Below are positions 1 to 64,000 of a stretch of DNA of 64,000 nt, in pieces. Below the pieces are notes generated by a model. That model saw only the letters and a list, made by a program, of their open reading frames with translations. It searched no databases and was not told the origin of the DNA. The position numbers and the translations under genes are program-made. The stretch is from contig NZ_NJIF01000008.1 in assembly GCF_002209555.1 (NCBI RefSeq), forward strand, positions 124,001-188,000, in the 5' to 3' direction. Position 1 is the stretch's first letter, and every line of letters begins with the position of its first letter. Source of the stretch: Achromobacter insolitus (lineage in GTDB: Bacteria; Pseudomonadota; Gammaproteobacteria; Burkholderiales; Burkholderiaceae_B).

Positions 1-156
1 CCCGCCAACATTGCGCGCATCGGAGCGGACGAGGTCACGTTCCGCACCCTGCTCAACGACGATGCGATGGCCAGCGAAAAGCTGTCGGAAGGCATCCGCC
101 TGTTCGTGGCGGACGCGGTCAAGCTGGATGCGCTGATCGAGGCGCAACGCGCCTGA
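1..156 (+). CDS. tal: Transaldolase, C-terminal fragment (cut by window edge)
   Basis: An open frame runs from the first base to a TGA and encodes the last 51 residues of a protein whose start lies outside the window. The stretch [15 protein letters not shown] followed by F-x-x-D-x-x-KL-x-x-LI matches the C-terminal helix of transaldolases of the TalB type (E. coli ends in a very similar AMAVDKLAEGIRKFAIDQ-like segment). Transaldolase moves a dihydroxyacetone unit between sugar phosphates in the pentose phosphate pathway. The next gene is on the opposite strand and its stop lies 40 bp further on, so the two converge. Only the tail is visible, so the catalytic lysine cannot be checked. Confidence 0.8.
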
Positions 157-195
157 GACGGTACCGGGCCGCCGGCGCCGCCGACGGCCTTGCCG

Positions 196-1089
196 CTAAA
201 CGCCCGCGCGCATGTCGGCAACGAATGCGCGCGTTACTTCGTCCAGGGCAGCGCGCCGCCGCGTGACCATCCGGAAAGTGACGTCGTAGTGCAGCACTTC
301 GGGGTTCAGGGCATGGAGCAGTCCCGCCTCGATATACGGCCTGCAGAAGTGTTCTGGAAGATATCCCAGATGCGCGCCGGACAGCACCAGCATCGCCACC
401 GCTTCCATGTTGTCGGCCTCCGCCGTGACCCGCGCCTGCCAGTCCGGGAATTCGGCCTCCGGCACGGGGTAAGTCCGCCACGCCCACTCCCATTGAGCGA
501 CGTCTTCCTGAGTCGCCCGACCCGCCCTCGCCGCCAACGGATGCGAGGGCCCGCAACAGGCAACCTGCCGCTCTGCATACAAGGGCGTGTAATCCAGGAA
601 CGGGACGCGATGCCAGAAATAGCCTATTGCCACCTGGATTTCGCCCTGCAGCAGCAGCCCTTCCAGTTCGCGCGGACCGCACACTCGCAGTGACAGCCGC
701 ACGGCTTCGTCGCGCTGGCGAAAGCGCTCGATGGCCTGAGCCATGCGCACGTTCTGCTGCATGGTGGAATGGCCGCACAGTCCTAGCGTCAGGCGTCCGA
801 CCAATTGCTTGTCCATGTTGCGCGCCTCGGCGCTGAAATCGCTGAGCGTATTCAGCAGCCCGCGCGCCATCCGCACAAAGCGCTCGCCCTTTGCCGTCAG
901 GCGAAAGCCGCCCCTCCCGCGTTCGCACAGCGTGAATCCCAGCCGAACTTCCAGCGTGGCCAACTGCTCGCTGATTGTCGACTGGCCCACGCCCAGCGCG
1001 CCCTGCGCCGCCGAAACGCCGCCCGCATCCACGATGGCAAGGAAGATGCGCAACAGCCGTATGTCCAGGTCGGTGGTCGAAGTCAGCAT
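196..1089 (-). CDS. LysR-family transcriptional regulator
   Basis: This 297-residue protein has the standard LysR layout. An N-terminal winged helix-turn-helix covers about residues 8-67, with the typical GQSTISEQLATLEVRLG recognition region, and an effector-binding domain follows to the end. It is divergent from a sodium:solute symporter and a ureohydrolase, the usual position for a local LysR activator of a catabolic operon. A perfect 9-bp inverted repeat lies 34 bp upstream of its ATG and is the likely binding site. In Pseudomonas aeruginosa the LysR protein GpuR controls a transporter and guanidinopropionase, a comparable trio. The inducer cannot be read from the sequence. Confidence 0.9.
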   Translation of the reverse strand: MLTSTTDLDIRLLRIFLAIVDAGGVSAAQGALGVGQSTISEQLATLEVRLGFTLCERGRGGFRLTAKGERFVRMARGLLNTLSDFSAEARNMDKQLVGRLTLGLCGHSTMQQNVRMAQAIERFRQRDEAVRLSLRVCGPRELEGLLLQGEIQVAIGYFWHRVPFLDYTPLYAERQVACCGPSHPLAARAGRATQEDVAQWEWAWRTYPVPEAEFPDWQARVTAEADNMEAVAMLVLSGAHLGYLPEHFCRPYIEAGLLHALNPEVLHYDVTFRMVTRRRAALDEVTRAFVADMRAGV

Positions 1090-1122
1090 GCGGGAAAACC
1101 CAAAGTAAAGATCGGCGACGGC

Positions 1123-1150
1123 CCATGTTCATACCGCCAATTGAACATGG
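1123..1150. promoter_or_regulatory. Inverted-repeat operator candidate for the divergent LysR regulator
   Basis: CCATGTTCA and TGAACATGG form a perfect 9-bp inverted repeat separated by 10 bp. It sits between the LysR gene and the symporter operon, 34 bp from the regulator start and about 200 bp from the symporter start. The core TTCA-N10-TGAA has the size and dyad symmetry of a LysR recognition site. It is closer to the regulator, as expected for autoregulation with activation of the divergent operon. Confidence 0.6.
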
Positions 1151-1348
1151 ATCGATATAACCGGCTTTCCTAAGATCTGCACCTGCCCGCCGCCATGCGC
1201 CCGCGAATCTAAGAACGATTAACGCGTAACGACGCCGTGACGCCACGGGCCATACCGATAAGCACTTGAACCGGGGCCTGCGCTTTCGCGGCATCGATGT
1301 CCGCGTCCGGCGCATCCTCGGTCCCGCCAACAAAATGGGGAAACAAGC

Positions 1349-2737
1349 ATGATTCTGGATATCGTTGTCGTCGTCGCGTATGCCGCGGCGATGCTGCTGC
1401 TGGGTTGGCACGGCATGAAACGCGCCAAGACGCGCGAGGAGTTTCTGGTGGCCGGACGCAACCTGGGGCCGGGCTTGTACATGGGCACCATGGCCGCGAC
1501 CGTGTTGGGCGGCGCCAGTACCGTCGGAACCGTGCGGCTGGGATATGTGCACGGCATCTCGGGTTTCTGGCTATGCGCCGCCTTGGGCCTGGGCATCATC
1601 GTGCTGAACCTGTTTCTGGCCAAGCCGCTCCTGCGCCTGAAGGTCTACACCGTCACCCAAGTGCTGGAACGGCGCTACAGCCAGCGAACCCGACGCTTCA
1701 GCGCGCTGGTCATGCTGGCATATGCGCTGATGCTGGCCGCCACTTCGGTGATCGCGATCGGCACCGTGCTGCAAGTGCTGTTCGGCCTGCCGGTCTGGAT
1801 CGCCATCGTGCTGGGTGGCGGCGTCGTGGTGGTGTATTCGGCCATCGGCGGCATGTGGTCATTGACGCTGACAGACATCGTCCAGTTCCTGATCAAGACC
1901 GTCGGCCTGATCTTCATCCTGCTTCCCCTGTGCATGCTCAAGGCTGGGGGCTGGGACGCGCTGGTGGACAAGCTGCCGGCCTCCGGGTTCGGCTTTACGT
2001 CGATAGGCTGGGGCACCATCGTCACCTATTTCGTCATCTACTTTTTCGGCATCCTGCTGGGACAGGACATCTGGCAGCGCGTCTTCACGGCCCGCAGCGG
2101 CGCGGTGGCGCGGGCCGCTGGCACCGCGGCCGGAGTGTACTGCATCGCGTACGGCCTGGCATTGGCGCTGATCGGCATGGCGGCAAGGGTCCTGCTGCCC
2201 GAACTGCCCGATGCCAACAACGCCTTCGCCGCCATCGTGCGGGCCACCTTGCCCGACGGTATGCGCGGCCTGCTGATCGCGGCCGCGCTGGCTGCCATGA
2301 TGTCCACGGCAAGCGCCGCCCTGCTGGCGGCCTCGACCACCATCACGGAAGACCTGCTGCCCTGGATGCTTGGCCGCCCGGCCGCGCACGACGTGCGCGC
2401 CAACCGGTTGTATACGCTGCTGGCGGGCATCGCCGTGCTGGGCATTGCGCTGGTGGTGGACGACGTGCTCAGCGCCCTCACCTGCGCCTACAACCTGCTG
2501 GTGGGCGGAATGCTGGTCCCCTTGCTGGGCGCCATCTACTGGAAACGCGCAACCACCCGTGGCGCCATCGCCAGCATGATGCTGGGCTGCACGGCGGCCA
2601 TCGTGCTGATGGTCGCCGACGGGCTGGATTCGAACTGGCCGATCCATGGCGGGCTGGCCGCCGGGCTGCTGGGCTTTGTCGCCGTCAGCCTGTACGGCAA
2701 GCCGGATGCGGCGCCTGCCAACGCCAGTGCCGTCTGA
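1349..2737 (+). CDS. Sodium:solute symporter (SSS family), probable guanidino-compound or polyamine importer
   Basis: This 462-residue, very hydrophobic inner-membrane protein belongs to the solute:sodium symporter family. The N-terminal membrane helix is followed by a segment reading TREEFLVAGRNLG, the hallmark start of the family, and about a dozen further membrane segments follow. The ATG is preceded by a GGGGA-type ribosome site. The ureohydrolase gene starts 33 bp downstream on the same strand, so the two are almost certainly co-transcribed. By analogy with GpuP beside GpuA it probably imports the substrate of that hydrolase. The substrate is inferred from context only. Confidence 0.85.
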   Translation: MILDIVVVVAYAAAMLLLGWHGMKRAKTREEFLVAGRNLGPGLYMGTMAATVLGGASTVGTVRLGYVHGISGFWLCAALGLGIIVLNLFLAKPLLRLKVYTVTQVLERRYSQRTRRFSALVMLAYALMLAATSVIAIGTVLQVLFGLPVWIAIVLGGGVVVVYSAIGGMWSLTLTDIVQFLIKTVGLIFILLPLCMLKAGGWDALVDKLPASGFGFTSIGWGTIVTYFVIYFFGILLGQDIWQRVFTARSGAVARAAGTAAGVYCIAYGLALALIGMAARVLLPELPDANNAFAAIVRATLPDGMRGLLIAAALAAMMSTASAALLAASTTITEDLLPWMLGRPAAHDVRANRLYTLLAGIAVLGIALVVDDVLSALTCAYNLLVGGMLVPLLGAIYWKRATTRGAIASMMLGCTAAIVLMVADGLDSNWPIHGGLAAGLLGFVAVSLYGKPDAAPANASAV

Positions 2738-2770
2738 GCGATTTCCCCCATCTGATAAGGAGACCCATCC

Positions 2771-3823
2771 ATGACATTCAGTCCCGAAACCCTGCAAGCC
2801 TTGCGCGCCAAGTACGGAGGCGAGAATGAATCCGTCATCCACGACGGACATTTTCGCGCCGTGGCGCGCGACGTCATCGACGAGAGCGGGGTGCGGCAAG
2901 CACCTTACGCCGGCATCCCCACGCTACTGGATGCCCCGATCCGCCACATCGACTGGGCTGCGCCCGATTTCGGCGACCTGGAGGCCGCGCTGCTGGGCGT
3001 CCCCATGGACCTGGGCATCAGCAACCGCAGCGGTTGCCGCTTCGGGCCTCGCGCCCTGCGCGCCATCGAGCGCATCGGCCCCTACAACCACGTTCAGCGG
3101 ATAGCGCCCACGCGCGCACTGCGCGTGGCGGACATCGGCGATGTTCCTCTGAGCAGCCGCTTCAGCCTTGAGCAGTCGCACGCCGACATCGAGGCCGCCT
3201 ATCGCGTGCTCCACGCCGCCGGCGTGATACCGGTATCCGCGGGCGGGGATCATTCGATCACTCTGCCCATTTTGCGGGCCCTGGGTCGGCACCGGCCCGT
3301 GGCGTTGGTGCATATCGATGCGCACTGCGACACTGGCGGTCCATTCGACCAAAGCCGCTTCCATCATGGCGGCCCCTTTCGCCAGGCAGTGCTCGACGGC
3401 GTGCTGGATCCGATCAAAACCATCCAGATCGGCATCCGGGGCTCTTCCGAATACCTGTGGGAATTCTCGTATGACTCGGGGATGACCGTGATCCACGCGG
3501 AGGAAGTCTGCGCGCTGGGCATTCCAGCCATTGTGCGCCGTGCCCGCGAGGTGGTGGGCAACGCCCCCGTCTACGTCAGTTTCGACATCGACGGCCTGGA
3601 CCCGGCCTATGCCCCAGGCACGGGAACGCCGGAGGCGGGCGGCCTCACGATGCGTGAAGCCTTGGCGCTGGTGCGCGGCCTGGCGGGCCTGGACGTCATC
3701 GGAGGCGATCTGGTGGAAGTATCTCCAGCCTATGATCCTTCCACGCTTACGGCCCAGGCGGGCGCGCAAATACTGTTCGAGATCCTGACGCTGGTGTCGT
3801 TGGCGCCCCGCAGAGGAACCTAA
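2771..3823 (+). CDS. Ureohydrolase (agmatinase / guanidinobutyrase / guanidinopropionase family)
   Basis: This 350-residue enzyme has the full set of binuclear manganese ligands of the arginase superfamily: H161 in GGDHSIT, D183/H185/D187 in HIDAHCD, and D272/D274 in FDIDGLDPAYAPG, with E288 in the following GTPE. Members hydrolyse a guanidino group to urea and an amine. An AGGAG ribosome site lies 8 bp before the ATG. It follows the symporter in one operon and its stop overlaps the stop of the convergent gene by 4 bp (CTAA). The neighbourhood favours a guanidino-acid (3-guanidinopropionate or 4-guanidinobutyrate) over agmatine, but motifs alone do not decide this. It is longer than E. coli SpeB because of an N-terminal extension of about 50 residues. 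Confidence 0.9.
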   Translation: MTFSPETLQALRAKYGGENESVIHDGHFRAVARDVIDESGVRQAPYAGIPTLLDAPIRHIDWAAPDFGDLEAALLGVPMDLGISNRSGCRFGPRALRAIERIGPYNHVQRIAPTRALRVADIGDVPLSSRFSLEQSHADIEAAYRVLHAAGVIPVSAGGDHSITLPILRALGRHRPVALVHIDAHCDTGGPFDQSRFHHGGPFRQAVLDGVLDPIKTIQIGIRGSSEYLWEFSYDSGMTVIHAEEVCALGIPAIVRRAREVVGNAPVYVSFDIDGLDPAYAPGTGTPEAGGLTMREALALVRGLAGLDVIGGDLVEVSPAYDPSTLTAQAGAQILFEILTLVSLAPRRGT

Positions 3824-4347
3824 CGATGGTCGTGCGAATGCACCTGCAACGCTTCCAGGAAGCGCGACACCATGTTGTAGGCAGCCACCGTCGCGGTCAG
3901 TTCGACCATGAGCTTGTCGGAGCCCATGGCGGCCCGTGCCGCCTGGAACACCGGTTCCGGCACCTGAACGTGCCGCGTCATGGCGTCGGTATAGGCCAAC
4001 ACCGCCTTCTCGCGGTCGTTGAAGAGGCCTGAGCTTTCCCAGGCGTCCAGCGCGTCCAGCTGCGCCTGGGACACGCCCTCTTTGAGGGCGATAGGCGCAT
4101 GCTGGTCAGCCTCGTACGGTGCGCCATTGATGGCCGCCACCCGCATGATCACGAGTTCGCGAAGGTCGCCGGGCAAGGTGCTGAGCTGGCGGATCGAGGT
4201 GAGGTAGTTGAGCCACCCGCCCGCCACGGCGGGGCTGTGCAGCAGCATCTGGTACAGGTGCAGCACGCTGCCCCGTTCGGCGACGATGCGATCGACCAGG
4301 GGCTTCGCTTCAGGGTGAGCCAGGTCGGCGTACGGTAGACGGGCCAT
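3820..4347 (-). CDS. Carboxymuconolactone decarboxylase (CMD/AhpD-like) family protein
   Basis: The preferred ATG has a GGAG site 8 bp upstream and gives 175 residues; an in-frame extension upstream is not supported. The central segment RELVIMRVAAINGAPYEADQH matches the CMD core helix pair, but where many relatives have a Cys before the Tyr-Glu pair this protein has Ala-Pro. The AhpD-type CxxC redox pair is absent, so a peroxidase role is unlikely. It is the last gene of the minus-strand operon with the CoA-transferase and ABC importer, starting 11 bp after the permease stop. Its role is probably catabolic (decarboxylase- or hydrolase-like), but the reaction is unknown. Confidence 0.8.
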   Translation of the reverse strand: MARLPYADLAHPEAKPLVDRIVAERGSVLHLYQMLLHSPAVAGGWLNYLTSIRQLSTLPGDLRELVIMRVAAINGAPYEADQHAPIALKEGVSQAQLDALDAWESSGLFNDREKAVLAYTDAMTRHVQVPEPVFQAARAAMGSDKLMVELTATVAAYNMVSRFLEALQVHSHDHR

Positions 4348-4358
4348 GACAACTCCAA

Positions 4359-5153
4359 TCAGATCTTTTCGGTTTCGCCGGACCTCGGCTGCCATTTCAT
4401 CAGGCGTTTTTCGCCTATGCCGACCACGGCGTCCAGCACCAGCGCAAATGCGGTCAGCACAATGATGCCCGCGAACACGGTGTTTACGTCGAACGTGCCT
4501 TCCGCTTGCAGGATAAGGTAGCCCACGCCGCTGGCAGAGCCCAGGTATTCACCCACGACCGCGCCGACGAAGGCCAGGCCCACCGAGGTGTGCAGGCTGG
4601 AGAACACCCAGCTGGTGGCCGAAGGCAGGTACACGTGCCGCAGCAACTGGCGCCGCCGCGCACCCAGCATCCTGGCATTGTCGAGCAAGGTGGGGCTGAC
4701 TTCGCGCACGCCCTGGTAGACGTTGAAGAACACGATGAAAAACACCAGCGTGACGGCCAGCGCCACCTTGGACCAGATGCCCAGGCCGAACCACATGCCG
4801 AAGATGGGCGCCAGGATCACGCGCGGCATCGAATTCGCGGCTTTGATGTATGGGTCCAGGATCGCGCTGGCGCCGGGCGACAACCCCAGCCACAGGCCGA
4901 AGCCCAGCCCCGCGATCGTGCCGATGAAAAAGGCCAGCACGGTCTCGGTCAGCGTCACGCCCAGATGCGTATAGATGTCCGCGTTGGTGACGAACCACGC
5001 CCAGATGCGCCCCCATACCTTCAGCGGCTCGCCAAAGAAGAACGCCACTTTCGGGTCGCGCGACGCGACATGCCACACCAGCAAAATGACGACGAGCAGC
5101 AGCAACTGCCACAAGCGCAGGCTGGCCGAACCGGGTTTGATCAGCTTGGGCAT
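4359..5153 (-). CDS. ABC transporter permease, SsuC/TauC type
   Basis: This 264-residue membrane protein of the nitrate/sulfonate/taurine importer family has about six membrane helices. The cytoplasmic coupling motif reads ARMLGARRRQLLRHVYLPSA (the EAA loop), followed by a segment rich in VGLAFVGAVVGEYLG that is typical of SsuC-like permeases. It lies 2 bp after the ATPase gene and 11 bp before the CMD-family gene. With its partners it would form one importer, two copies of this subunit with two of the ATPase. The substrate is not evident: relatives transport sulfonates, taurine, pyrimidine precursors or aromatic acids. Confidence 0.9.
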   Translation of the reverse strand: MPKLIKPGSASLRLWQLLLLVVILLVWHVASRDPKVAFFFGEPLKVWGRIWAWFVTNADIYTHLGVTLTETVLAFFIGTIAGLGFGLWLGLSPGASAILDPYIKAANSMPRVILAPIFGMWFGLGIWSKVALAVTLVFFIVFFNVYQGVREVSPTLLDNARMLGARRRQLLRHVYLPSATSWVFSSLHTSVGLAFVGAVVGEYLGSASGVGYLILQAEGTFDVNTVFAGIIVLTAFALVLDAVVGIGEKRLMKWQPRSGETEKI

Positions 5154-5155
5154 GC

Positions 5156-5965
5156 TCAGACTCGCTTTTGTTGGGCGTAGCCCTTCAGGACTTCTTCGCG
5201 CAGCACGCCCCAGATGGCGGCGTGCAGTTCCACGAAACGCGGATGCGTGCGCACTTCGGCCACGTCGCGCGGCCGCGGCAGGTCGATGGTGAATTCGCCA
5301 ATGGGATGCGTGCCCGGCCCTGCTGACAGCACCACCACGCGGTCGCTCATGGCGATGGCTTCGTCCAGGTCGTGCGTGATGAACAGCACGGCCTTGCGCT
5401 TGGCCATCCAGAGATCCAGGACCTCGTTCTCCATGAGCTGGCGGGTCTGGATGTCCAAAGCCGAGAACGGCTCGTCCATCAGGATGATGTCGGGGTCGCG
5501 GATCAGCGTCTGCGCCAGCATCGCGCGCTTGCGCATGCCGCCCGACATCTGATGCGGATAGCGGCCTTCAAAGCCGCCCAGGCCGACGCGGCGCATCCAT
5601 TCGCGGCCGCGCTCGAGCGCTTGCGGACGCGGCACGCCCGCAAAGTCCAGGCCGGCCACCACGTTGTCCAGCGCGCTGCGCCAAGGCAGCAGGGCCTCGC
5701 CCTGGAACATGTAGCCGGCGCGCTCGTTGATGCCGGACAGGGGCTGCCCGAACACCTGCACCCGGCCCGACGACGGCGCCAGCAGGCCGGCGCTGACGTT
5801 GAGCAGCGTGGACTTGCCGCAGCCGGTCGGGCCCACCACCGACACGAACTCCCCCGGCGCGATGGCCAGGGAAGTGTCGCTGACGGCGGTGTAGCGCTGC
5901 GAGCGGTCGTCGCGGGAGACAAAGGTGCAGCTGATGTTTTCCAGCGACAGCGCGGCTTCAGCCAT
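5156..5965 (-). CDS. ABC transporter ATP-binding protein, SsuB/TauB type
   Basis: This 269-residue nucleotide-binding subunit has a Walker A motif GPTGCGKST, a signature MSGGMRKRAMLAQTL, a Walker B IILMDEPFSALD, and the switch histidine in FITHDLDEA. The MSGGM form of the signature and the short length are typical of the nitrate/sulfonate/taurine branch. Its ATG overlaps the end of the binding-protein gene by 8 bp, which suggests translational coupling. The permease follows after 2 bp. Confidence 0.93.
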   Translation of the reverse strand: MAEAALSLENISCTFVSRDDRSQRYTAVSDTSLAIAPGEFVSVVGPTGCGKSTLLNVSAGLLAPSSGRVQVFGQPLSGINERAGYMFQGEALLPWRSALDNVVAGLDFAGVPRPQALERGREWMRRVGLGGFEGRYPHQMSGGMRKRAMLAQTLIRDPDIILMDEPFSALDIQTRQLMENEVLDLWMAKRKAVLFITHDLDEAIAMSDRVVVLSAGPGTHPIGEFTIDLPRPRDVAEVRTHPRFVELHAAIWGVLREEVLKGYAQQKRV

Positions 5966-6998
5966 TGGGGTACTTCTCGTTGGCGCGGCGCGCGTAGTCG
6001 TTGGTCCAGACCTTGGACGGATCGATCTTGGCGCCGTCGAAGTCCGCCTGGTAGGCTGCCAGCGCCTTGAGCGCGGTGGCCGCGCCGTCCTCGGGGATCA
6101 TGCCATCGGGCGACAGGCCTTCCAGGCTCTTCGCAATGGCGGCCTTATAGACGGCCGGATCGCCCAGTAGATAGGTTTCCGGGACAACCTTGGCGATCTC
6201 GTCGGCGCCGGCCTTCTGGATCCACTTGTCGGCGCGCACCAGGGCGTTGGCCAGGGCCTGGGTGGTGTTGGGATTGGCGTCGATAAAGGCTTGCGGCGCG
6301 TACAGGCAGCCCGCCGGCATGTTGCCGCCGAAGATTTCCTGGGTGTCCTTGAGCGTGCGCGTGTCCACGATGATCTGGATGTCGCCGGGCATTTCCAGCA
6401 TCGACACCACCGGGTCGGTGTTGGAAATGGCATCGATCTGGCCGCTGCGCAAGGCGGTCACCGCGCCTGCGCCTGCGCCCACGCCGATGATGGAAACGTC
6501 CGAGGCCTTCAGGCCGTGCTTGGCCAGGAAGAAGCTGACCACCATGTTGGTGGATGAGCCCGGCGCGGTCACGCCGATCTTCTTGCCCTTCAGGTCGGCG
6601 GCGCTCTTGTAGTTGGGCAGGTTCTTCTTCGACACGCCCACGCCGATCATCGGCGCGCGGCCCTGCAGCACGAAGGCGCGATAGGCCTGGCCCTTGGACT
6701 GCATGGACAAGGTGTGTTCGAACGCGCCCGACACGATGTCCGCGCTGCCGCCCACCACGGCCTGCAAGGCCTTGGAGCCACCCGCGAAGTCGGCAATGCT
6801 GACGTCCAGCCCTTCGTCCTTGAAGTAGCCGCGGGCTTCCGCGATGGACAGGGGGAGATAGTAGATCAGCGGCTTGCCGCCGACGGCGATCTGGACCTTG
6901 GTCTTCTCCAGCTTCTGCGCGCGCACGATAGCGGGCGCCATGCCCATGACGCCGGCGGCGCCGGCCATCTTGAGCAGATCACGGCGAGTGACTGACAT
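5958..6998 (-). CDS. ABC transporter substrate-binding protein, NMT1/SsuA-like, Tat-exported
   Basis: This 346-residue periplasmic binding protein opens with SVTRRDLLKMAGAAG, a twin-arginine signal (RR-x-x-LK then a hydrophobic stretch) ending near the Ala-Gln after about residue 28. The mature part (GGKPLIYYLPLSIAEARGYF, then ALQAVVGGSADIVSG) has the NMT1/THI5-like fold used for sulfonates, pyrimidines and aromatic acids. An AGGAG site lies 8 bp before the ATG. It is the second gene of the operon, 11 bp after the CoA-transferase. Pairing with a CoA-transferase suggests that the imported ligand is a carboxylic acid. Confidence 0.9.
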   Translation of the reverse strand: MSVTRRDLLKMAGAAGVMGMAPAIVRAQKLEKTKVQIAVGGKPLIYYLPLSIAEARGYFKDEGLDVSIADFAGGSKALQAVVGGSADIVSGAFEHTLSMQSKGQAYRAFVLQGRAPMIGVGVSKKNLPNYKSAADLKGKKIGVTAPGSSTNMVVSFFLAKHGLKASDVSIIGVGAGAGAVTALRSGQIDAISNTDPVVSMLEMPGDIQIIVDTRTLKDTQEIFGGNMPAGCLYAPQAFIDANPNTTQALANALVRADKWIQKAGADEIAKVVPETYLLGDPAVYKAAIAKSLEGLSPDGMIPEDGAATALKALAAYQADFDGAKIDPSKVWTNDYARRANEKYPNG

Positions 6999-7009
6999 GT
7001 GGTTGTCTC

Positions 7010-8269
7010 CTAGTTGTCGGGCAGACCGATAGCGCCGGTCTTCGCCAGCTCTTCTATAGCCGCTGAATCATACCCCAGCGATTTCAGGACTTCCTCGGTA
7101 TGTTCCCCTAATCTCGGACCCACCCAGCGCGTCTCTCCGGGCGTCTCCGACAACTTGGGCACCACGGCCGGCAGCTTGACGGGCGTGCCGTCGGGGAAGC
7201 GATGCTGCTCTATCATGCGGCGCGCCAGGAACTGCGGGTCGCTGAACATGTCGGCCACGCTGTAGATCTTGCCCACGGGCACGTCGGCGCCCTTCAGGAT
7301 GCCCAGCGCCTCCTCGATGCCGCGCGCGCCGCACCATTGCTGGATGGCGCCGTCGATCTCTTCCACGCGCCTGGCGCGGCCGTCGTTGCGCACCAGCGCG
7401 GGGTCCGTCGCCAGGTCGTCGCGGCCAATGGCGCGCATCAGCCGGTGGAAGATCGCGTCGCCGTTGCCGGCGATGACGATGTTCTGGCCATCCCGGGTGG
7501 TGTAGGTATTCGAAGGCACGATGCCCGGCAGCGCGCCGCCAGTGCGTTCGCGCACGACGCCGGCCACGTCGTATTCGGGCACCAGGCTTTCCATCATGTT
7601 AAACACGGCTTCGTACAGCGCCACGTCCACCATCTGCCCCTGCCCCGCCTGGCATTCCGCGCCCTGCTTGCCGTTCCAGCGCCCGCCCGTGGCATCCCGG
7701 TGGCGCAGCGCCATCATCGCGCCGATCACGCCGTGCAGCGCCGCGATGGAATCGCCGATGGAGATGCCCACGCGCAAGGGCGGCCGGTCCGGATGGCCGG
7801 ACACATAGCGCAGACCGCCCATGGATTCGCCGATGGCGCCGAAACCCGGCTGGTCTTTCATGGGACCAGTCTGCCCGTAGCCCGACAGGCGCACCATGAT
7901 GAGCGCAGGGTTGACGGCACGCAGTTGCTCATAGCCCAGGCCCCACTTCTCAAGCACGCCGGGCCGGTAATTCTCGACCACGACATCGGCGTCCAGCGCC
8001 AATTGGCGAGCGATTTCACGCGCGCGCGGGTCCTTGAGGTTAAGTGCGATGGATTGCTTGTTGCGGGCCTGCACCGTCCACCAGAGGGAGTTGCCTTCGT
8101 GCAGATGGCGCCAGCTGCGAATGGGATCGCCGCCGCCCGAGCCGTCAGGCCCATGCGGCGTTTCCACCTTGATGACGTCGGCGCCGAATTCGCCGAAGAT
8201 GCGCGCGGCGAACGGGCCGGCAATGAGCGTGCCGAGTTCCAGGACCTTCAGTCCGGTCAGCGCTGACAT
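7010..8269 (-). CDS. CaiB/BaiF-type CoA-transferase (family III)
   Basis: This 419-residue enzyme of the family III CoA-transferases shows LKVLELGTLIAGPFAARIF, then GADVIKVE, then the catalytic-region pattern VVENYRPGVLEKWGLGYEQL with the family Asp nearby. These enzymes move CoA between acyl groups in the cytoplasm. The start is chosen at the ATG that begins MSALTGLKVLE; the long upstream in-frame extension runs into recR and is not used. It is the first gene of a five-gene minus-strand operon with an NMT1-like ABC importer and a CMD-family protein. The set looks like uptake and CoA activation of an unknown organic acid. Confidence 0.9.
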   Translation of the reverse strand: MSALTGLKVLELGTLIAGPFAARIFGEFGADVIKVETPHGPDGSGGGDPIRSWRHLHEGNSLWWTVQARNKQSIALNLKDPRAREIARQLALDADVVVENYRPGVLEKWGLGYEQLRAVNPALIMVRLSGYGQTGPMKDQPGFGAIGESMGGLRYVSGHPDRPPLRVGISIGDSIAALHGVIGAMMALRHRDATGGRWNGKQGAECQAGQGQMVDVALYEAVFNMMESLVPEYDVAGVVRERTGGALPGIVPSNTYTTRDGQNIVIAGNGDAIFHRLMRAIGRDDLATDPALVRNDGRARRVEEIDGAIQQWCGARGIEEALGILKGADVPVGKIYSVADMFSDPQFLARRMIEQHRFPDGTPVKLPAVVPKLSETPGETRWVGPRLGEHTEEVLKSLGYDSAAIEELAKTGAIGLPDN

Positions 8270-8376
8270 CGTTTGTCTCCTCGCTTTTTGCTTAGGCGGC
8301 CCTCGATGCGTTGCCGAAGGCTCACGATTTTGTACTGACGGGGCCCGCGCCGGCGAGCAGGCGGAGGGCGTAATCT

Positions 8377-8985
8377 TCAGGTGGTCTTGCGCTCCATCAG
8401 GGCCCACGCGATAGTGCCGGCGTCCACGTATTCGAGTTCGCTGCCGGCGGGCACGCCGCGCGCCAGCCGGGTAACGCGCAGGCCGCGTTCGCTGAGCGCC
8501 TCGCCCAGGAAATGCGCGGTGGTCTCGCCTTCGGCGGTGAAGTTGGTGGCCAGGATGACTTCCTGCACCACGCCGTCGGTGGCGCGCTTGATCACCCGCT
8601 CGAAATCCAGTTCGCGCGGGCCGATGCCTTCCAGGGGCGCGACGCGGCCCATCAGCACGTAGTACAAGCCACGATAGCCGTGACTGGACTCGATCATGTT
8701 CTGGTCGGCTGGCGTCTCGACGATGCACAGCAGAGAGGGATCACGCTTGGGGTTGATGCAGGTGCCGCAGACCTCTTCTTCCGAGAAGCTGTTGCAGCGT
8801 GCGCAATGCTTCAGGTCCCGCACCGCGCCCGCCAACGCCTGTCCCAGCATGTCCGCGCCTTGCGGGTCATGCTGCAGCAAGTGATAAGCCATGCGCCGGG
8901 CAGAGCGCACGCCCACGCCAGGCAGGCGCCGCAGCGCCTCGATCAACGAGACGAGCGGCTCGGGTTCAGGCAATAGCGGGTCCAT
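8377..8985 (-). CDS. recR: Recombination mediator protein RecR
   Basis: This 202-residue protein has the RecR domain order: an N-terminal helix-hairpin-helix ([20 protein letters not shown]), a four-cysteine zinc finger ([16 protein letters not shown]), and a Toprim domain opening with [14 protein letters not shown] and the conserved [10 protein letters not shown] segment. It acts with RecO and RecF to load RecA at single-strand gaps. It follows ybaB by 19 bp in the conserved dnaX-ybaB-recR operon order. Length and motifs are those of the family. Confidence 0.97.
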
Positions 8986-9004
8986 TGCGGCCTGGGGGCT
9001 GCGC

Positions 9005-9331
9005 TTAGAAAGGCAGCTTCATGCCCGGGGGCAAGGGCATGCCAGCGGTAACCGACGCCATCTTTTCCTGCGAGGTCGCCTCGGCCTTGCGCAGTGCGTC
9101 GTTGAACGCGGCGGCGACCAGGTCTTCCAGCATGTCCTTGTCGTCACCCAGAAGCGACGGGTCGATGGCAACGCGCTTGACGTCGTGGCGGCAGGTCATG
9201 GTGACCTTGACCAGGCCGCCGCCCGAGGCGCCTTCGACCTGGATCTCGGCCAGCGCATCCTGCGCCTTCTTCATGTTTTCCTGCATTTGCTGCGCCTGGC
9301 GCATCAGGCCGGCCAGTTGTCCTTTCATCAT
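9005..9331 (-). CDS. YbaB/EbfC-family nucleoid-associated protein
   Basis: This 108-residue protein has the YbaB/EbfC pattern: a helical N-terminus with [17 protein letters not shown], then [21 protein letters not shown], then [13 protein letters not shown]. It ends in the glycine/methionine/proline-rich tail common in proteobacterial homologues. Family members are small dimeric DNA-binding proteins. Its place between dnaX and recR is the standard bacterial arrangement. A second Met at position 2 leaves the exact start open by one codon. Confidence 0.95.
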
Positions 9332-9376
9332 GATCGATGCTTCCTTGAATGAGGGGAATGAGAGATGGCCGCCGCT

Positions 9377-11527
9377 TCAAGCAGCGGCAGCGGGGGAATC
9401 GACGTGGCGGATCGAGCCGGGCACGACCTGGCCGCCGAAATCGGCAACCAGTGCCTGCACGAAAGGATCGACGGCGACAGCGTCCTCGGCGGCCTGTTGG
9501 CGAGCCGCGCGTTCGGCCTGGGCCACGGCATGCGCCGTCGCCTCGCCCGTTGCGCCGACCTCGACGTCCAGCCGTATGCCTTGGCCGAAATGTTCGCACA
9601 GCACCGTCTGCAGACGGACGCGGCTTTCGCTTTCCGCCAAGGTTTTGACGGCGACGCGCAGGACGATGGCATCGCCCTGCACGCCGGCCCATTCGCTTTG
9701 GCGCGCCAGTTCGGCCGCCAGGCCGGTGACCGGCAGGCGCGCGGCCAACTCAGGCCAGGTGTCGGAGGTCATGTCCGCCATGCGGGCGCGCGACTGCCGC
9801 TTGCGCGCGGACGGAGGGCCTTCGCGGCGAGCCGGGGCCGTGGGCGGCGGCGCAGCCGAAGGCGAGCTGGCCAGGGTTTCAAAACCATCGTCGTCGGGAT
9901 CCGACGTGAAGCCGCTGTCGGGCGAGTAACCGCCTTCTGCTTCGAACGGGATTTCTTCGTCGACCCAGGCAGGCGGACCATCTGCGTCGTCGGCCTGGGG
10001 CGCAGGCGCGATAGCGGCGGCGGTAGCCGGCGTGACCGCCAGCGCCGCAGTGCCGGCAGCCTTGCCGGCGTCGGCCTCGGGAGCCGCGGGCGGCGCGGCG
10101 GGCAGATCTTCCCAGGGAGGCACGCTACCGCCCTGGACGGTCTGCGGGGCCGCGGCGTCCGGTTCAGATGCTGCGGAGACGACATCCGGCACAGGCGCCT
10201 GCTCGGGGGTGATCACGGGCGCGGCGGGGGCCTCGGCCGGCGCGGGCGCCTGCGCCGCAGGGGCCGGGGCCGGCGCAGCGGCCGCTGGCGCTGCCGGTGT
10301 TGCGGCAACCACGGGGGCAACAGCGGCCGGCGGGACGGGTGCGGACGCAGGCGCCGCCGCCGTGACCGGCGCGGATGCCGCAGCCGCATCGGCGGTCTGG
10401 CGGGCGGGCGCGGCGGGCGCTTCCACCGCGGTCTGCGGACCGGCTTCGCCATTGAGCGCCAGCATGCGCAGACAGGCCATGATGAAGCCCGCGTACTCGT
10501 CGGGCGCCAGGGTCAATTCGCTGCGGCTATGCACCGCCACGGAATAGAAAAGCTGCACGGCGTCGGGATGCAGCGCCTGTGCCAGCCGGGCGATGTCGCC
10601 GGCAAGAGGATCCTCGGCGGGCGTCACGCCGCGCACGCGCTGCTCGATGGCCACGCGCGACAGCAGCACCGCCAGGTCGGCCAGCGCGCCAGCGTAGGAC
10701 AGACCGCGGATCGCCAATTCGTCCGCGACCGCGAGCACGCCCTTGGCATCGCCCGTGGACAGCGCGTCTAGCAGGCGCACCAGATGGCGCTGGTCGATCG
10801 TGCCGAGCATGCCGCGCACGGCATCCTCGGTCAGGTTGCCGGCGCTATAGGCGATGGCCTGATCGGTCAGCGACAGCGCATCGCGCATGGAGCCTGCGGC
10901 CGCCTGCCCGATCAGCCGCAGGGCGGGCACTTCGAATCCCACCGATTCCTGGCCGAGCACGGCCTGCAGGTGCCCGACGATGGAGTCGGCCGGCATCTGC
11001 TTCAGGTTGAACTGCAGGCAGCGCGACAGCACCGTCACCGGGATCTTCTGCGGATCGGTGGTCGCCAGTATGAATTTGACGTGGGGCGGCGGCTCTTCCA
11101 GCGTCTTGAGCATGGCGTTGAACGCATGCCCGGTCAGCATGTGGACTTCGTCGATCATGTAGACCTTGAAGCGTCCGGCGCCCGGCGCGTACACCGCCTG
11201 CTCCAGTAGCTGCGTCATTTCCTCGACGCCGCGGTTCGAGGCCGCGTCAAGCTCGAGGTAATCGACGAAGCGCCCGGAATCGATTTCCGTGCAGGCGCGG
11301 CACACCCCGCAAGGCTTGGAAGTGATGCCTGTTTCGCAGTTGAGCGACTTGGCCAGGATGCGCGAAAGCGTGGTCTTGCCCACGCCCCGGGTCCCGGTGA
11401 ACAGCCAGGCGTGGTGCAGGCGTTGGGTGTCGAGCGCATGCGTCAGCGCGCGCACCACGTGATCCTGTCCCACGAGGGTATCGAACGATCGCGGCCGCCA
11501 CTTGCGGGCCAGTACCAGATAAGTCAT
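9377..11527 (-). CDS. dnaX: DNA polymerase III subunit tau/gamma
   Basis: This 716-residue clamp-loader ATPase begins MTYLVLARKWRPRSF. The Walker A GTRGVGKTT lies at about residues 45-53, a four-cysteine zinc module follows near residue 66 (CETGITSKPCGVCRAC), then DEVHMLTGHAFNAMLKTLEE. A very long Ala/Pro-rich linker (about residues 365-560) leads to the C-terminal tau domain that contacts the polymerase. I did not see an obvious A-rich slippery heptamer for a programmed frameshift, so whether gamma is made here is open. The upstream in-frame extension of 27 codons is rejected because homologues start at MTYLVLARK. ybaB and recR follow. Confidence 0.96.
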   Translation of the reverse strand: MTYLVLARKWRPRSFDTLVGQDHVVRALTHALDTQRLHHAWLFTGTRGVGKTTLSRILAKSLNCETGITSKPCGVCRACTEIDSGRFVDYLELDAASNRGVEEMTQLLEQAVYAPGAGRFKVYMIDEVHMLTGHAFNAMLKTLEEPPPHVKFILATTDPQKIPVTVLSRCLQFNLKQMPADSIVGHLQAVLGQESVGFEVPALRLIGQAAAGSMRDALSLTDQAIAYSAGNLTEDAVRGMLGTIDQRHLVRLLDALSTGDAKGVLAVADELAIRGLSYAGALADLAVLLSRVAIEQRVRGVTPAEDPLAGDIARLAQALHPDAVQLFYSVAVHSRSELTLAPDEYAGFIMACLRMLALNGEAGPQTAVEAPAAPARQTADAAAASAPVTAAAPASAPVPPAAVAPVVAATPAAPAAAAPAPAPAAQAPAPAEAPAAPVITPEQAPVPDVVSAASEPDAAAPQTVQGGSVPPWEDLPAAPPAAPEADAGKAAGTAALAVTPATAAAIAPAPQADDADGPPAWVDEEIPFEAEGGYSPDSGFTSDPDDDGFETLASSPSAAPPPTAPARREGPPSARKRQSRARMADMTSDTWPELAARLPVTGLAAELARQSEWAGVQGDAIVLRVAVKTLAESESRVRLQTVLCEHFGQGIRLDVEVGATGEATAHAVAQAERAARQQAAEDAVAVDPFVQALVADFGGQVVPGSIRHVDSPAAAA

Positions 11528-11634
11528 GGGTGGATTGTAGAGCCTGTTTCGCAAGCTGGCCCGAAATGGCCTGTCCAGCTTCCGGGGTTCGGCGCGGGAA
11601 CAGGGCATTCATGCTCCGCGCGGCCTGAAACACA

Positions 11635-11691
11635 AAGGGGACGGGCTTATTCCCGTGGAACGTATCCTTGGAAAATAACCCCGTCCCCCTT
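11635..11691. repeat. Large imperfect inverted repeat between ffs and dnaX
   Basis: The left arm AAGGGGACGGGCTTATT (from 11635) and the right arm AATAACCCCGTCCCCCTT (to about 11691) are complementary with single-base bulges, enclosing about 23 bp. The whole unit could fold as one stem on either strand. It lies in the dnaX leader and carries no open reading frame. Its form suggests a dispersed intergenic palindrome rather than a terminator, because no T-run follows either arm. Confidence 0.5.
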
Positions 11692-11702
11692 GAAAGCGGC
11701 AA

Positions 11703-11723
11703 TGTCATGGATAGACATGACAC
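11703..11723 (-). terminator. Hairpin just after the 4.5S RNA 3' end
   Basis: Read on the minus strand, TGTCATG and CATGACA form a 7-bp stem around a short loop about 20 nt after the predicted 3' end of the SRP RNA. Only a weak U-stretch follows, so it may be a processing or partial termination structure rather than a full terminator before dnaX. Confidence 0.35.
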
Positions 11724-11741
11724 GCTGCTTTGAAGAATCCG

Positions 11742-11842
11742 GTTGGCGAGCCTTACTCCGGCACTGACCCTAAACGACTATGGCTGCTTCGTTCCCGACC
11801 TGACCAGGTTCACCGCCGAACCATGCGGAGGGGCCCGCCAGC
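11742..11842 (-). ncRNA. ffs: 4.5S signal recognition particle RNA (small bacterial SRP RNA)
   Basis: On the minus strand the sequence contains GGTCAGGTCGGGAACGAAGC followed by AGCC, the conserved domain IV core of SRP RNA with a GGAA tetraloop and the asymmetric loop bound by Ffh. The termini pair as GGCGGGCC with GGCTCGCC and CUCCG with CGGAG, giving the usual single long hairpin of about 100 nt. Ffh and this RNA target inner-membrane proteins to the translocon. The gene lies upstream of dnaX in the same direction. The exact ends are estimated from the stem. Confidence 0.92.
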
Positions 11843-11900
11843 CGAGATTCTAGCAGAGCTGCGCTTCGCTTGCTTGCTCGAATCTCGGCTGGCGGGCCCC
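11830..11900. repeat. Perfect 21-bp inverted repeat overlapping the ffs 5' end
   Basis: The 21 bases at 11830-11850 (beginning GGGGCCCGCCAGCCGAG) recur as an exact reverse complement at 11880-11900, separated by 29 bp. The left arm includes the sequence that forms the 5' strand of the SRP RNA terminal stem, so the upstream arm is a copy of the RNA 5' end in opposite orientation. The spacer holds repeated GCTT units. It lies where the ffs promoter should be. Confidence 0.75.
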
Positions 11901-11928
11901 GAGGGGCAATATGTGCGCCCCCGCCCCG

Positions 11929-12062
11929 GCCCTCCCCCCGAGGGGGAGGGGGTGGGACTTCGCTTCGCTGGTCCTTTTGGCTCGCTTCGCTTTGCCTTGC
12001 TTGCTTTGCTTGCCTTGCGCCGCTTTGCCTTGGCTTGCTGGCTGGGGTTGGGGTGGGGAGCG
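11929..12062. repeat. GC hairpin followed by low-complexity CTTGC/CTTTGC tract
   Basis: CCCTCCCCC (11930-11938) and GGGGGAGGG (11942-11950) form a 9-bp stem with a 3-base loop. The next 100 bp are made of degenerate TTCGCT, TTGCTT and TTGCCT units with a strong strand bias (T, G and C, very few A). No gene is supported here. The hairpin lies 112 bp beyond the cupin gene stop and might end its transcript, although no T-run follows. Confidence 0.5.
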
Positions 12063-12425
12063 TTATTGGGGGGAGGCGGGAGCCAGGACGTAGAGTTTGC
12101 GGACTGGGGTGTGGATGTGCCAGATGCCTTCGGTGTTGGGGGACATGGCCAGGGTGTCGCCTGCCTGGAAGGGCTGTGGGGCTTGGCCGTCGGGGGTGAA
12201 GGTGCCGGAGCCGGCGAGGATGTGCATGATTTCGCCTTCCTTGACCTGGCGGCGGAATTGGCCGGGAGTGCATTCCCAGATGCCCGCGCTGGTGGCTTCC
12301 GCGCCCGGGATCACGATTTTTCTGGCGCGTAGCGCGCAGGCGGGTTCGCTGAGCGGGATGCCGACCGGGCCGAGGTCGTCCAGAGGCGTGGTCTCGCGGG
12401 TCTGGGGGATATGCTGGATCGTCAT
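12063..12425 (-). CDS. Small cupin-domain protein
   Basis: This 120-residue single-domain cupin reads SAGIWECTPGQFRRQVKEGE then MHILAGSGTFTPDGQ and FQAGDTLAMSPNTEGIWHI, the two cupin motifs of the DUF861-like group; Glu and His residues are in metal-ligand positions. The ATG chosen begins MTIQHIPQT. It is the last gene of the long operon with the dimethylformamidase-like enzyme, 28 bp after the FAD oxidoreductase stop. Cupins of this kind often sit beside gamma-glutamylputrescine-oxidase-like genes. The reaction is not known. Confidence 0.85.
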   Translation of the reverse strand: MTIQHIPQTRETTPLDDLGPVGIPLSEPACALRARKIVIPGAEATSAGIWECTPGQFRRQVKEGEIMHILAGSGTFTPDGQAPQPFQAGDTLAMSPNTEGIWHIHTPVRKLYVLAPASPQ

Positions 12426-12453
12426 GGGGTTCTCCGGGGCGTGAAGCAGGCGT

Positions 12454-13740
12454 CTACGAAAACTTGTCGCACAGGCCGTAATAGGCCACGCCCAGCGCAA
12501 TGTAGAAGCGCTTGAGGCCATGGAACGGCAGCGGCGTGATCGGGGTCACGGGGTATGGCATGGGCTCGCCCTGGGCAATGCTGCGGGCCAGGCAGCGGCC
12601 CATCTGCGTCGCCAAGGCGACGCCGCGGCCGTTATAGCCCAGCAGGATATGCAGGTTGGGCGAAGGCTGATGGACATGCGGCACGAAATCGCGCGTCAGG
12701 GCAATACGGCCGGCCCAACGGTAGGTGAACGGAATCCGGGCAAGTTCCGGAAACAGCATGCGCGCCCCGCGCACCAGGTGGTCCCAGTCCTGCTCTGCGA
12801 CGGGGTCGGCGAAATGGCCGCGACCTCCCAATACGAAACGGCCCTCGTGATCGCGGCGGAAGTACAGCAGCAGACGGCGGGAGTCGGATGCCACCACGCC
12901 CCCAGGCATGATGTGGCCGTATGCCTGCGCATCCAGCGGGCCCGTGGCGACGATAAAGCTGTTGGCGGCGATGACACTGCGCTGCAAGCCTGGCCACAGG
13001 CCGTTGGTATAGCCGTTGGTGGCGATCAGCGCATGTTCGGCCTTGACCGTGGCGCCCTGCTGCGTGCGGGCCAGCCATTGCTGGCCCGAGCGTTCCAACG
13101 CCGTGACGCAGCTATGTCCATGCACCGACGCTCCCGCGGCTTGCGCCGCCGCCAGCAACCCCCGCGTGTAGCTCAGCGGCTGAATGCTGCCGGCGCGCCG
13201 GTCTATCCAGCCTCCCAGGAAGCGGTCCGTTCCCAGGCGCGCGCTGACCGCATCCCGCTCCAGGATTTCCACTGGCGCCCCGCGCTCCAGCCACTGCCGG
13301 GCACGGTCCGACACCGTCTCCAGGGCCCGCAGCGAATGGGCGGGCTGTATCCAGCCGGCGCGCGTCGCATGGCAGGAGATTCCATGCTTGTCGATCAGTT
13401 CGAACACCGTGTCGGCCGCCGCCCCCACCATGCGCAGCAGAGGTTCACCCAGCTCTTTCCCATAGCGAGCCAGGATTGCGCGCGGATCGTGCTTGATACC
13501 GGGGATGACCTGCCCGCCATTGCGGCCGGACGCGCCCCAACCCGGGTCCTGGGCGTCGAGCACGCAGACGCGCAAGCCCGATTCGCTAAGGTGCAGGGCT
13601 GCCGACAGACCGGTGATGCCGGCGCCGACAATGACGACATCGCATTGGACGGAACCGGCCAGGACAGGCCCGGCAGGCGCCTGCCCCGCGGTCTGCTGCC
13701 ACAAGGATTGCCGGGCATCGCCCGAGTCTGGTGCGCGCAT
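12454..13740 (-). CDS. FAD-dependent oxidoreductase, DAO/PuuB-like amine oxidase
   Basis: This 428-residue protein has the Rossmann dinucleotide-binding motif VVIVGAGITGLSAALHLSESG at about residues 35-55 (G39, G41, G44) and the second FAD element GASGRNGGQVIPGIKHD that characterises gamma-glutamylputrescine oxidase-like enzymes. A C-terminal GYNGRGVALATQMGR closes the FAD site. Such enzymes oxidise secondary or primary amines to an aldehyde or imine with release of hydrogen peroxide. It starts 8 bp after the dimethylformamidase-like large subunit. It could oxidise the amine freed by that hydrolase; this is inferred from the operon only. Confidence 0.88.
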   Translation of the reverse strand: MRAPDSGDARQSLWQQTAGQAPAGPVLAGSVQCDVVIVGAGITGLSAALHLSESGLRVCVLDAQDPGWGASGRNGGQVIPGIKHDPRAILARYGKELGEPLLRMVGAAADTVFELIDKHGISCHATRAGWIQPAHSLRALETVSDRARQWLERGAPVEILERDAVSARLGTDRFLGGWIDRRAGSIQPLSYTRGLLAAAQAAGASVHGHSCVTALERSGQQWLARTQQGATVKAEHALIATNGYTNGLWPGLQRSVIAANSFIVATGPLDAQAYGHIMPGGVVASDSRRLLLYFRRDHEGRFVLGGRGHFADPVAEQDWDHLVRGARMLFPELARIPFTYRWAGRIALTRDFVPHVHQPSPNLHILLGYNGRGVALATQMGRCLARSIAQGEPMPYPVTPITPLPFHGLKRFYIALGVAYYGLCDKFS

Positions 13741-13748
13741 GGTGTGTA

Positions 13749-15989
13749 TCAGCGTCCGCTTGCCTGGGGAAACACGAAAGGAGTCGCGTCGGCGAAACGG
13801 CTCAGCACGTTCGCCGTGATACGCGACACGTTGTTGTCATAGCCGTTCCAGGCCAGCGAAGCGCCCCAGGTAATCGAACCCGTGGAGAAAACAGCGCCGC
13901 CGTTCAGGCATTCGTAGAACACCAGGTCCGCGTAGCAGTGCTTGGCCTCTTCGCCGTTGATGGTGGGATGGTGATAGGTGGTTTCCTCTGGCACGACGTT
14001 GTAGTAGCGCGTGTGCTTTTCCGAGCGGGCCACGATCAGCGTATGCGGCGGCGTACCCAGGCGGAAATCGACGCGGTCGATCTCGTCGCCTGCGGCGCCG
14101 CCTCCACTGCTGCCAAAATCGCCGATGATTTCATCCTCCACCCCTGCGAACATGAACGCCACGCGCGGGTCGTGGCTTTCAGGCCGCCGGCGGTAATAGG
14201 AGGACGCGTCGAACCCGGTCGCGGTCGTGCCGATGCCGGTCAGCGTCTGCGGCGCAATCCCGATGCGGCGCCAGGTGCCACCGTACTCGCCGGTGTAGCT
14301 GTGATAGCTTTCGCCGGCCGGCGTCTCGCTGTAGCGCGCGCCCGTCTCGGTGCGGCGCAATTCCATCAACCAGGGCTTTTCGGGGTGATAGGCGCAGCGC
14401 CAATAGAAGCCGTTGCCTCCCATGTACATAAGGCGGCCTCCCAGCCCCTGGTACGCCACCATGGCCTGCCACATGCGCGTGGTCCAGTACTCGGGGTGCG
14501 CACCGGTCATGACCACCTTGTAGCCTTCCAGGGCCTGCAGCCCTTCGGCGTGCAGCATATCGTCCGTAATGACGTCGTAGTCGTAGCCCTTTTCGTCCAG
14601 CCAGTCCAGGAAGTGCGTATCGCCGTTCAGCGACCAGGTGCGGCATTGCAGATGCATGCTGAAGACCGGACGCAGGCGCGAGGCGTAGTAGACGCCATAG
14701 CCGTCGGAATGGGTGTCGTACATGGACAGGCCCAGTTCGCGGTGCTCGCCCAGGTAGGTCTCCCAGGGATACAGGACCATGAAGTTGCCCGACTTCATTT
14801 CCATGCCTTCTTCGTCCAGGCGGTAGTGGGAATTCGAATACGCCATGTACGTGGCCGTGGATGCAAGGAACGCGATGCGCTTGCGCGGGCCGCCCGGTTT
14901 CGGCCGCACGATGAAGGTGATGCGTTCCTGCTCACCTCTCGCACCGGTCAGGCGCGCTGCGTACAGGCCGCTGGGCAGGTCCTCCGGCACGGTCAGGCTG
15001 AAGTCGGTTTCCCAGCGCGCGTCCTCCAGCGTGTCGTCATGGAAGTGCAGCGCGGCGAAATGGTCGGGACGTTCGCGCCAGAACATGACGCTGGAATCCC
15101 AGCGCAGCCCGGGCACGCCGCGGGCGGGCAGGTTCTCGATACGCCCCTCGGACCAAGGCCTCGCCGTGTCGACAATCACATCGGTGTCGATGCGCCGCGA
15201 GAAATCCCACGCAACCAGGGGCGGAGCAGCAAGGCGGCGCGCCTGCGGTTCCACCCGTAACTGGGCCAGGTCGGCGTCCGCGGCGCCATAGGGCAGCAGC
15301 GTGGGCGAATCGAGCCGGCCGTTGTAGTGCCTGGCGTACTGCGGAAACCGCTTGCCGGTGGCGGCCGCCCCCATCGTCAGCGCAAGGCCCGCCAACGCAA
15401 CCGGATCCACGGACGCCAGCCGGCCGCTGGCCTGGGCGTGAGAATCCACGGCCAGCAAGGGATTGGCCGGAATCTGGCGCAGCGCGACAGTCCCCGCGTC
15501 CAGGTCCATGTTCACCGCCACCAGATACCACTGCCTCGCGGTCATGGGCAATCCGAGCGTGAGACGCTCGCTCTTGCCGCCGCTGCCCTGCTCCCAAAAC
15601 AGGCAACCTTCGCGGTCCAGGCCCAGCAGGTAGCCTATGCGCGCCGCCTCGTCCCAGCGCGACAGGATCACCTGATCCCCACCGTTGCAGAGCAAGGTCG
15701 GCATCACCGCCAGGATCCAGCTCTTGCTGCCGGCGGCAGGCTCGCTGAATGCCGGCGCCACCGCGCGCGAACCGGTTTCGGTGCCTTGCGGACGTCCCGC
15801 GATGCCGGTGGCGATGCCAGGCAACACCACGGTTTCCTTCAGGCCGGGCGCGCCCGGCGATACGTCGCCGCTGCGGATGCGCACCAAGTCCGCGTCATAG
15901 CGCAGCGCCTGCGCGCAGCTGACTTTGAATTCTATGGTTTCGCCGGGCGCGACCGTCCAGGTGCTGGGGTATCCCAGGATCTCGTACAT
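13749..15989 (-). CDS. N,N-dimethylformamidase-like large subunit
   Basis: This 746-residue protein is close in length to the large chain of bacterial N,N-dimethylformamidase (about 760). The N-terminal half (about 1-330) contains a LamG/concanavalin-like region around residues 90-215. The C-terminal half from about 365 is the catalytic, glutamine-amidotransferase-like domain. The known enzyme binds one iron through two Tyr and one Glu; candidates here are Y381 or Y384 (TATYMAYSNSHYR), Y424 (SMYDTHSDGYG) and E500 (TGAHPEYWT), with spacings close to those of the characterised enzyme. The small subunit lies 49 bp upstream. Substrate unknown: an N-substituted amide is the natural guess. Confidence 0.88.
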   Translation of the reverse strand: MYEILGYPSTWTVAPGETIEFKVSCAQALRYDADLVRIRSGDVSPGAPGLKETVVLPGIATGIAGRPQGTETGSRAVAPAFSEPAAGSKSWILAVMPTLLCNGGDQVILSRWDEAARIGYLLGLDREGCLFWEQGSGGKSERLTLGLPMTARQWYLVAVNMDLDAGTVALRQIPANPLLAVDSHAQASGRLASVDPVALAGLALTMGAAATGKRFPQYARHYNGRLDSPTLLPYGAADADLAQLRVEPQARRLAAPPLVAWDFSRRIDTDVIVDTARPWSEGRIENLPARGVPGLRWDSSVMFWRERPDHFAALHFHDDTLEDARWETDFSLTVPEDLPSGLYAARLTGARGEQERITFIVRPKPGGPRKRIAFLASTATYMAYSNSHYRLDEEGMEMKSGNFMVLYPWETYLGEHRELGLSMYDTHSDGYGVYYASRLRPVFSMHLQCRTWSLNGDTHFLDWLDEKGYDYDVITDDMLHAEGLQALEGYKVVMTGAHPEYWTTRMWQAMVAYQGLGGRLMYMGGNGFYWRCAYHPEKPWLMELRRTETGARYSETPAGESYHSYTGEYGGTWRRIGIAPQTLTGIGTTATGFDASSYYRRRPESHDPRVAFMFAGVEDEIIGDFGSSGGGAAGDEIDRVDFRLGTPPHTLIVARSEKHTRYYNVVPEETTYHHPTINGEEAKHCYADLVFYECLNGGAVFSTGSITWGASLAWNGYDNNVSRITANVLSRFADATPFVFPQASGR

Positions 15990-16038
15990 ACAGGCTCCGT
16001 CAAAGGGTATCGGGCAACACGGTGTGGGGGGCCAGCGT

Positions 16039-16347
16039 TCAGTCCAGGTCGGACGGCCAGGGATAGGGGGAATGGATGGCCCAGCGAATCTTCAGCAGCG
16101 CCCATTGCGCGTCGGCCAGCTTGGCGTAGCGCTGCGGCGCCAGTTCCACCGGATCGCCACGCCCCTCCCCCAGCCGGCCAATGGCGTATTCCGAGTAAGG
16201 CTTGGTGCACACGATGACCTGCTTGCCGGCCATGGGCTCCATCCGCAAGCGATTGAGCAGCCGGTTCAGCTTCAGTGGCCGATTCTTGGTGGTAGTGGTC
16301 CTGAAGTGCTTGAGCAACTCCGCATCTTCGGGCTGGATCTCGTACAT
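16039..16347 (-). CDS. N,N-dimethylformamidase-like small subunit
   Basis: This 102-residue protein is mostly helical and rich in basic residues (LKLNRLLNRLRMEPMAGKQV). Its middle reads VICTKPYSEYAIGRLGEGRG and its end DAQWALLKIRWAIH, a pattern like the alpha chain of dimethylformamidase, which wraps the large chain. It is somewhat shorter than the characterised 130-residue chain. It precedes the large-subunit gene by 49 bp on the same strand. Without an alignment the assignment rests on this position, size and partial pattern. Confidence 0.75.
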   Translation of the reverse strand: MYEIQPEDAELLKHFRTTTTKNRPLKLNRLLNRLRMEPMAGKQVIVCTKPYSEYAIGRLGEGRGDPVELAPQRYAKLADAQWALLKIRWAIHSPYPWPSDLD

Positions 16348-16373
16348 ATTGCGCTCCGGGCATGAAAGAGGGT

Positions 16374-17165
16374 TCAGTGGTCGCGTTCAGGCGCGGCGAA
16401 CATTTCGAGTCCGACCGTGCGTTCCAGCAACAGCACCAGGGCAAGCGTGAAGACGATCAGCGACGTGGCGATGGCGGCGATCACGGGGCTGGCGCTTTCC
16501 TGTATCTGCGTGAGGATGCGCACAGGCAAGGTATTGACGTCGGGCGCAACCAGAAAGACGGTGATCGTTGCTTCGTCGAACGACACGATGAAACAGAACA
16601 GGAAGGCGGTGATGAGGCCGGGCTTGAGCATGGGCAAAGTCACGGTGCGCAGGACCTGCGCGGGCCGCGCTCCCAGGCTCATGCTGGCCTCGCCCAGCGC
16701 GGGGTCCAGCTTGCGCAGCGAATTCAAGATGGGGCGGTACGCAAACGGCAGCGTGATGATGCAATGCGCGAGCACAATGCCCAGGTATGAACCGCTGACG
16801 CCCAGCAACCCGAGCAGGCCCAGGAAAGCCACACCCAGCGCCGCGTTGGGAAACACCAGCGGCAGCATGATCAGGGATTCGATGACACCGCTGCCCCTGA
16901 TGCGGCTCCGGTCCAGCACCAGCGCGGCCAGCAGGGCTGCCGACGTGCTGATGAACGCCACCAGCAGGGCGATGCCGGCGCTGACCGCCAGCAACCCCAG
17001 CCATTGCGCGTCGGTAAAAAACTCCAGATACCAGCGCCAGGAAAGCGATGCCAGCGGCACAGTGAAGTAGCCGGTGGACGTGAACGACGATACCGCCACA
17101 ATCAGGATGGGCAATGGCAGAAAGCCGAACAGCAATACCAGCAGCAAACGGTAGAGCCAGCGCAT
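16374..17165 (-). CDS. ABC transporter permease, PotC/spermidine-putrescine type
   Basis: This 263-residue inner-membrane permease has about six membrane segments and an EAA coupling loop reading LGEASMSLGARPAQVLRTVT. The N-terminus MRWLYRLLLVLLFGFLPLPI is a membrane anchor. The ATG is one base after the stop of the preceding permease; a longer in-frame version starting 45 bp upstream would overlap it and is less likely. Together with the neighbouring permease, binding protein and ATPase it forms one importer of the polyamine/opine/phosphonate family. The dimethylformamidase-like genes follow after 26 bp. Confidence 0.92.
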   Translation of the reverse strand: MRWLYRLLLVLLFGFLPLPILIVAVSSFTSTGYFTVPLASLSWRWYLEFFTDAQWLGLLAVSAGIALLVAFISTSAALLAALVLDRSRIRGSGVIESLIMLPLVFPNAALGVAFLGLLGLLGVSGSYLGIVLAHCIITLPFAYRPILNSLRKLDPALGEASMSLGARPAQVLRTVTLPMLKPGLITAFLFCFIVSFDEATITVFLVAPDVNTLPVRILTQIQESASPVIAAIATSLIVFTLALVLLLERTVGLEMFAAPERDH

Positions 17166-17166
17166 A

Positions 17167-18003
17167 TCAAGCTCCCATTCCGGACACCCGCGCGGCGACG
17201 CGGCGTTCAAGCCATTGCAAGGGGATGACCAGCGAGAACGCCGCGAACAGCAGGACGATCGCCATGCTGGCGGCCTTCGGATAGTCGAAGACCTGCAGCA
17301 CGTCCTGATAGATCTGCGTCGCCAACATTCCGTCGCGCACGCCGCCCAGCAGGAGCGGCGTCACGATGGCGCCGGTCGACAGCAGATAGACCAGCATGGC
17401 ACCGGTAATGACACCCGGCAGGCTCAAGGGCAAGGTGACGTACAGGAAAGTCTTGATCGGGCCGGCAGACAGTGTCTGCGACGCCTCGTCCAGGGCGCGG
17501 TCCAGATGCAGCAGAACCGCCAGCACGGACACGATGAAGAACGGGCTGAAGACATGCACCAGACCGATCACGACGCCGGTCATGTTGAATATGAGGCGCA
17601 TGGGCGCATCGATCACGCCCAGCGACAACAACAGCGAGTTCAGCGTGCCCTTGGGTCCCAGGATCACCAGCCAGCCGTAGGTGCGCACCACCACGCTGAC
17701 CAGCCATGGCGTGATCACCAGCATCATCAGGAAATTCCGGTTGCCCCGGTAACGCGAGATCGCATAGGCGATGGGATAGCCGACCAGCACGGAAACCAGC
17801 GTCACGACCAGCGCGATCCCGATCGTGCGCAACAGCACCGCGACATAGTCGGCGCGCTCGAAGAAGCTGGTGAAATTTCCCAGGCCGAAGCCGTCCCCGG
17901 TGCGCAGCGATTCGACGACGAGATAAGCGATCCCCGTGACGAACATGAGGATCAGGATCGCCGGAGGAAGCAGCAGTATCAGCGGCGGCCTGGTGGATTT
18001 CAT
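17167..18003 (-). CDS. ABC transporter permease, PotB/spermidine-putrescine type
   Basis: This 278-residue permease has an N-terminal anchor PPLILLLPPAILILMFVTG, about six membrane segments and an EAA loop LDEASQTLSAGPIKTFLYVT. A GGAGA ribosome site precedes the ATG. It lies 16 bp after the binding-protein gene and 1 bp before the second permease, as in potABCD-type operons. Confidence 0.92.
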   Translation of the reverse strand: MKSTRPPLILLLPPAILILMFVTGIAYLVVESLRTGDGFGLGNFTSFFERADYVAVLLRTIGIALVVTLVSVLVGYPIAYAISRYRGNRNFLMMLVITPWLVSVVVRTYGWLVILGPKGTLNSLLLSLGVIDAPMRLIFNMTGVVIGLVHVFSPFFIVSVLAVLLHLDRALDEASQTLSAGPIKTFLYVTLPLSLPGVITGAMLVYLLSTGAIVTPLLLGGVRDGMLATQIYQDVLQVFDYPKAASMAIVLLFAAFSLVIPLQWLERRVAARVSGMGA

Positions 18004-18019
18004 CGCGGCGTCTCCCGGC

Positions 18020-19066
18020 TTAGCGGCCGGCGCCCGCCATGGCGCGCTCGACCAGCTCGATGCGCGACTTGCGGGATTCGGCGATGTAGTTCCAGTCCGG
18101 CTGGTAGAGCTGGTCGCGCAGGGCGTTCAAGGGTTGGCCCAGTTCCTTTTCAGTCGCAGGCGACAGCTTGGCCGTGCTGTTGAGCGGCAGATAGCCGGCG
18201 ATGTCGGCAATGCGCGACTGCCCTTCCGGCTGGGCGACGTAATTGAGCCACTTCAGGTAGCTGGCCCGGCCTTGCGCCTTCTTCGGCACGACCACGAGAT
18301 AGGGCAGGATCAGCGCGCCCTCCTTCGGAATGACCATCTCGATGTTGTTCTGCCCGTCGCGCTTCATCTGCCACACGCGGGTCGAGTAATAGGGCGCGGC
18401 CGTGACTTCTCCACGTTGCAGCAGTTGGTTCATCTGCGCCATCGAGCTATACATCGCAAGCGAGTTCTTGCCCAGCGCGGTCAGCAAGGCCAGGCCCTTG
18501 GCGGTATCGCGCTCGTTGCCCCCCTCGGCCACGGACATGATCGTCAGATCGTAGGCCGAGCTGTATACCGGACGGGTAACGGACAGCTTGCCCGCCCACT
18601 TGGGGTCGCCCAACGCCTTCCAGGACGAGAAATCGGAGGGCTTCGCCAGGTCCTTGTTCACCGCGATGCCGTAATAGGCGAAGTAGGTGCTGACGCCGAT
18701 CAGGCGTCCGCCGGGCGTCTTCAGCAGGTATTTCTCCGGCACGTTCTTTAACGCCGGCACCTCGTTCATGTCGAAGTCTTCAAGCAGGCCATCGCTGTAC
18801 ATTTGCGCGGCCTCGAAGAATGACGACAGCGCCGCATTGAATTTGGGAGCGTCCTTCTGCGCGCGCACCTGGGCTTCGGGCGTTGGCACTTCGACGATTT
18901 TCACGCCGATCCCGGTTTCCTTGGTAAAGGGTTCGGCATAAGCCTCGCGCCAGGCCGCACCGACGCCTCCGCCCCACGTGGCCATGGTGATGTCCTGCGC
19001 GCCGGCTGTGCCGCAAACGGCCATGAACGCGGCGACGGTCCAATTGGCGAATCGATGTGTGCTCAT
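18020..19066 (-). CDS. Periplasmic substrate-binding protein, PotD-like
   Basis: This 348-residue protein has a Sec signal (MSTHRFANWTVAAFMAVCGT, cleavage after AGA) and a mature start DITMATWGGGVGAAWREAYA, the usual opening of spermidine/putrescine-type binding proteins. The start was set at the Met that begins the signal peptide; an extension upstream would add residues before a clear signal sequence. It follows the ATPase gene by 28 bp. The acidic residues that grip polyamine amines in PotD could not be confirmed by eye, so the ligand may differ, for example a substituted amide. Confidence 0.9.
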   Translation of the reverse strand: MSTHRFANWTVAAFMAVCGTAGAQDITMATWGGGVGAAWREAYAEPFTKETGIGVKIVEVPTPEAQVRAQKDAPKFNAALSSFFEAAQMYSDGLLEDFDMNEVPALKNVPEKYLLKTPGGRLIGVSTYFAYYGIAVNKDLAKPSDFSSWKALGDPKWAGKLSVTRPVYSSAYDLTIMSVAEGGNERDTAKGLALLTALGKNSLAMYSSMAQMNQLLQRGEVTAAPYYSTRVWQMKRDGQNNIEMVIPKEGALILPYLVVVPKKAQGRASYLKWLNYVAQPEGQSRIADIAGYLPLNSTAKLSPATEKELGQPLNALRDQLYQPDWNYIAESRKSRIELVERAMAGAGR

Positions 19067-19094
19067 TGTGCGACTCCAGTGAGAGAGAACAGCG

Positions 19095-20174
19095 CTAGAG
19101 GGATACAACCGAAATGCGGCTGTCGTCCCAGGTCAGTCCGACGGTTTCGCCCTGCCCTGGCAAGGGCAGCCCAGCCTGCGCCGGCCAATCGGCGATCAGG
19201 GTCCGGGCGCCGGCCCGCAGCCAGACACGGGTGTTCTGCCCGGCATAGACGCGGCGCTCCACACGGGCTTGCAGGCGCGCACTGCCGGCAGGCGCCAGCT
19301 TCAGGTGCTGCGGCCGTAGCGATACGCCCACGGCGCTGCCCGCGCTAAAACGCGTGCCCGGCAAATCGAATCCGCAACCGAGTTCCGCGCAATCCAGGCG
19401 GGTCGCGCCGGCCTGCACCACTCCTTCGAAGAAATTCGTGTCCCCCACGAACTCCGCAACAAAGCGGGTCTGAGGGTTTTCGTAGATGGTGGCGGGATCG
19501 CTGACCTGGTCGATCAGGCCGTTGCGGAACACGGCGACGCGATCGGACATGGTCAGCGCCTCTTCCTGATCGTGCGTCACGAAGATAAAGGTAGTACCCA
19601 GCTTTTCCTGGATCAGCTTCAGCTCGGTCTGCATCTGGCGCCGGATCTTCATGTCCAGCGCGCCTAGCGGCTCGTCCAGCAGCAGCACCCGGGGTTCCAT
19701 GACGATGGCGCGCGCCAGCGCCACGCGCTGCTTTTGCCCGCCCGAAATCTGGCCGATGTAGCGCGCCCCATAACCTTCCAGGCCGACCATCGCCAGCGAT
19801 CGCTCCACCTTGCCGCGGATGCCGGCGGACGTTTCGCGCCGCATCCGCAAGCCGTAGCCGATGTTCTCGGCAACGGTGAGGTGCGGGAACAGAGCCAGGT
19901 TCTGGAACACCATGCCCAGCGGGCGGCGGTACGGGGGCGCTGACAGGATCGACTGTCCGTCTATCTTCACCTCGCCGGAAGTGGGCGTTTCAAAGCCCGC
20001 GATGATCCGGATGAGCGTGGTCTTGCCGCAGCCGCTGGGCCCCAACAAGGTCAGAAACTCTCCTTCGCGCACATCCAGGCTGACACCTTTCAATGCCGCC
20101 GATGCGCCGAACGTCTTCGTGACGTTCTGGATCTGGAGGATCGGCGTTCCCGCTGTTTTCTGGCCCTGCCCCAT
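19095..20174 (-). CDS. ABC transporter ATP-binding protein, PotA type
   Basis: This 359-residue ATPase has Walker A GPSGCGKTT (about residues 45-53), signature [15 protein letters not shown], Walker B VLLLDEPLGALD and the switch His in FVTHDQEEALTMSD. A C-terminal TOBE-like regulatory domain starts near residue 240. I chose the ATG preceded by GGAG at 9 bp over a TTG six codons upstream. It is the first gene of the minus-strand operon that runs through the importer, the dimethylformamidase-like enzyme, the oxidoreductase and the cupin. Confidence 0.93.
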   Translation of the reverse strand: MGQGQKTAGTPILQIQNVTKTFGASAALKGVSLDVREGEFLTLLGPSGCGKTTLIRIIAGFETPTSGEVKIDGQSILSAPPYRRPLGMVFQNLALFPHLTVAENIGYGLRMRRETSAGIRGKVERSLAMVGLEGYGARYIGQISGGQKQRVALARAIVMEPRVLLLDEPLGALDMKIRRQMQTELKLIQEKLGTTFIFVTHDQEEALTMSDRVAVFRNGLIDQVSDPATIYENPQTRFVAEFVGDTNFFEGVVQAGATRLDCAELGCGFDLPGTRFSAGSAVGVSLRPQHLKLAPAGSARLQARVERRVYAGQNTRVWLRAGARTLIADWPAQAGLPLPGQGETVGLTWDDSRISVVSL

Positions 20175-20247
20175 GCTCACACACTCCGGCAAAACAGATG
20201 AATGAGCGCAGGATATTGGAGCTAATATGCTTTGGGCAATAGTAAAA

Positions 20248-20304
20248 TCCCGTACTGAGGTTTATTATTATCGCTAGGCGGTAATTGACACTCAAAATAC
20301 GGGA
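20248..20304. promoter_or_regulatory. Divergent promoter region with TCCCGTA/TACGGGA inverted half-sites
   Basis: TCCCGTA at 20248-20254 and TACGGGA at 20298-20304 are exact inverted 7-mers in the 146-bp region between the importer operon and the IclR gene. The region is markedly more AT-rich than its surroundings. The second half-site ends 16 bp before the regulator ATG, so binding there would repress the regulator gene. Confidence 0.45.
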
Positions 20305-20320
20305 AAACGAGGAGCCAAAA

Positions 20321-21115
20321 ATGCTGGAACAGGCCGAATTGGATGTCGACGATGGCATGTTCAATCACTCGTTCGCGAGAGGGCTGAAGGTCCTCTTCGC
20401 GTTTCGCGGCGCGCAAAGCGCAATGTCGCTGTCGGAAGTGGCGCAAGCCGTGGGCACAAGCGTCAGCACGGCCCAGCGCACGGTGTACACGCTTGAAAAG
20501 CTGGGCCTTATCAGCAAATCGCCCAAGACGCGGAAATTCAGTCCCACGCTGCGCGTGCTGGAGCTGGGCTACAACTACATCGCTGCCGATCCCCTGGTCG
20601 AAGCTGCCAACCCCTTCCTGGCCGAGCTGTCCAATATCACCGGGGAAACCGTCAACCTGACCGAACCCCTGGACCACGAGATGGTGTATGTATCCCGCGT
20701 GGTGGCGGCAAAGTTCATCCCCATCCACATGCCCATCGGCAGCCGCATCCCGATGTACTGCACGGCCAGCGGCCGCGCCTATCTGGGCGCACTGCCTGAC
20801 GAACAGGCGCAGGCCATCCTGGATGCCTCCGCGCTGCAGCGCCATACGCAATGGACCGAAACGGATCCGGTAAAGCTGATGGAGATCGTCCGGCAGGCGC
20901 GGCGCGAAGGCATCGCCCACAACAAGGAAGAACTGTTCCTGGGCGATATGACGATTGCCGCGCCCATCATGAGCCAGCGCGGCACGCCCGTTGCGGCCGT
21001 GCACATCGTGGCGCCGACCAGCCGTTGGACCCTGGAAGAGGCGTTGGCACGCCTGGGACCGCTGGTGTTCGATTGCGCACGAGGCATCAACAACTCGGTG
21101 CGCTCGTTCACCTGA
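20321..21115 (+). CDS. IclR-family transcriptional regulator
   Basis: This 264-residue protein has an N-terminal winged helix (residues about 12-75: GLKVLFAFRGAQSAMSLSEV, then VSTAQRTVYTLEKLGLI) and a C-terminal GAF-like IclR effector domain with IGSRIPMYCTASGRAYLGAL. The ATG with GAGGAG about 7 bp upstream is preferred over one 12 codons earlier. It is divergent from the importer/dimethylformamidase-like operon and is its most likely local regulator. The effector is presumably the substrate or a breakdown product. Confidence 0.92.
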   Translation: MLEQAELDVDDGMFNHSFARGLKVLFAFRGAQSAMSLSEVAQAVGTSVSTAQRTVYTLEKLGLISKSPKTRKFSPTLRVLELGYNYIAADPLVEAANPFLAELSNITGETVNLTEPLDHEMVYVSRVVAAKFIPIHMPIGSRIPMYCTASGRAYLGALPDEQAQAILDASALQRHTQWTETDPVKLMEIVRQARREGIAHNKEELFLGDMTIAAPIMSQRGTPVAAVHIVAPTSRWTLEEALARLGPLVFDCARGINNSVRSFT

Positions 21116-21139
21116 CGGCCGCCTGGACGGCGGTCCGCG

Positions 21140-24100
21140 CTACAGGTCGATCCAGGCGCGAGCCCGCGGGAAGTACAGCGCAGCCCGCGCGGCGCGGCCA
21201 TCCAATGCCGTGACCTGCGCGCAGTAGCGCAGCAGCTGGTCGCCGTGCCGTTGCCGCATGCGCGCGGCGAAGGCTGCCGGTGACTCGCCTGGATGCGGCC
21301 GGCCGGTCTTGTAGTCGACGATGAGCCAGCCGTCCTCGGTGCTGAGCGCGAGATCGATCACGGACACTTTGCCCGCGGCGTCGATCAGGGGCCATTCACG
21401 GCGCGCGCCGGATTGCGACAACAGCCACAGGCCGCGTTCGTCGGCCAAGGTCGCTTGCAAGGTTTCCAGCACGGCTTCGGAGGCCGCGTCCGCCTGGCTG
21501 GCGGGTATGCCTGCGCGCGTCAATTGACGGCGCATGGCGGGCAGACGCTGGGCCAGCGCATCCGCGGACCAGGCCTGCACGCCGTCCTGGCCGATGCGCG
21601 CCAGCCACGCGTGCGACAAGGTGCCGATGGCCGCGTCGTAACCGGCTTCGAGTTGCCAGGCGGGATGTTCGCCGCCCTCGCCCCAGACGCCGCGCGCCGC
21701 GGCGCCAAAGCCCGGGCTGACCGCCACGTCCGCCAAGCGCGCCAGCTGCGCCAGGCCATCGCGGTCCACGCGCCGCAATGGCTCGCCCTGCCATTCGGGG
21801 CCGTCTTCCGCTTGCGCAATGGCTACGCCATCCAGCGGCGGCGGGACTGGCACGGTCAGGCAAGGCCACAGGCGTCCCAGCAGGCTGGAGGACGACGGCG
21901 TCTTGGCCTGGCCGCTGGCCTCGTCCACCGATACGTGGCCCACCAGATGCAGGCGCTTGCGCGCCCGCGTTGCCGCCACGTACAGCAGACGGTCGATTTC
22001 ATATGACGCGCGGCGCGCTTCGCGCGCCCCCAGGTAGCGCGACAAGGGATCCGCCTCGGTCTCGGCGCGCGGCTTGACCGGACCGAACAACACGCGGCCG
22101 CCGCTCTGTTCAAAGCGCACCAGCGGCGCCTGGTCGCCGCGCGGCGCGCGGTGCAGGCCGTAAAGAATGACCGTTTCGAATTGCAGGCCTTTGGACTTGT
22201 GCATGGTCATGATCTCGACCGCGCCCGCGTCTTCGTCCGCCGCGTCCGGCGCGGCGAACAGGCGCGCGATGCCCGCATCCAGCGCCGCCACGTCGATGGC
22301 GCCGTGCGGCGCCAGGCGCTCGACCAGCTGGAACAGGCTTTCCGCGTCGTTGGCGACGGACAGGCCGGCGTATAGCGCCGGGCCGCCCAATCGGCGCCAT
22401 AGCGATTCCACCCAGGCCGCGAATGGCATGGCGCCCGAGGCATTGCGCTTGTCGAGCAAAATTTCCGCCACCTGGCGCAGGCGCTCGAATTCATCCGCGC
22501 CCAGCACGCTCTGCGCAGATGGCGCTTCGGGCGATTCGGGCGCCGCGTCGAACAAGGACCCCTGCGGCGCGCTGGTGACTGTTGGCGGCGCGGCCTGCGA
22601 CGAAGTCTGCGGCGGGATGCGCAGCGCGCGCTCCAGCAGCACCGGCACCGGCGTGATGTGATCGTCGCCGAAAAGGCGCTGCAAAGAGGTCAGCGTCAAG
22701 CCGCAATACGGCGCGCGCAGCACAGAGAGCCAGGCCAGGCGGTCGCCCGGGTGCGACAGGGCGCGCACCAATTGCACCAGATCGGCCACCACGGGCCTGA
22801 GCGCCAGCGGCACCAGGTCCACCGCGCGGCAGCGTATTCCTTCCTGGGCCAGCCTCCGGGTCAGGTTGCCCAGGTGGCTGCGAGCCCGCACCAGCACGGC
22901 GACGGGATGCTTGGCGCCTTTGTGATCGATCAGGGCCTGGCGCACCAGTTCCACCGCGATATCTTCGGCCTGGGTTTCGGCGGGGGCCGCGCCCTCGCGC
23001 GACCATGCCGGATGGAAACGCACTGCCGGTTCCGGCAGCGCTTCGTGAAAGGCAGTGGACGGACTGTAGGCAATCGCCCCCGCCGCCGCATCGCTGCGCC
23101 GCGGCAGCAGTTGCGCAAACGATTGGTTCACCCATTCGACGATGCCCGCCTGCGAACGGAAATTGTCGGTGAGGTTAAGGAAATCCGGCTGCAGTTCGCC
23201 CACGCCTATGTCCGCGACCTCCAGGAAGAGGCCCACTTCCGCCTTGCGGAAGCGGTAGATGGACTGCATCGGGTCGCCCACCAGGAACAGGCTGCGACCA
23301 TCGCCCTGCTGCCAGCCCGAGGTGAGCGTGCGCAGCAGGTCCAACTGGGTCTGGCTGGTGTCCTGGAATTCGTCGATAAGCAGATGGCGGATCGAGGCGT
23401 CCAGCTTCAGCAGCAGTTCGCCCGGATCGTCGGCGCTGCCGAGCGCGGCCGCCGCGCGTTGCGCGATCTCGATGAAATCCACCTCGCCGGTGTCGGCAAA
23501 ACGCAGCCGCAATTGCGCCACCGCCAACGCCAAGGTCATGAGCTGCGCGCCCAGCACTTCCCATTGGGCATCAGTGAAATGCGGCATGGGCACGTCGCGC
23601 ACCGCATGCAGGCGCCGCACCCAGGCCGCGTCGGGGTCGGCGGATTCCAACCAAGCCACGAACGGTTCTTTGTGCGCGCACTTGGGCGGGAAGCCCAGGT
23701 TTTTGTTGACGGTCTTGCGCAGGGTACCCGTGCCGGTCAGCAGCAGATGCGCGACGGCTTGCCATTGATCAAGCGCGTCGGCGTCCGGCGGCAGTTCTTC
23801 GGTCCAGTCCAGCAAAGCCAGCAGCTTGTTTTCGCCTTCGCCATCCTGCAGGCTCGTGGCGGCCAGCCGCGCCGGGCCACAGAGCGCCTCGGCCCAGCCA
23901 TAAGGCATCGCTTCGCAAAGCGCATCAAGGTCTTCCCCGATGGCCTCGGCCAGCATGGCTTCCATGCCTGCCCTGTCGGATCCGTGACGCAGCAGCGGCA
24001 GCCATTGGTCGCGCTGCCCCAGCATGCTGGCGATGGCCTCCTTGGCCGCCTGCACGTCCACGTCCAGGTGCTTGAGCAAGATGCGCACGGCTTCGTAGTC

Positions 24101-24595
24101 GTCGGCGAGATCCAGGGTGGCGCGCGCGGCGGCCTCGTAATGGGCGCGCGCATCGTCGGTGATCTCGGGCATGCCGCCCAGTTCCGACAGCCACGGCATG
24201 CTGCGCACCAAACCCGCGCAGAAAGAGTCGATGGTGCGTATCGCCAGCCGCGCGGGATGATCCAGCAGATGCCAGCCCTGCGCTTCGTTGCGCGCCAGCG
24301 CGGCGCGGGCCAGATCCCAGCTGCGGCGCTCGTGCATGGCTTCGGGCGGCGCGTCCAGTCCGCGGCGCAATTTGCTCAGCACGCGCGCATGCATTTCGGA
24401 AGCAGCCTTGCGCGTGAAAGTGATAGCGACGATTTCTTCCGGACGGTTCACTGTCGCCAGCAGCGCCAGGATACGGTCCGTGAGCAGCTCGGTCTTGCCG
24501 GAGCCCGCAGGCGCCTGCACCAGGAACGAGCGCGTCGGATCCAGCGCGTCGGCGCGCGCCACGTGGTCGTGCGGCAAGCGTTCTTGTTCAGCCAT
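21140..24595 (-). CDS. addA: Double-strand break repair helicase-nuclease AddA
   Basis: This 1151-residue UvrD-type helicase has Walker A APAGSGKTELL (about residues 28-38), Walker B LLIDEFQDTSQTQ, motif III GDPMQSIYRFRKAEV, motif V MTMHKSKGLQFETVILYGL and a C-terminal RecB-like nuclease with VIDLALSTEDGWLIVDYKTG. It pairs with AddB to resect double-strand ends up to a Chi-type site for RecA loading. It lies 3 bp after addB on the same strand. The length suits the AddA family in proteobacteria. Confidence 0.95.
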   Translation of the reverse strand: MAEQERLPHDHVARADALDPTRSFLVQAPAGSGKTELLTDRILALLATVNRPEEIVAITFTRKAASEMHARVLSKLRRGLDAPPEAMHERRSWDLARAALARNEAQGWHLLDHPARLAIRTIDSFCAGLVRSMPWLSELGGMPEITDDARAHYEAAARATLDLADDYEAVRILLKHLDVDVQAAKEAIASMLGQRDQWLPLLRHGSDRAGMEAMLAEAIGEDLDALCEAMPYGWAEALCGPARLAATSLQDGEGENKLLALLDWTEELPPDADALDQWQAVAHLLLTGTGTLRKTVNKNLGFPPKCAHKEPFVAWLESADPDAAWVRRLHAVRDVPMPHFTDAQWEVLGAQLMTLALAVAQLRLRFADTGEVDFIEIAQRAAAALGSADDPGELLLKLDASIRHLLIDEFQDTSQTQLDLLRTLTSGWQQGDGRSLFLVGDPMQSIYRFRKAEVGLFLEVADIGVGELQPDFLNLTDNFRSQAGIVEWVNQSFAQLLPRRSDAAAGAIAYSPSTAFHEALPEPAVRFHPAWSREGAAPAETQAEDIAVELVRQALIDHKGAKHPVAVLVRARSHLGNLTRRLAQEGIRCRAVDLVPLALRPVVADLVQLVRALSHPGDRLAWLSVLRAPYCGLTLTSLQRLFGDDHITPVPVLLERALRIPPQTSSQAAPPTVTSAPQGSLFDAAPESPEAPSAQSVLGADEFERLRQVAEILLDKRNASGAMPFAAWVESLWRRLGGPALYAGLSVANDAESLFQLVERLAPHGAIDVAALDAGIARLFAAPDAADEDAGAVEIMTMHKSKGLQFETVILYGLHRAPRGDQAPLVRFEQSGGRVLFGPVKPRAETEADPLSRYLGAREARRASYEIDRLLYVAATRARKRLHLVGHVSVDEASGQAKTPSSSSLLGRLWPCLTVPVPPPLDGVAIAQAEDGPEWQGEPLRRVDRDGLAQLARLADVAVSPGFGAAARGVWGEGGEHPAWQLEAGYDAAIGTLSHAWLARIGQDGVQAWSADALAQRLPAMRRQLTRAGIPASQADAASEAVLETLQATLADERGLWLLSQSGARREWPLIDAAGKVSVIDLALSTEDGWLIVDYKTGRPHPGESPAAFAARMRQRHGDQLLRYCAQVTALDGRAARAALYFPRARAWIDL

Positions 24596-24598
24596 GGC

Positions 24599-27262
24599 TC
24601 ATGCGTCCTCATCGTCCAGATGCAAACGCAGGAACGGCAATGCATCGCAGTATTTCAGATCGTCGCGGCGGTACGCCACGTTGGCCGCATGACCTGCGGC
24701 ATACTCGTCGGCCAGGGCTTCGATGGCCGTGCGCCAGCGCTGCCGTATCTCCACCCAGCTCAGGCCGTCGAAGTACTTGCTCTCGCTTGCCAACGTGACG
24801 CCAGGCACGCCCAGGTCCTCATCGGCCAGGCCTTGCGCGGCCACCTGGCGCGCATGGATCTGCGCCAGCACCAGGCCGGCCACTTCGCCGCCAGCCGCAT
24901 CCGCCAGCACCGACGCATAAAACGGCAATTGCACGTTCACGGGGCGGCTGCGCGACCAGTCCGGTTCGGGCTTGGCTGCCGCCACGCCGGTCTTGTAGTC
25001 GACGATGACATTGCGGCCATCGCCCAGTGTGTCGATGCGGTCCAGCCGCAGTTTCAGGCTGAGCGCGCCACGTTGCCATTGATGGTTCTTTTCTACCTGC
25101 GCCACCGCGAAGGGCAAACGCTGCGCCTCCATGTCCAGCCAGGACGCCAGCACGGCCTGGGCGCGCTGGCATTCCAGCGTCTTCAAGGCGGGCGCATAGT
25201 CTTGCAGCTCTTCGTCCGCGGCCTGCGCCACCGCTTGCTCCAGCAAGGCAGGCAAACGGCCCGTGGCCATGATCTCGTGCAGCGCGTCCTGGTCGGGCAT
25301 CATGCCCCACACCAATTCCAGCGCCTTGTGCAGGAACTGGCCGCGCACGTTGACGGTGGCCGCATCGGCATAAGGCGCCATTTCGCGTCCGCCCAGGCGA
25401 TGCCGCACGAATGCCCACAGCGGATTGCGCGCCTGCGTGTCCAGCACGTCCAGCCCCCCGCCGCCCCGATTGCCGGCAGCCAGCGCCGGGCCTTGGGCGT
25501 CATCCAGCGATTCTTGCGGCAAGACGGCCTGGGCTTGCGCCACAGCGGGCGTCCAGTCCGTCAGTTCCGCCAGCGCGATCAATGGCGACGGGCGCAGTTC
25601 ACGTTCGCCATCCATGTGGGCATGGCTGACGATGATCTCGGGCGCGCAGCGGCAGAGGGCGGCGTGCATGCCCTCGGCCCATTCGCGTTCGCGTTCCGGC
25701 GTGGCGCGCGGCGCCTTGGCCTGGCGCAGCACGGCCAGCGGCAGGAGCGGATTGGGCTTGGGCGATGCGGGCAGCACATCGTCGGTCAGGCCCAATAGCC
25801 AGACGCCGTCCCAATAGCCCCCTTCCGCTTCCAGCAAACCCAGCACGTCCAGGCGCGCCAGCGGGTCGCGCTGCGGCTGGAAAGAAGCGGAACGCGCCAC
25901 GCTTTCCAGCAGGTTCACCGCCGCCACGCCCCCAAGGCGGCCGGCGGCCGGCGCCAGCGCGGAAAAGCTGCCCAGCGCGTCGCCCAACGCGCCCATCACC
26001 TGATAGCCGACGCTATCCAGCACGCCCTCGCCGGGAAAGCCCAACGCCATCAGGGCGGCTTTCATGCGCAGCATCCACACATCGCAGGTGGCCTGGCGGC
26101 CTCCCTGCGTCCATATCTCCATGGCCTGGCTCCAGGCCGGCGCCAACAGCGGCAGGTCCGCCAACAGCCTGCGCCAGTCCTGCGGACTGACGTGCAACTG
26201 CGCCTGACGCCGCCAGCGCGCATCAATCGAGGCCAGCCGCGCGCGGTCGCGCACATCGCCCGCGCAATGTCCGCCCAGCAACGCCGCGCCAAGCACCTCG
26301 ACGCCGCAGCCCTTGCCTGGCGCGCATTCGGCCAACGCGCGCAGCCACGCGAGCGCGGCGCGCGCCATGGGCCATTCGTTCAAAGGCCGGCCCACCGCCA
26401 CGTTGAACGCAAAGGCGGGTTCGCCACCGCGTCCGGCCAGGGCCTGACTCAGCACACGGCGGGCGAAAGGCGACTCCGCCTCCAGCTGCGGCGAAACGAT
26501 GGCATAGCGGCCATGAGGATGCGCCTTCAGGCGTTCGGCCGCCCAGGCCGCGGCGGCGCGCCATTCCGCGCCTTGATCCGCCGCTTCGAACCGGCGCGCC
26601 GCCGTTTCGATCCGCTGCGCATCCCGCCATTGCACAACGGCCGCGCCCTGCTCTTCGAAGGCGCGCAGCAGCCGGCGGAATCGCGGCGAGATGTCTGTGA
26701 ACCCAGCCAGCACCAAGTGTTGCGGAATAGGCAGGCGCCCGTCCTGCAACGCCCGCAGCACGCGCGCGTAGCCTTGGTTGGCGTCCTCGGCATCGATGCC
26801 GGCCAGCACTTGGCGATAGCGCGCGCGCCATTTCGCAAAACCGCGGTACTCATCGGTGTCCGCCCCCGAAGGCACCTGCAGTTCCCATTCGTCCATGAGC
26901 AGGTCCGCATCCATGGACAGGCGCGCGGCCTGGCTGGCATCCAGCAACACGCGTTCGGCCTCTTCGGCTCGGATTGCCTCGGTCCATACCAATTGCGTGG
27001 CAAAACTGTCCAGCCGGTAAGCAGGCACTTCGTCATCTGCCTCGAACGCGAGTTCGTTGGCGGCATCGGCCAGCCATGCGGACAAGGGCAGGATGCGCGG
27101 CAATTCGCTGACCTGGCGCTCCTGGCGCAGCAGCCCCGCCAGCTCCAGCGTCAGGCGGCGCGACAGCCGGTTGTTCACCGTCAGCACGAGCGTATCGGCG
27201 GCGGACATGCCGCCGATGGCCGGCAGCGATAGATCGGGATAGGAAGGCGATGAGTCCTGCAT
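24599..27262 (-). CDS. addB: AddB-like PD-(D/E)XK nuclease / inactivated helicase subunit
   Basis: This protein of about 887 residues opens with a degenerate helicase segment (VLTVNNRLSRRLTLELAGLL, no Walker A lysine) and ends with a nuclease domain containing LDRIDTLGDGRNVIVDYKTG, the Asp and DxK residues of the RecB nuclease family. The partner helicase-nuclease AddA follows after 3 bp, which identifies it as the B subunit. Betaproteobacterial members are often named only as a probable DNA repair protein. Start is uncertain: an ATG (used here) or a GTG two codons upstream, neither with a strong ribosome site. Confidence 0.88.
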   Translation of the reverse strand: MQDSSPSYPDLSLPAIGGMSAADTLVLTVNNRLSRRLTLELAGLLRQERQVSELPRILPLSAWLADAANELAFEADDEVPAYRLDSFATQLVWTEAIRAEEAERVLLDASQAARLSMDADLLMDEWELQVPSGADTDEYRGFAKWRARYRQVLAGIDAEDANQGYARVLRALQDGRLPIPQHLVLAGFTDISPRFRRLLRAFEEQGAAVVQWRDAQRIETAARRFEAADQGAEWRAAAAWAAERLKAHPHGRYAIVSPQLEAESPFARRVLSQALAGRGGEPAFAFNVAVGRPLNEWPMARAALAWLRALAECAPGKGCGVEVLGAALLGGHCAGDVRDRARLASIDARWRRQAQLHVSPQDWRRLLADLPLLAPAWSQAMEIWTQGGRQATCDVWMLRMKAALMALGFPGEGVLDSVGYQVMGALGDALGSFSALAPAAGRLGGVAAVNLLESVARSASFQPQRDPLARLDVLGLLEAEGGYWDGVWLLGLTDDVLPASPKPNPLLPLAVLRQAKAPRATPEREREWAEGMHAALCRCAPEIIVSHAHMDGERELRPSPLIALAELTDWTPAVAQAQAVLPQESLDDAQGPALAAGNRGGGGLDVLDTQARNPLWAFVRHRLGGREMAPYADAATVNVRGQFLHKALELVWGMMPDQDALHEIMATGRLPALLEQAVAQAADEELQDYAPALKTLECQRAQAVLASWLDMEAQRLPFAVAQVEKNHQWQRGALSLKLRLDRIDTLGDGRNVIVDYKTGVAAAKPEPDWSRSRPVNVQLPFYASVLADAAGGEVAGLVLAQIHARQVAAQGLADEDLGVPGVTLASESKYFDGLSWVEIRQRWRTAIEALADEYAAGHAANVAYRRDDLKYCDALPFLRLHLDDEDA

Positions 27263-27349
27263 GGGCACCCGGAGCGCCGCGGAGTAGCGGCGCGGAATGA
27301 TGGAAGAAATACCGCCGTAGGATACCGCGAGGCAGATCGGAAAATGCGC

Positions 27350-27514
27350 CTAGAAGCCGCAGAGCGCGGCCAGGTTTTCCCAGTGGATCTGCATTTCGGG
27401 GAGGGTGTAGCCCCAGAACGCCAGGCCCAGGACGGCGGCCAGCGCAAGCACGCCCGCGACCCGCCAGCCGCGATGGCGGCGGGAGGCGGGTGCGGAATGC
27501 GCGGAGGATTTCAT
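27350..27514 (-). CDS. 54-residue single-span membrane miniprotein
   Basis: A 54-residue frame starts at an ATG with AGGA 6 bp upstream, 14 bp after the stop of the MFS transporter gene on the same strand. The product has a basic, Ser/Ala-rich cytoplasmic N-terminus (SRRHRGWR), one membrane helix (VAGVLALAAVLGLAFWGY) and a short tail LPEMQIHWENLAALCGF. This positive-inside pattern and the coupled position support a real gene. It may be an accessory subunit of the transporter; nothing shows a function. It resembles no family I recognise. Confidence 0.65.
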   Translation of the reverse strand: MKSSAHSAPASRRHRGWRVAGVLALAAVLGLAFWGYTLPEMQIHWENLAALCGF

Positions 27515-27528
27515 TGGCGATCCTGGAA

Positions 27529-28728
27529 TCAGGCAGCGGCGGGTTGGGCCACCGGCTGTTCACGCACCGGCAGGCACAACAGCGCAGCAATGATGGCAAG
27601 CGCCACGCCCAGCCACCAGACTGCGTCGTAGTTGCCGGTCTTGGCATAGGCATACCCGCCCAGCCATACGCCGATGAAACTGCCCAGTTGGTGCCCCAGG
27701 AAGACAATGCCCGACAAGGTGGCCGCGTAGCGCAATCCGTAGATCTGGCCGATCAGACCCTGCGTAAGCGGCACGGTCCCCAGCCAGAACAATCCCATCC
27801 ACGCAGCGAACGCGTACAGCACCCATGGCGACAATGGCAGCCACAGCAACAGCAGGATGCCGAAAGCGCGCATGCCGTACACCACGGCCAGCAGACGCTT
27901 CTTGCTGTACTTGCCGCCCAGCTTGCCCGCATAGAACGAACCCAGCACGTTGAACAACCCGATCAGCGCGATGGCGGTTGCGCCCTGCCCCGCGCTCAGG
28001 CCGCCGTCGGAGACGTACGCCGGGAGGTGGAGCGTGATGAAGGCCGTATGGAAACCGCAGACGAAATAGCTCCAGAACAGGAAATGGAACGAAGGGTGGC
28101 GCACCGCCTGCTTGACCGCCGAGGCCAGCGATTGCTGCGGCCCGGTGTGGGCTTGGGGACGTCCGCGCAGGAAATAGGCAAGAGGCGCGCCGCAGGCGAC
28201 GAACAGCGACAGCACCCACAATGCGCCCGGCCAGTCCAGGCCGCTGATCAAGACCTGGCCGGTGGGCACCACGGCGAACTGGCCCAGGGACCCTCCGGCG
28301 CTGGCGATGCCCATGGCCGTGCTGCGGTAGGCCGGCGGCACCGCGCGGGCCACCACTGGCAGGATCACCGGGAAGGTCGTGCCGGCCTGGCCGAGGCCGA
28401 CCAGCACGCCGGCCGTCAGGTAGAGCGTGGCTTCGTCGGTAGCGAAGCGCGTGCCTATCATGCCCAGCATGTACAGCAGCGCGCCCAAGGCGATGGTGCG
28501 GCCCGAGCCGTAGCGGTCGGCCAGGACGCCCATGAAGATACAGGCCACCCCCCACACCAGGTTCTGCAGCGCGAAGGCCATGGAGAACACCTCGCGCCCC
28601 CAGCCCTGCGCCAGGCCCATGGGTTGCATGAACAGGCCGAAGGTGGCCCGCACCCCCATGGCGAGCAGCACGACCAGCGTGCCCACGATCAGGGTACGGA
28701 TGAAATTCGTATCGGTTTGGCTAGACAT
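27529..28728 (-). CDS. MFS transporter
   Basis: This 399-residue major facilitator has about 12 membrane helices and the loop 2-3 signature GVLADRYGSGRTIALGAL. The second half carries the related AGKLGGKYSKKRLLAVVYG. The closest recognisable pattern is the oxalate/monocarboxylate-like (OFA) group; the substrate cannot be told. The membrane miniprotein at 27350-27514 follows in the same transcript. A possible -10 TATGAT (minus strand, near 28803) lies upstream. Confidence 0.88.
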   Translation of the reverse strand: MSSQTDTNFIRTLIVGTLVVLLAMGVRATFGLFMQPMGLAQGWGREVFSMAFALQNLVWGVACIFMGVLADRYGSGRTIALGALLYMLGMIGTRFATDEATLYLTAGVLVGLGQAGTTFPVILPVVARAVPPAYRSTAMGIASAGGSLGQFAVVPTGQVLISGLDWPGALWVLSLFVACGAPLAYFLRGRPQAHTGPQQSLASAVKQAVRHPSFHFLFWSYFVCGFHTAFITLHLPAYVSDGGLSAGQGATAIALIGLFNVLGSFYAGKLGGKYSKKRLLAVVYGMRAFGILLLLWLPLSPWVLYAFAAWMGLFWLGTVPLTQGLIGQIYGLRYAATLSGIVFLGHQLGSFIGVWLGGYAYAKTGNYDAVWWLGVALAIIAALLCLPVREQPVAQPAAA

Positions 28729-29037
28729 GAAACCCGTTTTTCGTTGTTTTGGTTCGTCGCCCCCTCCTCGGGACGGTCCGGCGCGCAGCGCGGGACTCGG
28801 ACATCATATACAAATAGCGTCCGGACTCCGGGAATATCCCCATTGAAGGTCGGGTCCGGGCATCGAAGCCGAGGCTCTGGATTTGGGGCTTGCGCCGCCT
28901 GCTGATAGACTTGCGTCCTGCGCCGAAGCCCGCGCCGCCAGTGCTAAACTCAGGGCCGGAAGTTTCGTAGCGATATCAAGGCCTTAGTGAGCAGGCATGG
29001 CCCCTGTGGCCCGCGCTGCCGCCAGATCCCACATCGT
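28729..29037. other. Intergenic region between MFS gene and tRNA-Arg
   Basis: These 309 bp separate divergent transcription units. No open reading frame is convincing. The left half has an AT-rich patch with a possible TATGAT -10 for the MFS gene on the minus strand. The right half should hold the tRNA promoter; the best -10-like string is GCTAAACT near 28941-28948, without a clear -35. Confidence 0.4.
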
Positions 29038-29112
29038 CTCGCCGTAGTTAAATGGATATAACCGGCCCCTCCTAAGGGTCAATTGGTGGTTCGATTCCAC
29101 CCGGCGAGGCCA
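29038..29112 (+). tRNA. tRNA-Arg (anticodon CCU, reads AGG)
   Basis: CTCGCCG at the 5' end pairs with CGGCGAG near the 3' end to form a 7-bp acceptor stem, followed by G and an encoded CCA. The anticodon stem GGCCC/GGGTC encloses CTCCTAA with CCT at 29071-29073. The T-arm reads GGTGG-TTCGATT-CCACC and the D-arm AGTTAAATGGATATAAC. All four arms fold. AGG is a rare codon in such high-GC genomes. Confidence 0.96.
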
Positions 29113-29117
29113 TCTCC

Positions 29118-29142
29118 AGCGTCGATTCCGGCGCTTTTCTTT
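29118..29142 (+). terminator. Rho-independent terminator of tRNA-Arg
   Basis: AGCGTCG (29118-29124) pairs with CGGCGCT (29129-29135) through seven pairs including one G-U, with loop ATTC, then a TTTTCTTTT run. It lies 5 bp after the tRNA CCA. Confidence 0.75.
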
Positions 29143-29488
29143 TCCCCGCGCACGCAGCGCGCCCCCGTATGGCGCATCCTCGCCCGCGGGCGTGTCCGTC
29201 CCGGTCCCAGGGATAAAAGCCGCGCGTTCAGCCAGATGAGGGTTAATCCGGGCTACGCTCACGCGCGGCGTGCCGTTAGCTTCTCGGACTTGTCTTGTGA
29301 CGAATTGAAGCGACGTCAATACGTCACTAATATTTTTTTCGACGATGATAGCGAATCGTCTTGCGCACGACTTGAAATTGCTGTTTAAATTCGACGCGTA
29401 AGCCTCTAATTCATCTGGACTTTTCCTGGCCCGACGAAACGCCGGCTTAAGAAACATTTACTGACAGACTGACAAGCCAGCTCAAACC
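29143..29488. other. Intergenic leader of pbpG, AT-rich
   Basis: No gene is supported. Bases 29290-29460 are AT-rich and hold short dyads (GACGT-CAAT-ACGTC near 29311 and GACGAT-N8-ATCGTC near 29342). A plausible promoter is TTGCGC near 29360 with TTAAAT 18 bp on. The long leader before the pbpG ATG could be a 5' untranslated region. Confidence 0.4.
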
Positions 29489-30688
29489 ATGGCATTTTCC
29501 TGGAAACGTGCGATTGCGAACGCGATAGCGCCTGCGGCGCTGGCGGTGTGCGCGCTCCTGCCCCCCGCCGCGCAAGCAGCAAAGAATACCGACCCCTGCA
29601 AGACCAACGCCAAATCGTCGGCCTGCAAGGCGCAACAAGCCAAGAAGGCTCCGGCCCCCAAGGCCAGCTCCGGCAAGAGCGCCTCGGGCAAACAAGCCGC
29701 CTCCTCCGCCAAAAAGGCTCCCCCCAAATCTTCCTCCGGCAAGAAGGCCGCCGCTCCCAAGGGCGGCAAACAGGTCGCAGCCAAGGGCACTCCGCCCAAG
29801 AAGGGCGCCGCCGCCGGCAAGAATGGCAAGCCGAACAAGCCCTCCCGCGCGCAGCGCGCCGCTGCCGCCGCCGCGCTGGGTTCGGCCGCCATGCCGCCGC
29901 CCGCTACTTCAGTGCGCGCCGAAGCCGCCGCGCTGCGCTCCAGCACCGCCTACGTGCAAGACCTGGAAACCTCCACGGTCATCTTCGCCAAGAACGAAAA
30001 CGTCGTGCGTCCCATCGCTTCCATCTCGAAGCTGATGACCGCCGTCGTGGTGGTGGACGCCAACCTGCCCATGGATGAAATGCTGGAGATCACCGACGAA
30101 GACGTCGACGGCCTCAAGCACACCACGTCGCGCCTGCGCGTGGGCACCAAGCTGTCGCGCGGCGACATGCTGCACCTGGCGCTGATGTCGTCCGAAAATC
30201 GCGCCGCCAACGCGCTCGGCCGCCATTACCCGGGCGGCTTGCCCGCTTTCGTGGCCGCCATGAACGCCAAAGCGCAAGCCTTGGGCATGACCAGCACGCG
30301 TTTCATCGAACCCACCGGCCTGTCCAGCGACAACGTCTCGTCGCCGCACGACCTGGCCCGCCTGCTGCGCGCAGCATCCCAACGCCCGCTGATCCACCGC
30401 TACTCCACCGACACCGAGTACGAAGTCGAGGTCAACAACCGCACGCAGACCTTCCGCAACACCAACCTGCTGGTGCGCAAGCCCGATTGGGATATCAAGG
30501 TGTCCAAGACGGGCTACATCAATGAAGCCGGCGAATGCCTGGTCATGCTGGCGCGCATCAACGGCCGCGACCTGGCCATCGTATTGCTGGATTCGCAAGG
30601 CAAGCTGTCGCGCATCGGCGATGCGGTGCGCATCCGCCGCATCGTCCAGAACGAAGTCGCGTTGGCATCGATCCAGTCCGGAGGCTGA
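29489..30688 (+). CDS. pbpG: D-alanyl-D-alanine endopeptidase (PBP7 type)
   Basis: This 399-residue serine peptidase of the S11 family has SxxK at S178-K181 (IASISKLMTA), SxN at S235-N237 (MSSENRAANAL) and KTG at 340-342. A Sec signal spans about residues 1-31 (ending AAQA). Residues about 31-125 form a long Lys/Ala/Ser-rich linker (repeated SGKS, KKAP, SSGKK), much longer than in E. coli PbpG. The enzyme cuts D-Ala-meso-DAP cross-links in peptidoglycan in the periplasm. The positively charged linker may bind wall or DNA-like polyanions; that is inference. A strong terminator follows. Confidence 0.93.
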   Translation: MAFSWKRAIANAIAPAALAVCALLPPAAQAAKNTDPCKTNAKSSACKAQQAKKAPAPKASSGKSASGKQAASSAKKAPPKSSSGKKAAAPKGGKQVAAKGTPPKKGAAAGKNGKPNKPSRAQRAAAAAALGSAAMPPPATSVRAEAAALRSSTAYVQDLETSTVIFAKNENVVRPIASISKLMTAVVVVDANLPMDEMLEITDEDVDGLKHTTSRLRVGTKLSRGDMLHLALMSSENRAANALGRHYPGGLPAFVAAMNAKAQALGMTSTRFIEPTGLSSDNVSSPHDLARLLRAASQRPLIHRYSTDTEYEVEVNNRTQTFRNTNLLVRKPDWDIKVSKTGYINEAGECLVMLARINGRDLAIVLLDSQGKLSRIGDAVRIRRIVQNEVALASIQSGG

Positions 30689-30719
30689 AGGCCCACCGCC
30701 GTTGGCGGCGACCTCGGCA

Positions 30720-30752
30720 AAAGGGCCCGACAAGTCGGGCCCTTTGCTTTTT
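30720..30752 (+). terminator. Rho-independent terminator after pbpG
   Basis: AAAGGGCCCGA (30720-30730) and TCGGGCCCTTT (30735-30745) form an 11-bp stem with a CAAG loop, then GC and five T. It lies between the convergent pbpG and ribbon-helix-helix genes. Confidence 0.9.
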
Positions 30753-30782
30753 CCGGCGCAGCCCGGAATGACCGCCGGCGGG

Positions 30783-31169
30783 TTATGCCGCCTTGCGCTT
30801 GGGACGTAGCGGCTCCGTGTCATACAGCGTGGGCGGCAGGCCCTCCAACACGGCTTGCGGATTGAGCGAGCGGATCGGCACAGCGGCATCCCGCGGAATG
30901 CGGCCCTCTGCCTGCAGCAACTGATAGCGCAGGCAACACACGCGCAGGAAAGAAGTGAAGTTGGCGGCCTCGCCGCGGTACTCGATCAGTTCGTCGTACA
31001 AACGTTCGATCAGCTGCGTCACGCGCATGCCGTCGCGGCCCGCGATTTCTTCCAGCACTTGCCAGAACAGCCGCTCCAGCCGCAGGCTGGTGGCCACGCC
31101 GTGCAGCCGCAACGAACGGGTTTCGGGCGCGTACGACTGCTCGCTGGCGCGGATGAAGATTTCACACAT
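30783..31169 (-). CDS. Ribbon-helix-helix domain protein
   Basis: This 128-residue protein has a central segment RSLRLHGVATSLRLERLFWQ followed by VLEEIAGRDGMRVTQLIERL, which fits the RHH_4-type ribbon-helix-helix fold (one strand, two helices). The C-terminal tail is basic. AGGAG precedes the ATG by 5 bp. These proteins are dimeric and probably bind DNA, but targets are unknown. It is transcribed alone, convergent with pbpG and divergent from adhP. Confidence 0.75.
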   Translation of the reverse strand: MCEIFIRASEQSYAPETRSLRLHGVATSLRLERLFWQVLEEIAGRDGMRVTQLIERLYDELIEYRGEAANFTSFLRVCCLRYQLLQAEGRIPRDAAVPIRSLNPQAVLEGLPPTLYDTEPLRPKRKAA

Positions 31170-31402
31170 GGGAGCTCCTGGAACTCGAAACGGGGCCGGG
31201 ATAGCTACGGCTCACTGTACGCCGGTTGACGCGCCCGCGGCAAGGCGCGGCGACGGCCCCAGAACTTCAGCAGCTTGCCGCCTCATTGTGAAACCACACG
31301 TTTCCGCTGCCCATGCGCAAGCGGCCCTGTTGATATAAATCATGGTCGGGAATGCGTCCACGTTCGAGCATAAGGAATCTTGATCAGACTTCGGAGGCAG
31401 TG

Positions 31403-32428
31403 ATGGATAAAACCATGAAAGCGGCGGTTGCACGAGCATTCGGCAAGCCCCTGGCAATCGAAGAAGTCGCGGTGCCCCGCCCCGGTCCGGGCGAACTGCT
31501 GGTAAAGATCGAAGCCTGCGGGGTATGCCACACCGACCTGCATGCCGTCGAAGGCGACTGGCCCGTCAAACCCAACCCACCCTTCATCCCTGGCCACGAA
31601 GGCGTCGGCCACGTCGTCGCCGTGGGCGCCGGTGTCACCCATGTCAAGGAAGGCGACCGGGTCGGCATCCCCTGGCTTTACTCTGCCTGCGGGCATTGCG
31701 AGCACTGCCTGGGCGGCTGGGAAACGCTGTGTGAACAGCAAAAGAACGCGGGCTACTCCGTGAACGGCGGCTTTGCCGAGTACGCGCTCGCTGACGCGAA
31801 CTATGTGGGCCTGCTGCCCAAGAACGTCGGCTTCGTCGAGGTCGCGCCCGTACTGTGCGCTGGCGTCACCGTTTACAAGGGCTTGAAGATGACGGATACC
31901 CGCCCAGGCAACTGGGTGGTCATCTCGGGCATCGGCGGGCTGGGGCACATGGCGGTGCAGTACGCCAAGGCCATGGGACTGAACGTGGCCGCGGTGGACA
32001 TCGACGACACCAAGCTGGACTTCGCCCGCCGCCTGGGCGCCGAGGTCACGGTCAACGCCAAGTCCACCGATCCGGCGGCTTATCTGAAACGCGAAATCGG
32101 CGGCGCGCACGGCGCGCTGATCACGGCCGTGTCTCCCAAGGCCTTCGAACAGGCGCTGGGCATGGTGCGCCGCGGCGGCACCGTGGCGCTCAACGGCCTG
32201 CCCCCGGGAGACTTCCCGCTCTCGATCTTCGACATGGTGCTTAATGGCGTCACCGTCCGCGGCTCCATCGTAGGTTCGCGCCTGGACCTGCAGGAGTCGC
32301 TGCAATTCGCCGAGGAAGGCAAAGTCCACGCCACCGTGGCCACCGAAAGCCTGGAGAACATCAACGACGTGTTCGACCGCATGCGCCGCGGCCAGATCGA
32401 AGGCCGCGTCGTGCTCGACTTCGCGTGA
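31403..32428 (+). CDS. adhP: Zinc-dependent alcohol dehydrogenase (AdhP type)
   Basis: This 341-residue medium-chain dehydrogenase has catalytic zinc ligands C42 and H65 (CGVCHTD and PGHEGVGHV) and structural zinc cysteines C96, C99, C102 and C110. The NAD-binding glycine stretch [18 protein letters not shown] follows. The length and pattern match AdhP, a propanol-preferring ethanol/propanol dehydrogenase. The start is the ATG with GGAGG 6 bp upstream; an in-frame extension 17 codons longer lacks such a site. A long perfect hairpin ends the unit. Confidence 0.93.
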
Positions 32429-32441
32429 CCGGCACACGATG

Positions 32442-32491
32442 ATGCAAAAGCGCCAGGGGCGGCAGAAATGCCGCCCCTGGCGCTTTTGCAT
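32442..32491. terminator. Bidirectional terminator, 23-bp perfect stem with GAAA loop
   Basis: Bases 32442-32464 pair perfectly with 32469-32491 and enclose the GNRA-type tetraloop GAAA. The outer part contains AAAAG/CTTTT, so both strands end in a T-rich segment. It separates convergent adhP and the PfpI-like gene. Confidence 0.85.
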
Positions 32492-32533
32492 GCCCTCATC
32501 GCGCACGGCGCGAGGGCATTTTTTCCTGGAGAA

Positions 32534-33112
32534 TCAGGGCGTGATCTTGGTGCCCAGCACCGCCAGGAATTGCGACATCCAGGCAGGATGCGCGGGCCAG
32601 GCCGGTGCCGTCACCAGGTTGCCGTCGGTGTAGGCCTGATCGATGCCGATTTCGGCGTAGGTGCCGCCCGCCAGCCGCACTTCGGGCGCGCACGCCGGAT
32701 ACGCGGAGCAGGTGCGGCCCTTCAGGATGCCGGCTGCAGCCAACAGCTGCGCCCCATGGCAGACCGCCGCGATGGGCTTGCCCGCCTGATCAAAGGCACG
32801 CACGATGTCCAGCACCTTTTCATTCAGGCGCAGATACTCCGGCGCGCGGCCGCCCGGGATGACCAGGCCGTCGTAGGACGACGGCTCGACGCGATCAAAG
32901 TCGTAGTTCAGCGCGAAATTGTGGCCGCGCTTTTCGGTATAGGTCTGCGCGCCCTCGAAATCGTGGATCGCGGTCGCGATGGTGTCGCCGGCCTTCTTGT
33001 CCGGACATACCGCGTGCACCGTGTGCCCCACCGTCAGCAGGGTCTGGTACGGCACCATGGTCTCGTAATCCTCGGCGTAGTCGCCGACCAGCATCAACAG
33101 TCGCTTGCTCAT
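32534..33112 (-). CDS. DJ-1/PfpI family protein
   Basis: This 192-residue protein has the nucleophile-elbow Cys in [11 protein letters not shown] (C118, H119), the family [14 protein letters not shown] segment containing the conserved acid-side residues, and [10 protein letters not shown]. The fold is shared by cysteine proteases PfpI, deglycase and stress proteins; activity is not determined. AGGAG lies before the ATG. It is transcribed alone. Confidence 0.9.
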
Positions 33113-33256
33113 GTTTGTCTCCTAGGGATGGCGGAAAGCCGGTTCAGCGCCCGTGGCCGGGCCCGGTTCTTGATCTACGCCCCTATTGTGGCGCGGCCGC
33201 CGGCCTGGGAGGTGGTATGGGGATACCACGCGGAGGGCCAACACGCGGGTCGGCGG

Positions 33257-33745
33257 CTACTCCAGCGCGACGGACACGCCCTTGGCGCCCAGGAGACTGA
33301 CCAGGACCTTGGGATCGATGCCGATCAGATAACCGCGCCGGCCGCCGTTGATGTAGACCACGGGGTAATCCAGTACTTCAGCCTCGACCCACACCGGCAT
33401 TTTCTTGCGCGTGCCAAAAGGCGAGGTGCCGCCCACCTGGTAGCCCGAATGGCGTTGCGCCACCTCGGGCTTGCAGGGCTCGACCCGCTTCAGGCCTGCC
33501 TGGCGCGCCAGGTTCTTGGTGGAAACCTCGCGGTCGCCGTGCATGACGACGATCAGGGGCTTGGCGGACTCGTCTTCCATCACCAGGGTCTTTACCACCG
33601 CATGCGGATCCAGGCCCAATTGACGGGCGGCTTCGCCCGCGCCGCCGTGGTCCACGTAATCGTAGGTGTGTTCCGTGTACGCCACCTTGTTCTGCTTGAG
33701 GAACTGCGTGGCGGGGGTTTCAGAAACGTGGCGGGCTTTGCTCAT
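33257..33745 (-). CDS. ybaK: YbaK/EbsC family aminoacyl-tRNA deacylase
   Basis: This 162-residue protein has the YbaK pattern VVKTLVMEDESAKPLIVVM then HGDREVSTKNLAR, followed by VGGTSPFGTRKKMPVWVE with the active-site lysine region and GGRRGYLIGIDP. YbaK hydrolyses Cys-tRNA(Pro). The start is the ATG at MSKARHVSETP; a longer in-frame extension runs antisense through xerD. It lies 41 bp after xerD and probably shares its transcript. Confidence 0.92.
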   Translation of the reverse strand: MSKARHVSETPATQFLKQNKVAYTEHTYDYVDHGGAGEAARQLGLDPHAVVKTLVMEDESAKPLIVVMHGDREVSTKNLARQAGLKRVEPCKPEVAQRHSGYQVGGTSPFGTRKKMPVWVEAEVLDYPVVYINGGRRGYLIGIDPKVLVSLLGAKGVSVALE

Positions 33746-33786
33746 GAGTATGTGTGAAAGAAGAATTGTGAGAACGTCGCAGGGGG

Positions 33787-34770
33787 CTAGCCACGCGGAT
33801 GATGCGCCGCATGCAGCGCCTTCAGACGCTCGCGCGCGACGTGCGTATAGATCTGCGTGGTGGAGATGTCGGCGTGGCCCAGCAACATCTGCACCACGCG
33901 CAGATCTGCCCCATGGTTCAGCAAATGGGTGGCAAAGGCGTGCCGCAGCACATGCGGCGACAGCGGCGCGCGCACGTCGGCCTGCAAGGCGTATTTCTTC
34001 ACCAGCTGCCAGAACGCCTGGCGGGACATCGCCTCGGCCCGGCCCGTGATGAACAGCGCGTCGCTGACGCGGCCGGCAGCCAGTTCCGGCCGTCCAGACT
34101 TCAGGTACCGGTCGATCCAATGCGCGGCCTCGGCGCCCAATGGCACCAGCCTGTCCTTGCCGCCCTTGCCCAACACCACCCGCACCACGCCCTCGTTCAG
34201 GCTCACATCCAGCGTGCGCATGCCGACCAGCTCGGACACGCGCAGGCCGGTAGCGTAAAGCGTCTCCAACATGGCGCGGTCGCGCAGGCCGCGGGCCTGC
34301 TCCAGGTCGGGCGCGCGCAGCAAGGCGTCCACCTGCTGCTCCGACAGCGTCTTGGGCATGCGCGGCGGCTGCTTGGCGGCGATCAGCGTCAGGCAGGGAT
34401 CGCGTTCGGCGCGGTGCTCCCGCAGGGCCCAGGCATAGAAGCGGCGCAGCGCGGCCAGCCGGCGGTTGGCCGTGGTGGCACGCGTTTCCTCGTGGCGAAA
34501 GGCGAACCAGGCTTCGATGTCGGCCTTGCCGGCATCGCGCAAGGGTTTGGCCGGTCCGGCAGGCAGCGCGTGAGCCTGCGCGACCTCGCCATGGCGATCG
34601 GCCATTTCGCGCGCGTAGGCCTCCGGGTCTTCCAGCCAGCGGGCGAAGCCGGTCAGGTCGCGCCGGTAGGCGGCCAGGGTATTGGCCGACAGGCCGTCCT
34701 CGAGCCATACGGCATCGATGAAGGCGTCGATATCGGCCTGGGATTGAAGCGGCGGACGGGTTTCGGGCAT
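33787..34770 (-). CDS. xerD: Site-specific tyrosine recombinase XerD
   Basis: This 327-residue recombinase has all catalytic residues: R177 (ATGLRVSEL), K202 (VLGKGGKDR), H273 and R276 (SPHVLRHAFATHLLNHGADL), H299 (LLGHADIS) and the nucleophile Y308. XerD works with XerC at dif to resolve chromosome dimers. It is about 25 residues longer than E. coli XerD because of an insertion around residues 49-75 (region rich in Ala/Pro). It starts 16 bp after the LysR stop and precedes ybaK. Confidence 0.93.
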   Translation of the reverse strand: MPETRPPLQSQADIDAFIDAVWLEDGLSANTLAAYRRDLTGFARWLEDPEAYAREMADRHGEVAQAHALPAGPAKPLRDAGKADIEAWFAFRHEETRATTANRRLAALRRFYAWALREHRAERDPCLTLIAAKQPPRMPKTLSEQQVDALLRAPDLEQARGLRDRAMLETLYATGLRVSELVGMRTLDVSLNEGVVRVVLGKGGKDRLVPLGAEAAHWIDRYLKSGRPELAAGRVSDALFITGRAEAMSRQAFWQLVKKYALQADVRAPLSPHVLRHAFATHLLNHGADLRVVQMLLGHADISTTQIYTHVARERLKALHAAHHPRG

Positions 34771-34786
34771 GCCTGGATTCTACGGC

Positions 34787-35692
34787 TCAGCGTCCGCCCA
34801 CGCCCGCGGCGGCGGTCTTCAGCCAGCTCTCGAAGAGCTTCAGCGCCTCGGAACGTTCACTGCGCTGCGGATAGCCGAAGTAATAGCCCTGGCTCACCGA
34901 CAGCGATTGCGGCACAGGCATCACCAGCGTGCCCTGGTCCAGCGCAGGCTGGGCCAGGAAGCGCGGCATCAACCCGACCCCGAGGCCCGCCTGCACCGCA
35001 GCCATCACCATGGTGAAAAGCTCGTAGCGCGGCCCGCCGGCAGCGTGAGGACCGTACAGATGGTTGTTCGCCCCATACCATTGGCGCCAGGCATCCGGCC
35101 GTGACGCCAAATGCAGGTGCGTCATGCCCGCCAGCGCGCTGGCGCCCGGTTCCGGCTTGCGCTGCGACAATTCCGGCGCGCATACCGGCACCAGCTCGCG
35201 TTCGGGAAACAGCAGCACGCCCTGCGTGCCCGGCCACAATCCGTCCCCGTGGTACAGCGCGCCATCGAAGGGCTGGTCCTTGAACTGGAACGGCAGCGTG
35301 CGCACGGACAGGCTGACCGTGATGTCGCCGTGTTCGCGCTGGAAGTCCGCCAGGCGCGGTATCAGCCAGGTGGTGGCCAGCGTGGGCACCACGGCGATGT
35401 GGATGCTGCGGCCCATGCCGGTGCGGCTGACCAGACCGAAGGTGTCCTTTTCGATCTGGTCCAGATGGTGACGGATGCGGCCGGCGTACTCCGCCCCGTG
35501 GTCGGTCAACACGATGCGCCGCCGTACCCGCGTGAACAGCTGGACGCCCAGGCGCGCCTCCAGGCTGGCAACCTGCCGGTAGACGGCGCTGTGCGTCAGG
35601 GACAGTTCCTCGGCCGCGCGGGAAAAGCTGCCCAGGCGGGCCGAAGCTTCAAACGCCTGCAAGGCGCTCAGGTTGGGAATGCCGTTTCTCAT
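34787..35692 (-). CDS. LysR-family regulator, GcvA-like
   Basis: This 301-residue protein begins with NLSALQAFEASARLGSFSRA then LSLTHSAVYRQVASLEARLG (HTH about 9-68), the GcvA-like LysR subgroup, and a C-terminal effector domain. It is divergent from a TPP-dependent enzyme and stands three genes from gcdH. In pseudomonads a GcvA-like GcdR activates gcdH, which makes this a candidate counterpart. A perfect inverted repeat lies in the 168-bp gap. The ATG at MRNGIPNLS is used; longer extensions run antisense through the TPP gene. Confidence 0.9.
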   Translation of the reverse strand: MRNGIPNLSALQAFEASARLGSFSRAAEELSLTHSAVYRQVASLEARLGVQLFTRVRRRIVLTDHGAEYAGRIRHHLDQIEKDTFGLVSRTGMGRSIHIAVVPTLATTWLIPRLADFQREHGDITVSLSVRTLPFQFKDQPFDGALYHGDGLWPGTQGVLLFPERELVPVCAPELSQRKPEPGASALAGMTHLHLASRPDAWRQWYGANNHLYGPHAAGGPRYELFTMVMAAVQAGLGVGLMPRFLAQPALDQGTLVMPVPQSLSVSQGYYFGYPQRSERSEALKLFESWLKTAAAGVGGR

Positions 35693-35792
35693 GGAGCGGG
35701 AACCGCCAGGTGCAAGCAGCGCCGCCGCGCCAGGGCGCGCGGTTCTTGCCGCGGCGCAGCATGGCAGGTCGTGCCGGTGGGTCAATAGATTG

Positions 35793-35811
35793 TGCAATTT
35801 TATCAATTGCA
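35793..35811. promoter_or_regulatory. LysR operator candidate TGCAATT-N5-AATTGCA
   Basis: A perfect 7-bp inverted repeat with a 5-bp spacer lies midway between the GcvA-like regulator and the TPP enzyme gene. Its AT-rich symmetric form and about 19-bp length fit a LysR recognition site. Two TTGTGC/TTGTGCG copies flank it. Confidence 0.6.
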
Positions 35812-35860
35812 TTGTGCGATCAAGGAACATTATGCTCGGATGTCCTAACCTCGGCTCATC

Positions 35861-37558
35861 ATGACTACCACCCCCATGTCCCAGCAAGAATCCCGCCTTG
35901 GCGGACACATCCTGGTCGACCAGTTGGTTGCGCAGGGCGTCAAACATGTTTTCTGCGTCCCCGGCGAAAGCTATCTGGCAGTGCTGGACGGCCTGCACGA
36001 TGCGGACATCAAGGTCACGGTGTGCCGCCAGGAAGGCGGCGCGGCCATGATGGCCGACGCCCACGGCAAGCTGACCGGCGAACCCGGCATCTGCATGGTG
36101 ACCCGCGGGCCCGGCGCGTCCAATGCGCTGGCTGGCGTGCACATCGCCAAGCAGGACTCCACTCCCCTGATTCTCTTCGTCGGCCAGATCGAGCGCGGCA
36201 TGCGCGAACGTGAAGCCTTCCAGGAAATGGACTACCGCGCCGTGTTCGGCACGCAGGCCAAATGGGTCACTGAAATCGACCAGGTCGAACGCATTCCCGA
36301 ACTGGTTTCGCGCGCCTTCCACATCGCCACTTCGGGCCGCCCCGGCCCGGTCGTGATCGCGCTGCCGGAAGACATGCTGGTCGAAGCCGCCAAGGTGGCC
36401 GACGCGCCGCGCTATGAAGTCATCGATTCCGCCCCCACGGCCGGCCAGCTGGCCCACCTGGAAAAGCTGCTGGCCGACGCCACGAACCCGGTCGCCATCC
36501 TGGGCGGCACGCGCTGGGACGCCCGCGCGGTGCAGCAGTTCGCCGATTTCGCGCAGCGCCACGCGCTGCCCACGGCCGTATCCTTCCGCCGCCAGATGCT
36601 GTTCCCGGCCGACCATCCCTGCTTCATCGGCGACGTGGGCCTGGGCATCAACCCGGCGCTGCTCAAGCGCGTGGCCGATGCGGACCTGATCCTGCTCGTG
36701 GGCGGACGCATGTCGGAAAACCCCAGCCAGGCCTATACCCTGCTGGACATCCCGGTGCCCAGGCAGAAGCTGGTGCACGTGCACCCCGATTCCGCCGAAC
36801 TGGCGCGCGTCTACCGCCCCACGCTGGCCATCAACACCTCCCCCGCCGCGTTCGCGCAGGCATTGGCCGGCCTGAAGGCGCCTGCCCAGCCCGCCTGGGC
36901 GGCCGGCACGCCGGTCATGCGCGAGTCCTACCTGAAATGGAGCGACCCCAGCGCCATCACGACGCCCGGCGCGCTGCAGATGGGCCAGGTCATGGCCTAT
37001 CTGGAAAAGACGTTGCCCGCCGATGCCATCATGACCAACGGCGCCGGCAACTACGCCACCTGGCTGCACCGTTTCCACCGTTACACGCGCTACGGCACGC
37101 AATTGGCGCCCACCTCGGGTTCCATGGGCTACGGCCTGCCTGCCGCCGTCGGCGCCAAGCGCGTCTCGCCCGACAAGACCGTGATCTGCTTCGCGGGCGA
37201 CGGCTGCTTCCTGATGCACGGCCAGGAATTCGCGACCGCGGTGCAGTATGACCTGCCCATCATCGTCGTGCTGGTGGATAACGGCATGTACGGCACGATC
37301 CGCATGCACCAGGAAAAGCACTATCCCGGCCGCATTTCCGCGACGGAGCTGAAGAATCCGGACTTTGCCGACTATGCCCGCGCCTTCGGCGGGCACGGCG
37401 AACGCGTCGAGACCACCGAACAATTCGGCCCGGCCTTCGAACGCGCCATGGCCAGCGGCAAGCCGGCCATCTTGCACTGCTTCATCGATCCGGAAACCAT
37501 CACCCCGGGCACGACCCTGGAGAAAATCCGCGACGCAGCGCTCAAGGCGCAGCACTGA
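35861..37558 (+). CDS. Thiamine diphosphate-dependent enzyme, acetolactate-synthase-large-subunit-like
   Basis: This 565-residue enzyme has the catalytic Glu of ThDP enzymes at E58 (CRQEGGAAMMADAHGKLTG), the region TRGPGASNALAGVHIA, and the ThDP-Mg motif FAGDGCFLMHGQEFATAV ending in LVDNGMYGTI. No regulatory ilvH partner is near, so a catabolic role (decarboxylase, ligase or synthase) is likelier than valine synthesis. It is alone between a divergent LysR and a 14-bp hairpin before gcdH. Sequence gives no substrate. Confidence 0.85.
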   Translation: MTTTPMSQQESRLGGHILVDQLVAQGVKHVFCVPGESYLAVLDGLHDADIKVTVCRQEGGAAMMADAHGKLTGEPGICMVTRGPGASNALAGVHIAKQDSTPLILFVGQIERGMREREAFQEMDYRAVFGTQAKWVTEIDQVERIPELVSRAFHIATSGRPGPVVIALPEDMLVEAAKVADAPRYEVIDSAPTAGQLAHLEKLLADATNPVAILGGTRWDARAVQQFADFAQRHALPTAVSFRRQMLFPADHPCFIGDVGLGINPALLKRVADADLILLVGGRMSENPSQAYTLLDIPVPRQKLVHVHPDSAELARVYRPTLAINTSPAAFAQALAGLKAPAQPAWAAGTPVMRESYLKWSDPSAITTPGALQMGQVMAYLEKTLPADAIMTNGAGNYATWLHRFHRYTRYGTQLAPTSGSMGYGLPAAVGAKRVSPDKTVICFAGDGCFLMHGQEFATAVQYDLPIIVVLVDNGMYGTIRMHQEKHYPGRISATELKNPDFADYARAFGGHGERVETTEQFGPAFERAMASGKPAILHCFIDPETITPGTTLEKIRDAALKAQH

Positions 37559-37563
37559 AGGCG

Positions 37564-37594
37564 GGATGGAGCGGCGGCGCCCGCCGCTCCATCC
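37564..37594. terminator. Strong 14-bp hairpin between TPP enzyme gene and gcdH
   Basis: GGATGGAGCGGCGG (37564-37577) pairs perfectly with 37581-37594 over a 3-base loop. No T-run follows directly, so termination may be partial. It begins 6 bp after the TPP gene stop. Confidence 0.55.
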
Positions 37595-37664
37595 GCCGCT
37601 TGCCGCCCGAATTATTTTAGGTTTAAACTTTCTAGCATTCCGAAATCCATAGCGGAGACCCAGC

Positions 37665-38858
37665 ATGTCCTCGAATCCTTCCTTTCACTGGCAAGACCCC
37701 CTGTTGCTGGACCAGCAACTGACCGAAGAAGAACGCATGGTGCGTGACGCAGCCTACGCCTATGCGCAGGACAAGCTCGCCCCGCGCGTGCTGAACGCAT
37801 TCCGCAACGAACAGACCGATCCGGCCATCTTCTCCGAAATGGGCGAACTGGGCCTGTTGGGCGCCACCATCCCCGTCGAATACGGCGGCGCCGGCCTGAA
37901 CTACGTCAGCTACGGCCTGATTGCCCGCGAAGTCGAACGCATCGACTCCGGCTACCGTTCCATGATGAGCGTGCAGTCGTCGCTGGTGATGGTGCCCATC
38001 AACGAATTCGGCAGCGAAGAGCAGAAGAAGAAGTACCTGCCCAAGCTGGCCCGCGGCGAATGGATCGGCTGCTTCGGCCTGACCGAACCCAACCACGGCT
38101 CCGACCCCGGCGGCATGGAAACCCGCGCCGTCAAGACGGCCGACGGCTACAAGCTGACCGGCAACAAGATGTGGATCACCAACTCCCCCATCGCCGACGT
38201 CTTCGTGGTGTGGGCCAAGTGCGTGGGCGGCGACTTCGACGGCAAGATCCGCGGCTTCATCCTGGAAAAGGGCATGAAGGGCCTGTCGGCTCCGGCCATC
38301 CACGGCAAGGTCGGCCTGCGCGCCTCGATCACCGGCGAAATCGTGATGGACGAAGTGGAAGTGTCCGCCGACCAGATGATGCCTGGCGTGTCGGGCCTGA
38401 AGGGTCCGTTCACCTGCCTGAACTCGGCCCGCTACGGCATCGCCTGGGGCGCCGTGGGCGCCGCGGAAGCCTGCTGGCACACCGCCCGCCAGTACACCCT
38501 GGACCGCAAGCAGTTCGGCCGCCCGCTGGCCGCCAATCAGCTGATCCAGAAGAAGCTGGCCGACATGCAGACCGAAATCACGCTGGCCCTGCAAGGCTGC
38601 CTGCGCCTGGGCCGCATGAAGGATGAAGGCACCGCCGCCGTCGAAATCACCTCGATCATGAAGCGCAACTCTTGCGGCAAGGCGCTGGACATCGCCCGCC
38701 TGGCTCGCGACATGCTCGGCGGCAACGGCATCTCCGACGAGTTCGGCGTGGCCCGTCACCTGGTGAACCTGGAAGTGGTCAACACCTATGAAGGCACCCA
38801 CGACGTGCACGCCCTGATCCTGGGCCGCGCGCAGACCGGCATCCAGGCGTTCTATTGA
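37665..38858 (+). CDS. gcdH: Glutaryl-CoA dehydrogenase
   Basis: This 397-residue acyl-CoA dehydrogenase has the flavin segments [20 protein letters not shown] and [16 protein letters not shown] and the catalytic Glu E376 in [18 protein letters not shown], the position used by glutaryl-CoA dehydrogenases near the C-terminus. It oxidises and decarboxylates glutaryl-CoA to crotonyl-CoA, in lysine/tryptophan and benzoate-type breakdown. GGAGA precedes the ATG. A strong terminator follows, so it is transcribed as a single gene or with the TPP gene by read-through. Confidence 0.94.
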
Positions 38859-38880
38859 TCGCCTGACCGGCCAAAGCCAG

Positions 38881-38904
38881 CCGCCCCTCGGGGCGGTTTT
38901 TTTT
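38881..38904 (+). terminator. Rho-independent terminator after gcdH
   Basis: CCGCCCC and GGGGCGG form a 7-bp stem over a TC loop, followed by eight T. It starts 22 bp after the gcdH stop. Confidence 0.92.
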
Positions 38905-39017
38905 GGCGGTTCCGCTGGTCTTGCAAGCCGGCTTCCCCGATACTGCATCCATGGCGCCTGTGGGCGCCATCCGCATTCGACGCAATATCAGCCGGCTTAT
39001 CCAGAATGGAAATACAC

Positions 39018-39371
39018 ATGACTCCGCGGCAGCTTGTCGAACTTTGGGTCGAGCGGTTCAATGCCGCCGACGCCGACGGCCTGGCCGAGCTTTATGATGA
39101 AAAGGCAGTGAACCACCAGGTCACCCAGGAACCGATTGTCGGACGCGATGCCATAAAGGCGATGTTCGAACGGGAGTTCGCCCAGGCCGACATGACCTGT
39201 ATCGTGGAGACGATCCACGACGCAGGCGAGGTCGCAGCCCTGGAGTGGCGCGATCCCTTGGGCTTGCGCGGCTGTGGGTTCTTTACCGTGCGCAACGGCC
39301 GGATCGTTTTCCAACGAGGGTACTGGGACAAGCTGTCTTTCCTGAAGATGCACGGCCTGCCCATCGCGTAA
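39018..39371 (+). CDS. NTF2/SnoaL-like small protein
   Basis: This 117-residue protein has the SnoaL/NTF2-like pattern: ELWVERFNAADADGLAELYD then VNHQVTQEPIVGRDAIKAMF and a final GYWDKLSFLKMHGL. Members form cone-shaped dimers and act as isomerases or hydrolases or simply bind ligands. The ATG used follows GGA by 7 bp; another ATG four codons upstream is possible. It lies between gcdH and a TRAP binding protein with no clear partner. Confidence 0.7.
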   Translation: MTPRQLVELWVERFNAADADGLAELYDEKAVNHQVTQEPIVGRDAIKAMFEREFAQADMTCIVETIHDAGEVAALEWRDPLGLRGCGFFTVRNGRIVFQRGYWDKLSFLKMHGLPIA

Positions 39372-39543
39372 ATACCGCGCGTCCGCAGCCCCCCCAAAAA
39401 AGTCCGCGCATTGCCGAAAGCCCGTATAGGCGAGTCCTTGCACAGGCCGTACGCTTTGCGGCATCGGCCAGGCACAGGCCCGGGCGCCCCTTGCGCCGTT
39501 CCGCGTGTCCAGACCAGGATTTCCCCTCGACCAGGAGCCGCGC

Positions 39544-40530
39544 ATGCAAGGTTGTCCTACCCTCCGCCTGATGGCGGGTATCGCCATGGCGTTCGTCGCC
39601 CACGGCGCGTACGCCGCCACCACTCTTACGATGGCCACCGAATACCCGCCCACATCCATGCCCGGGCAAGGCGTGTCCACCTTTGCCGACCTGGTTCGCG
39701 CCAAGACGGCGGGCAAGGTGATCATCGATGCCAGCTATGACGCGTCCAAAGGGATCAAGTCGGCCGACATGATAGATGCGGTGCAAGCACGCCAGGTAGA
39801 TGCCGGCGACGCCTTCGCCGGCGCGCTGGCCAGCAAGTACCCCTTGTTCGGCGTGTCTTCCCTGCCCTTCCTGGCGGACTCTCTGTCCAAGGCCCGCAAC
39901 CTGAACAAGGCGGCCCGGCCTGCGTATGAAAAGCTGCTTGCGGCGCATGGACAAAAACTGCTCTACACCACGCCCTGGCCGGCATCCGGCATCTGGTCCA
40001 AGCAGAAGCTGGACAGCGTAGGCGCCCTGAAGCGCCTGAACATACGCACCTACGACGCCACGTCGCAGGACGTCATGCAGAAAGCCGGCGCCCAGGCGCG
40101 CAGCATCTCCTTCGCGGACGCGATGCCCCTGATCGCCTCGGGCGAGGTGAACGCGGTGCTGTCATCGGGCGACGGCGGCGCGGGCCGAAAGTTGTGGGAA
40201 CACCTGCCCAACTTCGCTGAAATCAACTACGCCATGCCGATCTCGGTGGCGACCATGAACCTGCAGGCCTACCAGGCGCTGGATGCGCGCACGCGCCGCG
40301 CCATCGACCAGGCGGCGGCCCAGACCGAGACCGAACAATGGAAGCGCATAGACGGGCGCCTGCAGCAGAACTACGCCAACATGCGCAAGAACGGCGTGGC
40401 GATCAATACCTCGGTGCCGCTGCCCGTGCGCCGCGCGCTGAAGGACGCGGCCGCGGATTCCGTCAAGGCGTGGAAGGCGGCGGCCGGCCCCGACGCCGCG
40501 GCCATCCTGAAGCAGGCAGGCAAACGCTAA
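39544..40530 (+). CDS. TRAP transporter periplasmic binding protein (DctP-like), orphan
   Basis: This 328-residue protein has a Sec signal (LMAGIAMAFVAHGAYA, cleaved near residue 25) and the DctP-like pattern LTMATEYPPTSMPGQGVSTF. The ATG has GGAG 6 bp upstream. Family members deliver C4-dicarboxylates, keto acids or aromatic acids to DctQM permeases. No dctQ or dctM is present in this window, so it must use distant permease genes or be a solitary binding protein. Confidence 0.85.
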   Translation: MQGCPTLRLMAGIAMAFVAHGAYAATTLTMATEYPPTSMPGQGVSTFADLVRAKTAGKVIIDASYDASKGIKSADMIDAVQARQVDAGDAFAGALASKYPLFGVSSLPFLADSLSKARNLNKAARPAYEKLLAAHGQKLLYTTPWPASGIWSKQKLDSVGALKRLNIRTYDATSQDVMQKAGAQARSISFADAMPLIASGEVNAVLSSGDGGAGRKLWEHLPNFAEINYAMPISVATMNLQAYQALDARTRRAIDQAAAQTETEQWKRIDGRLQQNYANMRKNGVAINTSVPLPVRRALKDAAADSVKAWKAAAGPDAAAILKQAGKR

Positions 40531-40576
40531 CGCGCCTGACGGCGGCCGGCCCCAATGTCGCGGACCACGTGATGCA

Positions 40577-41524
40577 TCAGTCCGCTGGCCCTTGAGCCAT
40601 GCGTAGTTCTGCCGGGAGATATTCGCGCATGACATCGATGAAGCGGCGTAGCCGGACCGGCTGGTAGCGCGAGGGCGGGTAGACGAGGTAAACCGGCAGC
40701 GGCTCGGCGTGCCAACGCGGTGCCACGTGCACAAGGCGACCCTGGGCAATATCCTCGGACATTGCCCAGGCAGAGCCCAGGCCCGCCCCCAGGCCCAGTA
40801 CCGCGGCCCGGCGCAACGCATGCAGCCCGTCCGTGGACAAGCGCGGCGTGATACCAAAACGCGCAACCTCACCGGTATCCAGATTCGTCAGGACGACTTC
40901 ATCGCGATAGAAGGTGCGCAGCGCCACCCAGGGCAAGGCGGCAAGCTGCCTGGGATCATCGGAACTTTCAATCGACTGCAGCACACCGGGCGCCGCCACC
41001 ACGATGCGCGGCACCTCGCCCAGTTTCAGCGCAACCACCGAAGGGTCGGTGATCGGGCCGACGCGCAAGGCGCAATCGATGTTCTCGGCAATGAAATCAG
41101 GCATCCGGTCGTGCAACAGCCATTCGACCCGCATCTGGGGATACTGCCGCAGATAGCGCGCGAGCGGCTCGACGAACTGGTGCTGGCCGAACGCATGAGG
41201 GGCAACCACGCGCAGCATGCCCGCGGGCTCTTCGCCGCCGCCGCGCACCTCGCTTTCAAGCGAATCCCAGCCGGCGATGAGATTCTTGGCGCTTTGATAG
41301 CAACGCTGGCCGTCCTCGGTCAGGCGTATGGCGTGCGTGGAACGCTGCAGCAAGCGCACGCCCAGCATGCGCTCCAACAGTTGCAGCCGCCGGCTCACGG
41401 TGGGCTGTGTGCCGCCCAGTTGCACGGCGGCAGCCGACAGGCTGCCGGCCTCGACGATACGCACGAACGTCTCGATGAGAAGCACGCGGTCGGTGCTGGA
41501 TACGGGAGATGGGGGCTTGGTCAT
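40577..41524 (-). CDS. LysR-family transcriptional regulator
   Basis: This 315-residue LysR protein has HTH pattern SLSAAAVQLGGTQPTVSRRL (about 28-47) and a typical effector domain. It is divergent from an MFS transporter with a 95-bp gap, which suggests local control of that transporter. The stop is close to the end of the orphan TRAP protein gene (convergent). Confidence 0.9.
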   Translation of the reverse strand: MTKPPSPVSSTDRVLLIETFVRIVEAGSLSAAAVQLGGTQPTVSRRLQLLERMLGVRLLQRSTHAIRLTEDGQRCYQSAKNLIAGWDSLESEVRGGGEEPAGMLRVVAPHAFGQHQFVEPLARYLRQYPQMRVEWLLHDRMPDFIAENIDCALRVGPITDPSVVALKLGEVPRIVVAAPGVLQSIESSDDPRQLAALPWVALRTFYRDEVVLTNLDTGEVARFGITPRLSTDGLHALRRAAVLGLGAGLGSAWAMSEDIAQGRLVHVAPRWHAEPLPVYLVYPPSRYQPVRLRRFIDVMREYLPAELRMAQGPAD

Positions 41525-41619
41525 ACGCTCATCGTATAACGGATTTACCCACTGACGGGCTACCAGACAGCTCCCGGGACGTCCACAATCTGCGCCACAC
41601 CCTACATCGGACTTCCATC

Positions 41620-42837
41620 ATGTCTTCGTCGAATACTCTTGAAAACGCGCCTGCACGCGGCCTCATCGCGCTACTGGCGGTCGCCGCCGGCCTGGCGGTC
41701 GCATCCCTGTACTACAGCCAGCCGATGCTGGGCCTGCTGGGCGCGGAGCTGGGCGCCACGCCCAGCTCGCTGGGCTGGATTCCCACGCTTACCCAGCTTG
41801 GTTATGCGTTTGGCATATTGCTACTGGCTCCCCTTGGAGACCGGTACAACCGCAAGCGCATCATCCTGATCAAATCTCTCTTGCTTGCCACCAGCCTGCT
41901 GATGGCCGGCTTCGCCCCCGGCATGGGCTCGATGCTGGCCGCCAGTTTCACGGTCGGCCTTGCCGCCACCATGGCGCAGGACATCGTGCCCGCGGCGGCC
42001 ACGATGGCTCCCGCACAACAGCGCGGCGCCATCGTCGGGACGGTGATGACCGGTTTGCTGCTGGGCATCCTGCTGTCTCGCGTGATCGGCGGATTCGTGG
42101 CCGCCAACTTCGGCTGGCGGGTGATGTTCTGGTCCGCGGCGCTGGCGATCCTGTTGCTGACGCTGGCGCTCTGGCGCAGCCTGCCCGCCTTCGCACCCAC
42201 GAGCCGGCTGCCCTACCGGGCGCTACTCCGGTCGCTGGGCACCTTGTGGCACCAGTACCCCGAGCTGCGTCGTAGCGCCATGGCCCAGGGACTGCTGTAC
42301 ATGGGATTCAGCGCGTTCTGGTCGACGCTTGCCGTCATGTTGCAAGGGGCGCCGTTCCATCTAGGCGCCGATGCCGCGGGCGCCTTCGGCCTGGCGGGTG
42401 CCGTGGGCGCACTGGCGGCGCCGTTTGTCGGCCGGCTCGCCGACCGTCATGGTCCAGTCACGCTGGCCCGCCAGGGCGCGGCTCTGACGGCAGTTTCGTT
42501 CGCGTCGATGGCGCTGCTGCCCGCGCTGCCCCCGTCCGCCGCGCTATGGCTCATTGCCGCCAGCACCGTAGGCTTCGATCTTGGAATCCAGATGTCGCTG
42601 ATCGCCCATCAGAGCATCGTGTATGGTCTTGATCCCGCCGCGCGCAGCCGGCTGAATGCGGTGCTCATGACCAGCGTTTTCGTCGGCATGGCGGCGGGAG
42701 GCGCGCTGGGCAGCTTGGCGCTGGGACAGTGGGGCTGGGCAGGCGTCACCGCGTTGGCTACCGCAACCGCCCTCGGCGCGTTGGTTCTGCGAAGCTTGCG
42801 CCAACGGCCGGCTGACACGGCAGCGTGCAGAGCCTGA
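41620..42837 (+). CDS. MFS transporter, probable drug/metabolite efflux
   Basis: This 405-residue major facilitator has about 12 membrane helices. Loop 2-3 reads LLLAPLGDRYNRKRIILI, an MFS signature, and loop 8-9 FVGRLADRHGPVTL. The ATG that begins MSSSNTLENAP is used, as upstream frame extension would pass through the LysR promoter. The pattern is of YgaY/AraJ-like exporters. It is divergent from a LysR gene and converges on the MaoC-like gene. Confidence 0.87.
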   Translation: MSSSNTLENAPARGLIALLAVAAGLAVASLYYSQPMLGLLGAELGATPSSLGWIPTLTQLGYAFGILLLAPLGDRYNRKRIILIKSLLLATSLLMAGFAPGMGSMLAASFTVGLAATMAQDIVPAAATMAPAQQRGAIVGTVMTGLLLGILLSRVIGGFVAANFGWRVMFWSAALAILLLTLALWRSLPAFAPTSRLPYRALLRSLGTLWHQYPELRRSAMAQGLLYMGFSAFWSTLAVMLQGAPFHLGADAAGAFGLAGAVGALAAPFVGRLADRHGPVTLARQGAALTAVSFASMALLPALPPSAALWLIAASTVGFDLGIQMSLIAHQSIVYGLDPAARSRLNAVLMTSVFVGMAAGGALGSLALGQWGWAGVTALATATALGALVLRSLRQRPADTAACRA

Positions 42838-42851
42838 TTGGCGGCCAGCCT

Positions 42852-43295
42852 TCAGCTGTCGCCTGAGAGATCGAACAGACTGGTCGCGTCCAGTTCCAGC
42901 ACGCCTTCATCGTGCTGGTTCAGGACTGTCCAGGCCCAGGTGATGATGCCCAGGTCCGGGCGCGACGATGAATGGCGCACGCCTTGCACGCGCGCTTCGA
43001 GGCGCAGGGTATCGCCGGGACGCACCGGCGTGCGCCAGCGCACCTCGCCCAGGCCGGGCGAGCCAAAAGACTCGGAATCGTGCAGCGCCGCGTCGACGGC
43101 CATGCGCATGGCCAGCGCGCAGGTATGCCAGCCGCTGGCGATCAGCCCGCCCCAACGGCCTTCCGACGCGCGCTTGGGATCGGTGTGGAACCATTGCGGA
43201 TCGAACCTGCGTGCGAACTCCAGTATCTCGGCTTCCGTCACGACGACCGGACCGCCCTTGATGACCATCCCGTCCTTGAACTCGGCGAACTTCAT
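42852..43295 (-). CDS. MaoC-like hydratase family protein
   Basis: This 147-residue hotdog-fold protein has the MaoC pattern FARRFDPQWFHTDP with the catalytic Asp and His and WGGLIASGWHTCALAMRMAV. Homologues hydrate enoyl-CoA or bind acyl-CoA. It follows boxA on the same strand after 68 bp and a strong inverted repeat. An enoyl-CoA hydratase step is required after ring cleavage in the box pathway, so a link is plausible, but no known Box protein belongs to this family. Confidence 0.82.
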   Translation of the reverse strand: MKFAEFKDGMVIKGGPVVVTEAEILEFARRFDPQWFHTDPKRASEGRWGGLIASGWHTCALAMRMAVDAALHDSESFGSPGLGEVRWRTPVRPGDTLRLEARVQGVRHSSSRPDLGIITWAWTVLNQHDEGVLELDATSLFDLSGDS

Positions 43296-43316
43296 GTGTG
43301 GATTCCCCCCGCAAAT

Positions 43317-43346
43317 GCAATCGGCGCGCCACGGCGCGCCGATTGC
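43317..43346. terminator. 14-bp perfect inverted repeat between boxA and the MaoC-like gene
   Basis: GCAATCGGCGCGCC (43317-43330) and GGCGCGCCGATTGC (43333-43346) form a perfect dyad with a 2-bp centre. No T-run follows on the minus strand (ATTTGCGG), so it may reduce rather than stop read-through into the MaoC-like gene. Confidence 0.5.
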
Positions 43347-43363
43347 CACGCATGTTTGTGGAT

Positions 43364-44599
43364 TCAGTACGTTTCGAAATGCAGGCGCCCTTCGCGGCGC
43401 AACGCATCATGCAGGATAGACCAATCCTGGCCCCCTTGCACCGTCACATCGCGCAAAGCGTCCAGCACGCCGACCTCCATGCCTTTCAGGCCGCACACGT
43501 AAATGCAGGTATTGCGATCCGCCAGCAATTCCCGTACCGAGGCCGCGCGTTCGCGAATCAGGTCCTGCACGTAGCGCTTGGGCTGCCCCGTTTCGCGCGA
43601 CAGCGCCAGATTGATATCGATGAAGTCGCGCGGCAGTTTCATCAGCGGCCCGAAGTACGGCAACTCGCGCTCGGTTCGCGCGCCGAAAAACAGCAGCAGC
43701 CGGCCGTTTTCGCCGGTGTCGATGCGGCGGCGGTAGCGTTCCGTCATGGCCCGCATGGGCGCCGAGCCCGTGCCGGTGCAGATCATGATGAGATTGGCGC
43801 GCGGGTGGTTGGGCATCAGGAAGGTATGCCCGAAAGGGCCGATCACCTGCACTTTGTCGTTCTTGGCCAGATCGCACAGGTAATTCGAGCACACCCCGTG
43901 GGCGGCCGCGCCGGCATGGTCTTCGGTGACGCGCTTCACGGTCAGGGAAAGATTGTTGTAGCCGGCACGTTCGCCGTCGCGCGGACTGGCCAGCGAATAC
44001 TGGCGCGCGTGATGCGGCCGCCCCTGCGCGTCCACGCCCGGCGGCAGGATGCCGATGGACTGCCCTTCAAGCACAGGGAATGGCAGTTCGCCGAAGTCGA
44101 GCACGATATGGTGGATGTCGCTTTCCGTGTCGGCGCCCGTCACGCGGTAATTGCCGACCACGGTGGCCGTCATCGGCGTCTTGTGCGTGTACAAGTTGAC
44201 GTAGGGATGCGCGGCGGACCAGGGCGGGACGGTGGCGCCAGGCGCGCTGAATGGCGCCGGCGCGGCCAGGTCCGTTGCTGCCGGCACATCGTCGGCCGGC
44301 AGCGCAGCCGCCGTCTCGGGCAAGGCTTTTTCGCCAGGCAATTCCTCCCAGCCCAACTGCTCCTGCACACCATAGGCTTCGGCGCGCACCATCAGCCGCC
44401 AGTTATCGATGGCTCCCGTCGGGCATGGCGGCACGCAAGCCATGCAGCCGTTGCAGATATCGGGATCCACCACGTAGTTGTTCGAATCGTGGGTGATCGC
44501 CTTGATCGGACAGGTTTCTTCGCAGGTATTGCAGCGGATGCAGATCTCGGGATCGATCAGATGCTGCTTCAGGACTTCTGCTGGTAAGGGAGCGTTCAT
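43364..44599 (-). CDS. boxA: Benzoyl-CoA 2,3-epoxidase reductase subunit BoxA
   Basis: This 411-residue iron-sulfur flavoprotein has two 4Fe-4S clusters ([12 protein letters not shown] and [15 protein letters not shown]) at the N-terminus and an FNR-type FAD/NADPH reductase domain ([17 protein letters not shown]). It transfers electrons from NADPH to BoxB. An alternative ATG five codons upstream is less likely because the GGGGAAG site precedes MNAPLPAE. The order boxC-boxB-boxA, with gaps of 57 and 54 bp, indicates one operon on the minus strand. Confidence 0.95.
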
Positions 44600-44653
44600 C
44601 TCGGTCTTCCCCATGCTCCGGTAGGCGGCCGCATGCGCGGCCGCCGCCCCGCT

Positions 44654-46081
44654 TTAGTTGAAACGGACGTAATCGAAATTCACCGGTTGGCGGTTGATGC
44701 CCATGACGGGAGGCGCGATCCAGTTGGCGAACTTGCCCGGCTCGGTGACGCGCCCCATCAGCGACGCGACAAATGCGCGATCTTCCGGCGTGGGCAGCCA
44801 TTTGTGGCTGTTGGCCTGCCATTGCGATTCAGAGAGGATCTCGCCTTCGGGCGACATGCGGATGCCGGCCAAGGTGCCGATCTGGCGGTTGAAGGCCTTG
44901 TGCGGCACCTGCAGGCGGAACGGCACGCCGCTCTTTTCAATGACCTTGTTCCAACGGCCTATGCCGGCAACCGAGTCACGGATGAAATCGTCTCGCAGCA
45001 CTTCGTTCAAGGCGTTCAGCATCGGCACCTCGGTCTCGCGGAGCTTGCCGTTTTCCACGGCCAGCACGCGGTAGGTGTCGTTCTTCAATTGATGGTCGTC
45101 GGTGCGCTTGCTCTCTTCGTAGCGGCCTTTCAGGCCCGAACCGTAAAAGATGGCGGCGTTGGACGACTGGTCCGCGCCGAACAGGTCGATGGTGACGCTG
45201 TAGTGGAAATTCAGGTAGCGCTGGATGGTGGGCAGGTCGATCACCCCGGCCGCGCGCACCGAGTCCGGGTCATCGGTCTTGAGCTGGTTCATGACTTCGC
45301 AGGTACGCTGGATGACGCGCGAGATGCCTGATTCGCCCACGAACATGTGGTGCGCTTCCTCGGTCAGCATGAACTTGGTGGTGCGCGCCAGCGGATCGAA
45401 ACTGGACTCCGCCAACGCGCACAGCTGGAACTTGCCGTCGCGGTCGGTGAAGTACGTGAACATATAGAAAGCCAGCCAATCGGGCGTCTTTTCGTTGAAC
45501 GCGCCCAGGATGCGCGGATTGTCGGAATCCCCCGAGCTGCGCTGCAAGAGCGCGTCGGCCTCTTCGCGGCCGTCGCGGCCGAAATAGCGGTGCAGCAGAT
45601 AGACCATGGCCCACAGGTGCCGGCCTTCCTCGACGTTGATCTGGAACAGGTTGCGCAGGTCGTACTGCGAGGGCGCGGTCAAGCCCAGGTGGCGCTGCTG
45701 CTCGATCGATGCCGGCTCGGTGTCGCCTTGCGTGACGATGATGCGGCGCAGGTTGGCGCGGTGCTCGCCGGGCACGTCCTGCCAGACGTCGCGGCCCATG
45801 TTCTCGCCGAAGTGGATCTTGCGCTGGCCATCCTGCGGGGCCAGGAAAATCCCCCAGCGGTAGTCCGGCATCTTGACGTGGTCGAAGTGCGCCCAGCCGT
45901 CGGGCTGCACGCTGACGGCGGTGCGCAGATAAACGTCGAAGCCATGGGAGCCGTCGGGCCCCATGTCCTGCCACCATTGCAGGTAGTTGGGCTGCCAGTG
46001 CTCCAGCGCGCGCTGCAAGGTGCGGTCGCCGGACAGATTGACGTTGTTGGGAATCTTATCGGTGTAGTTGATGCCAGACAT
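44654..46081 (-). CDS. boxB: Benzoyl-CoA 2,3-epoxidase di-iron oxygenase subunit BoxB
   Basis: This 475-residue di-iron enzyme epoxidises benzoyl-CoA to 2,3-epoxybenzoyl-CoA. Candidate iron ligands E122, E152, H155 (NVEEGRHLWAM), D213 (FTDRDG), E242 and H245 (LTEEAHHMF) are at a constant offset of two from those I recall for the structure of the Azoarcus enzyme. AGGAG precedes the ATG. It lies between boxC and boxA. Confidence 0.96.
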   Translation of the reverse strand: MSGINYTDKIPNNVNLSGDRTLQRALEHWQPNYLQWWQDMGPDGSHGFDVYLRTAVSVQPDGWAHFDHVKMPDYRWGIFLAPQDGQRKIHFGENMGRDVWQDVPGEHRANLRRIIVTQGDTEPASIEQQRHLGLTAPSQYDLRNLFQINVEEGRHLWAMVYLLHRYFGRDGREEADALLQRSSGDSDNPRILGAFNEKTPDWLAFYMFTYFTDRDGKFQLCALAESSFDPLARTTKFMLTEEAHHMFVGESGISRVIQRTCEVMNQLKTDDPDSVRAAGVIDLPTIQRYLNFHYSVTIDLFGADQSSNAAIFYGSGLKGRYEESKRTDDHQLKNDTYRVLAVENGKLRETEVPMLNALNEVLRDDFIRDSVAGIGRWNKVIEKSGVPFRLQVPHKAFNRQIGTLAGIRMSPEGEILSESQWQANSHKWLPTPEDRAFVASLMGRVTEPGKFANWIAPPVMGINRQPVNFDYVRFN

Positions 46082-46138
46082 GTCTCGCTCCTGTTCCTTG
46101 GGGGTGGCCGCGGTGCGCGGCGCGGTGTCGCGGGGCCG

Positions 46139-47797
46139 TCAGACCCTGTTCCAGTCGAATGCGGCTTGCTCGCCCTTGCCGTAGAGCTTGAGCGCGCCCT
46201 TGTCACCAGCGGCGTTGGGGCGATTGAAGATCCAGTTCTGCCAGGCGGTCAGGCGCCCGAAGATGCGGGTCTCCATCGTTTCCTGCCCGCCGAAGCGCAG
46301 GTTGGCTTCCAGTCCGGTCAGGGCGTCGGGCGACAGCGCGCGGCGCTCCTCCAGCATCATGCGCACCTCGTCGTCCCAATCGATGTTGTCGGGCGCATAG
46401 GTGACCAGGCCCAGCTCCAGCGCGTCGGTGGCCGACAGCGGCTGGCCGGCGCGCGCGCGCACCGCTTCCAGGGGCGCTTCCTCTTCATAGAAGCGGCGTT
46501 GCAGGCGGCTCTGGCCGTTGACCAGCGGATAGGCGCCGAAATTCCGCTCGCCCACCACGATCTGCGCGGGCGCGGATTCGTCCTCGTTGTCCAGCATGTA
46601 GCTGCGGTCGGCGGCCAGCGCCAGCTCAAGCAGCGTGCCGGCAAAGCAGGAGCCCGGTTCGATCAGCGCGAAGAGGCTGCGCGAGGTAATGTCCAGGCGC
46701 GCCAGCGTGCGGCGCAGCATGCCGGCGGTTTCGCGCACGAACCAATGGTCCGCATGCTGTTGGAGCGCGGCGTCGGCGGCCAGCACCAGCGCGGCATCGC
46801 CCTCCGTCTTGATGATCCAGGTGCCGATGTCCAGCTCGTTGGTGCGCATCGACAGGATGGCATCGTCCAGTTCGCGCGCCATCTGCAGCGGCCACCACGC
46901 GGCGCCTGCGGCGACGATCTCCTGCAGTTCGGTTTGCACTGAACCCTCGGGCGCGCGCACCGTCCAGGTGGCTTGGCGCTTCTCGCGGTCCAGCTGGATG
47001 TCCACATAGCGGTAGGACAGGCCGTCGGCGCTTTCCGCGCGCTGCACCGGCGTCAACGCGATGCCCTGCTCGCCTGCCGGGCGGTCGCTGCCCTGCGCCA
47101 GCGCCTGCGCGCGTTCGCGCACGGCCGCCTCGAAGCGGGCCGGCTTGACCACGTCATCCACCAGGCGCCAGTCCTTGGCCCGCTGGCCGCGCACGCCTTC
47201 GACCAGGGTGCAGAAGATGTCCGCGTGGTCGTGCCGCACGCGGCGCTTGTCGGTCACGCGGGTCAGTCCGCCGGTGCCGGGCAACACGCCCAAAAGCGGC
47301 ACTTCGGGCAAGGCCACGGCGGAAGAGCGGTCGTCGATCAGCATGATCTCGTCGCACGCCAGGGCCAGCTCGTAGCCGCCCCCGGCGCAAGCGCCGTTGA
47401 GCGCGGCGATGAACTTCAAACCGCTGTGGCGGCTCGAGTCCTCGATACCGTTACGCGTTTCGTTGGTGAATTTGCAGAAGTTCACCTTCCAGGCGTGCGA
47501 GGACAGGCCCAGCATGAAGATGTTCGCGCCGGAACAGAAAATCCGATCCTTCATGCTGGTCACGACAACGGTGCGCACTTCCGGATGCTCGAAGCGGATG
47601 CGCTGCAGGGCGTCGTGCAGTTCGATGTCGACGCCCAGGTCGTAGGAATTCAGCTTGAGCTTGTAGCCCGGACGCAAGCCGCCGTCCTCGGCGACATCCA
47701 TGGCCAGCGTGGCAACCGGGCCGTCGAAGCTCAGGCGCCAGTGGCGGTACTGCTCGGGGTCGGTCCGGAAATCAACCCGGTTGAGGGTGCTGCTCAT
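46139..47797 (-). CDS. boxC: 2,3-epoxybenzoyl-CoA dihydrolase BoxC
   Basis: This 552-residue crotonase-superfamily enzyme has the crotonase oxyanion patterns SGANIFMLGLSSHAWKVNF and AALNGACAGGGYELALACD, followed by LPEVPLLGVLPGTGGLTRV. It cleaves the epoxybenzoyl-CoA ring to 3,4-dehydroadipyl-CoA semialdehyde and formate. Start chosen at MSSTLNRVD with GAGGAG 7 bp before it. It is the first gene of the boxCBA operon and follows boxR after a terminator and operator. Confidence 0.95.
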   Translation of the reverse strand: MSSTLNRVDFRTDPEQYRHWRLSFDGPVATLAMDVAEDGGLRPGYKLKLNSYDLGVDIELHDALQRIRFEHPEVRTVVVTSMKDRIFCSGANIFMLGLSSHAWKVNFCKFTNETRNGIEDSSRHSGLKFIAALNGACAGGGYELALACDEIMLIDDRSSAVALPEVPLLGVLPGTGGLTRVTDKRRVRHDHADIFCTLVEGVRGQRAKDWRLVDDVVKPARFEAAVRERAQALAQGSDRPAGEQGIALTPVQRAESADGLSYRYVDIQLDREKRQATWTVRAPEGSVQTELQEIVAAGAAWWPLQMARELDDAILSMRTNELDIGTWIIKTEGDAALVLAADAALQQHADHWFVRETAGMLRRTLARLDITSRSLFALIEPGSCFAGTLLELALAADRSYMLDNEDESAPAQIVVGERNFGAYPLVNGQSRLQRRFYEEEAPLEAVRARAGQPLSATDALELGLVTYAPDNIDWDDEVRMMLEERRALSPDALTGLEANLRFGGQETMETRIFGRLTAWQNWIFNRPNAAGDKGALKLYGKGEQAAFDWNRV

Positions 47798-47836
47798 TGT
47801 GTGTCTCCTCGTACGCCTGCCAAAACAGGAAAAATA

Positions 47837-47861
47837 CTGCACTACATGAATTATTGTGCAG
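47837..47861 (-). promoter_or_regulatory. BoxR operator candidate upstream of boxC
   Basis: CTGCAC (47837-47842) and GTGCAG (47856-47861) are inverted 6-mers separated by 13 bp in the AT-rich leader of boxC. They contain the TGCAC core that also makes the perfect palindrome in front of boxR. The element is 40 bp from the boxC ATG, so a BoxR protein bound there would block the boxCBA operon. Confidence 0.6.
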
Positions 47862-47871
47862 ATTAGAGGAC

Positions 47872-47895
47872 AAAAAAAGCCCCGTCAAGCGGGGC
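47872..47895 (-). terminator. Rho-independent terminator after boxR
   Basis: On the minus strand GCCCCG-CTTGA-CGGGGC is followed by seven T. It separates boxR from the boxC leader and means boxC needs its own promoter. Confidence 0.9.
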
Positions 47896-47941
47896 ATGCA
47901 CAAAAATGCATATTGCCTGCCTGGCAAGCGTCGAAACCCGC

Positions 47942-48850
47942 CTACAGCGGCAGGCCGCAAGCCTTGCGCACCTGGGTCCGCAAGCCCGCAAAGCTTTCCT
48001 GCACGTCCAGGTTGCTGGTGACCCAGGTCAGGTCGGCCTTGGCATAAAAGGCCTCGCGGCCGGCCAGGATGCGCTTCAAGTCGGCCATGGCCTCGTTGTT
48101 GCCCGACATGGGGCGGAAGTCGCCCTGCGCCATCACGCGGCCCATATGCTCCTCGGGGGTGGCCCGCAGCCACACCGTATAGCAGTGCGCCAGCAACAGG
48201 TTCAGGGTGGCCGGCTCGGAAACCAGCCCGCCCGGAGTCGCCAGCACCATTTCCGGGTAGATCTGCACGGCCTCTTCCAGCGCCCGCCGTTCGTAGCGGC
48301 GATAGGCGTTGGGACCGTACAGATTGTGGATTTCCAGGATGCTGCACCCGGCCACGCGTTCGATCTCGCGGTTCAGCTCGACGAAGGGGTAGCCGAGGTC
48401 GTCGGCCAGCATCTGGCCCAGCGTGGATTTGCCCGCGCCACGCAGGCCAATGAGCGCCACGCGCTGGGTGCGGTTGGGACGCTGCGCGCCCGCGCCTACG
48501 CCGAACAACTGGGTCAGGGCCTCACGTGCGCGCTGCAGGTCGGATTCCGTGCGGCCGCTGAGCAGTTCCCGGATCAGCAGCCAATCGGGCGACTCGGTGG
48601 TCACGTCGCCCACCAGTTCGGCCAGCGCGCAGTTGAAGGCCCGGGCGATCTGCAGCAACACCAGGATGGAGGCATTGCCTACGCCGTGCTCCAGGTTAGC
48701 CAAATGGCGTTCCGACACACCGGTTACCTGCGACAGGCTCTTGCGGGTCATTCCGCGTATGGCCCGCAGGCGGCGCACCCGCTCGCCCAATGCCACCAGG
48801 AAGGCTTCCCGCCTGGGTTCGGATGGCGCCGCGTCTAGCGCTTGATTCAT
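47942..48850 (-). CDS. boxR: BoxR, benzoyl-CoA-responsive repressor (HTH plus shikimate-kinase-like domain)
   Basis: This 302-residue regulator joins an N-terminal XRE-type HTH (about residues 22-78: LRAIRGMTRKSLSQVTGVSE) to a shikimate-kinase-like effector domain with P-loop IGLRGAGKS at about 134-142. BzdR and BoxR of Azoarcus have exactly this architecture and bind benzoyl-CoA as inducer. It lies between boxC and the divergent benzoate-CoA ligase unit. An ATG beginning MNQALD is preferred; a TTG upstream gives a few more residues. Confidence 0.93.
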   Translation of the reverse strand: MNQALDAAPSEPRREAFLVALGERVRRLRAIRGMTRKSLSQVTGVSERHLANLEHGVGNASILVLLQIARAFNCALAELVGDVTTESPDWLLIRELLSGRTESDLQRAREALTQLFGVGAGAQRPNRTQRVALIGLRGAGKSTLGQMLADDLGYPFVELNREIERVAGCSILEIHNLYGPNAYRRYERRALEEAVQIYPEMVLATPGGLVSEPATLNLLLAHCYTVWLRATPEEHMGRVMAQGDFRPMSGNNEAMADLKRILAGREAFYAKADLTWVTSNLDVQESFAGLRTQVRKACGLPL

Positions 48851-48891
48851 GTTTACGTGACTCCGCAAAAACCCTGATTACCACGTTTTAT

Positions 48892-48903
48892 GCACTATAG
48901 TGC
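48892..48903. promoter_or_regulatory. Perfect 12-bp palindrome GCACTATAGTGC, BoxR operator candidate
   Basis: The palindrome lies in the boxR/bcl intergenic region. On the minus strand it falls in the spacer between TTGATT and a TGCATA -10, which fits autorepression of boxR. On the plus strand it directly abuts the TTGACC -35 of the opposite operon. A half-site GCACTAT recurs at 48923-48929 over the plus -10. Confidence 0.7.
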
Positions 48904-48932
48904 TTGACCATAATCAATGGAAGCACTATTTT
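48904..48932 (+). promoter_or_regulatory. Sigma-70-type promoter for the DUF4863/benzoate-CoA ligase operon
   Basis: TTGACC (48904-48909), a 17-bp spacer and TATTTT (48927-48932) form a good promoter about 95 bp before the first gene. The palindrome adjoins its -35 and a GCACTAT half-site overlaps its -10, so a BoxR-bound state should shut it. Confidence 0.65.
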
Positions 48933-49011
48933 TCCATTCAGCGAGTCGAAAGCGGCTCATATGCAAAAAAACAGCAGTCGATTTCATATCGATTCTGAAG
49001 CGCCGACAGTG

Positions 49012-49020
49012 TAAAGGAGG
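49012..49020 (+). promoter_or_regulatory. Shine-Dalgarno TAAAGGAGG deciding the GTG start
   Basis: AAGGAGG ends 6 bp before the GTG at 49027. It is the strongest ribosome site noted in the window and settles the non-ATG start. Confidence 0.8.
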
Positions 49021-49026
49021 AGCCAG

Positions 49027-49497
49027 GTGAGCACGCCCGATCAATTCCATGCCCTGATGCGCGAGGTCACGCGCCTTACCGCGGGCCAGCCACTGGACGC
49101 AGCGCTCCAGGAAAGCCTGAATCGCGAAGCCGGGCCGCAAAGCGCCCTCTTCCAGGAGATATACGCCGCCTGTAGGCAAGGCGTGACCGAGGGCTGGATG
49201 TGCAGCCGGGAAGGCGGCGGCATCCGCTACGGCCGCGTCATCAAGCCCGCGCCGGACTTGGCGGACTGTTCGGTCGACGTCGTGGACATGGACGATCTGG
49301 CCGGCCCCCATCACGAGCATCCCAATGGCGAGATCGACATGATCATGCCGCTGACCGAGGGCGCCCGCTTCGACGGCCACGGCGCCGGCTGGCTGGTCTA
49401 CGGCCCCGGCAGCGCGCACAGCCCGACCGTGAGCGGCGGCCGCGCGCTGGTGCTGTACCTGCTGCCGGGCGGCGCCATCGAATTCACGCGGTCCTAG
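49027..49497 (+). CDS. DUF4863 family protein, PnbB/hydroxylaminobenzoate-lyase-like
   Basis: This 156-residue protein begins with GTG (see ribosome site). It has a cupin-like core with DLAGPHHEHPNGEIDMIMPL (His and Glu in metal-like positions) and WLVYGPGSAHSPTV. The family includes 4-hydroxylaminobenzoate lyase PnbB, which acts on an aromatic amine. Here it heads the benzoate-CoA ligase operon, so its role is probably in a step on benzoate or a substituted benzoate, not established. Confidence 0.75.
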   Translation: MSTPDQFHALMREVTRLTAGQPLDAALQESLNREAGPQSALFQEIYAACRQGVTEGWMCSREGGGIRYGRVIKPAPDLADCSVDVVDMDDLAGPHHEHPNGEIDMIMPLTEGARFDGHGAGWLVYGPGSAHSPTVSGGRALVLYLLPGGAIEFTRS

Positions 49498-49563
49498 CGC
49501 CGCCCCGCCGCCAGAAAAACACACACAGCGCGGCCCCCACCCACAGGACATCAGGAGACAACC

Positions 49564-51123
49564 GTGAACACCTGTCCCGCCGAACTCAACTTCGCCAGCC
49601 ACCTGGCGGCGCTCAATGCGCCGCGCGCCGCCAAGCCAGCCTACATCGACGACACCCGCCAGATCAGCTACGGCGAACTGGCGGAACGCGTGGCCCGCAT
49701 GGCCGGCGCCCTGCGCCAGCTGGGCCTGCGGCGCGAGGAGCGCATCCTGCTGCTGATGCAGGACACCGTCGACTGGCCGGTGGTCTTCCTGGGCGCGCTG
49801 CACGCGGGCGTGGTGCCGGTAGCCGTGAATACCCTGCTCACCGCGGACGACTATGCATACATCATCGGCCACAGCCGTGTGCGCGCGATGTTCGTGTCGG
49901 GCGCCTTGCTGCCGGTGGCGCAGACAGCGCTCGCGCAAGCCGGCGCCGATGTGGAGCATCTGGTGGTTTCGCAACCCGCCGGCCCCTTGCCCGAAGCCGC
50001 GCGCGAATTCGAATCCTTGCTGGCGGCCGCGCCGCTCGCTCCCGCTGCGCGCACCCTGTCCGACGAGATCGCCTTCTGGCTGTATTCATCCGGCTCCACC
50101 GGCAAGCCCAAAGGCGTGGTCCATACCCACGGCAATCTGTGGCACACCGCCGAGCTGTATGCCAAGCCGGTGCTCGGCATCCGCGAGGATGACGTGGTGT
50201 TCTCCGCCGCCAAGCTGTTCTTCGCCTATGGCCTGGGCAACGGCCTGACCTTCCCCCTGTCGGTCGGGGCGACCGTCATCCTGATGGGTGAACGCCCCAC
50301 GCCGCAAGCGGTCTTCAAGCGCCTTACCCAGCATCGCCCCACGGTGTTCTATGGCGTGCCCACGCTATACGCCAGCATGCTGGCTTCGCCCGACCTGCCC
50401 TCCCGCGACCAGGTGGCCATGCGGATCTGCACATCCGCCGGCGAAGCCTTGCCGCGTGACATCGGCGAACGCTATACGCGGCATTTCGGCTGCGAGATCC
50501 TGGACGGCATCGGCTCCACCGAGATGCTGCATATCTTCATCTCCAACCAGACCGGACAGCTGCGCTACGGGACCACGGGCAAGCCGGTGCCGGGCTACGA
50601 AGTGCAATTGCGCGACGAAAGCGGCGCCCTGGTGCCGCCCGGCGCCATCGGCGATCTCTACATCAAGGGGCCGAGCGCCGCCCTCATGTACTGGAACAAC
50701 CGCGACAAGACGCGCCAGTGCTTCCTGGGCGACTGGCTCAAGAGCGGCGACAAGTACACCTGCGACGCGGACGGCTATTACACGTATGCCGGGCGCAGCG
50801 ACGACATGATCAAGGTCAGCGGACAATATGTGTCGCCCGTGGAGGTCGAGAACATCCTAGTACAGCACGAGGCCGTGCTGGAAGCGGCCGTGATTGGCGT
50901 GCCGGACCATGACGGCCTGGTCAAAACGAAGGCCTACGTCGTGCTGCGCCCAGGCTTCGAACCCGACGCGCAGACCGGAGCCGCGCTGCAAAGCTACGTC
51001 AAGCAACACCTGGCGCCGTTCAAGTATCCGCGCCAGATCAACTTCACCGACGAACTGCCCAAGACCGCCACGGGCAAGATTCAGCGCTTTCGCCTGCGCC
51101 AGCTGGAAGAGGCGACGCTATGA
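49564..51123 (+). CDS. bclA: Benzoate-CoA ligase
   Basis: This 519-residue adenylate-forming enzyme has P-loop YSSGSTGKPKGVVHTHGN, the motif GSTEMLHIFISN and the final lysine motif TATGKIQRFR (K505) for adenylation. The subgroup, with YGLGNGLTFPLSVGATVILM, is that of benzoate-CoA ligases. The gene starts at a GTG with GGAG 7 bp upstream. It makes benzoyl-CoA, the substrate of BoxAB encoded divergently. Its TGA overlaps the next ATG (ATGA). Confidence 0.94.
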   Translation: MNTCPAELNFASHLAALNAPRAAKPAYIDDTRQISYGELAERVARMAGALRQLGLRREERILLLMQDTVDWPVVFLGALHAGVVPVAVNTLLTADDYAYIIGHSRVRAMFVSGALLPVAQTALAQAGADVEHLVVSQPAGPLPEAAREFESLLAAAPLAPAARTLSDEIAFWLYSSGSTGKPKGVVHTHGNLWHTAELYAKPVLGIREDDVVFSAAKLFFAYGLGNGLTFPLSVGATVILMGERPTPQAVFKRLTQHRPTVFYGVPTLYASMLASPDLPSRDQVAMRICTSAGEALPRDIGERYTRHFGCEILDGIGSTEMLHIFISNQTGQLRYGTTGKPVPGYEVQLRDESGALVPPGAIGDLYIKGPSAALMYWNNRDKTRQCFLGDWLKSGDKYTCDADGYYTYAGRSDDMIKVSGQYVSPVEVENILVQHEAVLEAAVIGVPDHDGLVKTKAYVVLRPGFEPDAQTGAALQSYVKQHLAPFKYPRQINFTDELPKTATGKIQRFRLRQLEEATL

Positions 51124-51944
51124 GCGCGTGCGACATCGCCGAGACCGTCTTTGCCGAGCTGCACGCTGGCGGACGGGACCTGCGCCTGGAATGCCAATGG
51201 ATCGGGTCCGACCGTCCTGGCGCTGCGCTGATGGTGTTCCTGCATGAAGGGCTGGGCTCGGTATCGATGTGGAAGGACTGGCCCGTGCGCGTGTGCCAGG
51301 CGGCCGGCTGCCGCGGGTTGGTCTATTCGCGCGAAGGCTACGGACAGTCCACGCCGTTGCGCCCGGACGAGAAACGCGCGGTGGATTTCATGCACCGCGA
51401 GGCCGGCGAGGTGCTGCCCGCGCTGTTGAGCGCCCTGGAGGTGGACGCCAGGCAGGACAAACCGGTGCTGTTCGGCCATAGCGACGGGGGCTCGATCGCC
51501 CTGCTTTATGCAGCCATGCATCCGGACGCCGTCGCCGGCGTGGTGGCCGCCGCGCCACATATCCTGGTCGAAGACGTGTCGGTCGCCAGCATCGCGCAAG
51601 CGCGCCAGGCCTATCTGGAGACAGACCTGCCCGTCAGGCTGGGCCGCTACCACGCCAACCCGGATTCGGCATTCTGGGGCTGGAACGACATCTGGCTGGA
51701 CCCGGCCTTCCGCCGTTGGAACCTGGACGAATACCTGTCACGCATTGCCTGTCCGGTGCTTGCCATCCAGGGCCTGGACGACGAATACGGCACGCTGGCG
51801 CAGATACGCGGCATCCGCCGGCTCGCGCCTCAGACCGAACTGCTGGAGATCCCGGATTGCGGCCATTCGCCGCACAAGGATCAGCCGGCCCGCGTTATCC
51901 AGGCCGTCGCCGGCTTCGTCGGCGGCCTGGCACAACCCCGCTGA
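51120..51944 (+). CDS. Alpha/beta-fold hydrolase of the box/benzoate operon
   Basis: This 274-residue hydrolase has nucleophile S121 in FGHSDGGS, an acid at about D219 (QGLDDEYGT) and the final His in CGHSPHKD, a complete catalytic triad. The N-terminus shows FLHEGLGSVSMWKDWP, the oxyanion region. Its start overlaps the benzoate-CoA ligase stop. A related hydrolase is known beside benzoate-CoA ligase in Azoarcus clusters, with a suggested lactone or thioester substrate; none is proven. Confidence 0.85.
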   Translation: MSACDIAETVFAELHAGGRDLRLECQWIGSDRPGAALMVFLHEGLGSVSMWKDWPVRVCQAAGCRGLVYSREGYGQSTPLRPDEKRAVDFMHREAGEVLPALLSALEVDARQDKPVLFGHSDGGSIALLYAAMHPDAVAGVVAAAPHILVEDVSVASIAQARQAYLETDLPVRLGRYHANPDSAFWGWNDIWLDPAFRRWNLDEYLSRIACPVLAIQGLDDEYGTLAQIRGIRRLAPQTELLEIPDCGHSPHKDQPARVIQAVAGFVGGLAQPR

Positions 51945-51980
51945 CCTCGCGTCGGCCCATAACAAGCACGGAGACTAACC

Positions 51981-53141
51981 ATGAACCACGCCCTGACCCG
52001 GGCTGCGCTTGCCGCGGCTCTGACGCTCGCCGCCACCGGCGCCCAGGCCGCCGACAAGATCAAGGTCGGCTTCATGCTGCCCTACAGCGGCACCTACGCC
52101 GCGCTGGGCAACGCCATCGAGAACGGCTTCAAACTGTATGTCGCCGAGCAAGGCGGAAAGCTGGGTGGACGCGAGATCGAATACTTCAAGGTGGACGACG
52201 AGTCCAACCCCGCCAAGGCCGCCGAAAACGCCAACCGCCTGATCAAACGCGACCAGGTGGATGTGCTGATCGGCACCGTGCACTCAGGGGTGGCGATGGC
52301 GCTGGCCAAGGCCGCCAAGGATGCCGACACCACGCTGATCGTGACCAACGCGGGCGCCAACGCCATTACCGGTCCGCTGTGCGGCCCGGGCATTTTCCGC
52401 ACATCGTTCACCAATTGGCAGCCAGCCTACGCCATGGGTCCGGTGGCCTTTGCCAAGGGCCATAAGACAGCCGTCACCATCACCTGGAAATATGCGGCCG
52501 GCGACGAGGCCATCGGCGGCTTCAAGGAAGGCTTCGAAAAGGCCGGCGGCAAGGTCGTGAAGGAACTGAGCCTGCCGTTTCCGAACGTGGAGTTCCAGCC
52601 GCTTCTGACCGAGATCGCCGCGTTGAAGCCAGACATGGTGTTCACCTTCTTCGCGGGCGGCGGAGCCGTGAAGTTCGTGCAGGACTACCATGCGGCCGGC
52701 CTGGGCAAGACCATCCCGCTGTACGGCTCGGGCTTTCTCACCGACGGCACGCTGGAGGCCCAGGGCGCTTCAGCGCAAGGCCTGCTGACCACGCTGCACT
52801 ACGCCGACGGCTTGAACACGCCGCGTGACAATGCCTTCCGCGCCGATTACAGCAAGGCATACAAGGCGCAGCCCGACGTCTACGCGGTGCAGGGCTATGA
52901 CGCGGCGCAGCTGATGCAATCGGGCCTGGCCGCGGTCAAGGGCGATTTCGCCAAGAAAGAGGATTTCCGCAAGGCCATGCGCGGCGCCACGGTGGATAGC
53001 CCGCGCGGCCCCTTCACGCTGTCCAGCGCCGGCAATCCCGTGCAGGACATCTATCTGCGCCGCGTCGACGGACTGGAGAACAAGGTCGTGGACGTCGCGG
53101 TGAAGAAGCTGGCCGATCCGGCCCGCGGCTGCAAGCTCTGA
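51981..53141 (+). CDS. Branched-chain-type ABC substrate-binding protein, candidate benzoate binder
   Basis: This 386-residue periplasmic protein has a Sec signal (TRAALAAALTLAATGAQA) and a mature start KIKVGFMLPYSGTYAALGNA typical of Leu/Ile/Val-type binding proteins. It is followed by all four other transporter genes and preceded by benzoate-CoA ligase, so benzoate or an analogue is the likely ligand. It starts 36 bp after the hydrolase gene. Confidence 0.9.
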   Translation: MNHALTRAALAAALTLAATGAQAADKIKVGFMLPYSGTYAALGNAIENGFKLYVAEQGGKLGGREIEYFKVDDESNPAKAAENANRLIKRDQVDVLIGTVHSGVAMALAKAAKDADTTLIVTNAGANAITGPLCGPGIFRTSFTNWQPAYAMGPVAFAKGHKTAVTITWKYAAGDEAIGGFKEGFEKAGGKVVKELSLPFPNVEFQPLLTEIAALKPDMVFTFFAGGGAVKFVQDYHAAGLGKTIPLYGSGFLTDGTLEAQGASAQGLLTTLHYADGLNTPRDNAFRADYSKAYKAQPDVYAVQGYDAAQLMQSGLAAVKGDFAKKEDFRKAMRGATVDSPRGPFTLSSAGNPVQDIYLRRVDGLENKVVDVAVKKLADPARGCKL

Positions 53142-53172
53142 CACCTGCTGCAATCCGCCACAGGGAGGCCCC

Positions 53173-54054
53173 ATGGACATCAGCATCCTGCTCATCCAGA
53201 GCCTGAACGCTTTCCAGTACGGCTTGCTGCTGTTCCTGGTGGCCAGCGGGCTTACGCTGATCTTCGGCATCATGGGCATCATCAACCTTGCCCACGGCAG
53301 TTTCTACATGATAGGGGCGTACATGGCCTTCGCCCTGGGCCCGGCCGTCGACCGCTGGCTGGGCGGCGGCTTTCTCGCCACGCTGGCCGTCTGCGTGCTG
53401 GCGGCCGGCGCGCTGGGCTATCTGCTGGAGGCCGCCTTCTTCAGCTACCTGTACAAGCGCAACCACCTGCAGCAAGTGCTGATGACCTATGGCTTGATCC
53501 TGGTCTTCGAAGAGCTGCGCAGCATCCTGGTTGGCAATGACGTTCACGGTGTGCCGCTGCCCGCGTGGCTGCAAGGCAGCATCGCGCTGGGTGATGTGAT
53601 GACCTATCCGGTTTACCGGCTGTTCATCTCGGCGGTCGGCATTGCGGTGGCGCTGCTGTTGTACTGGGTCATCACGCGCACACGGCTGGGCATGATGCTG
53701 CGGGCAGGCGCGAGCAACCGCGAAATGATCGGCTCGCTGGGCATAGACATCAACAAACTCTACCGCCTGGTGTTCGCGGCGGGCGTGGCGCTGGCCGCCC
53801 TGGCGGGCAGCATCGCCGCGCCGGTGTCTTCCGTCTATCCGGGCATGGGCAATGGGGTGCTCATCATCTGCTTCGTCGTGGTCGTGATCGGCGGCATCGG
53901 CTCGATCCGCGGCGCATTCCTGGCCGCAATGCTGGTGGGCGTGGTGGAAACGTTCGGCCAGGTGCTGTTTCCGTCCGCGGCAGGCGTGCTGGTTTACCTG
54001 CTGATGGCATTCATACTTCTTTGCAAGCCCGAAGGGCTGTTCAAGCAGGGCTGA
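53173..54054 (+). CDS. Branched-chain-type ABC permease LivH-like
   Basis: This 293-residue permease has about eight membrane segments and the LivH-type pattern FGIMGIINLAHGSFYMIGAY; its coupling region reads MLRAGASNREMIGSLGIDI. GGGAGG precedes the ATG. The LivM-like gene starts 2 bp after its stop. Confidence 0.93.
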   Translation: MDISILLIQSLNAFQYGLLLFLVASGLTLIFGIMGIINLAHGSFYMIGAYMAFALGPAVDRWLGGGFLATLAVCVLAAGALGYLLEAAFFSYLYKRNHLQQVLMTYGLILVFEELRSILVGNDVHGVPLPAWLQGSIALGDVMTYPVYRLFISAVGIAVALLLYWVITRTRLGMMLRAGASNREMIGSLGIDINKLYRLVFAAGVALAALAGSIAAPVSSVYPGMGNGVLIICFVVVVIGGIGSIRGAFLAAMLVGVVETFGQVLFPSAAGVLVYLLMAFILLCKPEGLFKQG

Positions 54055-54056
54055 CC

Positions 54057-55085
54057 ATGTTGAACCGACTATTGCCCCTTGCGGCGCTGCTGGCCCTGGC
54101 GGCCTTTTCCTGGAGCGGCAGCGACTACTACACCGGCCTGGCGATCAAGATCATGATCTATGCGATCTTCGCGCTCAGCCTGCAACTGCTCGTGGGCGGC
54201 GCGGGATTGGTCAGCCTGGGCCACGCCGCCTTCTTCGGCATCGGCGCCTATGCCGCGGCGCTGCTGTCGCCCGAATCCGAAGCCGCCGGCCTTTGGTGGC
54301 TGCTGCCCGCCGCCCTGCTTGCCGCCGCGGCCTACGCGCTTCTGACCGGCGCGCTGGCGCTGCGCACGCGCGGCGTGTACTTCATCATGGTCACGCTGGC
54401 TTTCTCGCAGATGGCCTACTACGTGTTCCACGACACCAAGATCGGCGGCGGCAGCGATGGCATCTATCTGTACTTTCGCCCAGAGCTGTCCGTGGGCGGC
54501 TGGATGCCTTTCGACCTGAGCGACGCCAGGACGTTCTACTTCTTCGTGCTGGCCTGCCTGGCATTGGCCTGGGGCTTTCTGGCGCTGTTGCGGCGTTCGG
54601 CTTTCGGCGCCGCGCTGGCCGGCATACGCATCAACGAACAACGCATGCGCGCGGCGGGCTACTCGACCTATCCATACAAGCTTGCGGCCTATGTGGTGGG
54701 CGCCACGCTGGCCAGCCTGGCGGGATTTCTGTTCGCCCTCAAGGATGGCTTCGTCACCCCGGAATTGCTGGCCTGGGAACAGTCCGGACTGGTGCTGCTG
54801 ATGGTGATCCTGGGCGGCATGGGCAGCCTGGGCGGCGCGGTGCTGGGCACCGTGGCGCTGGTGCTGCTGCAGGAGCTGTTCCAGTCGCAGGAACTGTTCG
54901 GCGAGTACGCGCGCCATTGGCACCTGCCCCTGGGCGTGGCCATCATCGCGCTGGTGGCCCTGTTGCCCAATGGCCTGGCCGGCTTGCCGGCGCAGCTGCG
55001 GCAGCGGCGCGCAGGGCGGGCCCCGGCTCCGGCCTCAAGCACCGCCCCCGCCCGCCTGCCTATCCAGGGAGAACCGCATGTCTGA
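54057..55085 (+). CDS. Branched-chain-type ABC permease LivM-like
   Basis: This 342-residue permease shows the LivM hallmark QLLVGGAGLVSLGHAAFFGI near residues 45-64 and the coupling loop ALAGIRINEQRMRAAGYS. The start is the ATG 2 bp after LivH; an extension upstream would overlap it. Its last codons overlap the LivG start by 8 bp. Confidence 0.93.
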   Translation: MLNRLLPLAALLALAAFSWSGSDYYTGLAIKIMIYAIFALSLQLLVGGAGLVSLGHAAFFGIGAYAAALLSPESEAAGLWWLLPAALLAAAAYALLTGALALRTRGVYFIMVTLAFSQMAYYVFHDTKIGGGSDGIYLYFRPELSVGGWMPFDLSDARTFYFFVLACLALAWGFLALLRRSAFGAALAGIRINEQRMRAAGYSTYPYKLAAYVVGATLASLAGFLFALKDGFVTPELLAWEQSGLVLLMVILGGMGSLGGAVLGTVALVLLQELFQSQELFGEYARHWHLPLGVAIIALVALLPNGLAGLPAQLRQRRAGRAPAPASSTAPARLPIQGEPHV

Positions 55086-55838
55086 CATCCTGCTTGCCGC
55101 CAAGGCGGTCACGCGCCGTTTCGGCGGCCTGACGGCGGTGAATGGCGTATCGCTGGAATTGCAGCGCGGCCAGGTCCACGCCGTCATCGGCACCAATGGC
55201 GCTGGCAAGTCCACGCTGATCAACATCCTGTCGGGCGAACTGGCGCCCAGCAGCGGCCAGGTCATGCTGGGCGGCCGCGACATCACCGCGTGGCGCCAGC
55301 CCGACCGGGCGCGCGCGGGCCTGGGCCGCAGCTATCAGCGGTCTACGATCTTTCCCGAGCTGAGCGTGTTCGAAAACTGCAGACTGGCCGCCCAGGCTCG
55401 GCGCCAACGCTTCTGGCACTGGTGGCGCCCCGCCTCGGAATGCCGCCACAGCGCGGAACTTGCGCGCCACGCGCTGGAGCGCACCGGTCTGGCGGACGAG
55501 GCCACTCGCGAGGCCGGCCTGCTGCCGCACGGCCGCAAGCGGCAGCTGGAGATCGCCATGTGCCTGGCGGGCGAGCCGCAGGTGCTGCTGCTGGACGAAC
55601 CCCTGGCCGGCATGGGCCCCGAGGAAACCGACCGCATCCTGGAACTGTTGGAGACGCTCAAGCCCGGTCACGCCATCCTGCTGGTCGAACACGATATGGA
55701 CGCAGTCTTCCGCGTCGCCGAAACCCTTACCGTCATGGTCAACGGCGCCACCATCGCCAGCGGCACGCCCGCCGATATCCGCGCCAATGCCGATGTGCGC
55801 ACCGCCTACCTGGGCGAAGAAGCGCATGGAGCCAGCCT

Positions 55839-55842
<4 letters not shown>
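55078..55842 (+). CDS. Branched-chain-type ABC ATPase LivG-like
   Basis: This 254-residue ATPase has Walker A IGTNGAGKSTLINILSGEL and Walker B VLLLDEPLAGMGPEETDRI. The ABC signature is replaced by LLPHGRKRQLEIAMCL, the LivG-type form. It overlaps LivM by 8 bp and LivF by 4 bp. Confidence 0.93.
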
Positions 55843-56545
<703 letters not shown>

Positions 56546-56549
<4 letters not shown>

Positions 56550-58105
56550 ATCACGGCTTCGATCAGGAACGGGCCGCGGCGCTTCAGGCCTTCCTGCAGC
56601 GCGCGCGCAAATCCTTCCACGGTGTCCACGCTGACCGCCTCGACTCCCATGCCGCGCGCCAGATGCGTCCATTCGAGGTGCGGTTCTTGCAGATCCAGCA
56701 TGCGCCGGGCGTTGCGTCCCGGCTCCATGACGCCCACGTTCTTCATTTCGCCGTGCAGCGTGGCGTAGGAACGATTGGCCAGGATCACCGTCAGGCAATC
56801 GAGGTTCTCGCGCGCCTGCGTCCACAGTGCCTGCAAGGTGTACATACCGCTGCCGTCCGCCTGCAAGGTGACGACCTTGCGGTCAGGGCAGGCCACCGCC
56901 GCGCCAGTGGCCATGGGCAGGCCGATGCCGATGGCGCCACCGGTCAGCATCAGCCAATCGTGGGGCGCGCTGCTGGCGCTATAGATAGGGAATTCGCGGC
57001 CCTGGGTGATGGACTCGTCGCAGACGATGGCCTGCTCCGGCAAATGGTGCGCGATCAGGATGTTGACGGCGGCGCCGGTCAGCTTGCCGGATTGCGGCAC
57101 TTCGTAGCTGGCGGCCGGCGCAGCCAGGCGCGGGGCGTCCGGCGCAATGCCCAGTTCGTCGGCCAGCCACTCCAGCGCATGCGCCAGGTCCTGCTCGGGC
57201 GTAGCGAGCACGACCTTGTTGGCGTCCGGGGGCGCCAGCAGGCTGGGCTTGCCGGGATAGGCGAAAAAGCCGACCGGCGCTTTCGCGCCCACCAACACCA
57301 GATGCCGCACGTCCTTCAGCTTGGCCACTGCCAGGTCGATCGGATACGGCAGGCGGTCGACCGGAGTGCGCGAGCCGCCGCGTTCGATGCGGCGGTTGGA
57401 GGTTTCCGACACCAGGCGCACGCCGGTGGCGCGCGCAATGCGGCCAGCGGCGTTGAGCGCGCGTTCGCGCAGCGCCGCGCCACCCAGCATCAAGGTCGTG
57501 ACTTCACCGGAACGTATCGCGGCAGCCGCCGCGCGCACCGCTTCGGTCGAGGTCTGGGTCAAGGCCTCGTGCCTGGCGAGTACCGGTGCGCTCGCATTGG
57601 CGGGCAGTTCCGTCCAGGCCGTGTCGGCCGGCAGGATCAGCGTGGCGATGTTGCCCGGCGAGCGGCGCGCCACGCCTACCGCCTCGGCGGCGTCCGCGGA
57701 CAGGTCCGCGGCCTTCATCGTGCGCTTGACCCAGTGCGACATCGGGCGTGCAACGCCCTCCACGTCGCTCGTCAGCGGTGCGTCGTATTGGACGTGGTAG
57801 GTAGCATGATCGCCCACGATGTTGACCATGGGCGTGCGGGCGCGCTTGGCGTTGTGCAGGTTGGCCAGGCCGTTGCCCAGGCCCGGCCCCAGGTGCAACA
57901 AGGTGGCGGCGGGCTTGTCGGCCATGCGCGCGTAGCCGTCGGCCGCGCCCGTCACCACGCCTTCGAACAGGCCCAGCACGCAGCGCATTTTGGGCTTGCG
58001 ATCCAATGCCGCGACAAAGTGCATTTCCGATGTGCCGGGGTTGGCAAAGCAAACATCCACATCGTTGGCAAGCAAGGTATCGCAAAGACTATCAGCGCCG
58101 TTCAT
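56546..58105 (-). CDS. Thiamine diphosphate-dependent enzyme of the acetolactate synthase/benzoylformate decarboxylase superfamily
   Basis: This 519-residue ThDP enzyme has catalytic E48 (GLFEGVVTGAADGYARM), LHLGPGLGNGLANLHNAKRA, and the cofactor motif LQADGSGMYTLQALWTQA with ILANRSYATL. It differs from the other ThDP enzyme of this window in length and in the cofactor motif. The start is the ATG with AGGGA 7 bp upstream. No operon partner: the upstream transporter ATPase is 161 bp away. The substrate is unknown, possibly an aromatic or other 2-oxo acid. Confidence 0.83.
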
Positions 58106-58266
58106 CGTTTTTTCCCTGATCATTTTCCATTGGCGGTGCATGGGCGCATGCGCGCCCGCGTGACATGCATGATAGGTAGCGTAGCCGAAACCGGCTAGAG
58201 CCATTTCAGGGCGCCGTCATGGAACCATTCCACAGGTTCCGCCACGCGGAATTTTCGCAGTCGGCC

Positions 58267-59019
58267 TCAGGCCAGTATTTGCCCCAGGAACGCCTGCGCG
58301 CGCTCGGTGCGCGGCGCGCGGAAGAAATTGTCGGGCGTGTCGGATTCAACAATCGCCCCCTGGTCCATGAAGACCACGCGGTCGCCGACCTCGCGCGCGA
58401 AACCCATTTCGTGCGTCACGCACACCATGGTCATACCATCGCGGGCGAGCGCCACCATGGTGTCCAGCACTTCCTTGACCATCTCCGGATCCAGCGCGGA
58501 AGTGGGCTCATCGAACAGCATGATCTTCGGCCGCATGCACAAGGCCCGGGCAATCGCCACGCGCTGCTTCTGCCCGCCTGACAACTGGCCCGGATATTTG
58601 GCTGCATGCTGCGGGATCTTTACCCGTTCCAGGTATTCCATGGCCCGGGACTCGGCCTCCTCGCGCGGCACTCCTTTCACCAGCATCGGGGCCAGCGTGC
58701 AGTTCTCCAGCACCGTCAGATGCGGGAACAGGTTGAAGTGCTGGAACACCATGCCGACCTCGGCGCGGATGCGCTCGATATTCTTCAGATCGTCGTTCAG
58801 CTCGATGCCGTCCACCACAATGCGCCCTTTCTGGTGTTCCTCCAGCCGGTTCAGGAGCCTGATGGTGGTGGACTTGCCGGAACCTGACGGTCCGCACAGG
58901 ATCAGCTTCTCGCCCGGCAGCACTTCCAGCGCAAGATCGTCCAGCACCTTGAAGTCGCCATACCATTTGCATACGCCCTGCATCGTGATGATAGGGGCGG
59001 CGTAGTTCAATCCATCCAT
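58267..59019 (-). CDS. Polar amino-acid ABC ATPase, GlnQ-like
   Basis: This 250-residue ATPase has Walker [19 protein letters not shown], signature [17 protein letters not shown], Walker [17 protein letters not shown] and the switch His in [13 protein letters not shown]. These are the polar amino acid (His/Gln) family hallmarks. An ATG eight codons earlier would overlap the permease end by 20 bp; the shorter version is used. It is the last gene of the four-gene operon. Confidence 0.92.
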
Positions 59020-59023
59020 CGCA

Positions 59024-59716
59024 TCAGGCCTTGGAAATGTCATGGTTTTCGCCCGCGCCGCTCCAATAGCCCGGCACGGTCAGGCGTTTTTCGGAACGGC
59101 GGAACACGTAGGACAGCACGCTGCACATGGCGAAATAGATGATCCCCACCATGGTGTAGACGGTCAGCGCCTGGAAGGTGGCTCCCGCCAGCATCTCGCC
59201 GGCGCGCATCAGCTCATAGACGCTGATGACGGCAACCAGCGACGTTTCCTTGATCAGCACCAACGCGTAGTTGCCCAGCGCCGGGAACACGGTGCGCAAT
59301 GCCTGAGGCAACACGATGCGGCGCAGCCGCTGCATCTTGCCCAGTCCCAGCGCGCGCGCCGCCTCGTACTGGCCGGAGTCCACCGACTGGATGCCGCTGC
59401 GGAAAAGCTCCGCGAGGTAGGCGCCAAAATTCAGCGTCAGGCCCAGCACGCCGGCGACGAAGCCGTTGATGACCACGCCCATTTCCGGCAGGCCGTAATA
59501 GATGTAGAACAGCTGCAGCAGTAGCGGCGTGCCGCGTATCACATCTATGTAGAAGCGCGCGCCCCGGCTGAGCAGCCGCGACGGCGACAGGCGGCACAGA
59601 CAGACGAGCAGGCCCAGGGCCACCGCCAGGAATGCCGAACAGAAAAACAGCGCCAGGGTCCAGACCGTGCCCTCGGCCAGAGGGGTCAGGTACATGCGCA
59701 GGGTTTCGAGATCCAC
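59024..59716 (-). CDS. Polar amino-acid ABC permease, HisM/GlnP-like
   Basis: This 230-residue permease has about five membrane segments and the loop [20 protein letters not shown] ending in LPQALR, the EAA motif of amino-acid permeases. [20 protein letters not shown] is typical of the family. It begins 30 bp after the binding protein. Only one permease is present, so a homodimer is likely. Confidence 0.93.
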
Positions 59717-59746
59717 GTCGTGCTCCTTATCCGTGCCGCTGCCGCG

Positions 59747-60535
59747 TCACTTGCTCATCAGGTCGGCAACGCCCCACTTCTGCCCGATGGCGGCGAGTTC
59801 GCCGTTCTGCTTCATTTGCGCCAGCGCGCCGTTGACTGCCTCCAGCAACGCGGCGTTGCCCTTTTGCACGGCCATGCCCACCTGCCACTTGCGCTGTGGC
59901 TGGTAGCCCGTATCGAGCTTCACGCCCGGGATGTTCTTGGTCTTGATCTGGTAGATGATGCTGGGCGGATCCACGATGCCCAGGTCGATGCGTCCAGCCC
60001 GAACGTCGGCCAGCAGCGTGGAGTAGTCCTGGTAGGTCGACACTTTGGTGCCGGGCATGTCCTTGATCATGTTGAACTGCACCGAATCCACCAGCACGCC
60101 GACGCGCTGGCCCTTCATGTCCTCGAACTTGGCGTACTTCTTGTCCGCCTTGTCGCTGACCACGATGCCCTCGCCCCATTCATAGACCGGCGCCGAAAAA
60201 TCGATGGCGCGTGCACGCTCTTCGGTGATGAAGAGCGGCGCGGACATGACGTCGGCTCGCCCCGAGGTCAGTGTGGGAATCAGGCCGGAGAACGGCACGT
60301 CGGACAGTTTGTCCGAGACCTTCAGGTGCTTGGCCACGGCGGCGGCCACGTCCACCATGATGCCTTCGAGCTGATTCGACTTCGGATTCTTGAAGCCGTG
60401 CGGCGGCGCGGACGCCGTGGTCACCACGTTCAGGCTCTGATCCGCGCGGATCTCCTCCAGCGTGCGCGCCTGCGCACCGGCTTGGGCCAGCAGGCCGGCA
60501 GTGGCCAGACCCAGCAGAATGGATTTGAGTTTCAT
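59747..60535 (-). CDS. Polar amino-acid-type ABC substrate-binding protein
   Basis: This 262-residue protein has a Sec signal (MKLKSILLGLATAGLLAQAG, cleaved after AQA) and the pattern LEEIRADQSLNVVTTASAPP. GGGG lies 8 bp before the ATG. It follows the ureohydrolase-like gene by 42 bp. The ligand may be a guanidino or amidino amino acid if the hydrolase and transporter share a substrate; this is inference. Confidence 0.9.
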   Translation of the reverse strand: MKLKSILLGLATAGLLAQAGAQARTLEEIRADQSLNVVTTASAPPHGFKNPKSNQLEGIMVDVAAAVAKHLKVSDKLSDVPFSGLIPTLTSGRADVMSAPLFITEERARAIDFSAPVYEWGEGIVVSDKADKKYAKFEDMKGQRVGVLVDSVQFNMIKDMPGTKVSTYQDYSTLLADVRAGRIDLGIVDPPSIIYQIKTKNIPGVKLDTGYQPQRKWQVGMAVQKGNAALLEAVNGALAQMKQNGELAAIGQKWGVADLMSK

Positions 60536-60577
60536 CGTTTTCCCCTTGAATGAAGTCATCGGAGGGTTTGCGCCGGC

Positions 60578-61531
60578 TCAGGCCGGACGCCCCTGCGGAT
60601 ACTGCTGCACCGCTACCGCCGCCAGCGCGCAGAATTCCTGCATGACGGTGGCGGCCAGGAAGGCCGTGGCCCCCTGCACGTCTTGCGGCGGCGACACGGT
60701 GTTGACGTCGAACGCCACGAAGTTCAGGCCCGCCAGCTGACGCAGCAGCGCCAGCCCTTCCTTGGCGGAAAGCCCGCCCCACTCCGGCGTGCACACGCCC
60801 GGCGCGCAGGAGGGATCGAAGATGTCCATATCGAAGCACAGGTACACGGGCCGCTGGCCGATGCGCTGCTTGATCTCGGCCAGGGCGCCCTTCTGGTCCT
60901 GGTCGAAATCGTCGTAGGGCAGGATCGTGTAGCCGACCTCGCGGCCGAACTCCAACACGCCCGGCATGAAGGAACTGCCACGCGTGCCGACGTGGAAGCT
61001 GGACGCAACGTCCAGCAATCCTTCTTCGGCGGCACGCGTGAACGTGGTCGCCGTGTTGTACCCGGGTATGGGGTAAGTGTCGGTGTGCGAATCGAAATGC
61101 AGCACCACGAAATCAGGATGGCGGCGCGCCACGGCTCGCAGCTGCGGCAGCGTGACCGCGCCATCGCCCCCCATGGAAATCGGAATGGCGCCCGCATCCA
61201 GAATGGCGCCGATGCCAGCCTCGATGAGCGGGTAGGAGGCATCCGGATCGCCCGGATGGCAAGCCACGTTGCCGACATCGATGGCACGCAGGAACTCCGG
61301 CGGATTGTCGATGCCATGGCGCCGGAAGATGTCGATGGGCCGCAGCAGCCGGGATTGCTCGCGGATCGCATCCGGTCCCTGGCGCGAACCGACACGGAAC
61401 GGGTGCGTGCCGCAATCGAACGGAATGCCCACTACGCAGGCGCGCGCCGCGCCCGTGCCCGTGGCGCGGGCGGAAGGCAGGCCCATGAACCCCGCGACGG
61501 GATGAAAACAGACTTCGGCTGGCTGCTGCAC
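60578..61531 (-). CDS. Divergent ureohydrolase (agmatinase superfamily) with altered metal site
   Basis: This 317-residue protein belongs to the arginase/agmatinase superfamily: D147-S-H149-T-D151 (FDSHTD) and D234/D236 (CFDMDIFDPS). However the usual GGDHS reads GGDGAVT, putting Gly124 where the histidine metal ligand should be, and the HG-x-x-F loop reads NTATTF. Five of six ligands remain. It starts with GTG and an AGGAG site 7 bp before it; a TTG 21 codons upstream is not supported. It heads the operon with an amino-acid importer. It may hydrolyse an amidino compound with one metal or have a changed activity. Confidence 0.85.
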   Translation of the reverse strand: MQQPAEVCFHPVAGFMGLPSARATGTGAARACVVGIPFDCGTHPFRVGSRQGPDAIREQSRLLRPIDIFRRHGIDNPPEFLRAIDVGNVACHPGDPDASYPLIEAGIGAILDAGAIPISMGGDGAVTLPQLRAVARRHPDFVVLHFDSHTDTYPIPGYNTATTFTRAAEEGLLDVASSFHVGTRGSSFMPGVLEFGREVGYTILPYDDFDQDQKGALAEIKQRIGQRPVYLCFDMDIFDPSCAPGVCTPEWGGLSAKEGLALLRQLAGLNFVAFDVNTVSPPQDVQGATAFLAATVMQEFCALAAVAVQQYPQGRPA

Positions 61532-61538
61532 AACTCGG

Positions 61539-61543
61539 CTCCT
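61539..61543 (-). promoter_or_regulatory. AGGAG ribosome site fixing the GTG start
   Basis: Read on the minus strand the AGGAG lies 7 bp before GTG at 61531, a standard spacing. No comparable site precedes the longer TTG frame. Confidence 0.65.
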
Positions 61544-61657
61544 GTGTGACGACCCGTCCTCTCGAACCGGGCCTGGATCACTATTTAGATTCAATCAAAT
61601 CGCTGTGCGATATGATCATGTCGAAATAAGAGTAGCGTGCGTACAAGCATCCGGCCA

Positions 61658-61677
61658 ATTAGGGAGTTTCCCCTAAT
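61658..61677. promoter_or_regulatory. Inverted repeat ATTAGGG-N6-CCCTAAT upstream of the ureohydrolase operon
   Basis: A perfect 7-bp inverted repeat with a 6-bp spacer is in the AT-rich gap between the IclR gene stop and the ureohydrolase GTG, 127 bp upstream of the latter. It is a good operator candidate for the IclR regulator, whose gene is next to it. Confidence 0.5.
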
Positions 61678-61760
61678 CGGATTTATGAATACCCTACTTA
61701 TTTAGTATGAAATTAGTCCGCAAAGCGGCCCGCGCGATGCCCCGGCAAGGCAGCCGCGAA

Positions 61761-62627
61761 TCAACCCTCGTCGCTTGCGAACGGCATCGCGTCGCGCAAG
61801 GCGCCGCCCGGCGGCTCCATTTCATAGAACGGGCGCGACCGCCCCAACGTGCGCGACGCGCTGATAGCGTGCGCCGTTTCCACCACTTGCGGGCCGAACA
61901 CCGCCTGCGCCTGCTCGAATGACCAACGGCTGGACGGCACCGACACGTTGACCGCCCCCACCGGCGTGCCGCCGGCATCCAGCACCGCGGCGCTGACCGT
62001 GATGTCGCCGGGATAGAACTCGCCGTCCGAACGCGCATAACCGTGGCGCCGCGCGAAGTCCAGCTCCGCAAGCAACGCGTCCATTTCGGTGATCGTGGCG
62101 GCGGTGTAGGACTTACGGTCACAGCGCTCCAGCAGGTCGCGCGCCACCCCTGGATCCAGCCTGGCGAGCACGGCGCGGCCCGCCGCCGTGCAATACAGCG
62201 GCAGGCGCATGCCCACCGGCATGTTCACGAACATTTCCTTGTGGGTGGCAAAGCGCGCCACATAGACCATGTCCAGACCGTCGGGCTCGGCCAGGCTGCA
62301 GGTTTCCTGGCTGTTGCGGTTGAGCGAGTGCAGGAACGGATTGCCACCCAGCACCAGCGGGCTGGTCTGGACGTACTTCATGCCCAGTTCCAGCGACCAG
62401 GGCCCCAGCGAAAACTTCTTGCTCAGAGGATCCTTGCGCAAATAACCCAAGGTCCACAAGGTATGGGCGAAGCGCTGCACCGAACTCTTGCTCAGGCCAG
62501 TGGCATCCGCCAGTTCCGGCAAGGTCATGGCAGGCTGGCCCTCGCTGAAGGCTCGGAGCACGGAAACGCCGCGCGCCAGCGCGGCGATGAACAAAGGGGA
62601 ATCCTCGGCGTTTCGGATTTGCGTCAT
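61761..62627 (-). CDS. IclR-family transcriptional regulator
   Basis: This 288-residue protein has HTH (FIAALARGVSVLRAFSEGQP and DATGLSKSSVQRFAHTLWTL) and an IclR effector domain with PVGMRLPLYCTAAGRAVLARL. The ATG at MTQIRNAEDS is used; longer in-frame extensions contain no homologous sequence. It precedes the ureohydrolase operon in the same direction with a 229-bp gap containing an inverted repeat, and is the likely local regulator. Confidence 0.9.
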   Translation of the reverse strand: MTQIRNAEDSPLFIAALARGVSVLRAFSEGQPAMTLPELADATGLSKSSVQRFAHTLWTLGYLRKDPLSKKFSLGPWSLELGMKYVQTSPLVLGGNPFLHSLNRNSQETCSLAEPDGLDMVYVARFATHKEMFVNMPVGMRLPLYCTAAGRAVLARLDPGVARDLLERCDRKSYTAATITEMDALLAELDFARRHGYARSDGEFYPGDITVSAAVLDAGGTPVGAVNVSVPSSRWSFEQAQAVFGPQVVETAHAISASRTLGRSRPFYEMEPPGGALRDAMPFASDEG

Positions 62628-62729
62628 GGCGCGTGGGGCGTCCAATGGAAAGCGCATAGCGTACCGCATTACGGTGCGAACGTATCGCATGGCGATGTCG
62701 CGCTTTTGTCTTGGGGCGGCCGGGGCGAC

Positions 62730-62755
62730 AAAAACGGCCCGGCGTACCGGGCCGT
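62730..62755 (-). terminator. Rho-independent terminator after the AapJ-like gene
   Basis: On the minus strand ACGGCCCGG-TACG-CCGGGCCGT is followed by five T. It ends the binding-protein transcript before the IclR gene and shows the former is a stand-alone unit. Confidence 0.88.
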
Positions 62756-62773
62756 CTTGACTGGAGTGCGGCT

Positions 62774-63796
62774 CTAGCGGATCGGCCAGGGATACATGGC
62801 GCCGCCCTTGTTCCACAACGCGTTCGTGCCGCGCTGCAAGCCCAGCTTGCTGTCCTTGCCGACGTTGCGTTCGAACACTTCGCTGTAGTTGCCCACGGCC
62901 TTGATGGCGTTGTAGGCCCACTTCTCGTCCAGCCCCATGTTCTTGCCCGCGCCCGGGGTCACGCCCAGGATGCGGGAAATATTGGGATTGTTGCTCTTCA
63001 GCATTTCGTCCACGTTCTTCTGCGTGATGCCGTATTCCTCGGCCTCCATTAGCGCGAACAAGGTCCAGCGCACGATCCCGAGCCAGTTTTCGTCGCCCTG
63101 GCGCACCATCGGGCCCAGCGGCTCCTTGGAGAAGCGTTCCGGCAGAATTTCGTAGTCGTCCGGCTTGGCGACCTGCGTCGCACGGACCGCGGCCAGTTGC
63201 GAAGCGTCATCGGTGAAGGCGTCGCAGCGTCCCGACTCGAAGGCCCGCACGACTTCGGTCACCTTGTCGATCACCACCGGCTTGAACTCGATGTTGTTGG
63301 TGCGGAACCAGTCGGCCAGATTGAGCTCGGTGGTGGTGCCGGGCTGCACGCAAACGGTGGCGCCATTGAGTTCCTTGGCGCTTTTCACGCCCAGCTTCTT
63401 GTTCACCAGGATGCCCTGGCCATCGTAGAAGCTCGCGGCCACGGCCGCCAGGCCCAGCGAGGTATCGCGAGTCTGCGTCAGCGTAACGGTGCGAAGCAGC
63501 ACGTCCACTTCGCCGGATTGCAGCGCGGTGAAGCGTTGCTGCGTGGACAGCGGCGTGCCCTTGAATTTGGTCGGATCACCGAACACGGCCGCCGCCACCG
63601 CGCGGCAGATGTCCACGTCCATGCCTTCCCATTCGCCCTTGCTGTTGGTCGCCGAAAAGCCGGATACGCCGTCGGTCAGGCCGCACTGCACGTATCCCTT
63701 TTTCTTTACGGCATCGAGGGTGGGCCCCGCCACCGCCGCCTGGGATGCGCAAGCCAGGGCAATGGCGCTGGCTGCAAACAAGATGGACCGCTTCAT
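62774..63796 (-). CDS. General amino-acid ABC binding protein, AapJ-like, orphan
   Basis: This 340-residue protein has a Sec signal (MKRSILFAASAIALACASQA, cleaved after AVA) and the AapJ pattern LDAVKKKGYVQCGLTDGVSG, with GEWEGMDVDICRAVAAAVFG. The ATG is preceded by GGAG at 8 bp. It is AapJ/BztA-like. It ends in a terminator and no permease or ATPase of the aap type is in the window; genes beyond 64000 lie upstream on this strand, so the gene is likely transcribed alone. Confidence 0.9.
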   Translation of the reverse strand: MKRSILFAASAIALACASQAAVAGPTLDAVKKKGYVQCGLTDGVSGFSATNSKGEWEGMDVDICRAVAAAVFGDPTKFKGTPLSTQQRFTALQSGEVDVLLRTVTLTQTRDTSLGLAAVAASFYDGQGILVNKKLGVKSAKELNGATVCVQPGTTTELNLADWFRTNNIEFKPVVIDKVTEVVRAFESGRCDAFTDDASQLAAVRATQVAKPDDYEILPERFSKEPLGPMVRQGDENWLGIVRWTLFALMEAEEYGITQKNVDEMLKSNNPNISRILGVTPGAGKNMGLDEKWAYNAIKAVGNYSEVFERNVGKDSKLGLQRGTNALWNKGGAMYPWPIR

Positions 63797-64000
63797 GATC
63801 ACTTCTCCTGAGATGGATGCCCGCGCCGGCTTGTAAGCCGGCTGCGTTTGAAACCGAGCCCTGCCTTACTGGGCCGGCCGCCAGATTAAGCGATGTCCAC
63901 GGCGTGAACAACGCGGCGGCGCCTAGTGGAAACCCGGAGCGGGGCGCGGCTTTCCAGTCCATGCCGGCGTTGTCCGGTGAACGAACTTTATCCTCTCGCC
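63797..64000. other. Region upstream of the AapJ-like gene at the window edge
   Basis: No gene can be supported in these bases. They hold the promoter and ribosome site of the binding-protein gene. Open frames here are short shadows. Confidence 0.3.

Follow-up and report, generated by a model that had tools for sequence, protein, structure and literature searches.

A mosaic operon of Achromobacter insolitus linking a dimethylformamidase-like two-subunit hydrolase to a Pot-like importer and an AmaA-like FAD oxidoreductase

In the window, by which we mean the whole 64,000-nucleotide stretch of Achromobacter DNA analysed here, eight co-directional genes lie on the minus strand between positions 12063 and 20192, divergent from a plus-strand gene for an IclR-family regulator (20285..21115, likely start ATG 20321; Pfam IclR_C and HTH_IclR). 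The intergenic region (20193..20284) is presumed from its position to hold the promoter and operator. The operon begins with a PotA-like ABC importer ATPase (19095..20192; ABC_tran and TOBE_2), followed by a periplasmic binding protein of the PotD/PotF superfamily (18020..19066; SBP_bac_8) and two ABC permeases, one PotB/PotH-like (17167..18003) and one PotC/PotI-like (16374..17165), both with BPD_transp_1. Next come the small (16039..16347, 102 aa) and large (13749..15989, 746 aa) subunits of a hydrolase of the N,N-dimethylformamidase (DMFase) type, an FAD-dependent oxidoreductase of the DAO family (12454..13740, 428 aa; Pfam DAO, 233 bits) and a small EutQ-like Cupin_3 protein (12063..12425, start ATG 12425; PF05899, 70 bits). 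With the likely starts, the gaps amount to 28 bp between binding protein and ATPase, 16 between permease and binding protein, 1 between the permeases, 26 between small subunit and permease, 49 between large and small subunit, 8 between FAD enzyme and large subunit, and 28 between cupin and FAD enzyme. Thus, the eight-gene minus-strand operon with gaps of 1 to 49 bp and a divergent IclR gene, which an earlier note had described, is borne out with every gene present. Pfam supports all of these assignments but one: for the small subunit it returned no family.

The large subunit belongs to the DMFA2_C family (PF20254, 293 bits against a cut-off of 27), and its matches in the PDB include 6lvb_A, which is DMFase from Paracoccus (DmfA1/DmfA2), at E 1.7e-131, and 8huy_A, an N-acetyl-(R)-beta-phenylalanine acylase, at E 4.7e-122, with about 36% identity to each. 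Alignment to both places the predicted iron ligands of the window protein at Y384 (codon 14838..14840, minus strand; DMFase Y399), Y424 (14718..14720, minus; Y440) and E500 (E521), the last encoded together with the predicted catalytic H498 (H519) in an H498-P499-E500 motif (14490..14498, minus), while N526 aligns with N547 of DMFase. The roles of the corresponding DMFase residues, whose iron site has been reported as unique, come from published work (PMC7686228). Y384, Y424, H498 and E500 are invariant in all 119 family representatives, which remained after 130 large subunits were collapsed at 90% identity or more. By sequence alignment, then, the Tyr/Tyr/Glu ligands and the catalytic His of DMFase-like two-subunit enzymes are in place, and the site on which the earlier note had staked its reading beforehand was found; among its candidate ligands Y384, Y424 and E500 stand, and Y381 is dropped as a mere neighbour, since it is Y384 that aligns with the DMFase ligand. 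Five residues past N526, R531 (14397..14399, minus) corresponds to Arg in the acylase and Ile in DMFase, with Arg or Lys in 96 of the 119 representatives, and it might, at a guess, contact a carboxylate. A predicted model of the large subunit (mean pLDDT 63.9, and below 50 in the active-site stretches 383-453 and 526-577) has 6lvb as its best match (Foldseek E 2e-56, TM 0.78), a relationship already evident from the sequence, so the model adds nothing on the geometry of the site.

The small subunit, on which DMFase activity depends (PMC7686228), was recognised by a profile of 13 relatives that included no DMFase row and matched 6lvb_B at E 5.9e-7, with the runner-up at 0.17; the best PDB match of its predicted fold is also 6lvb_B. 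A homologous small subunit is therefore encoded beside the large one, as in DMFase, and homology to the two 6lvb chains upholds the naming of both subunits in the earlier note. No small subunit was scored upstream of the large one in 58 of the 119 representatives, some of which are explained by tandem copies, cut contigs or, for locus L117, the distance limit: the fused gene there ends 1249 bp away, beyond the 1200 bp allowed, and its inclusion would raise the two-subunit representatives from 61 to 62 and those with an importer, discussed below, from 27 to 28.

Two subunits, their gene order, the iron ligands, the catalytic His and N547 are thus shared with DMFase, but the window enzyme has Arg for Ile at position 531 and a small subunit of 102 aa against 132, and it falls outside the clade of DMFase sensu stricto. 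In a quick tree, from which three short fragments had been removed, it groups with a protein from Roseomonas (SH-aLRT 99) and then with alphaproteobacterial paralogues (98), the program warning that window and Roseomonas are two long branches whose joining may be an artefact. Membership in the acylase clade is ruled out, because the window lies outside that 19-row clade (support 100) and has a small subunit, of which none was seen for the clade's 18 rows that are not from the PDB, even though the acylase shares the four invariant residues and the Arg. Many rows of the acylase clade adjoin Liv importers and class III aminotransferases; we found no paper on the acylase in the literature searched.

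The best PDB match of the importer's binding protein is PotD-type (E 6e-15), but the polyamine-holding acids of PotD, which we take to be D168, E171 and D257, align with non-acidic residues in the binding proteins of both the window and Roseomonas. The label "polyamine-type", used in the earlier note, consequently holds for the importer family only, and polyamines are probably not the substrate of this Pot-like system. Its nearer relatives are the importers of Sulfitobacter and Pseudosulfitobacter, whose cassette permeases are 50 to 53% (PotB/PotH-like) and 49 to 50% (PotC/PotI-like) identical to those of the window, with 48% for the Sulfitobacter ATPase; the Roseomonas binding protein reaches 38%. 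Three importer relatives were opened besides Roseomonas (binding protein 43 to 49% identical), and all adjoin other amide-splitting enzymes: an amidase and an amidohydrolase in Sulfitobacter and Pseudosulfitobacter, and 5-oxoprolinase genes in Bradyrhizobium. The FAD enzymes of Sulfitobacter and Pseudosulfitobacter, however, are just 31 to 32% identical to that of the window, which indicates that importer and FAD enzyme are not one travelling unit. A search with the binding protein across 61 genomes of the family chiefly reveals how widespread distant Pot-type proteins are.

The FAD enzyme, previously called PuuB-like, is nearer to the L-pipecolate oxidase AmaA, its best score at 337 bits, which falls short of the NCBIfam cut-off of 600 for membership. 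To E. coli PuuB it is 30% identical, and the operon has no Puu neighbours; what it shares with the putrescine pathway is a DAO-family FAD oxidase, while the gamma-glutamyl ligase and aldehyde dehydrogenase of that pathway are missing. Six FAD relatives were opened, and the four closest (52 to 58% identity) accompany a divergent IclR gene (51 to 59%) and a polar-amino-acid importer, whereas the other two (45 to 46%) lie beside HyuA/HyuB or an N-carbamoyl-D-amino-acid hydrolase. The divergent layout of regulator, polar-amino-acid importer and FAD gene is found in Paraburkholderia, Caballeronia and Variovorax (IclR 54 to 59% and FAD 57 to 58% identical to the window's), with another importer type and no DMFase-like genes seen. 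Judged from these sequence relationships, the operon is a mosaic, with IclR and FAD enzyme like those of the Burkholderiales operon (54 to 59%) and an importer like those of roseobacters and Bradyrhizobium; the sample comprised the six FAD and three binding-protein relatives, picked from the top or listed matches.

Two further species of the genus keep the operon set, with proteins 82 to 98% identical, and it is thus not a chance arrangement; the small subunit of locus L035 and the cupin of locus L036 were both detected. An orthologous binding protein occurs in 3 of 43 genomes of the genus, that of the window included. Outside the genus, a plasmid of Roseomonas marmotae carries the importer, both subunits and the FAD enzyme together, without the cupin, so the recurrence that the earlier note had set as a test holds for all parts except the cupin. 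Among the loci examined, the latter accompanies the hydrolase in the genus only, bar one weak neighbour in locus L184, and its plasmid relatives are below 50% identity. Nor is the FAD enzyme a regular partner of the hydrolase, as it lies near a two-subunit homologue in just 2 of 61 representatives, those of the window and Roseomonas. Importers are found more often: in 27 of these 61, two or more components of a single importer type lie on the same strand within 6 kb, a pattern seen at 1 of 40 random placements (based on 20 round positions chosen by hand from related genomes). By the same criterion, 34 of the 61 have no importer, or 31 of 49 by hand count when the window and the plasmids that supplied labels are left out, and amine enzymes, also counted by hand from the neighbourhood rows, accompany 18 of the 61. 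Of 72 genomes with a match, those that scored better supplied most of the loci, and neighbours were labelled by BLAST against a set of 98 proteins, of which 89 came from annotated plasmid loci and 9 from the window; such labels are coarse and the ORF calls crude, and an unlabelled gene may still be related to a labelled family. We found no description of this combination of known parts in the literature searched, and the word "dimethylformamidase" is absent from the main text of PMC11801797.

We consider it fairly probable that this operon serves the breakdown of an N-acylated amino acid or amine, with import, deacylation and FAD-dependent oxidation as successive steps, the substrate class itself being a guess. 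The Pot-like importer would take up the intact amide, and the two-subunit hydrolase, by its DMFase-like build a presumed mononuclear-iron enzyme, would cleave it, releasing an acid together with a product that bears the amine. The AmaA-like enzyme would then oxidise this product, for which a secondary or cyclic amino acid is the likeliest candidate, to an imine on its way to central metabolism. The cupin may have an accessory role, and IclR might sense substrate or product. We infer the metal, the reaction and the order of steps; the order, already suggested in the earlier note, is supported because the parts recombine thus elsewhere, while the polyamine label, Y381, PuuB and the cupin linkage of that reading are revised or left without support. 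Against our reading we count the scarcity of FAD enzymes beside two-subunit homologues, the many representatives that showed no importer or no small subunit, the separate travels of importer and FAD enzyme, and the fact that Pfam found neither an aldehyde dehydrogenase nor any further enzyme for later steps within the operon. The operon and its relatives suggest an everyday role for DMFase relatives, which may deacylate amides taken up by the cell and so prepare them for an enzyme that consumes the amine; so small a gene set allows substrate, metal and partner enzyme to be tested together.

Other explanations have to be weighed against this catabolic reading. The substrate could be an N-acyl polyamine such as acetylputrescine, imported by the Pot system, deacetylated and then oxidised by a PuuB-like enzyme, as might be suspected from the importer family with its PotD match, from a PuuR-like regulator adjoining the Roseomonas FAD gene (47 bits, short of the cut-off of 211) and from glutamine-synthetase-like genes beside some other two-subunit homologues. 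The missing PotD acids make a polyamine unlikely, and both the distance of the FAD enzyme from PuuB and the polar-amino-acid importers beside its closest relatives point the same way. It is about equally improbable that hydrolase and FAD enzyme serve different compounds, in a loose nitrogen-scavenging collection under one regulator. The mosaic origin would suit such a collection. So would the separate occurrence of its parts: the four loci opened for the IclR/FAD pair have no DMFase-type hydrolase, and 59 of 61 two-subunit representatives have no such FAD gene nearby; the short gaps, the persistence of the operon in three species and the association of hydrolase and FAD enzyme in Roseomonas argue against it.

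Even less likely, in our estimation, is an operon for xenobiotics, whether N-alkyl formamides or a pesticide amide, with a hydrolase acting as DMFase or AceAB does. Besides the DMFase homology of the large subunit, this explanation could draw on AceAB, the acetamiprid amidase of Pigmentiphaga, which a review (PMC11573777) describes as a two-subunit, DMFase-like amidase inactive on DMF, and which on that description resembles the window enzyme. It could also draw on the plasmid of Aminobacter niigataensis strain DMFA1, where a DMFase-like pair lies beside a Liv importer, so that an importer is no argument against DMF-like substrates. We nevertheless judge DMF an unlikely natural substrate, because the window enzyme belongs to a different clade, with Roseomonas and the alphaproteobacterial paralogues, because of the Arg/Ile difference, and because the DMFase genes of pAMI2, which have a LuxR-type regulator, are accompanied by neither importer nor FAD gene in the 10-kb stretch seen.

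A closer tie between hydrolase and importer comes from the clade adjoining DMFase, in which the small subunit is fused to the C-terminus of a LivM-type importer permease, including on named Agrobacterium and Rhizobium plasmids. It is conceivable, if rather doubtful, that DMFase-type enzymes are import-coupled in general, the small subunit serving to dock the catalytic one where the importer opens into the cell, permanently in the fusions and as a free protein on the Pot-type permease in the window, so that the amide would be split during entry. The fusions allow a direct test of whether importer and hydrolase are physically linked. They also carry a warning about annotation, since the fused proteins are annotated as plain permeases, while the small subunit of locus L060, in which a search for a permease domain found none, is annotated as an "inner-membrane translocator".

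The eight minus-strand genes that the earlier note had placed at 12063-20192, with an IclR gene diverging from them on the plus strand (20285-21115), are borne out at those positions, and the operon is real, conserved and made of known parts, for whose combination we found no description in the literature searched. The genes (cupin, FAD enzyme, large and small subunits, two permeases, binding protein and ATPase) are separated, taking the likely start codons, by 28, 8, 49, 26, 1, 16 and 28 bp, beginning with the gap between the cupin and FAD genes. Together with the regulator they carry the Pfam domains Cupin_3, DAO, DMFA2_C, two BPD_transp_1, SBP_bac_8, ABC_tran with TOBE_2, and IclR, and a single DMFA2_C gene occurs in the source genome (28 contigs, 6.4 Mb). 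The operon lies between a DnaX-like gene (9377-11608) and two adjoining genes at 21140-27268, whose UvrD-helicase/PD-(D/E)XK and PD-(D/E)XK products resemble a two-subunit helicase-nuclease.

The large subunit matches, over nearly its full length, both N,N-dimethylformamidase (DMFase, PDB 6lvb; phmmer E = 1.7e-131) and N-acetyl-(R)-beta-phenylalanine acylase (8huy; phmmer E = 4.7e-122), with about 36% BLAST identity to each. The candidate active-site residues Y384, Y424 and E500, proposed earlier, do align in sequence with Y399, Y440 and E521 of DMFase, and the printed alignment also pairs H498 with H519 and N526 with N547; the ligand and catalytic roles of these DMFase residues are given in the accessible part of PMC7686228. 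Among 119 representative large subunits sharing less than 90% identity with one another, Y384, Y424, H498 and E500 are unchanged in all, and 113 have Asn at position 526, the other 6 Asp. The acylase shares R531, for which DMFase has Ile, and Arg or Lys occupies this position in 96 of the 119; we would guess that it touches a substrate carboxylate.

Searched as a single sequence, the small subunit reaches that of DMFase only at E = 0.71; a profile of 13 small subunits, built without any DMFase sequence, finds it at E = 5.9e-7 (next match, 0.17), and it is also the best PDB match of the predicted fold (E = 8e-4, TM 0.68). As the accessible part of PMC7686228 reports, the DMFase large subunit is inactive without its partner. 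Across 57 loci, an iterated profile places the small subunit at 37 sites, including DmfA1 of P. aminophilus, but at none of the acylase clade's 18 non-PDB rows, nor at three actinobacterial rows outside that clade. In the wider set, it lies upstream of 61 of the 119 representatives (62 with locus L117, whose fused gene is 1249 bp away, beyond the 1200-bp limit). Its absence is not limited to the acylase clade, since the other 58, which include second and third tandem copies, cut contigs and L117, showed none upstream. Arrangements vary: three loci (L029, L030 and L031) have one small subunit followed by three tandem large-subunit genes from different tree branches, L188 and L189 have several large-subunit open reading frames each, and in two others the pair is directly followed by a further short DMFA2_C protein, about 567 aa long (L058:12276-13982 and L114:10572-12275).

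Two or more components of a single importer type, encoded on the same strand, lie within 6 kb in 27 of the 61 two-subunit representatives (Pot in 12, Liv in 10, Dpp in 3 and Paat in 2), or in 18 of 49 once the window is set aside along with the 11 plasmid loci whose proteins supplied the labels; the same criterion gave 1 of 40 strand placements in 20 control regions of related genomes. A potential amine-consuming enzyme (class III aminotransferase, D-amino-acid dehydrogenase, FAD oxidase, copper amine oxidase or D-serine-dehydratase-like protein) is encoded no more than 6 kb away in 18 of the 61 (9 of 49 when the label loci are set aside) and in 1 of 20 control regions, a modest excess, and many alphaproteobacterial relatives showed none of these within that distance. 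Homologues in the window's family without a small subunit (L042-L052) have Liv importers and a class III aminotransferase as neighbours. On a plasmid of the archaeon Halalkalicoccus, a copper-type primary-amine oxidase gene adjoins, divergently, a small subunit that is annotated as "inner-membrane translocator" but matched no Pfam domain (L060:9413-9955). On the Aminobacter niigataensis DMFA1 plasmid (L064), a flotillin-domain gene stands immediately ahead of the small subunit; flotillin/rhodopsin clusters listing N,N-dimethylformamidase and an inner membrane translocator appear in the accessible part of PMC10308929.

The full operon is found in three species of the genus (the window's and those of L035 and L036), an orthologous binding protein in 3 of 43 genomes of the genus, and the large subunit is 95% identical to its counterpart in A. 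anxifer LMG 26857. Overlapping samples of genomes gave large-subunit homologues, partial matches counted, for the family (22 of 268), the order (15 of 399), the phylum (23 of 398) and the class to which genome G807 belongs (72 of 385). The recurrence of importer and FAD enzyme with both subunits, for which a survey had been proposed, was found outside the genus only on Roseomonas marmotae plasmid p1318-6, among the loci opened. There the order is ATPase, two permeases, binding protein, small and large subunit, with the FAD gene oppositely oriented, and identities to the window are 47% (large), 44% (small), 41% (FAD enzyme), 38% (binding protein) and 48-49% (ATPase and permeases). A quick tree built from 67 large subunits pairs the window's with that of Roseomonas (SH-aLRT 99), a join that the program flags as possibly false owing to long branches, and then places both with alphaproteobacterial paralogues (SH-aLRT 98); DMFase and the acylase fall in other clades.

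The strongest hint as to the order of steps is the operon's mosaic make-up. Operons of IclR, polar-amino-acid importer and FAD enzyme occur in Paraburkholderia, Caballeronia and Variovorax (57-58% identity to the window's FAD enzyme, 54-59% to its IclR) and in Pseudomonas oryzihabitans (51-52% for both); these four loci, of which the unannotated Caballeronia and Variovorax records were read by tblastn, have one common layout, and no DMFase-like gene was seen at them. The closest importer is that of Sulfitobacter and Pseudosulfitobacter (binding protein 46-49%, permeases 49-53%), which has the window's order of ATPase, binding protein, permease, permease and FAD enzyme, at loci that lack DMFase-like genes; an AMP-binding protein, an amidohydrolase and an amidase are encoded divergently beside it. 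This parallel is weakened because the roseobacter FAD enzymes are just 31-32% identical to the window's. A Bradyrhizobium importer beside 5-oxoprolinase genes is likewise among the closest, and two further FAD relatives of 45-46% identity are found in Variovorax SRS16, alongside HyuA/HyuB, and in Paroceanicella, alongside an N-carbamoyl-D-amino-acid hydrolase. The simplest reading is that a unit for the import and oxidation of an amino-acid-like compound would have gained an upstream step, in which an N-acylated form would be imported and deacylated ahead of oxidation.

Gene association and aligned residues support this proposed mechanism, and we consider import, deacylation and FAD oxidation of an N-acylated amino acid or amine the probable function, slightly less so because of the long-branch warning and because an importer also adjoins the DMFase-like pair of Aminobacter. 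Degradation of a xenobiotic amide, against which an importer does not count in view of that pair, gains slightly in likelihood and is an alternative that we regard as unlikely. As to the N-acylated compound, the description of the importer as polyamine-type holds for its Pot-like family and does not extend to the ligand-holding residues: the positions of PotD D168, E171 and D257, which we take to hold the polyamine amines, are non-acidic in the aligned window and Roseomonas binding proteins. Of named relatives, the L-pipecolate oxidase AmaA scores highest for both FAD enzymes, at 337 bits each, below the cut-off of 600. Because of the missing acids and the AmaA match, a secondary or cyclic amino acid bearing an N-acyl group is our favoured, if tentative, candidate substrate.

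A fusion of the small subunit to a LivM-type permease, of which it makes up the C-terminal ~100 residues, occurs at seven loci belonging to three GTDB families, PF02653 preceding the small-subunit domain in a single open frame near a large-subunit gene (L115:10605-12254, L117:5206-6858, L125:10882-12549, L126:5405-6988, L128:8335-11607, L130:10890-12668 and L131:10854-12950). We found no mention of this fusion in the dimethylformamidase literature searched, a body that takes in few subscription journals and was accessible in part. The fusion clade joins DMFase in the 67-member tree (support 97). In public plasmids, among them those of Agrobacterium and Rhizobium, 26 of 28 matching records span at least 80% of the fused protein, and all 15 among the matches listed are unbroken; 14 of them carry the annotation branched-chain amino acid permease, and the remaining one has none. 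For instance, on Agrobacterium plasmid NZ_CP042276.1 the fused gene (214805-216403) adjoins a large-subunit gene (212488-214737).
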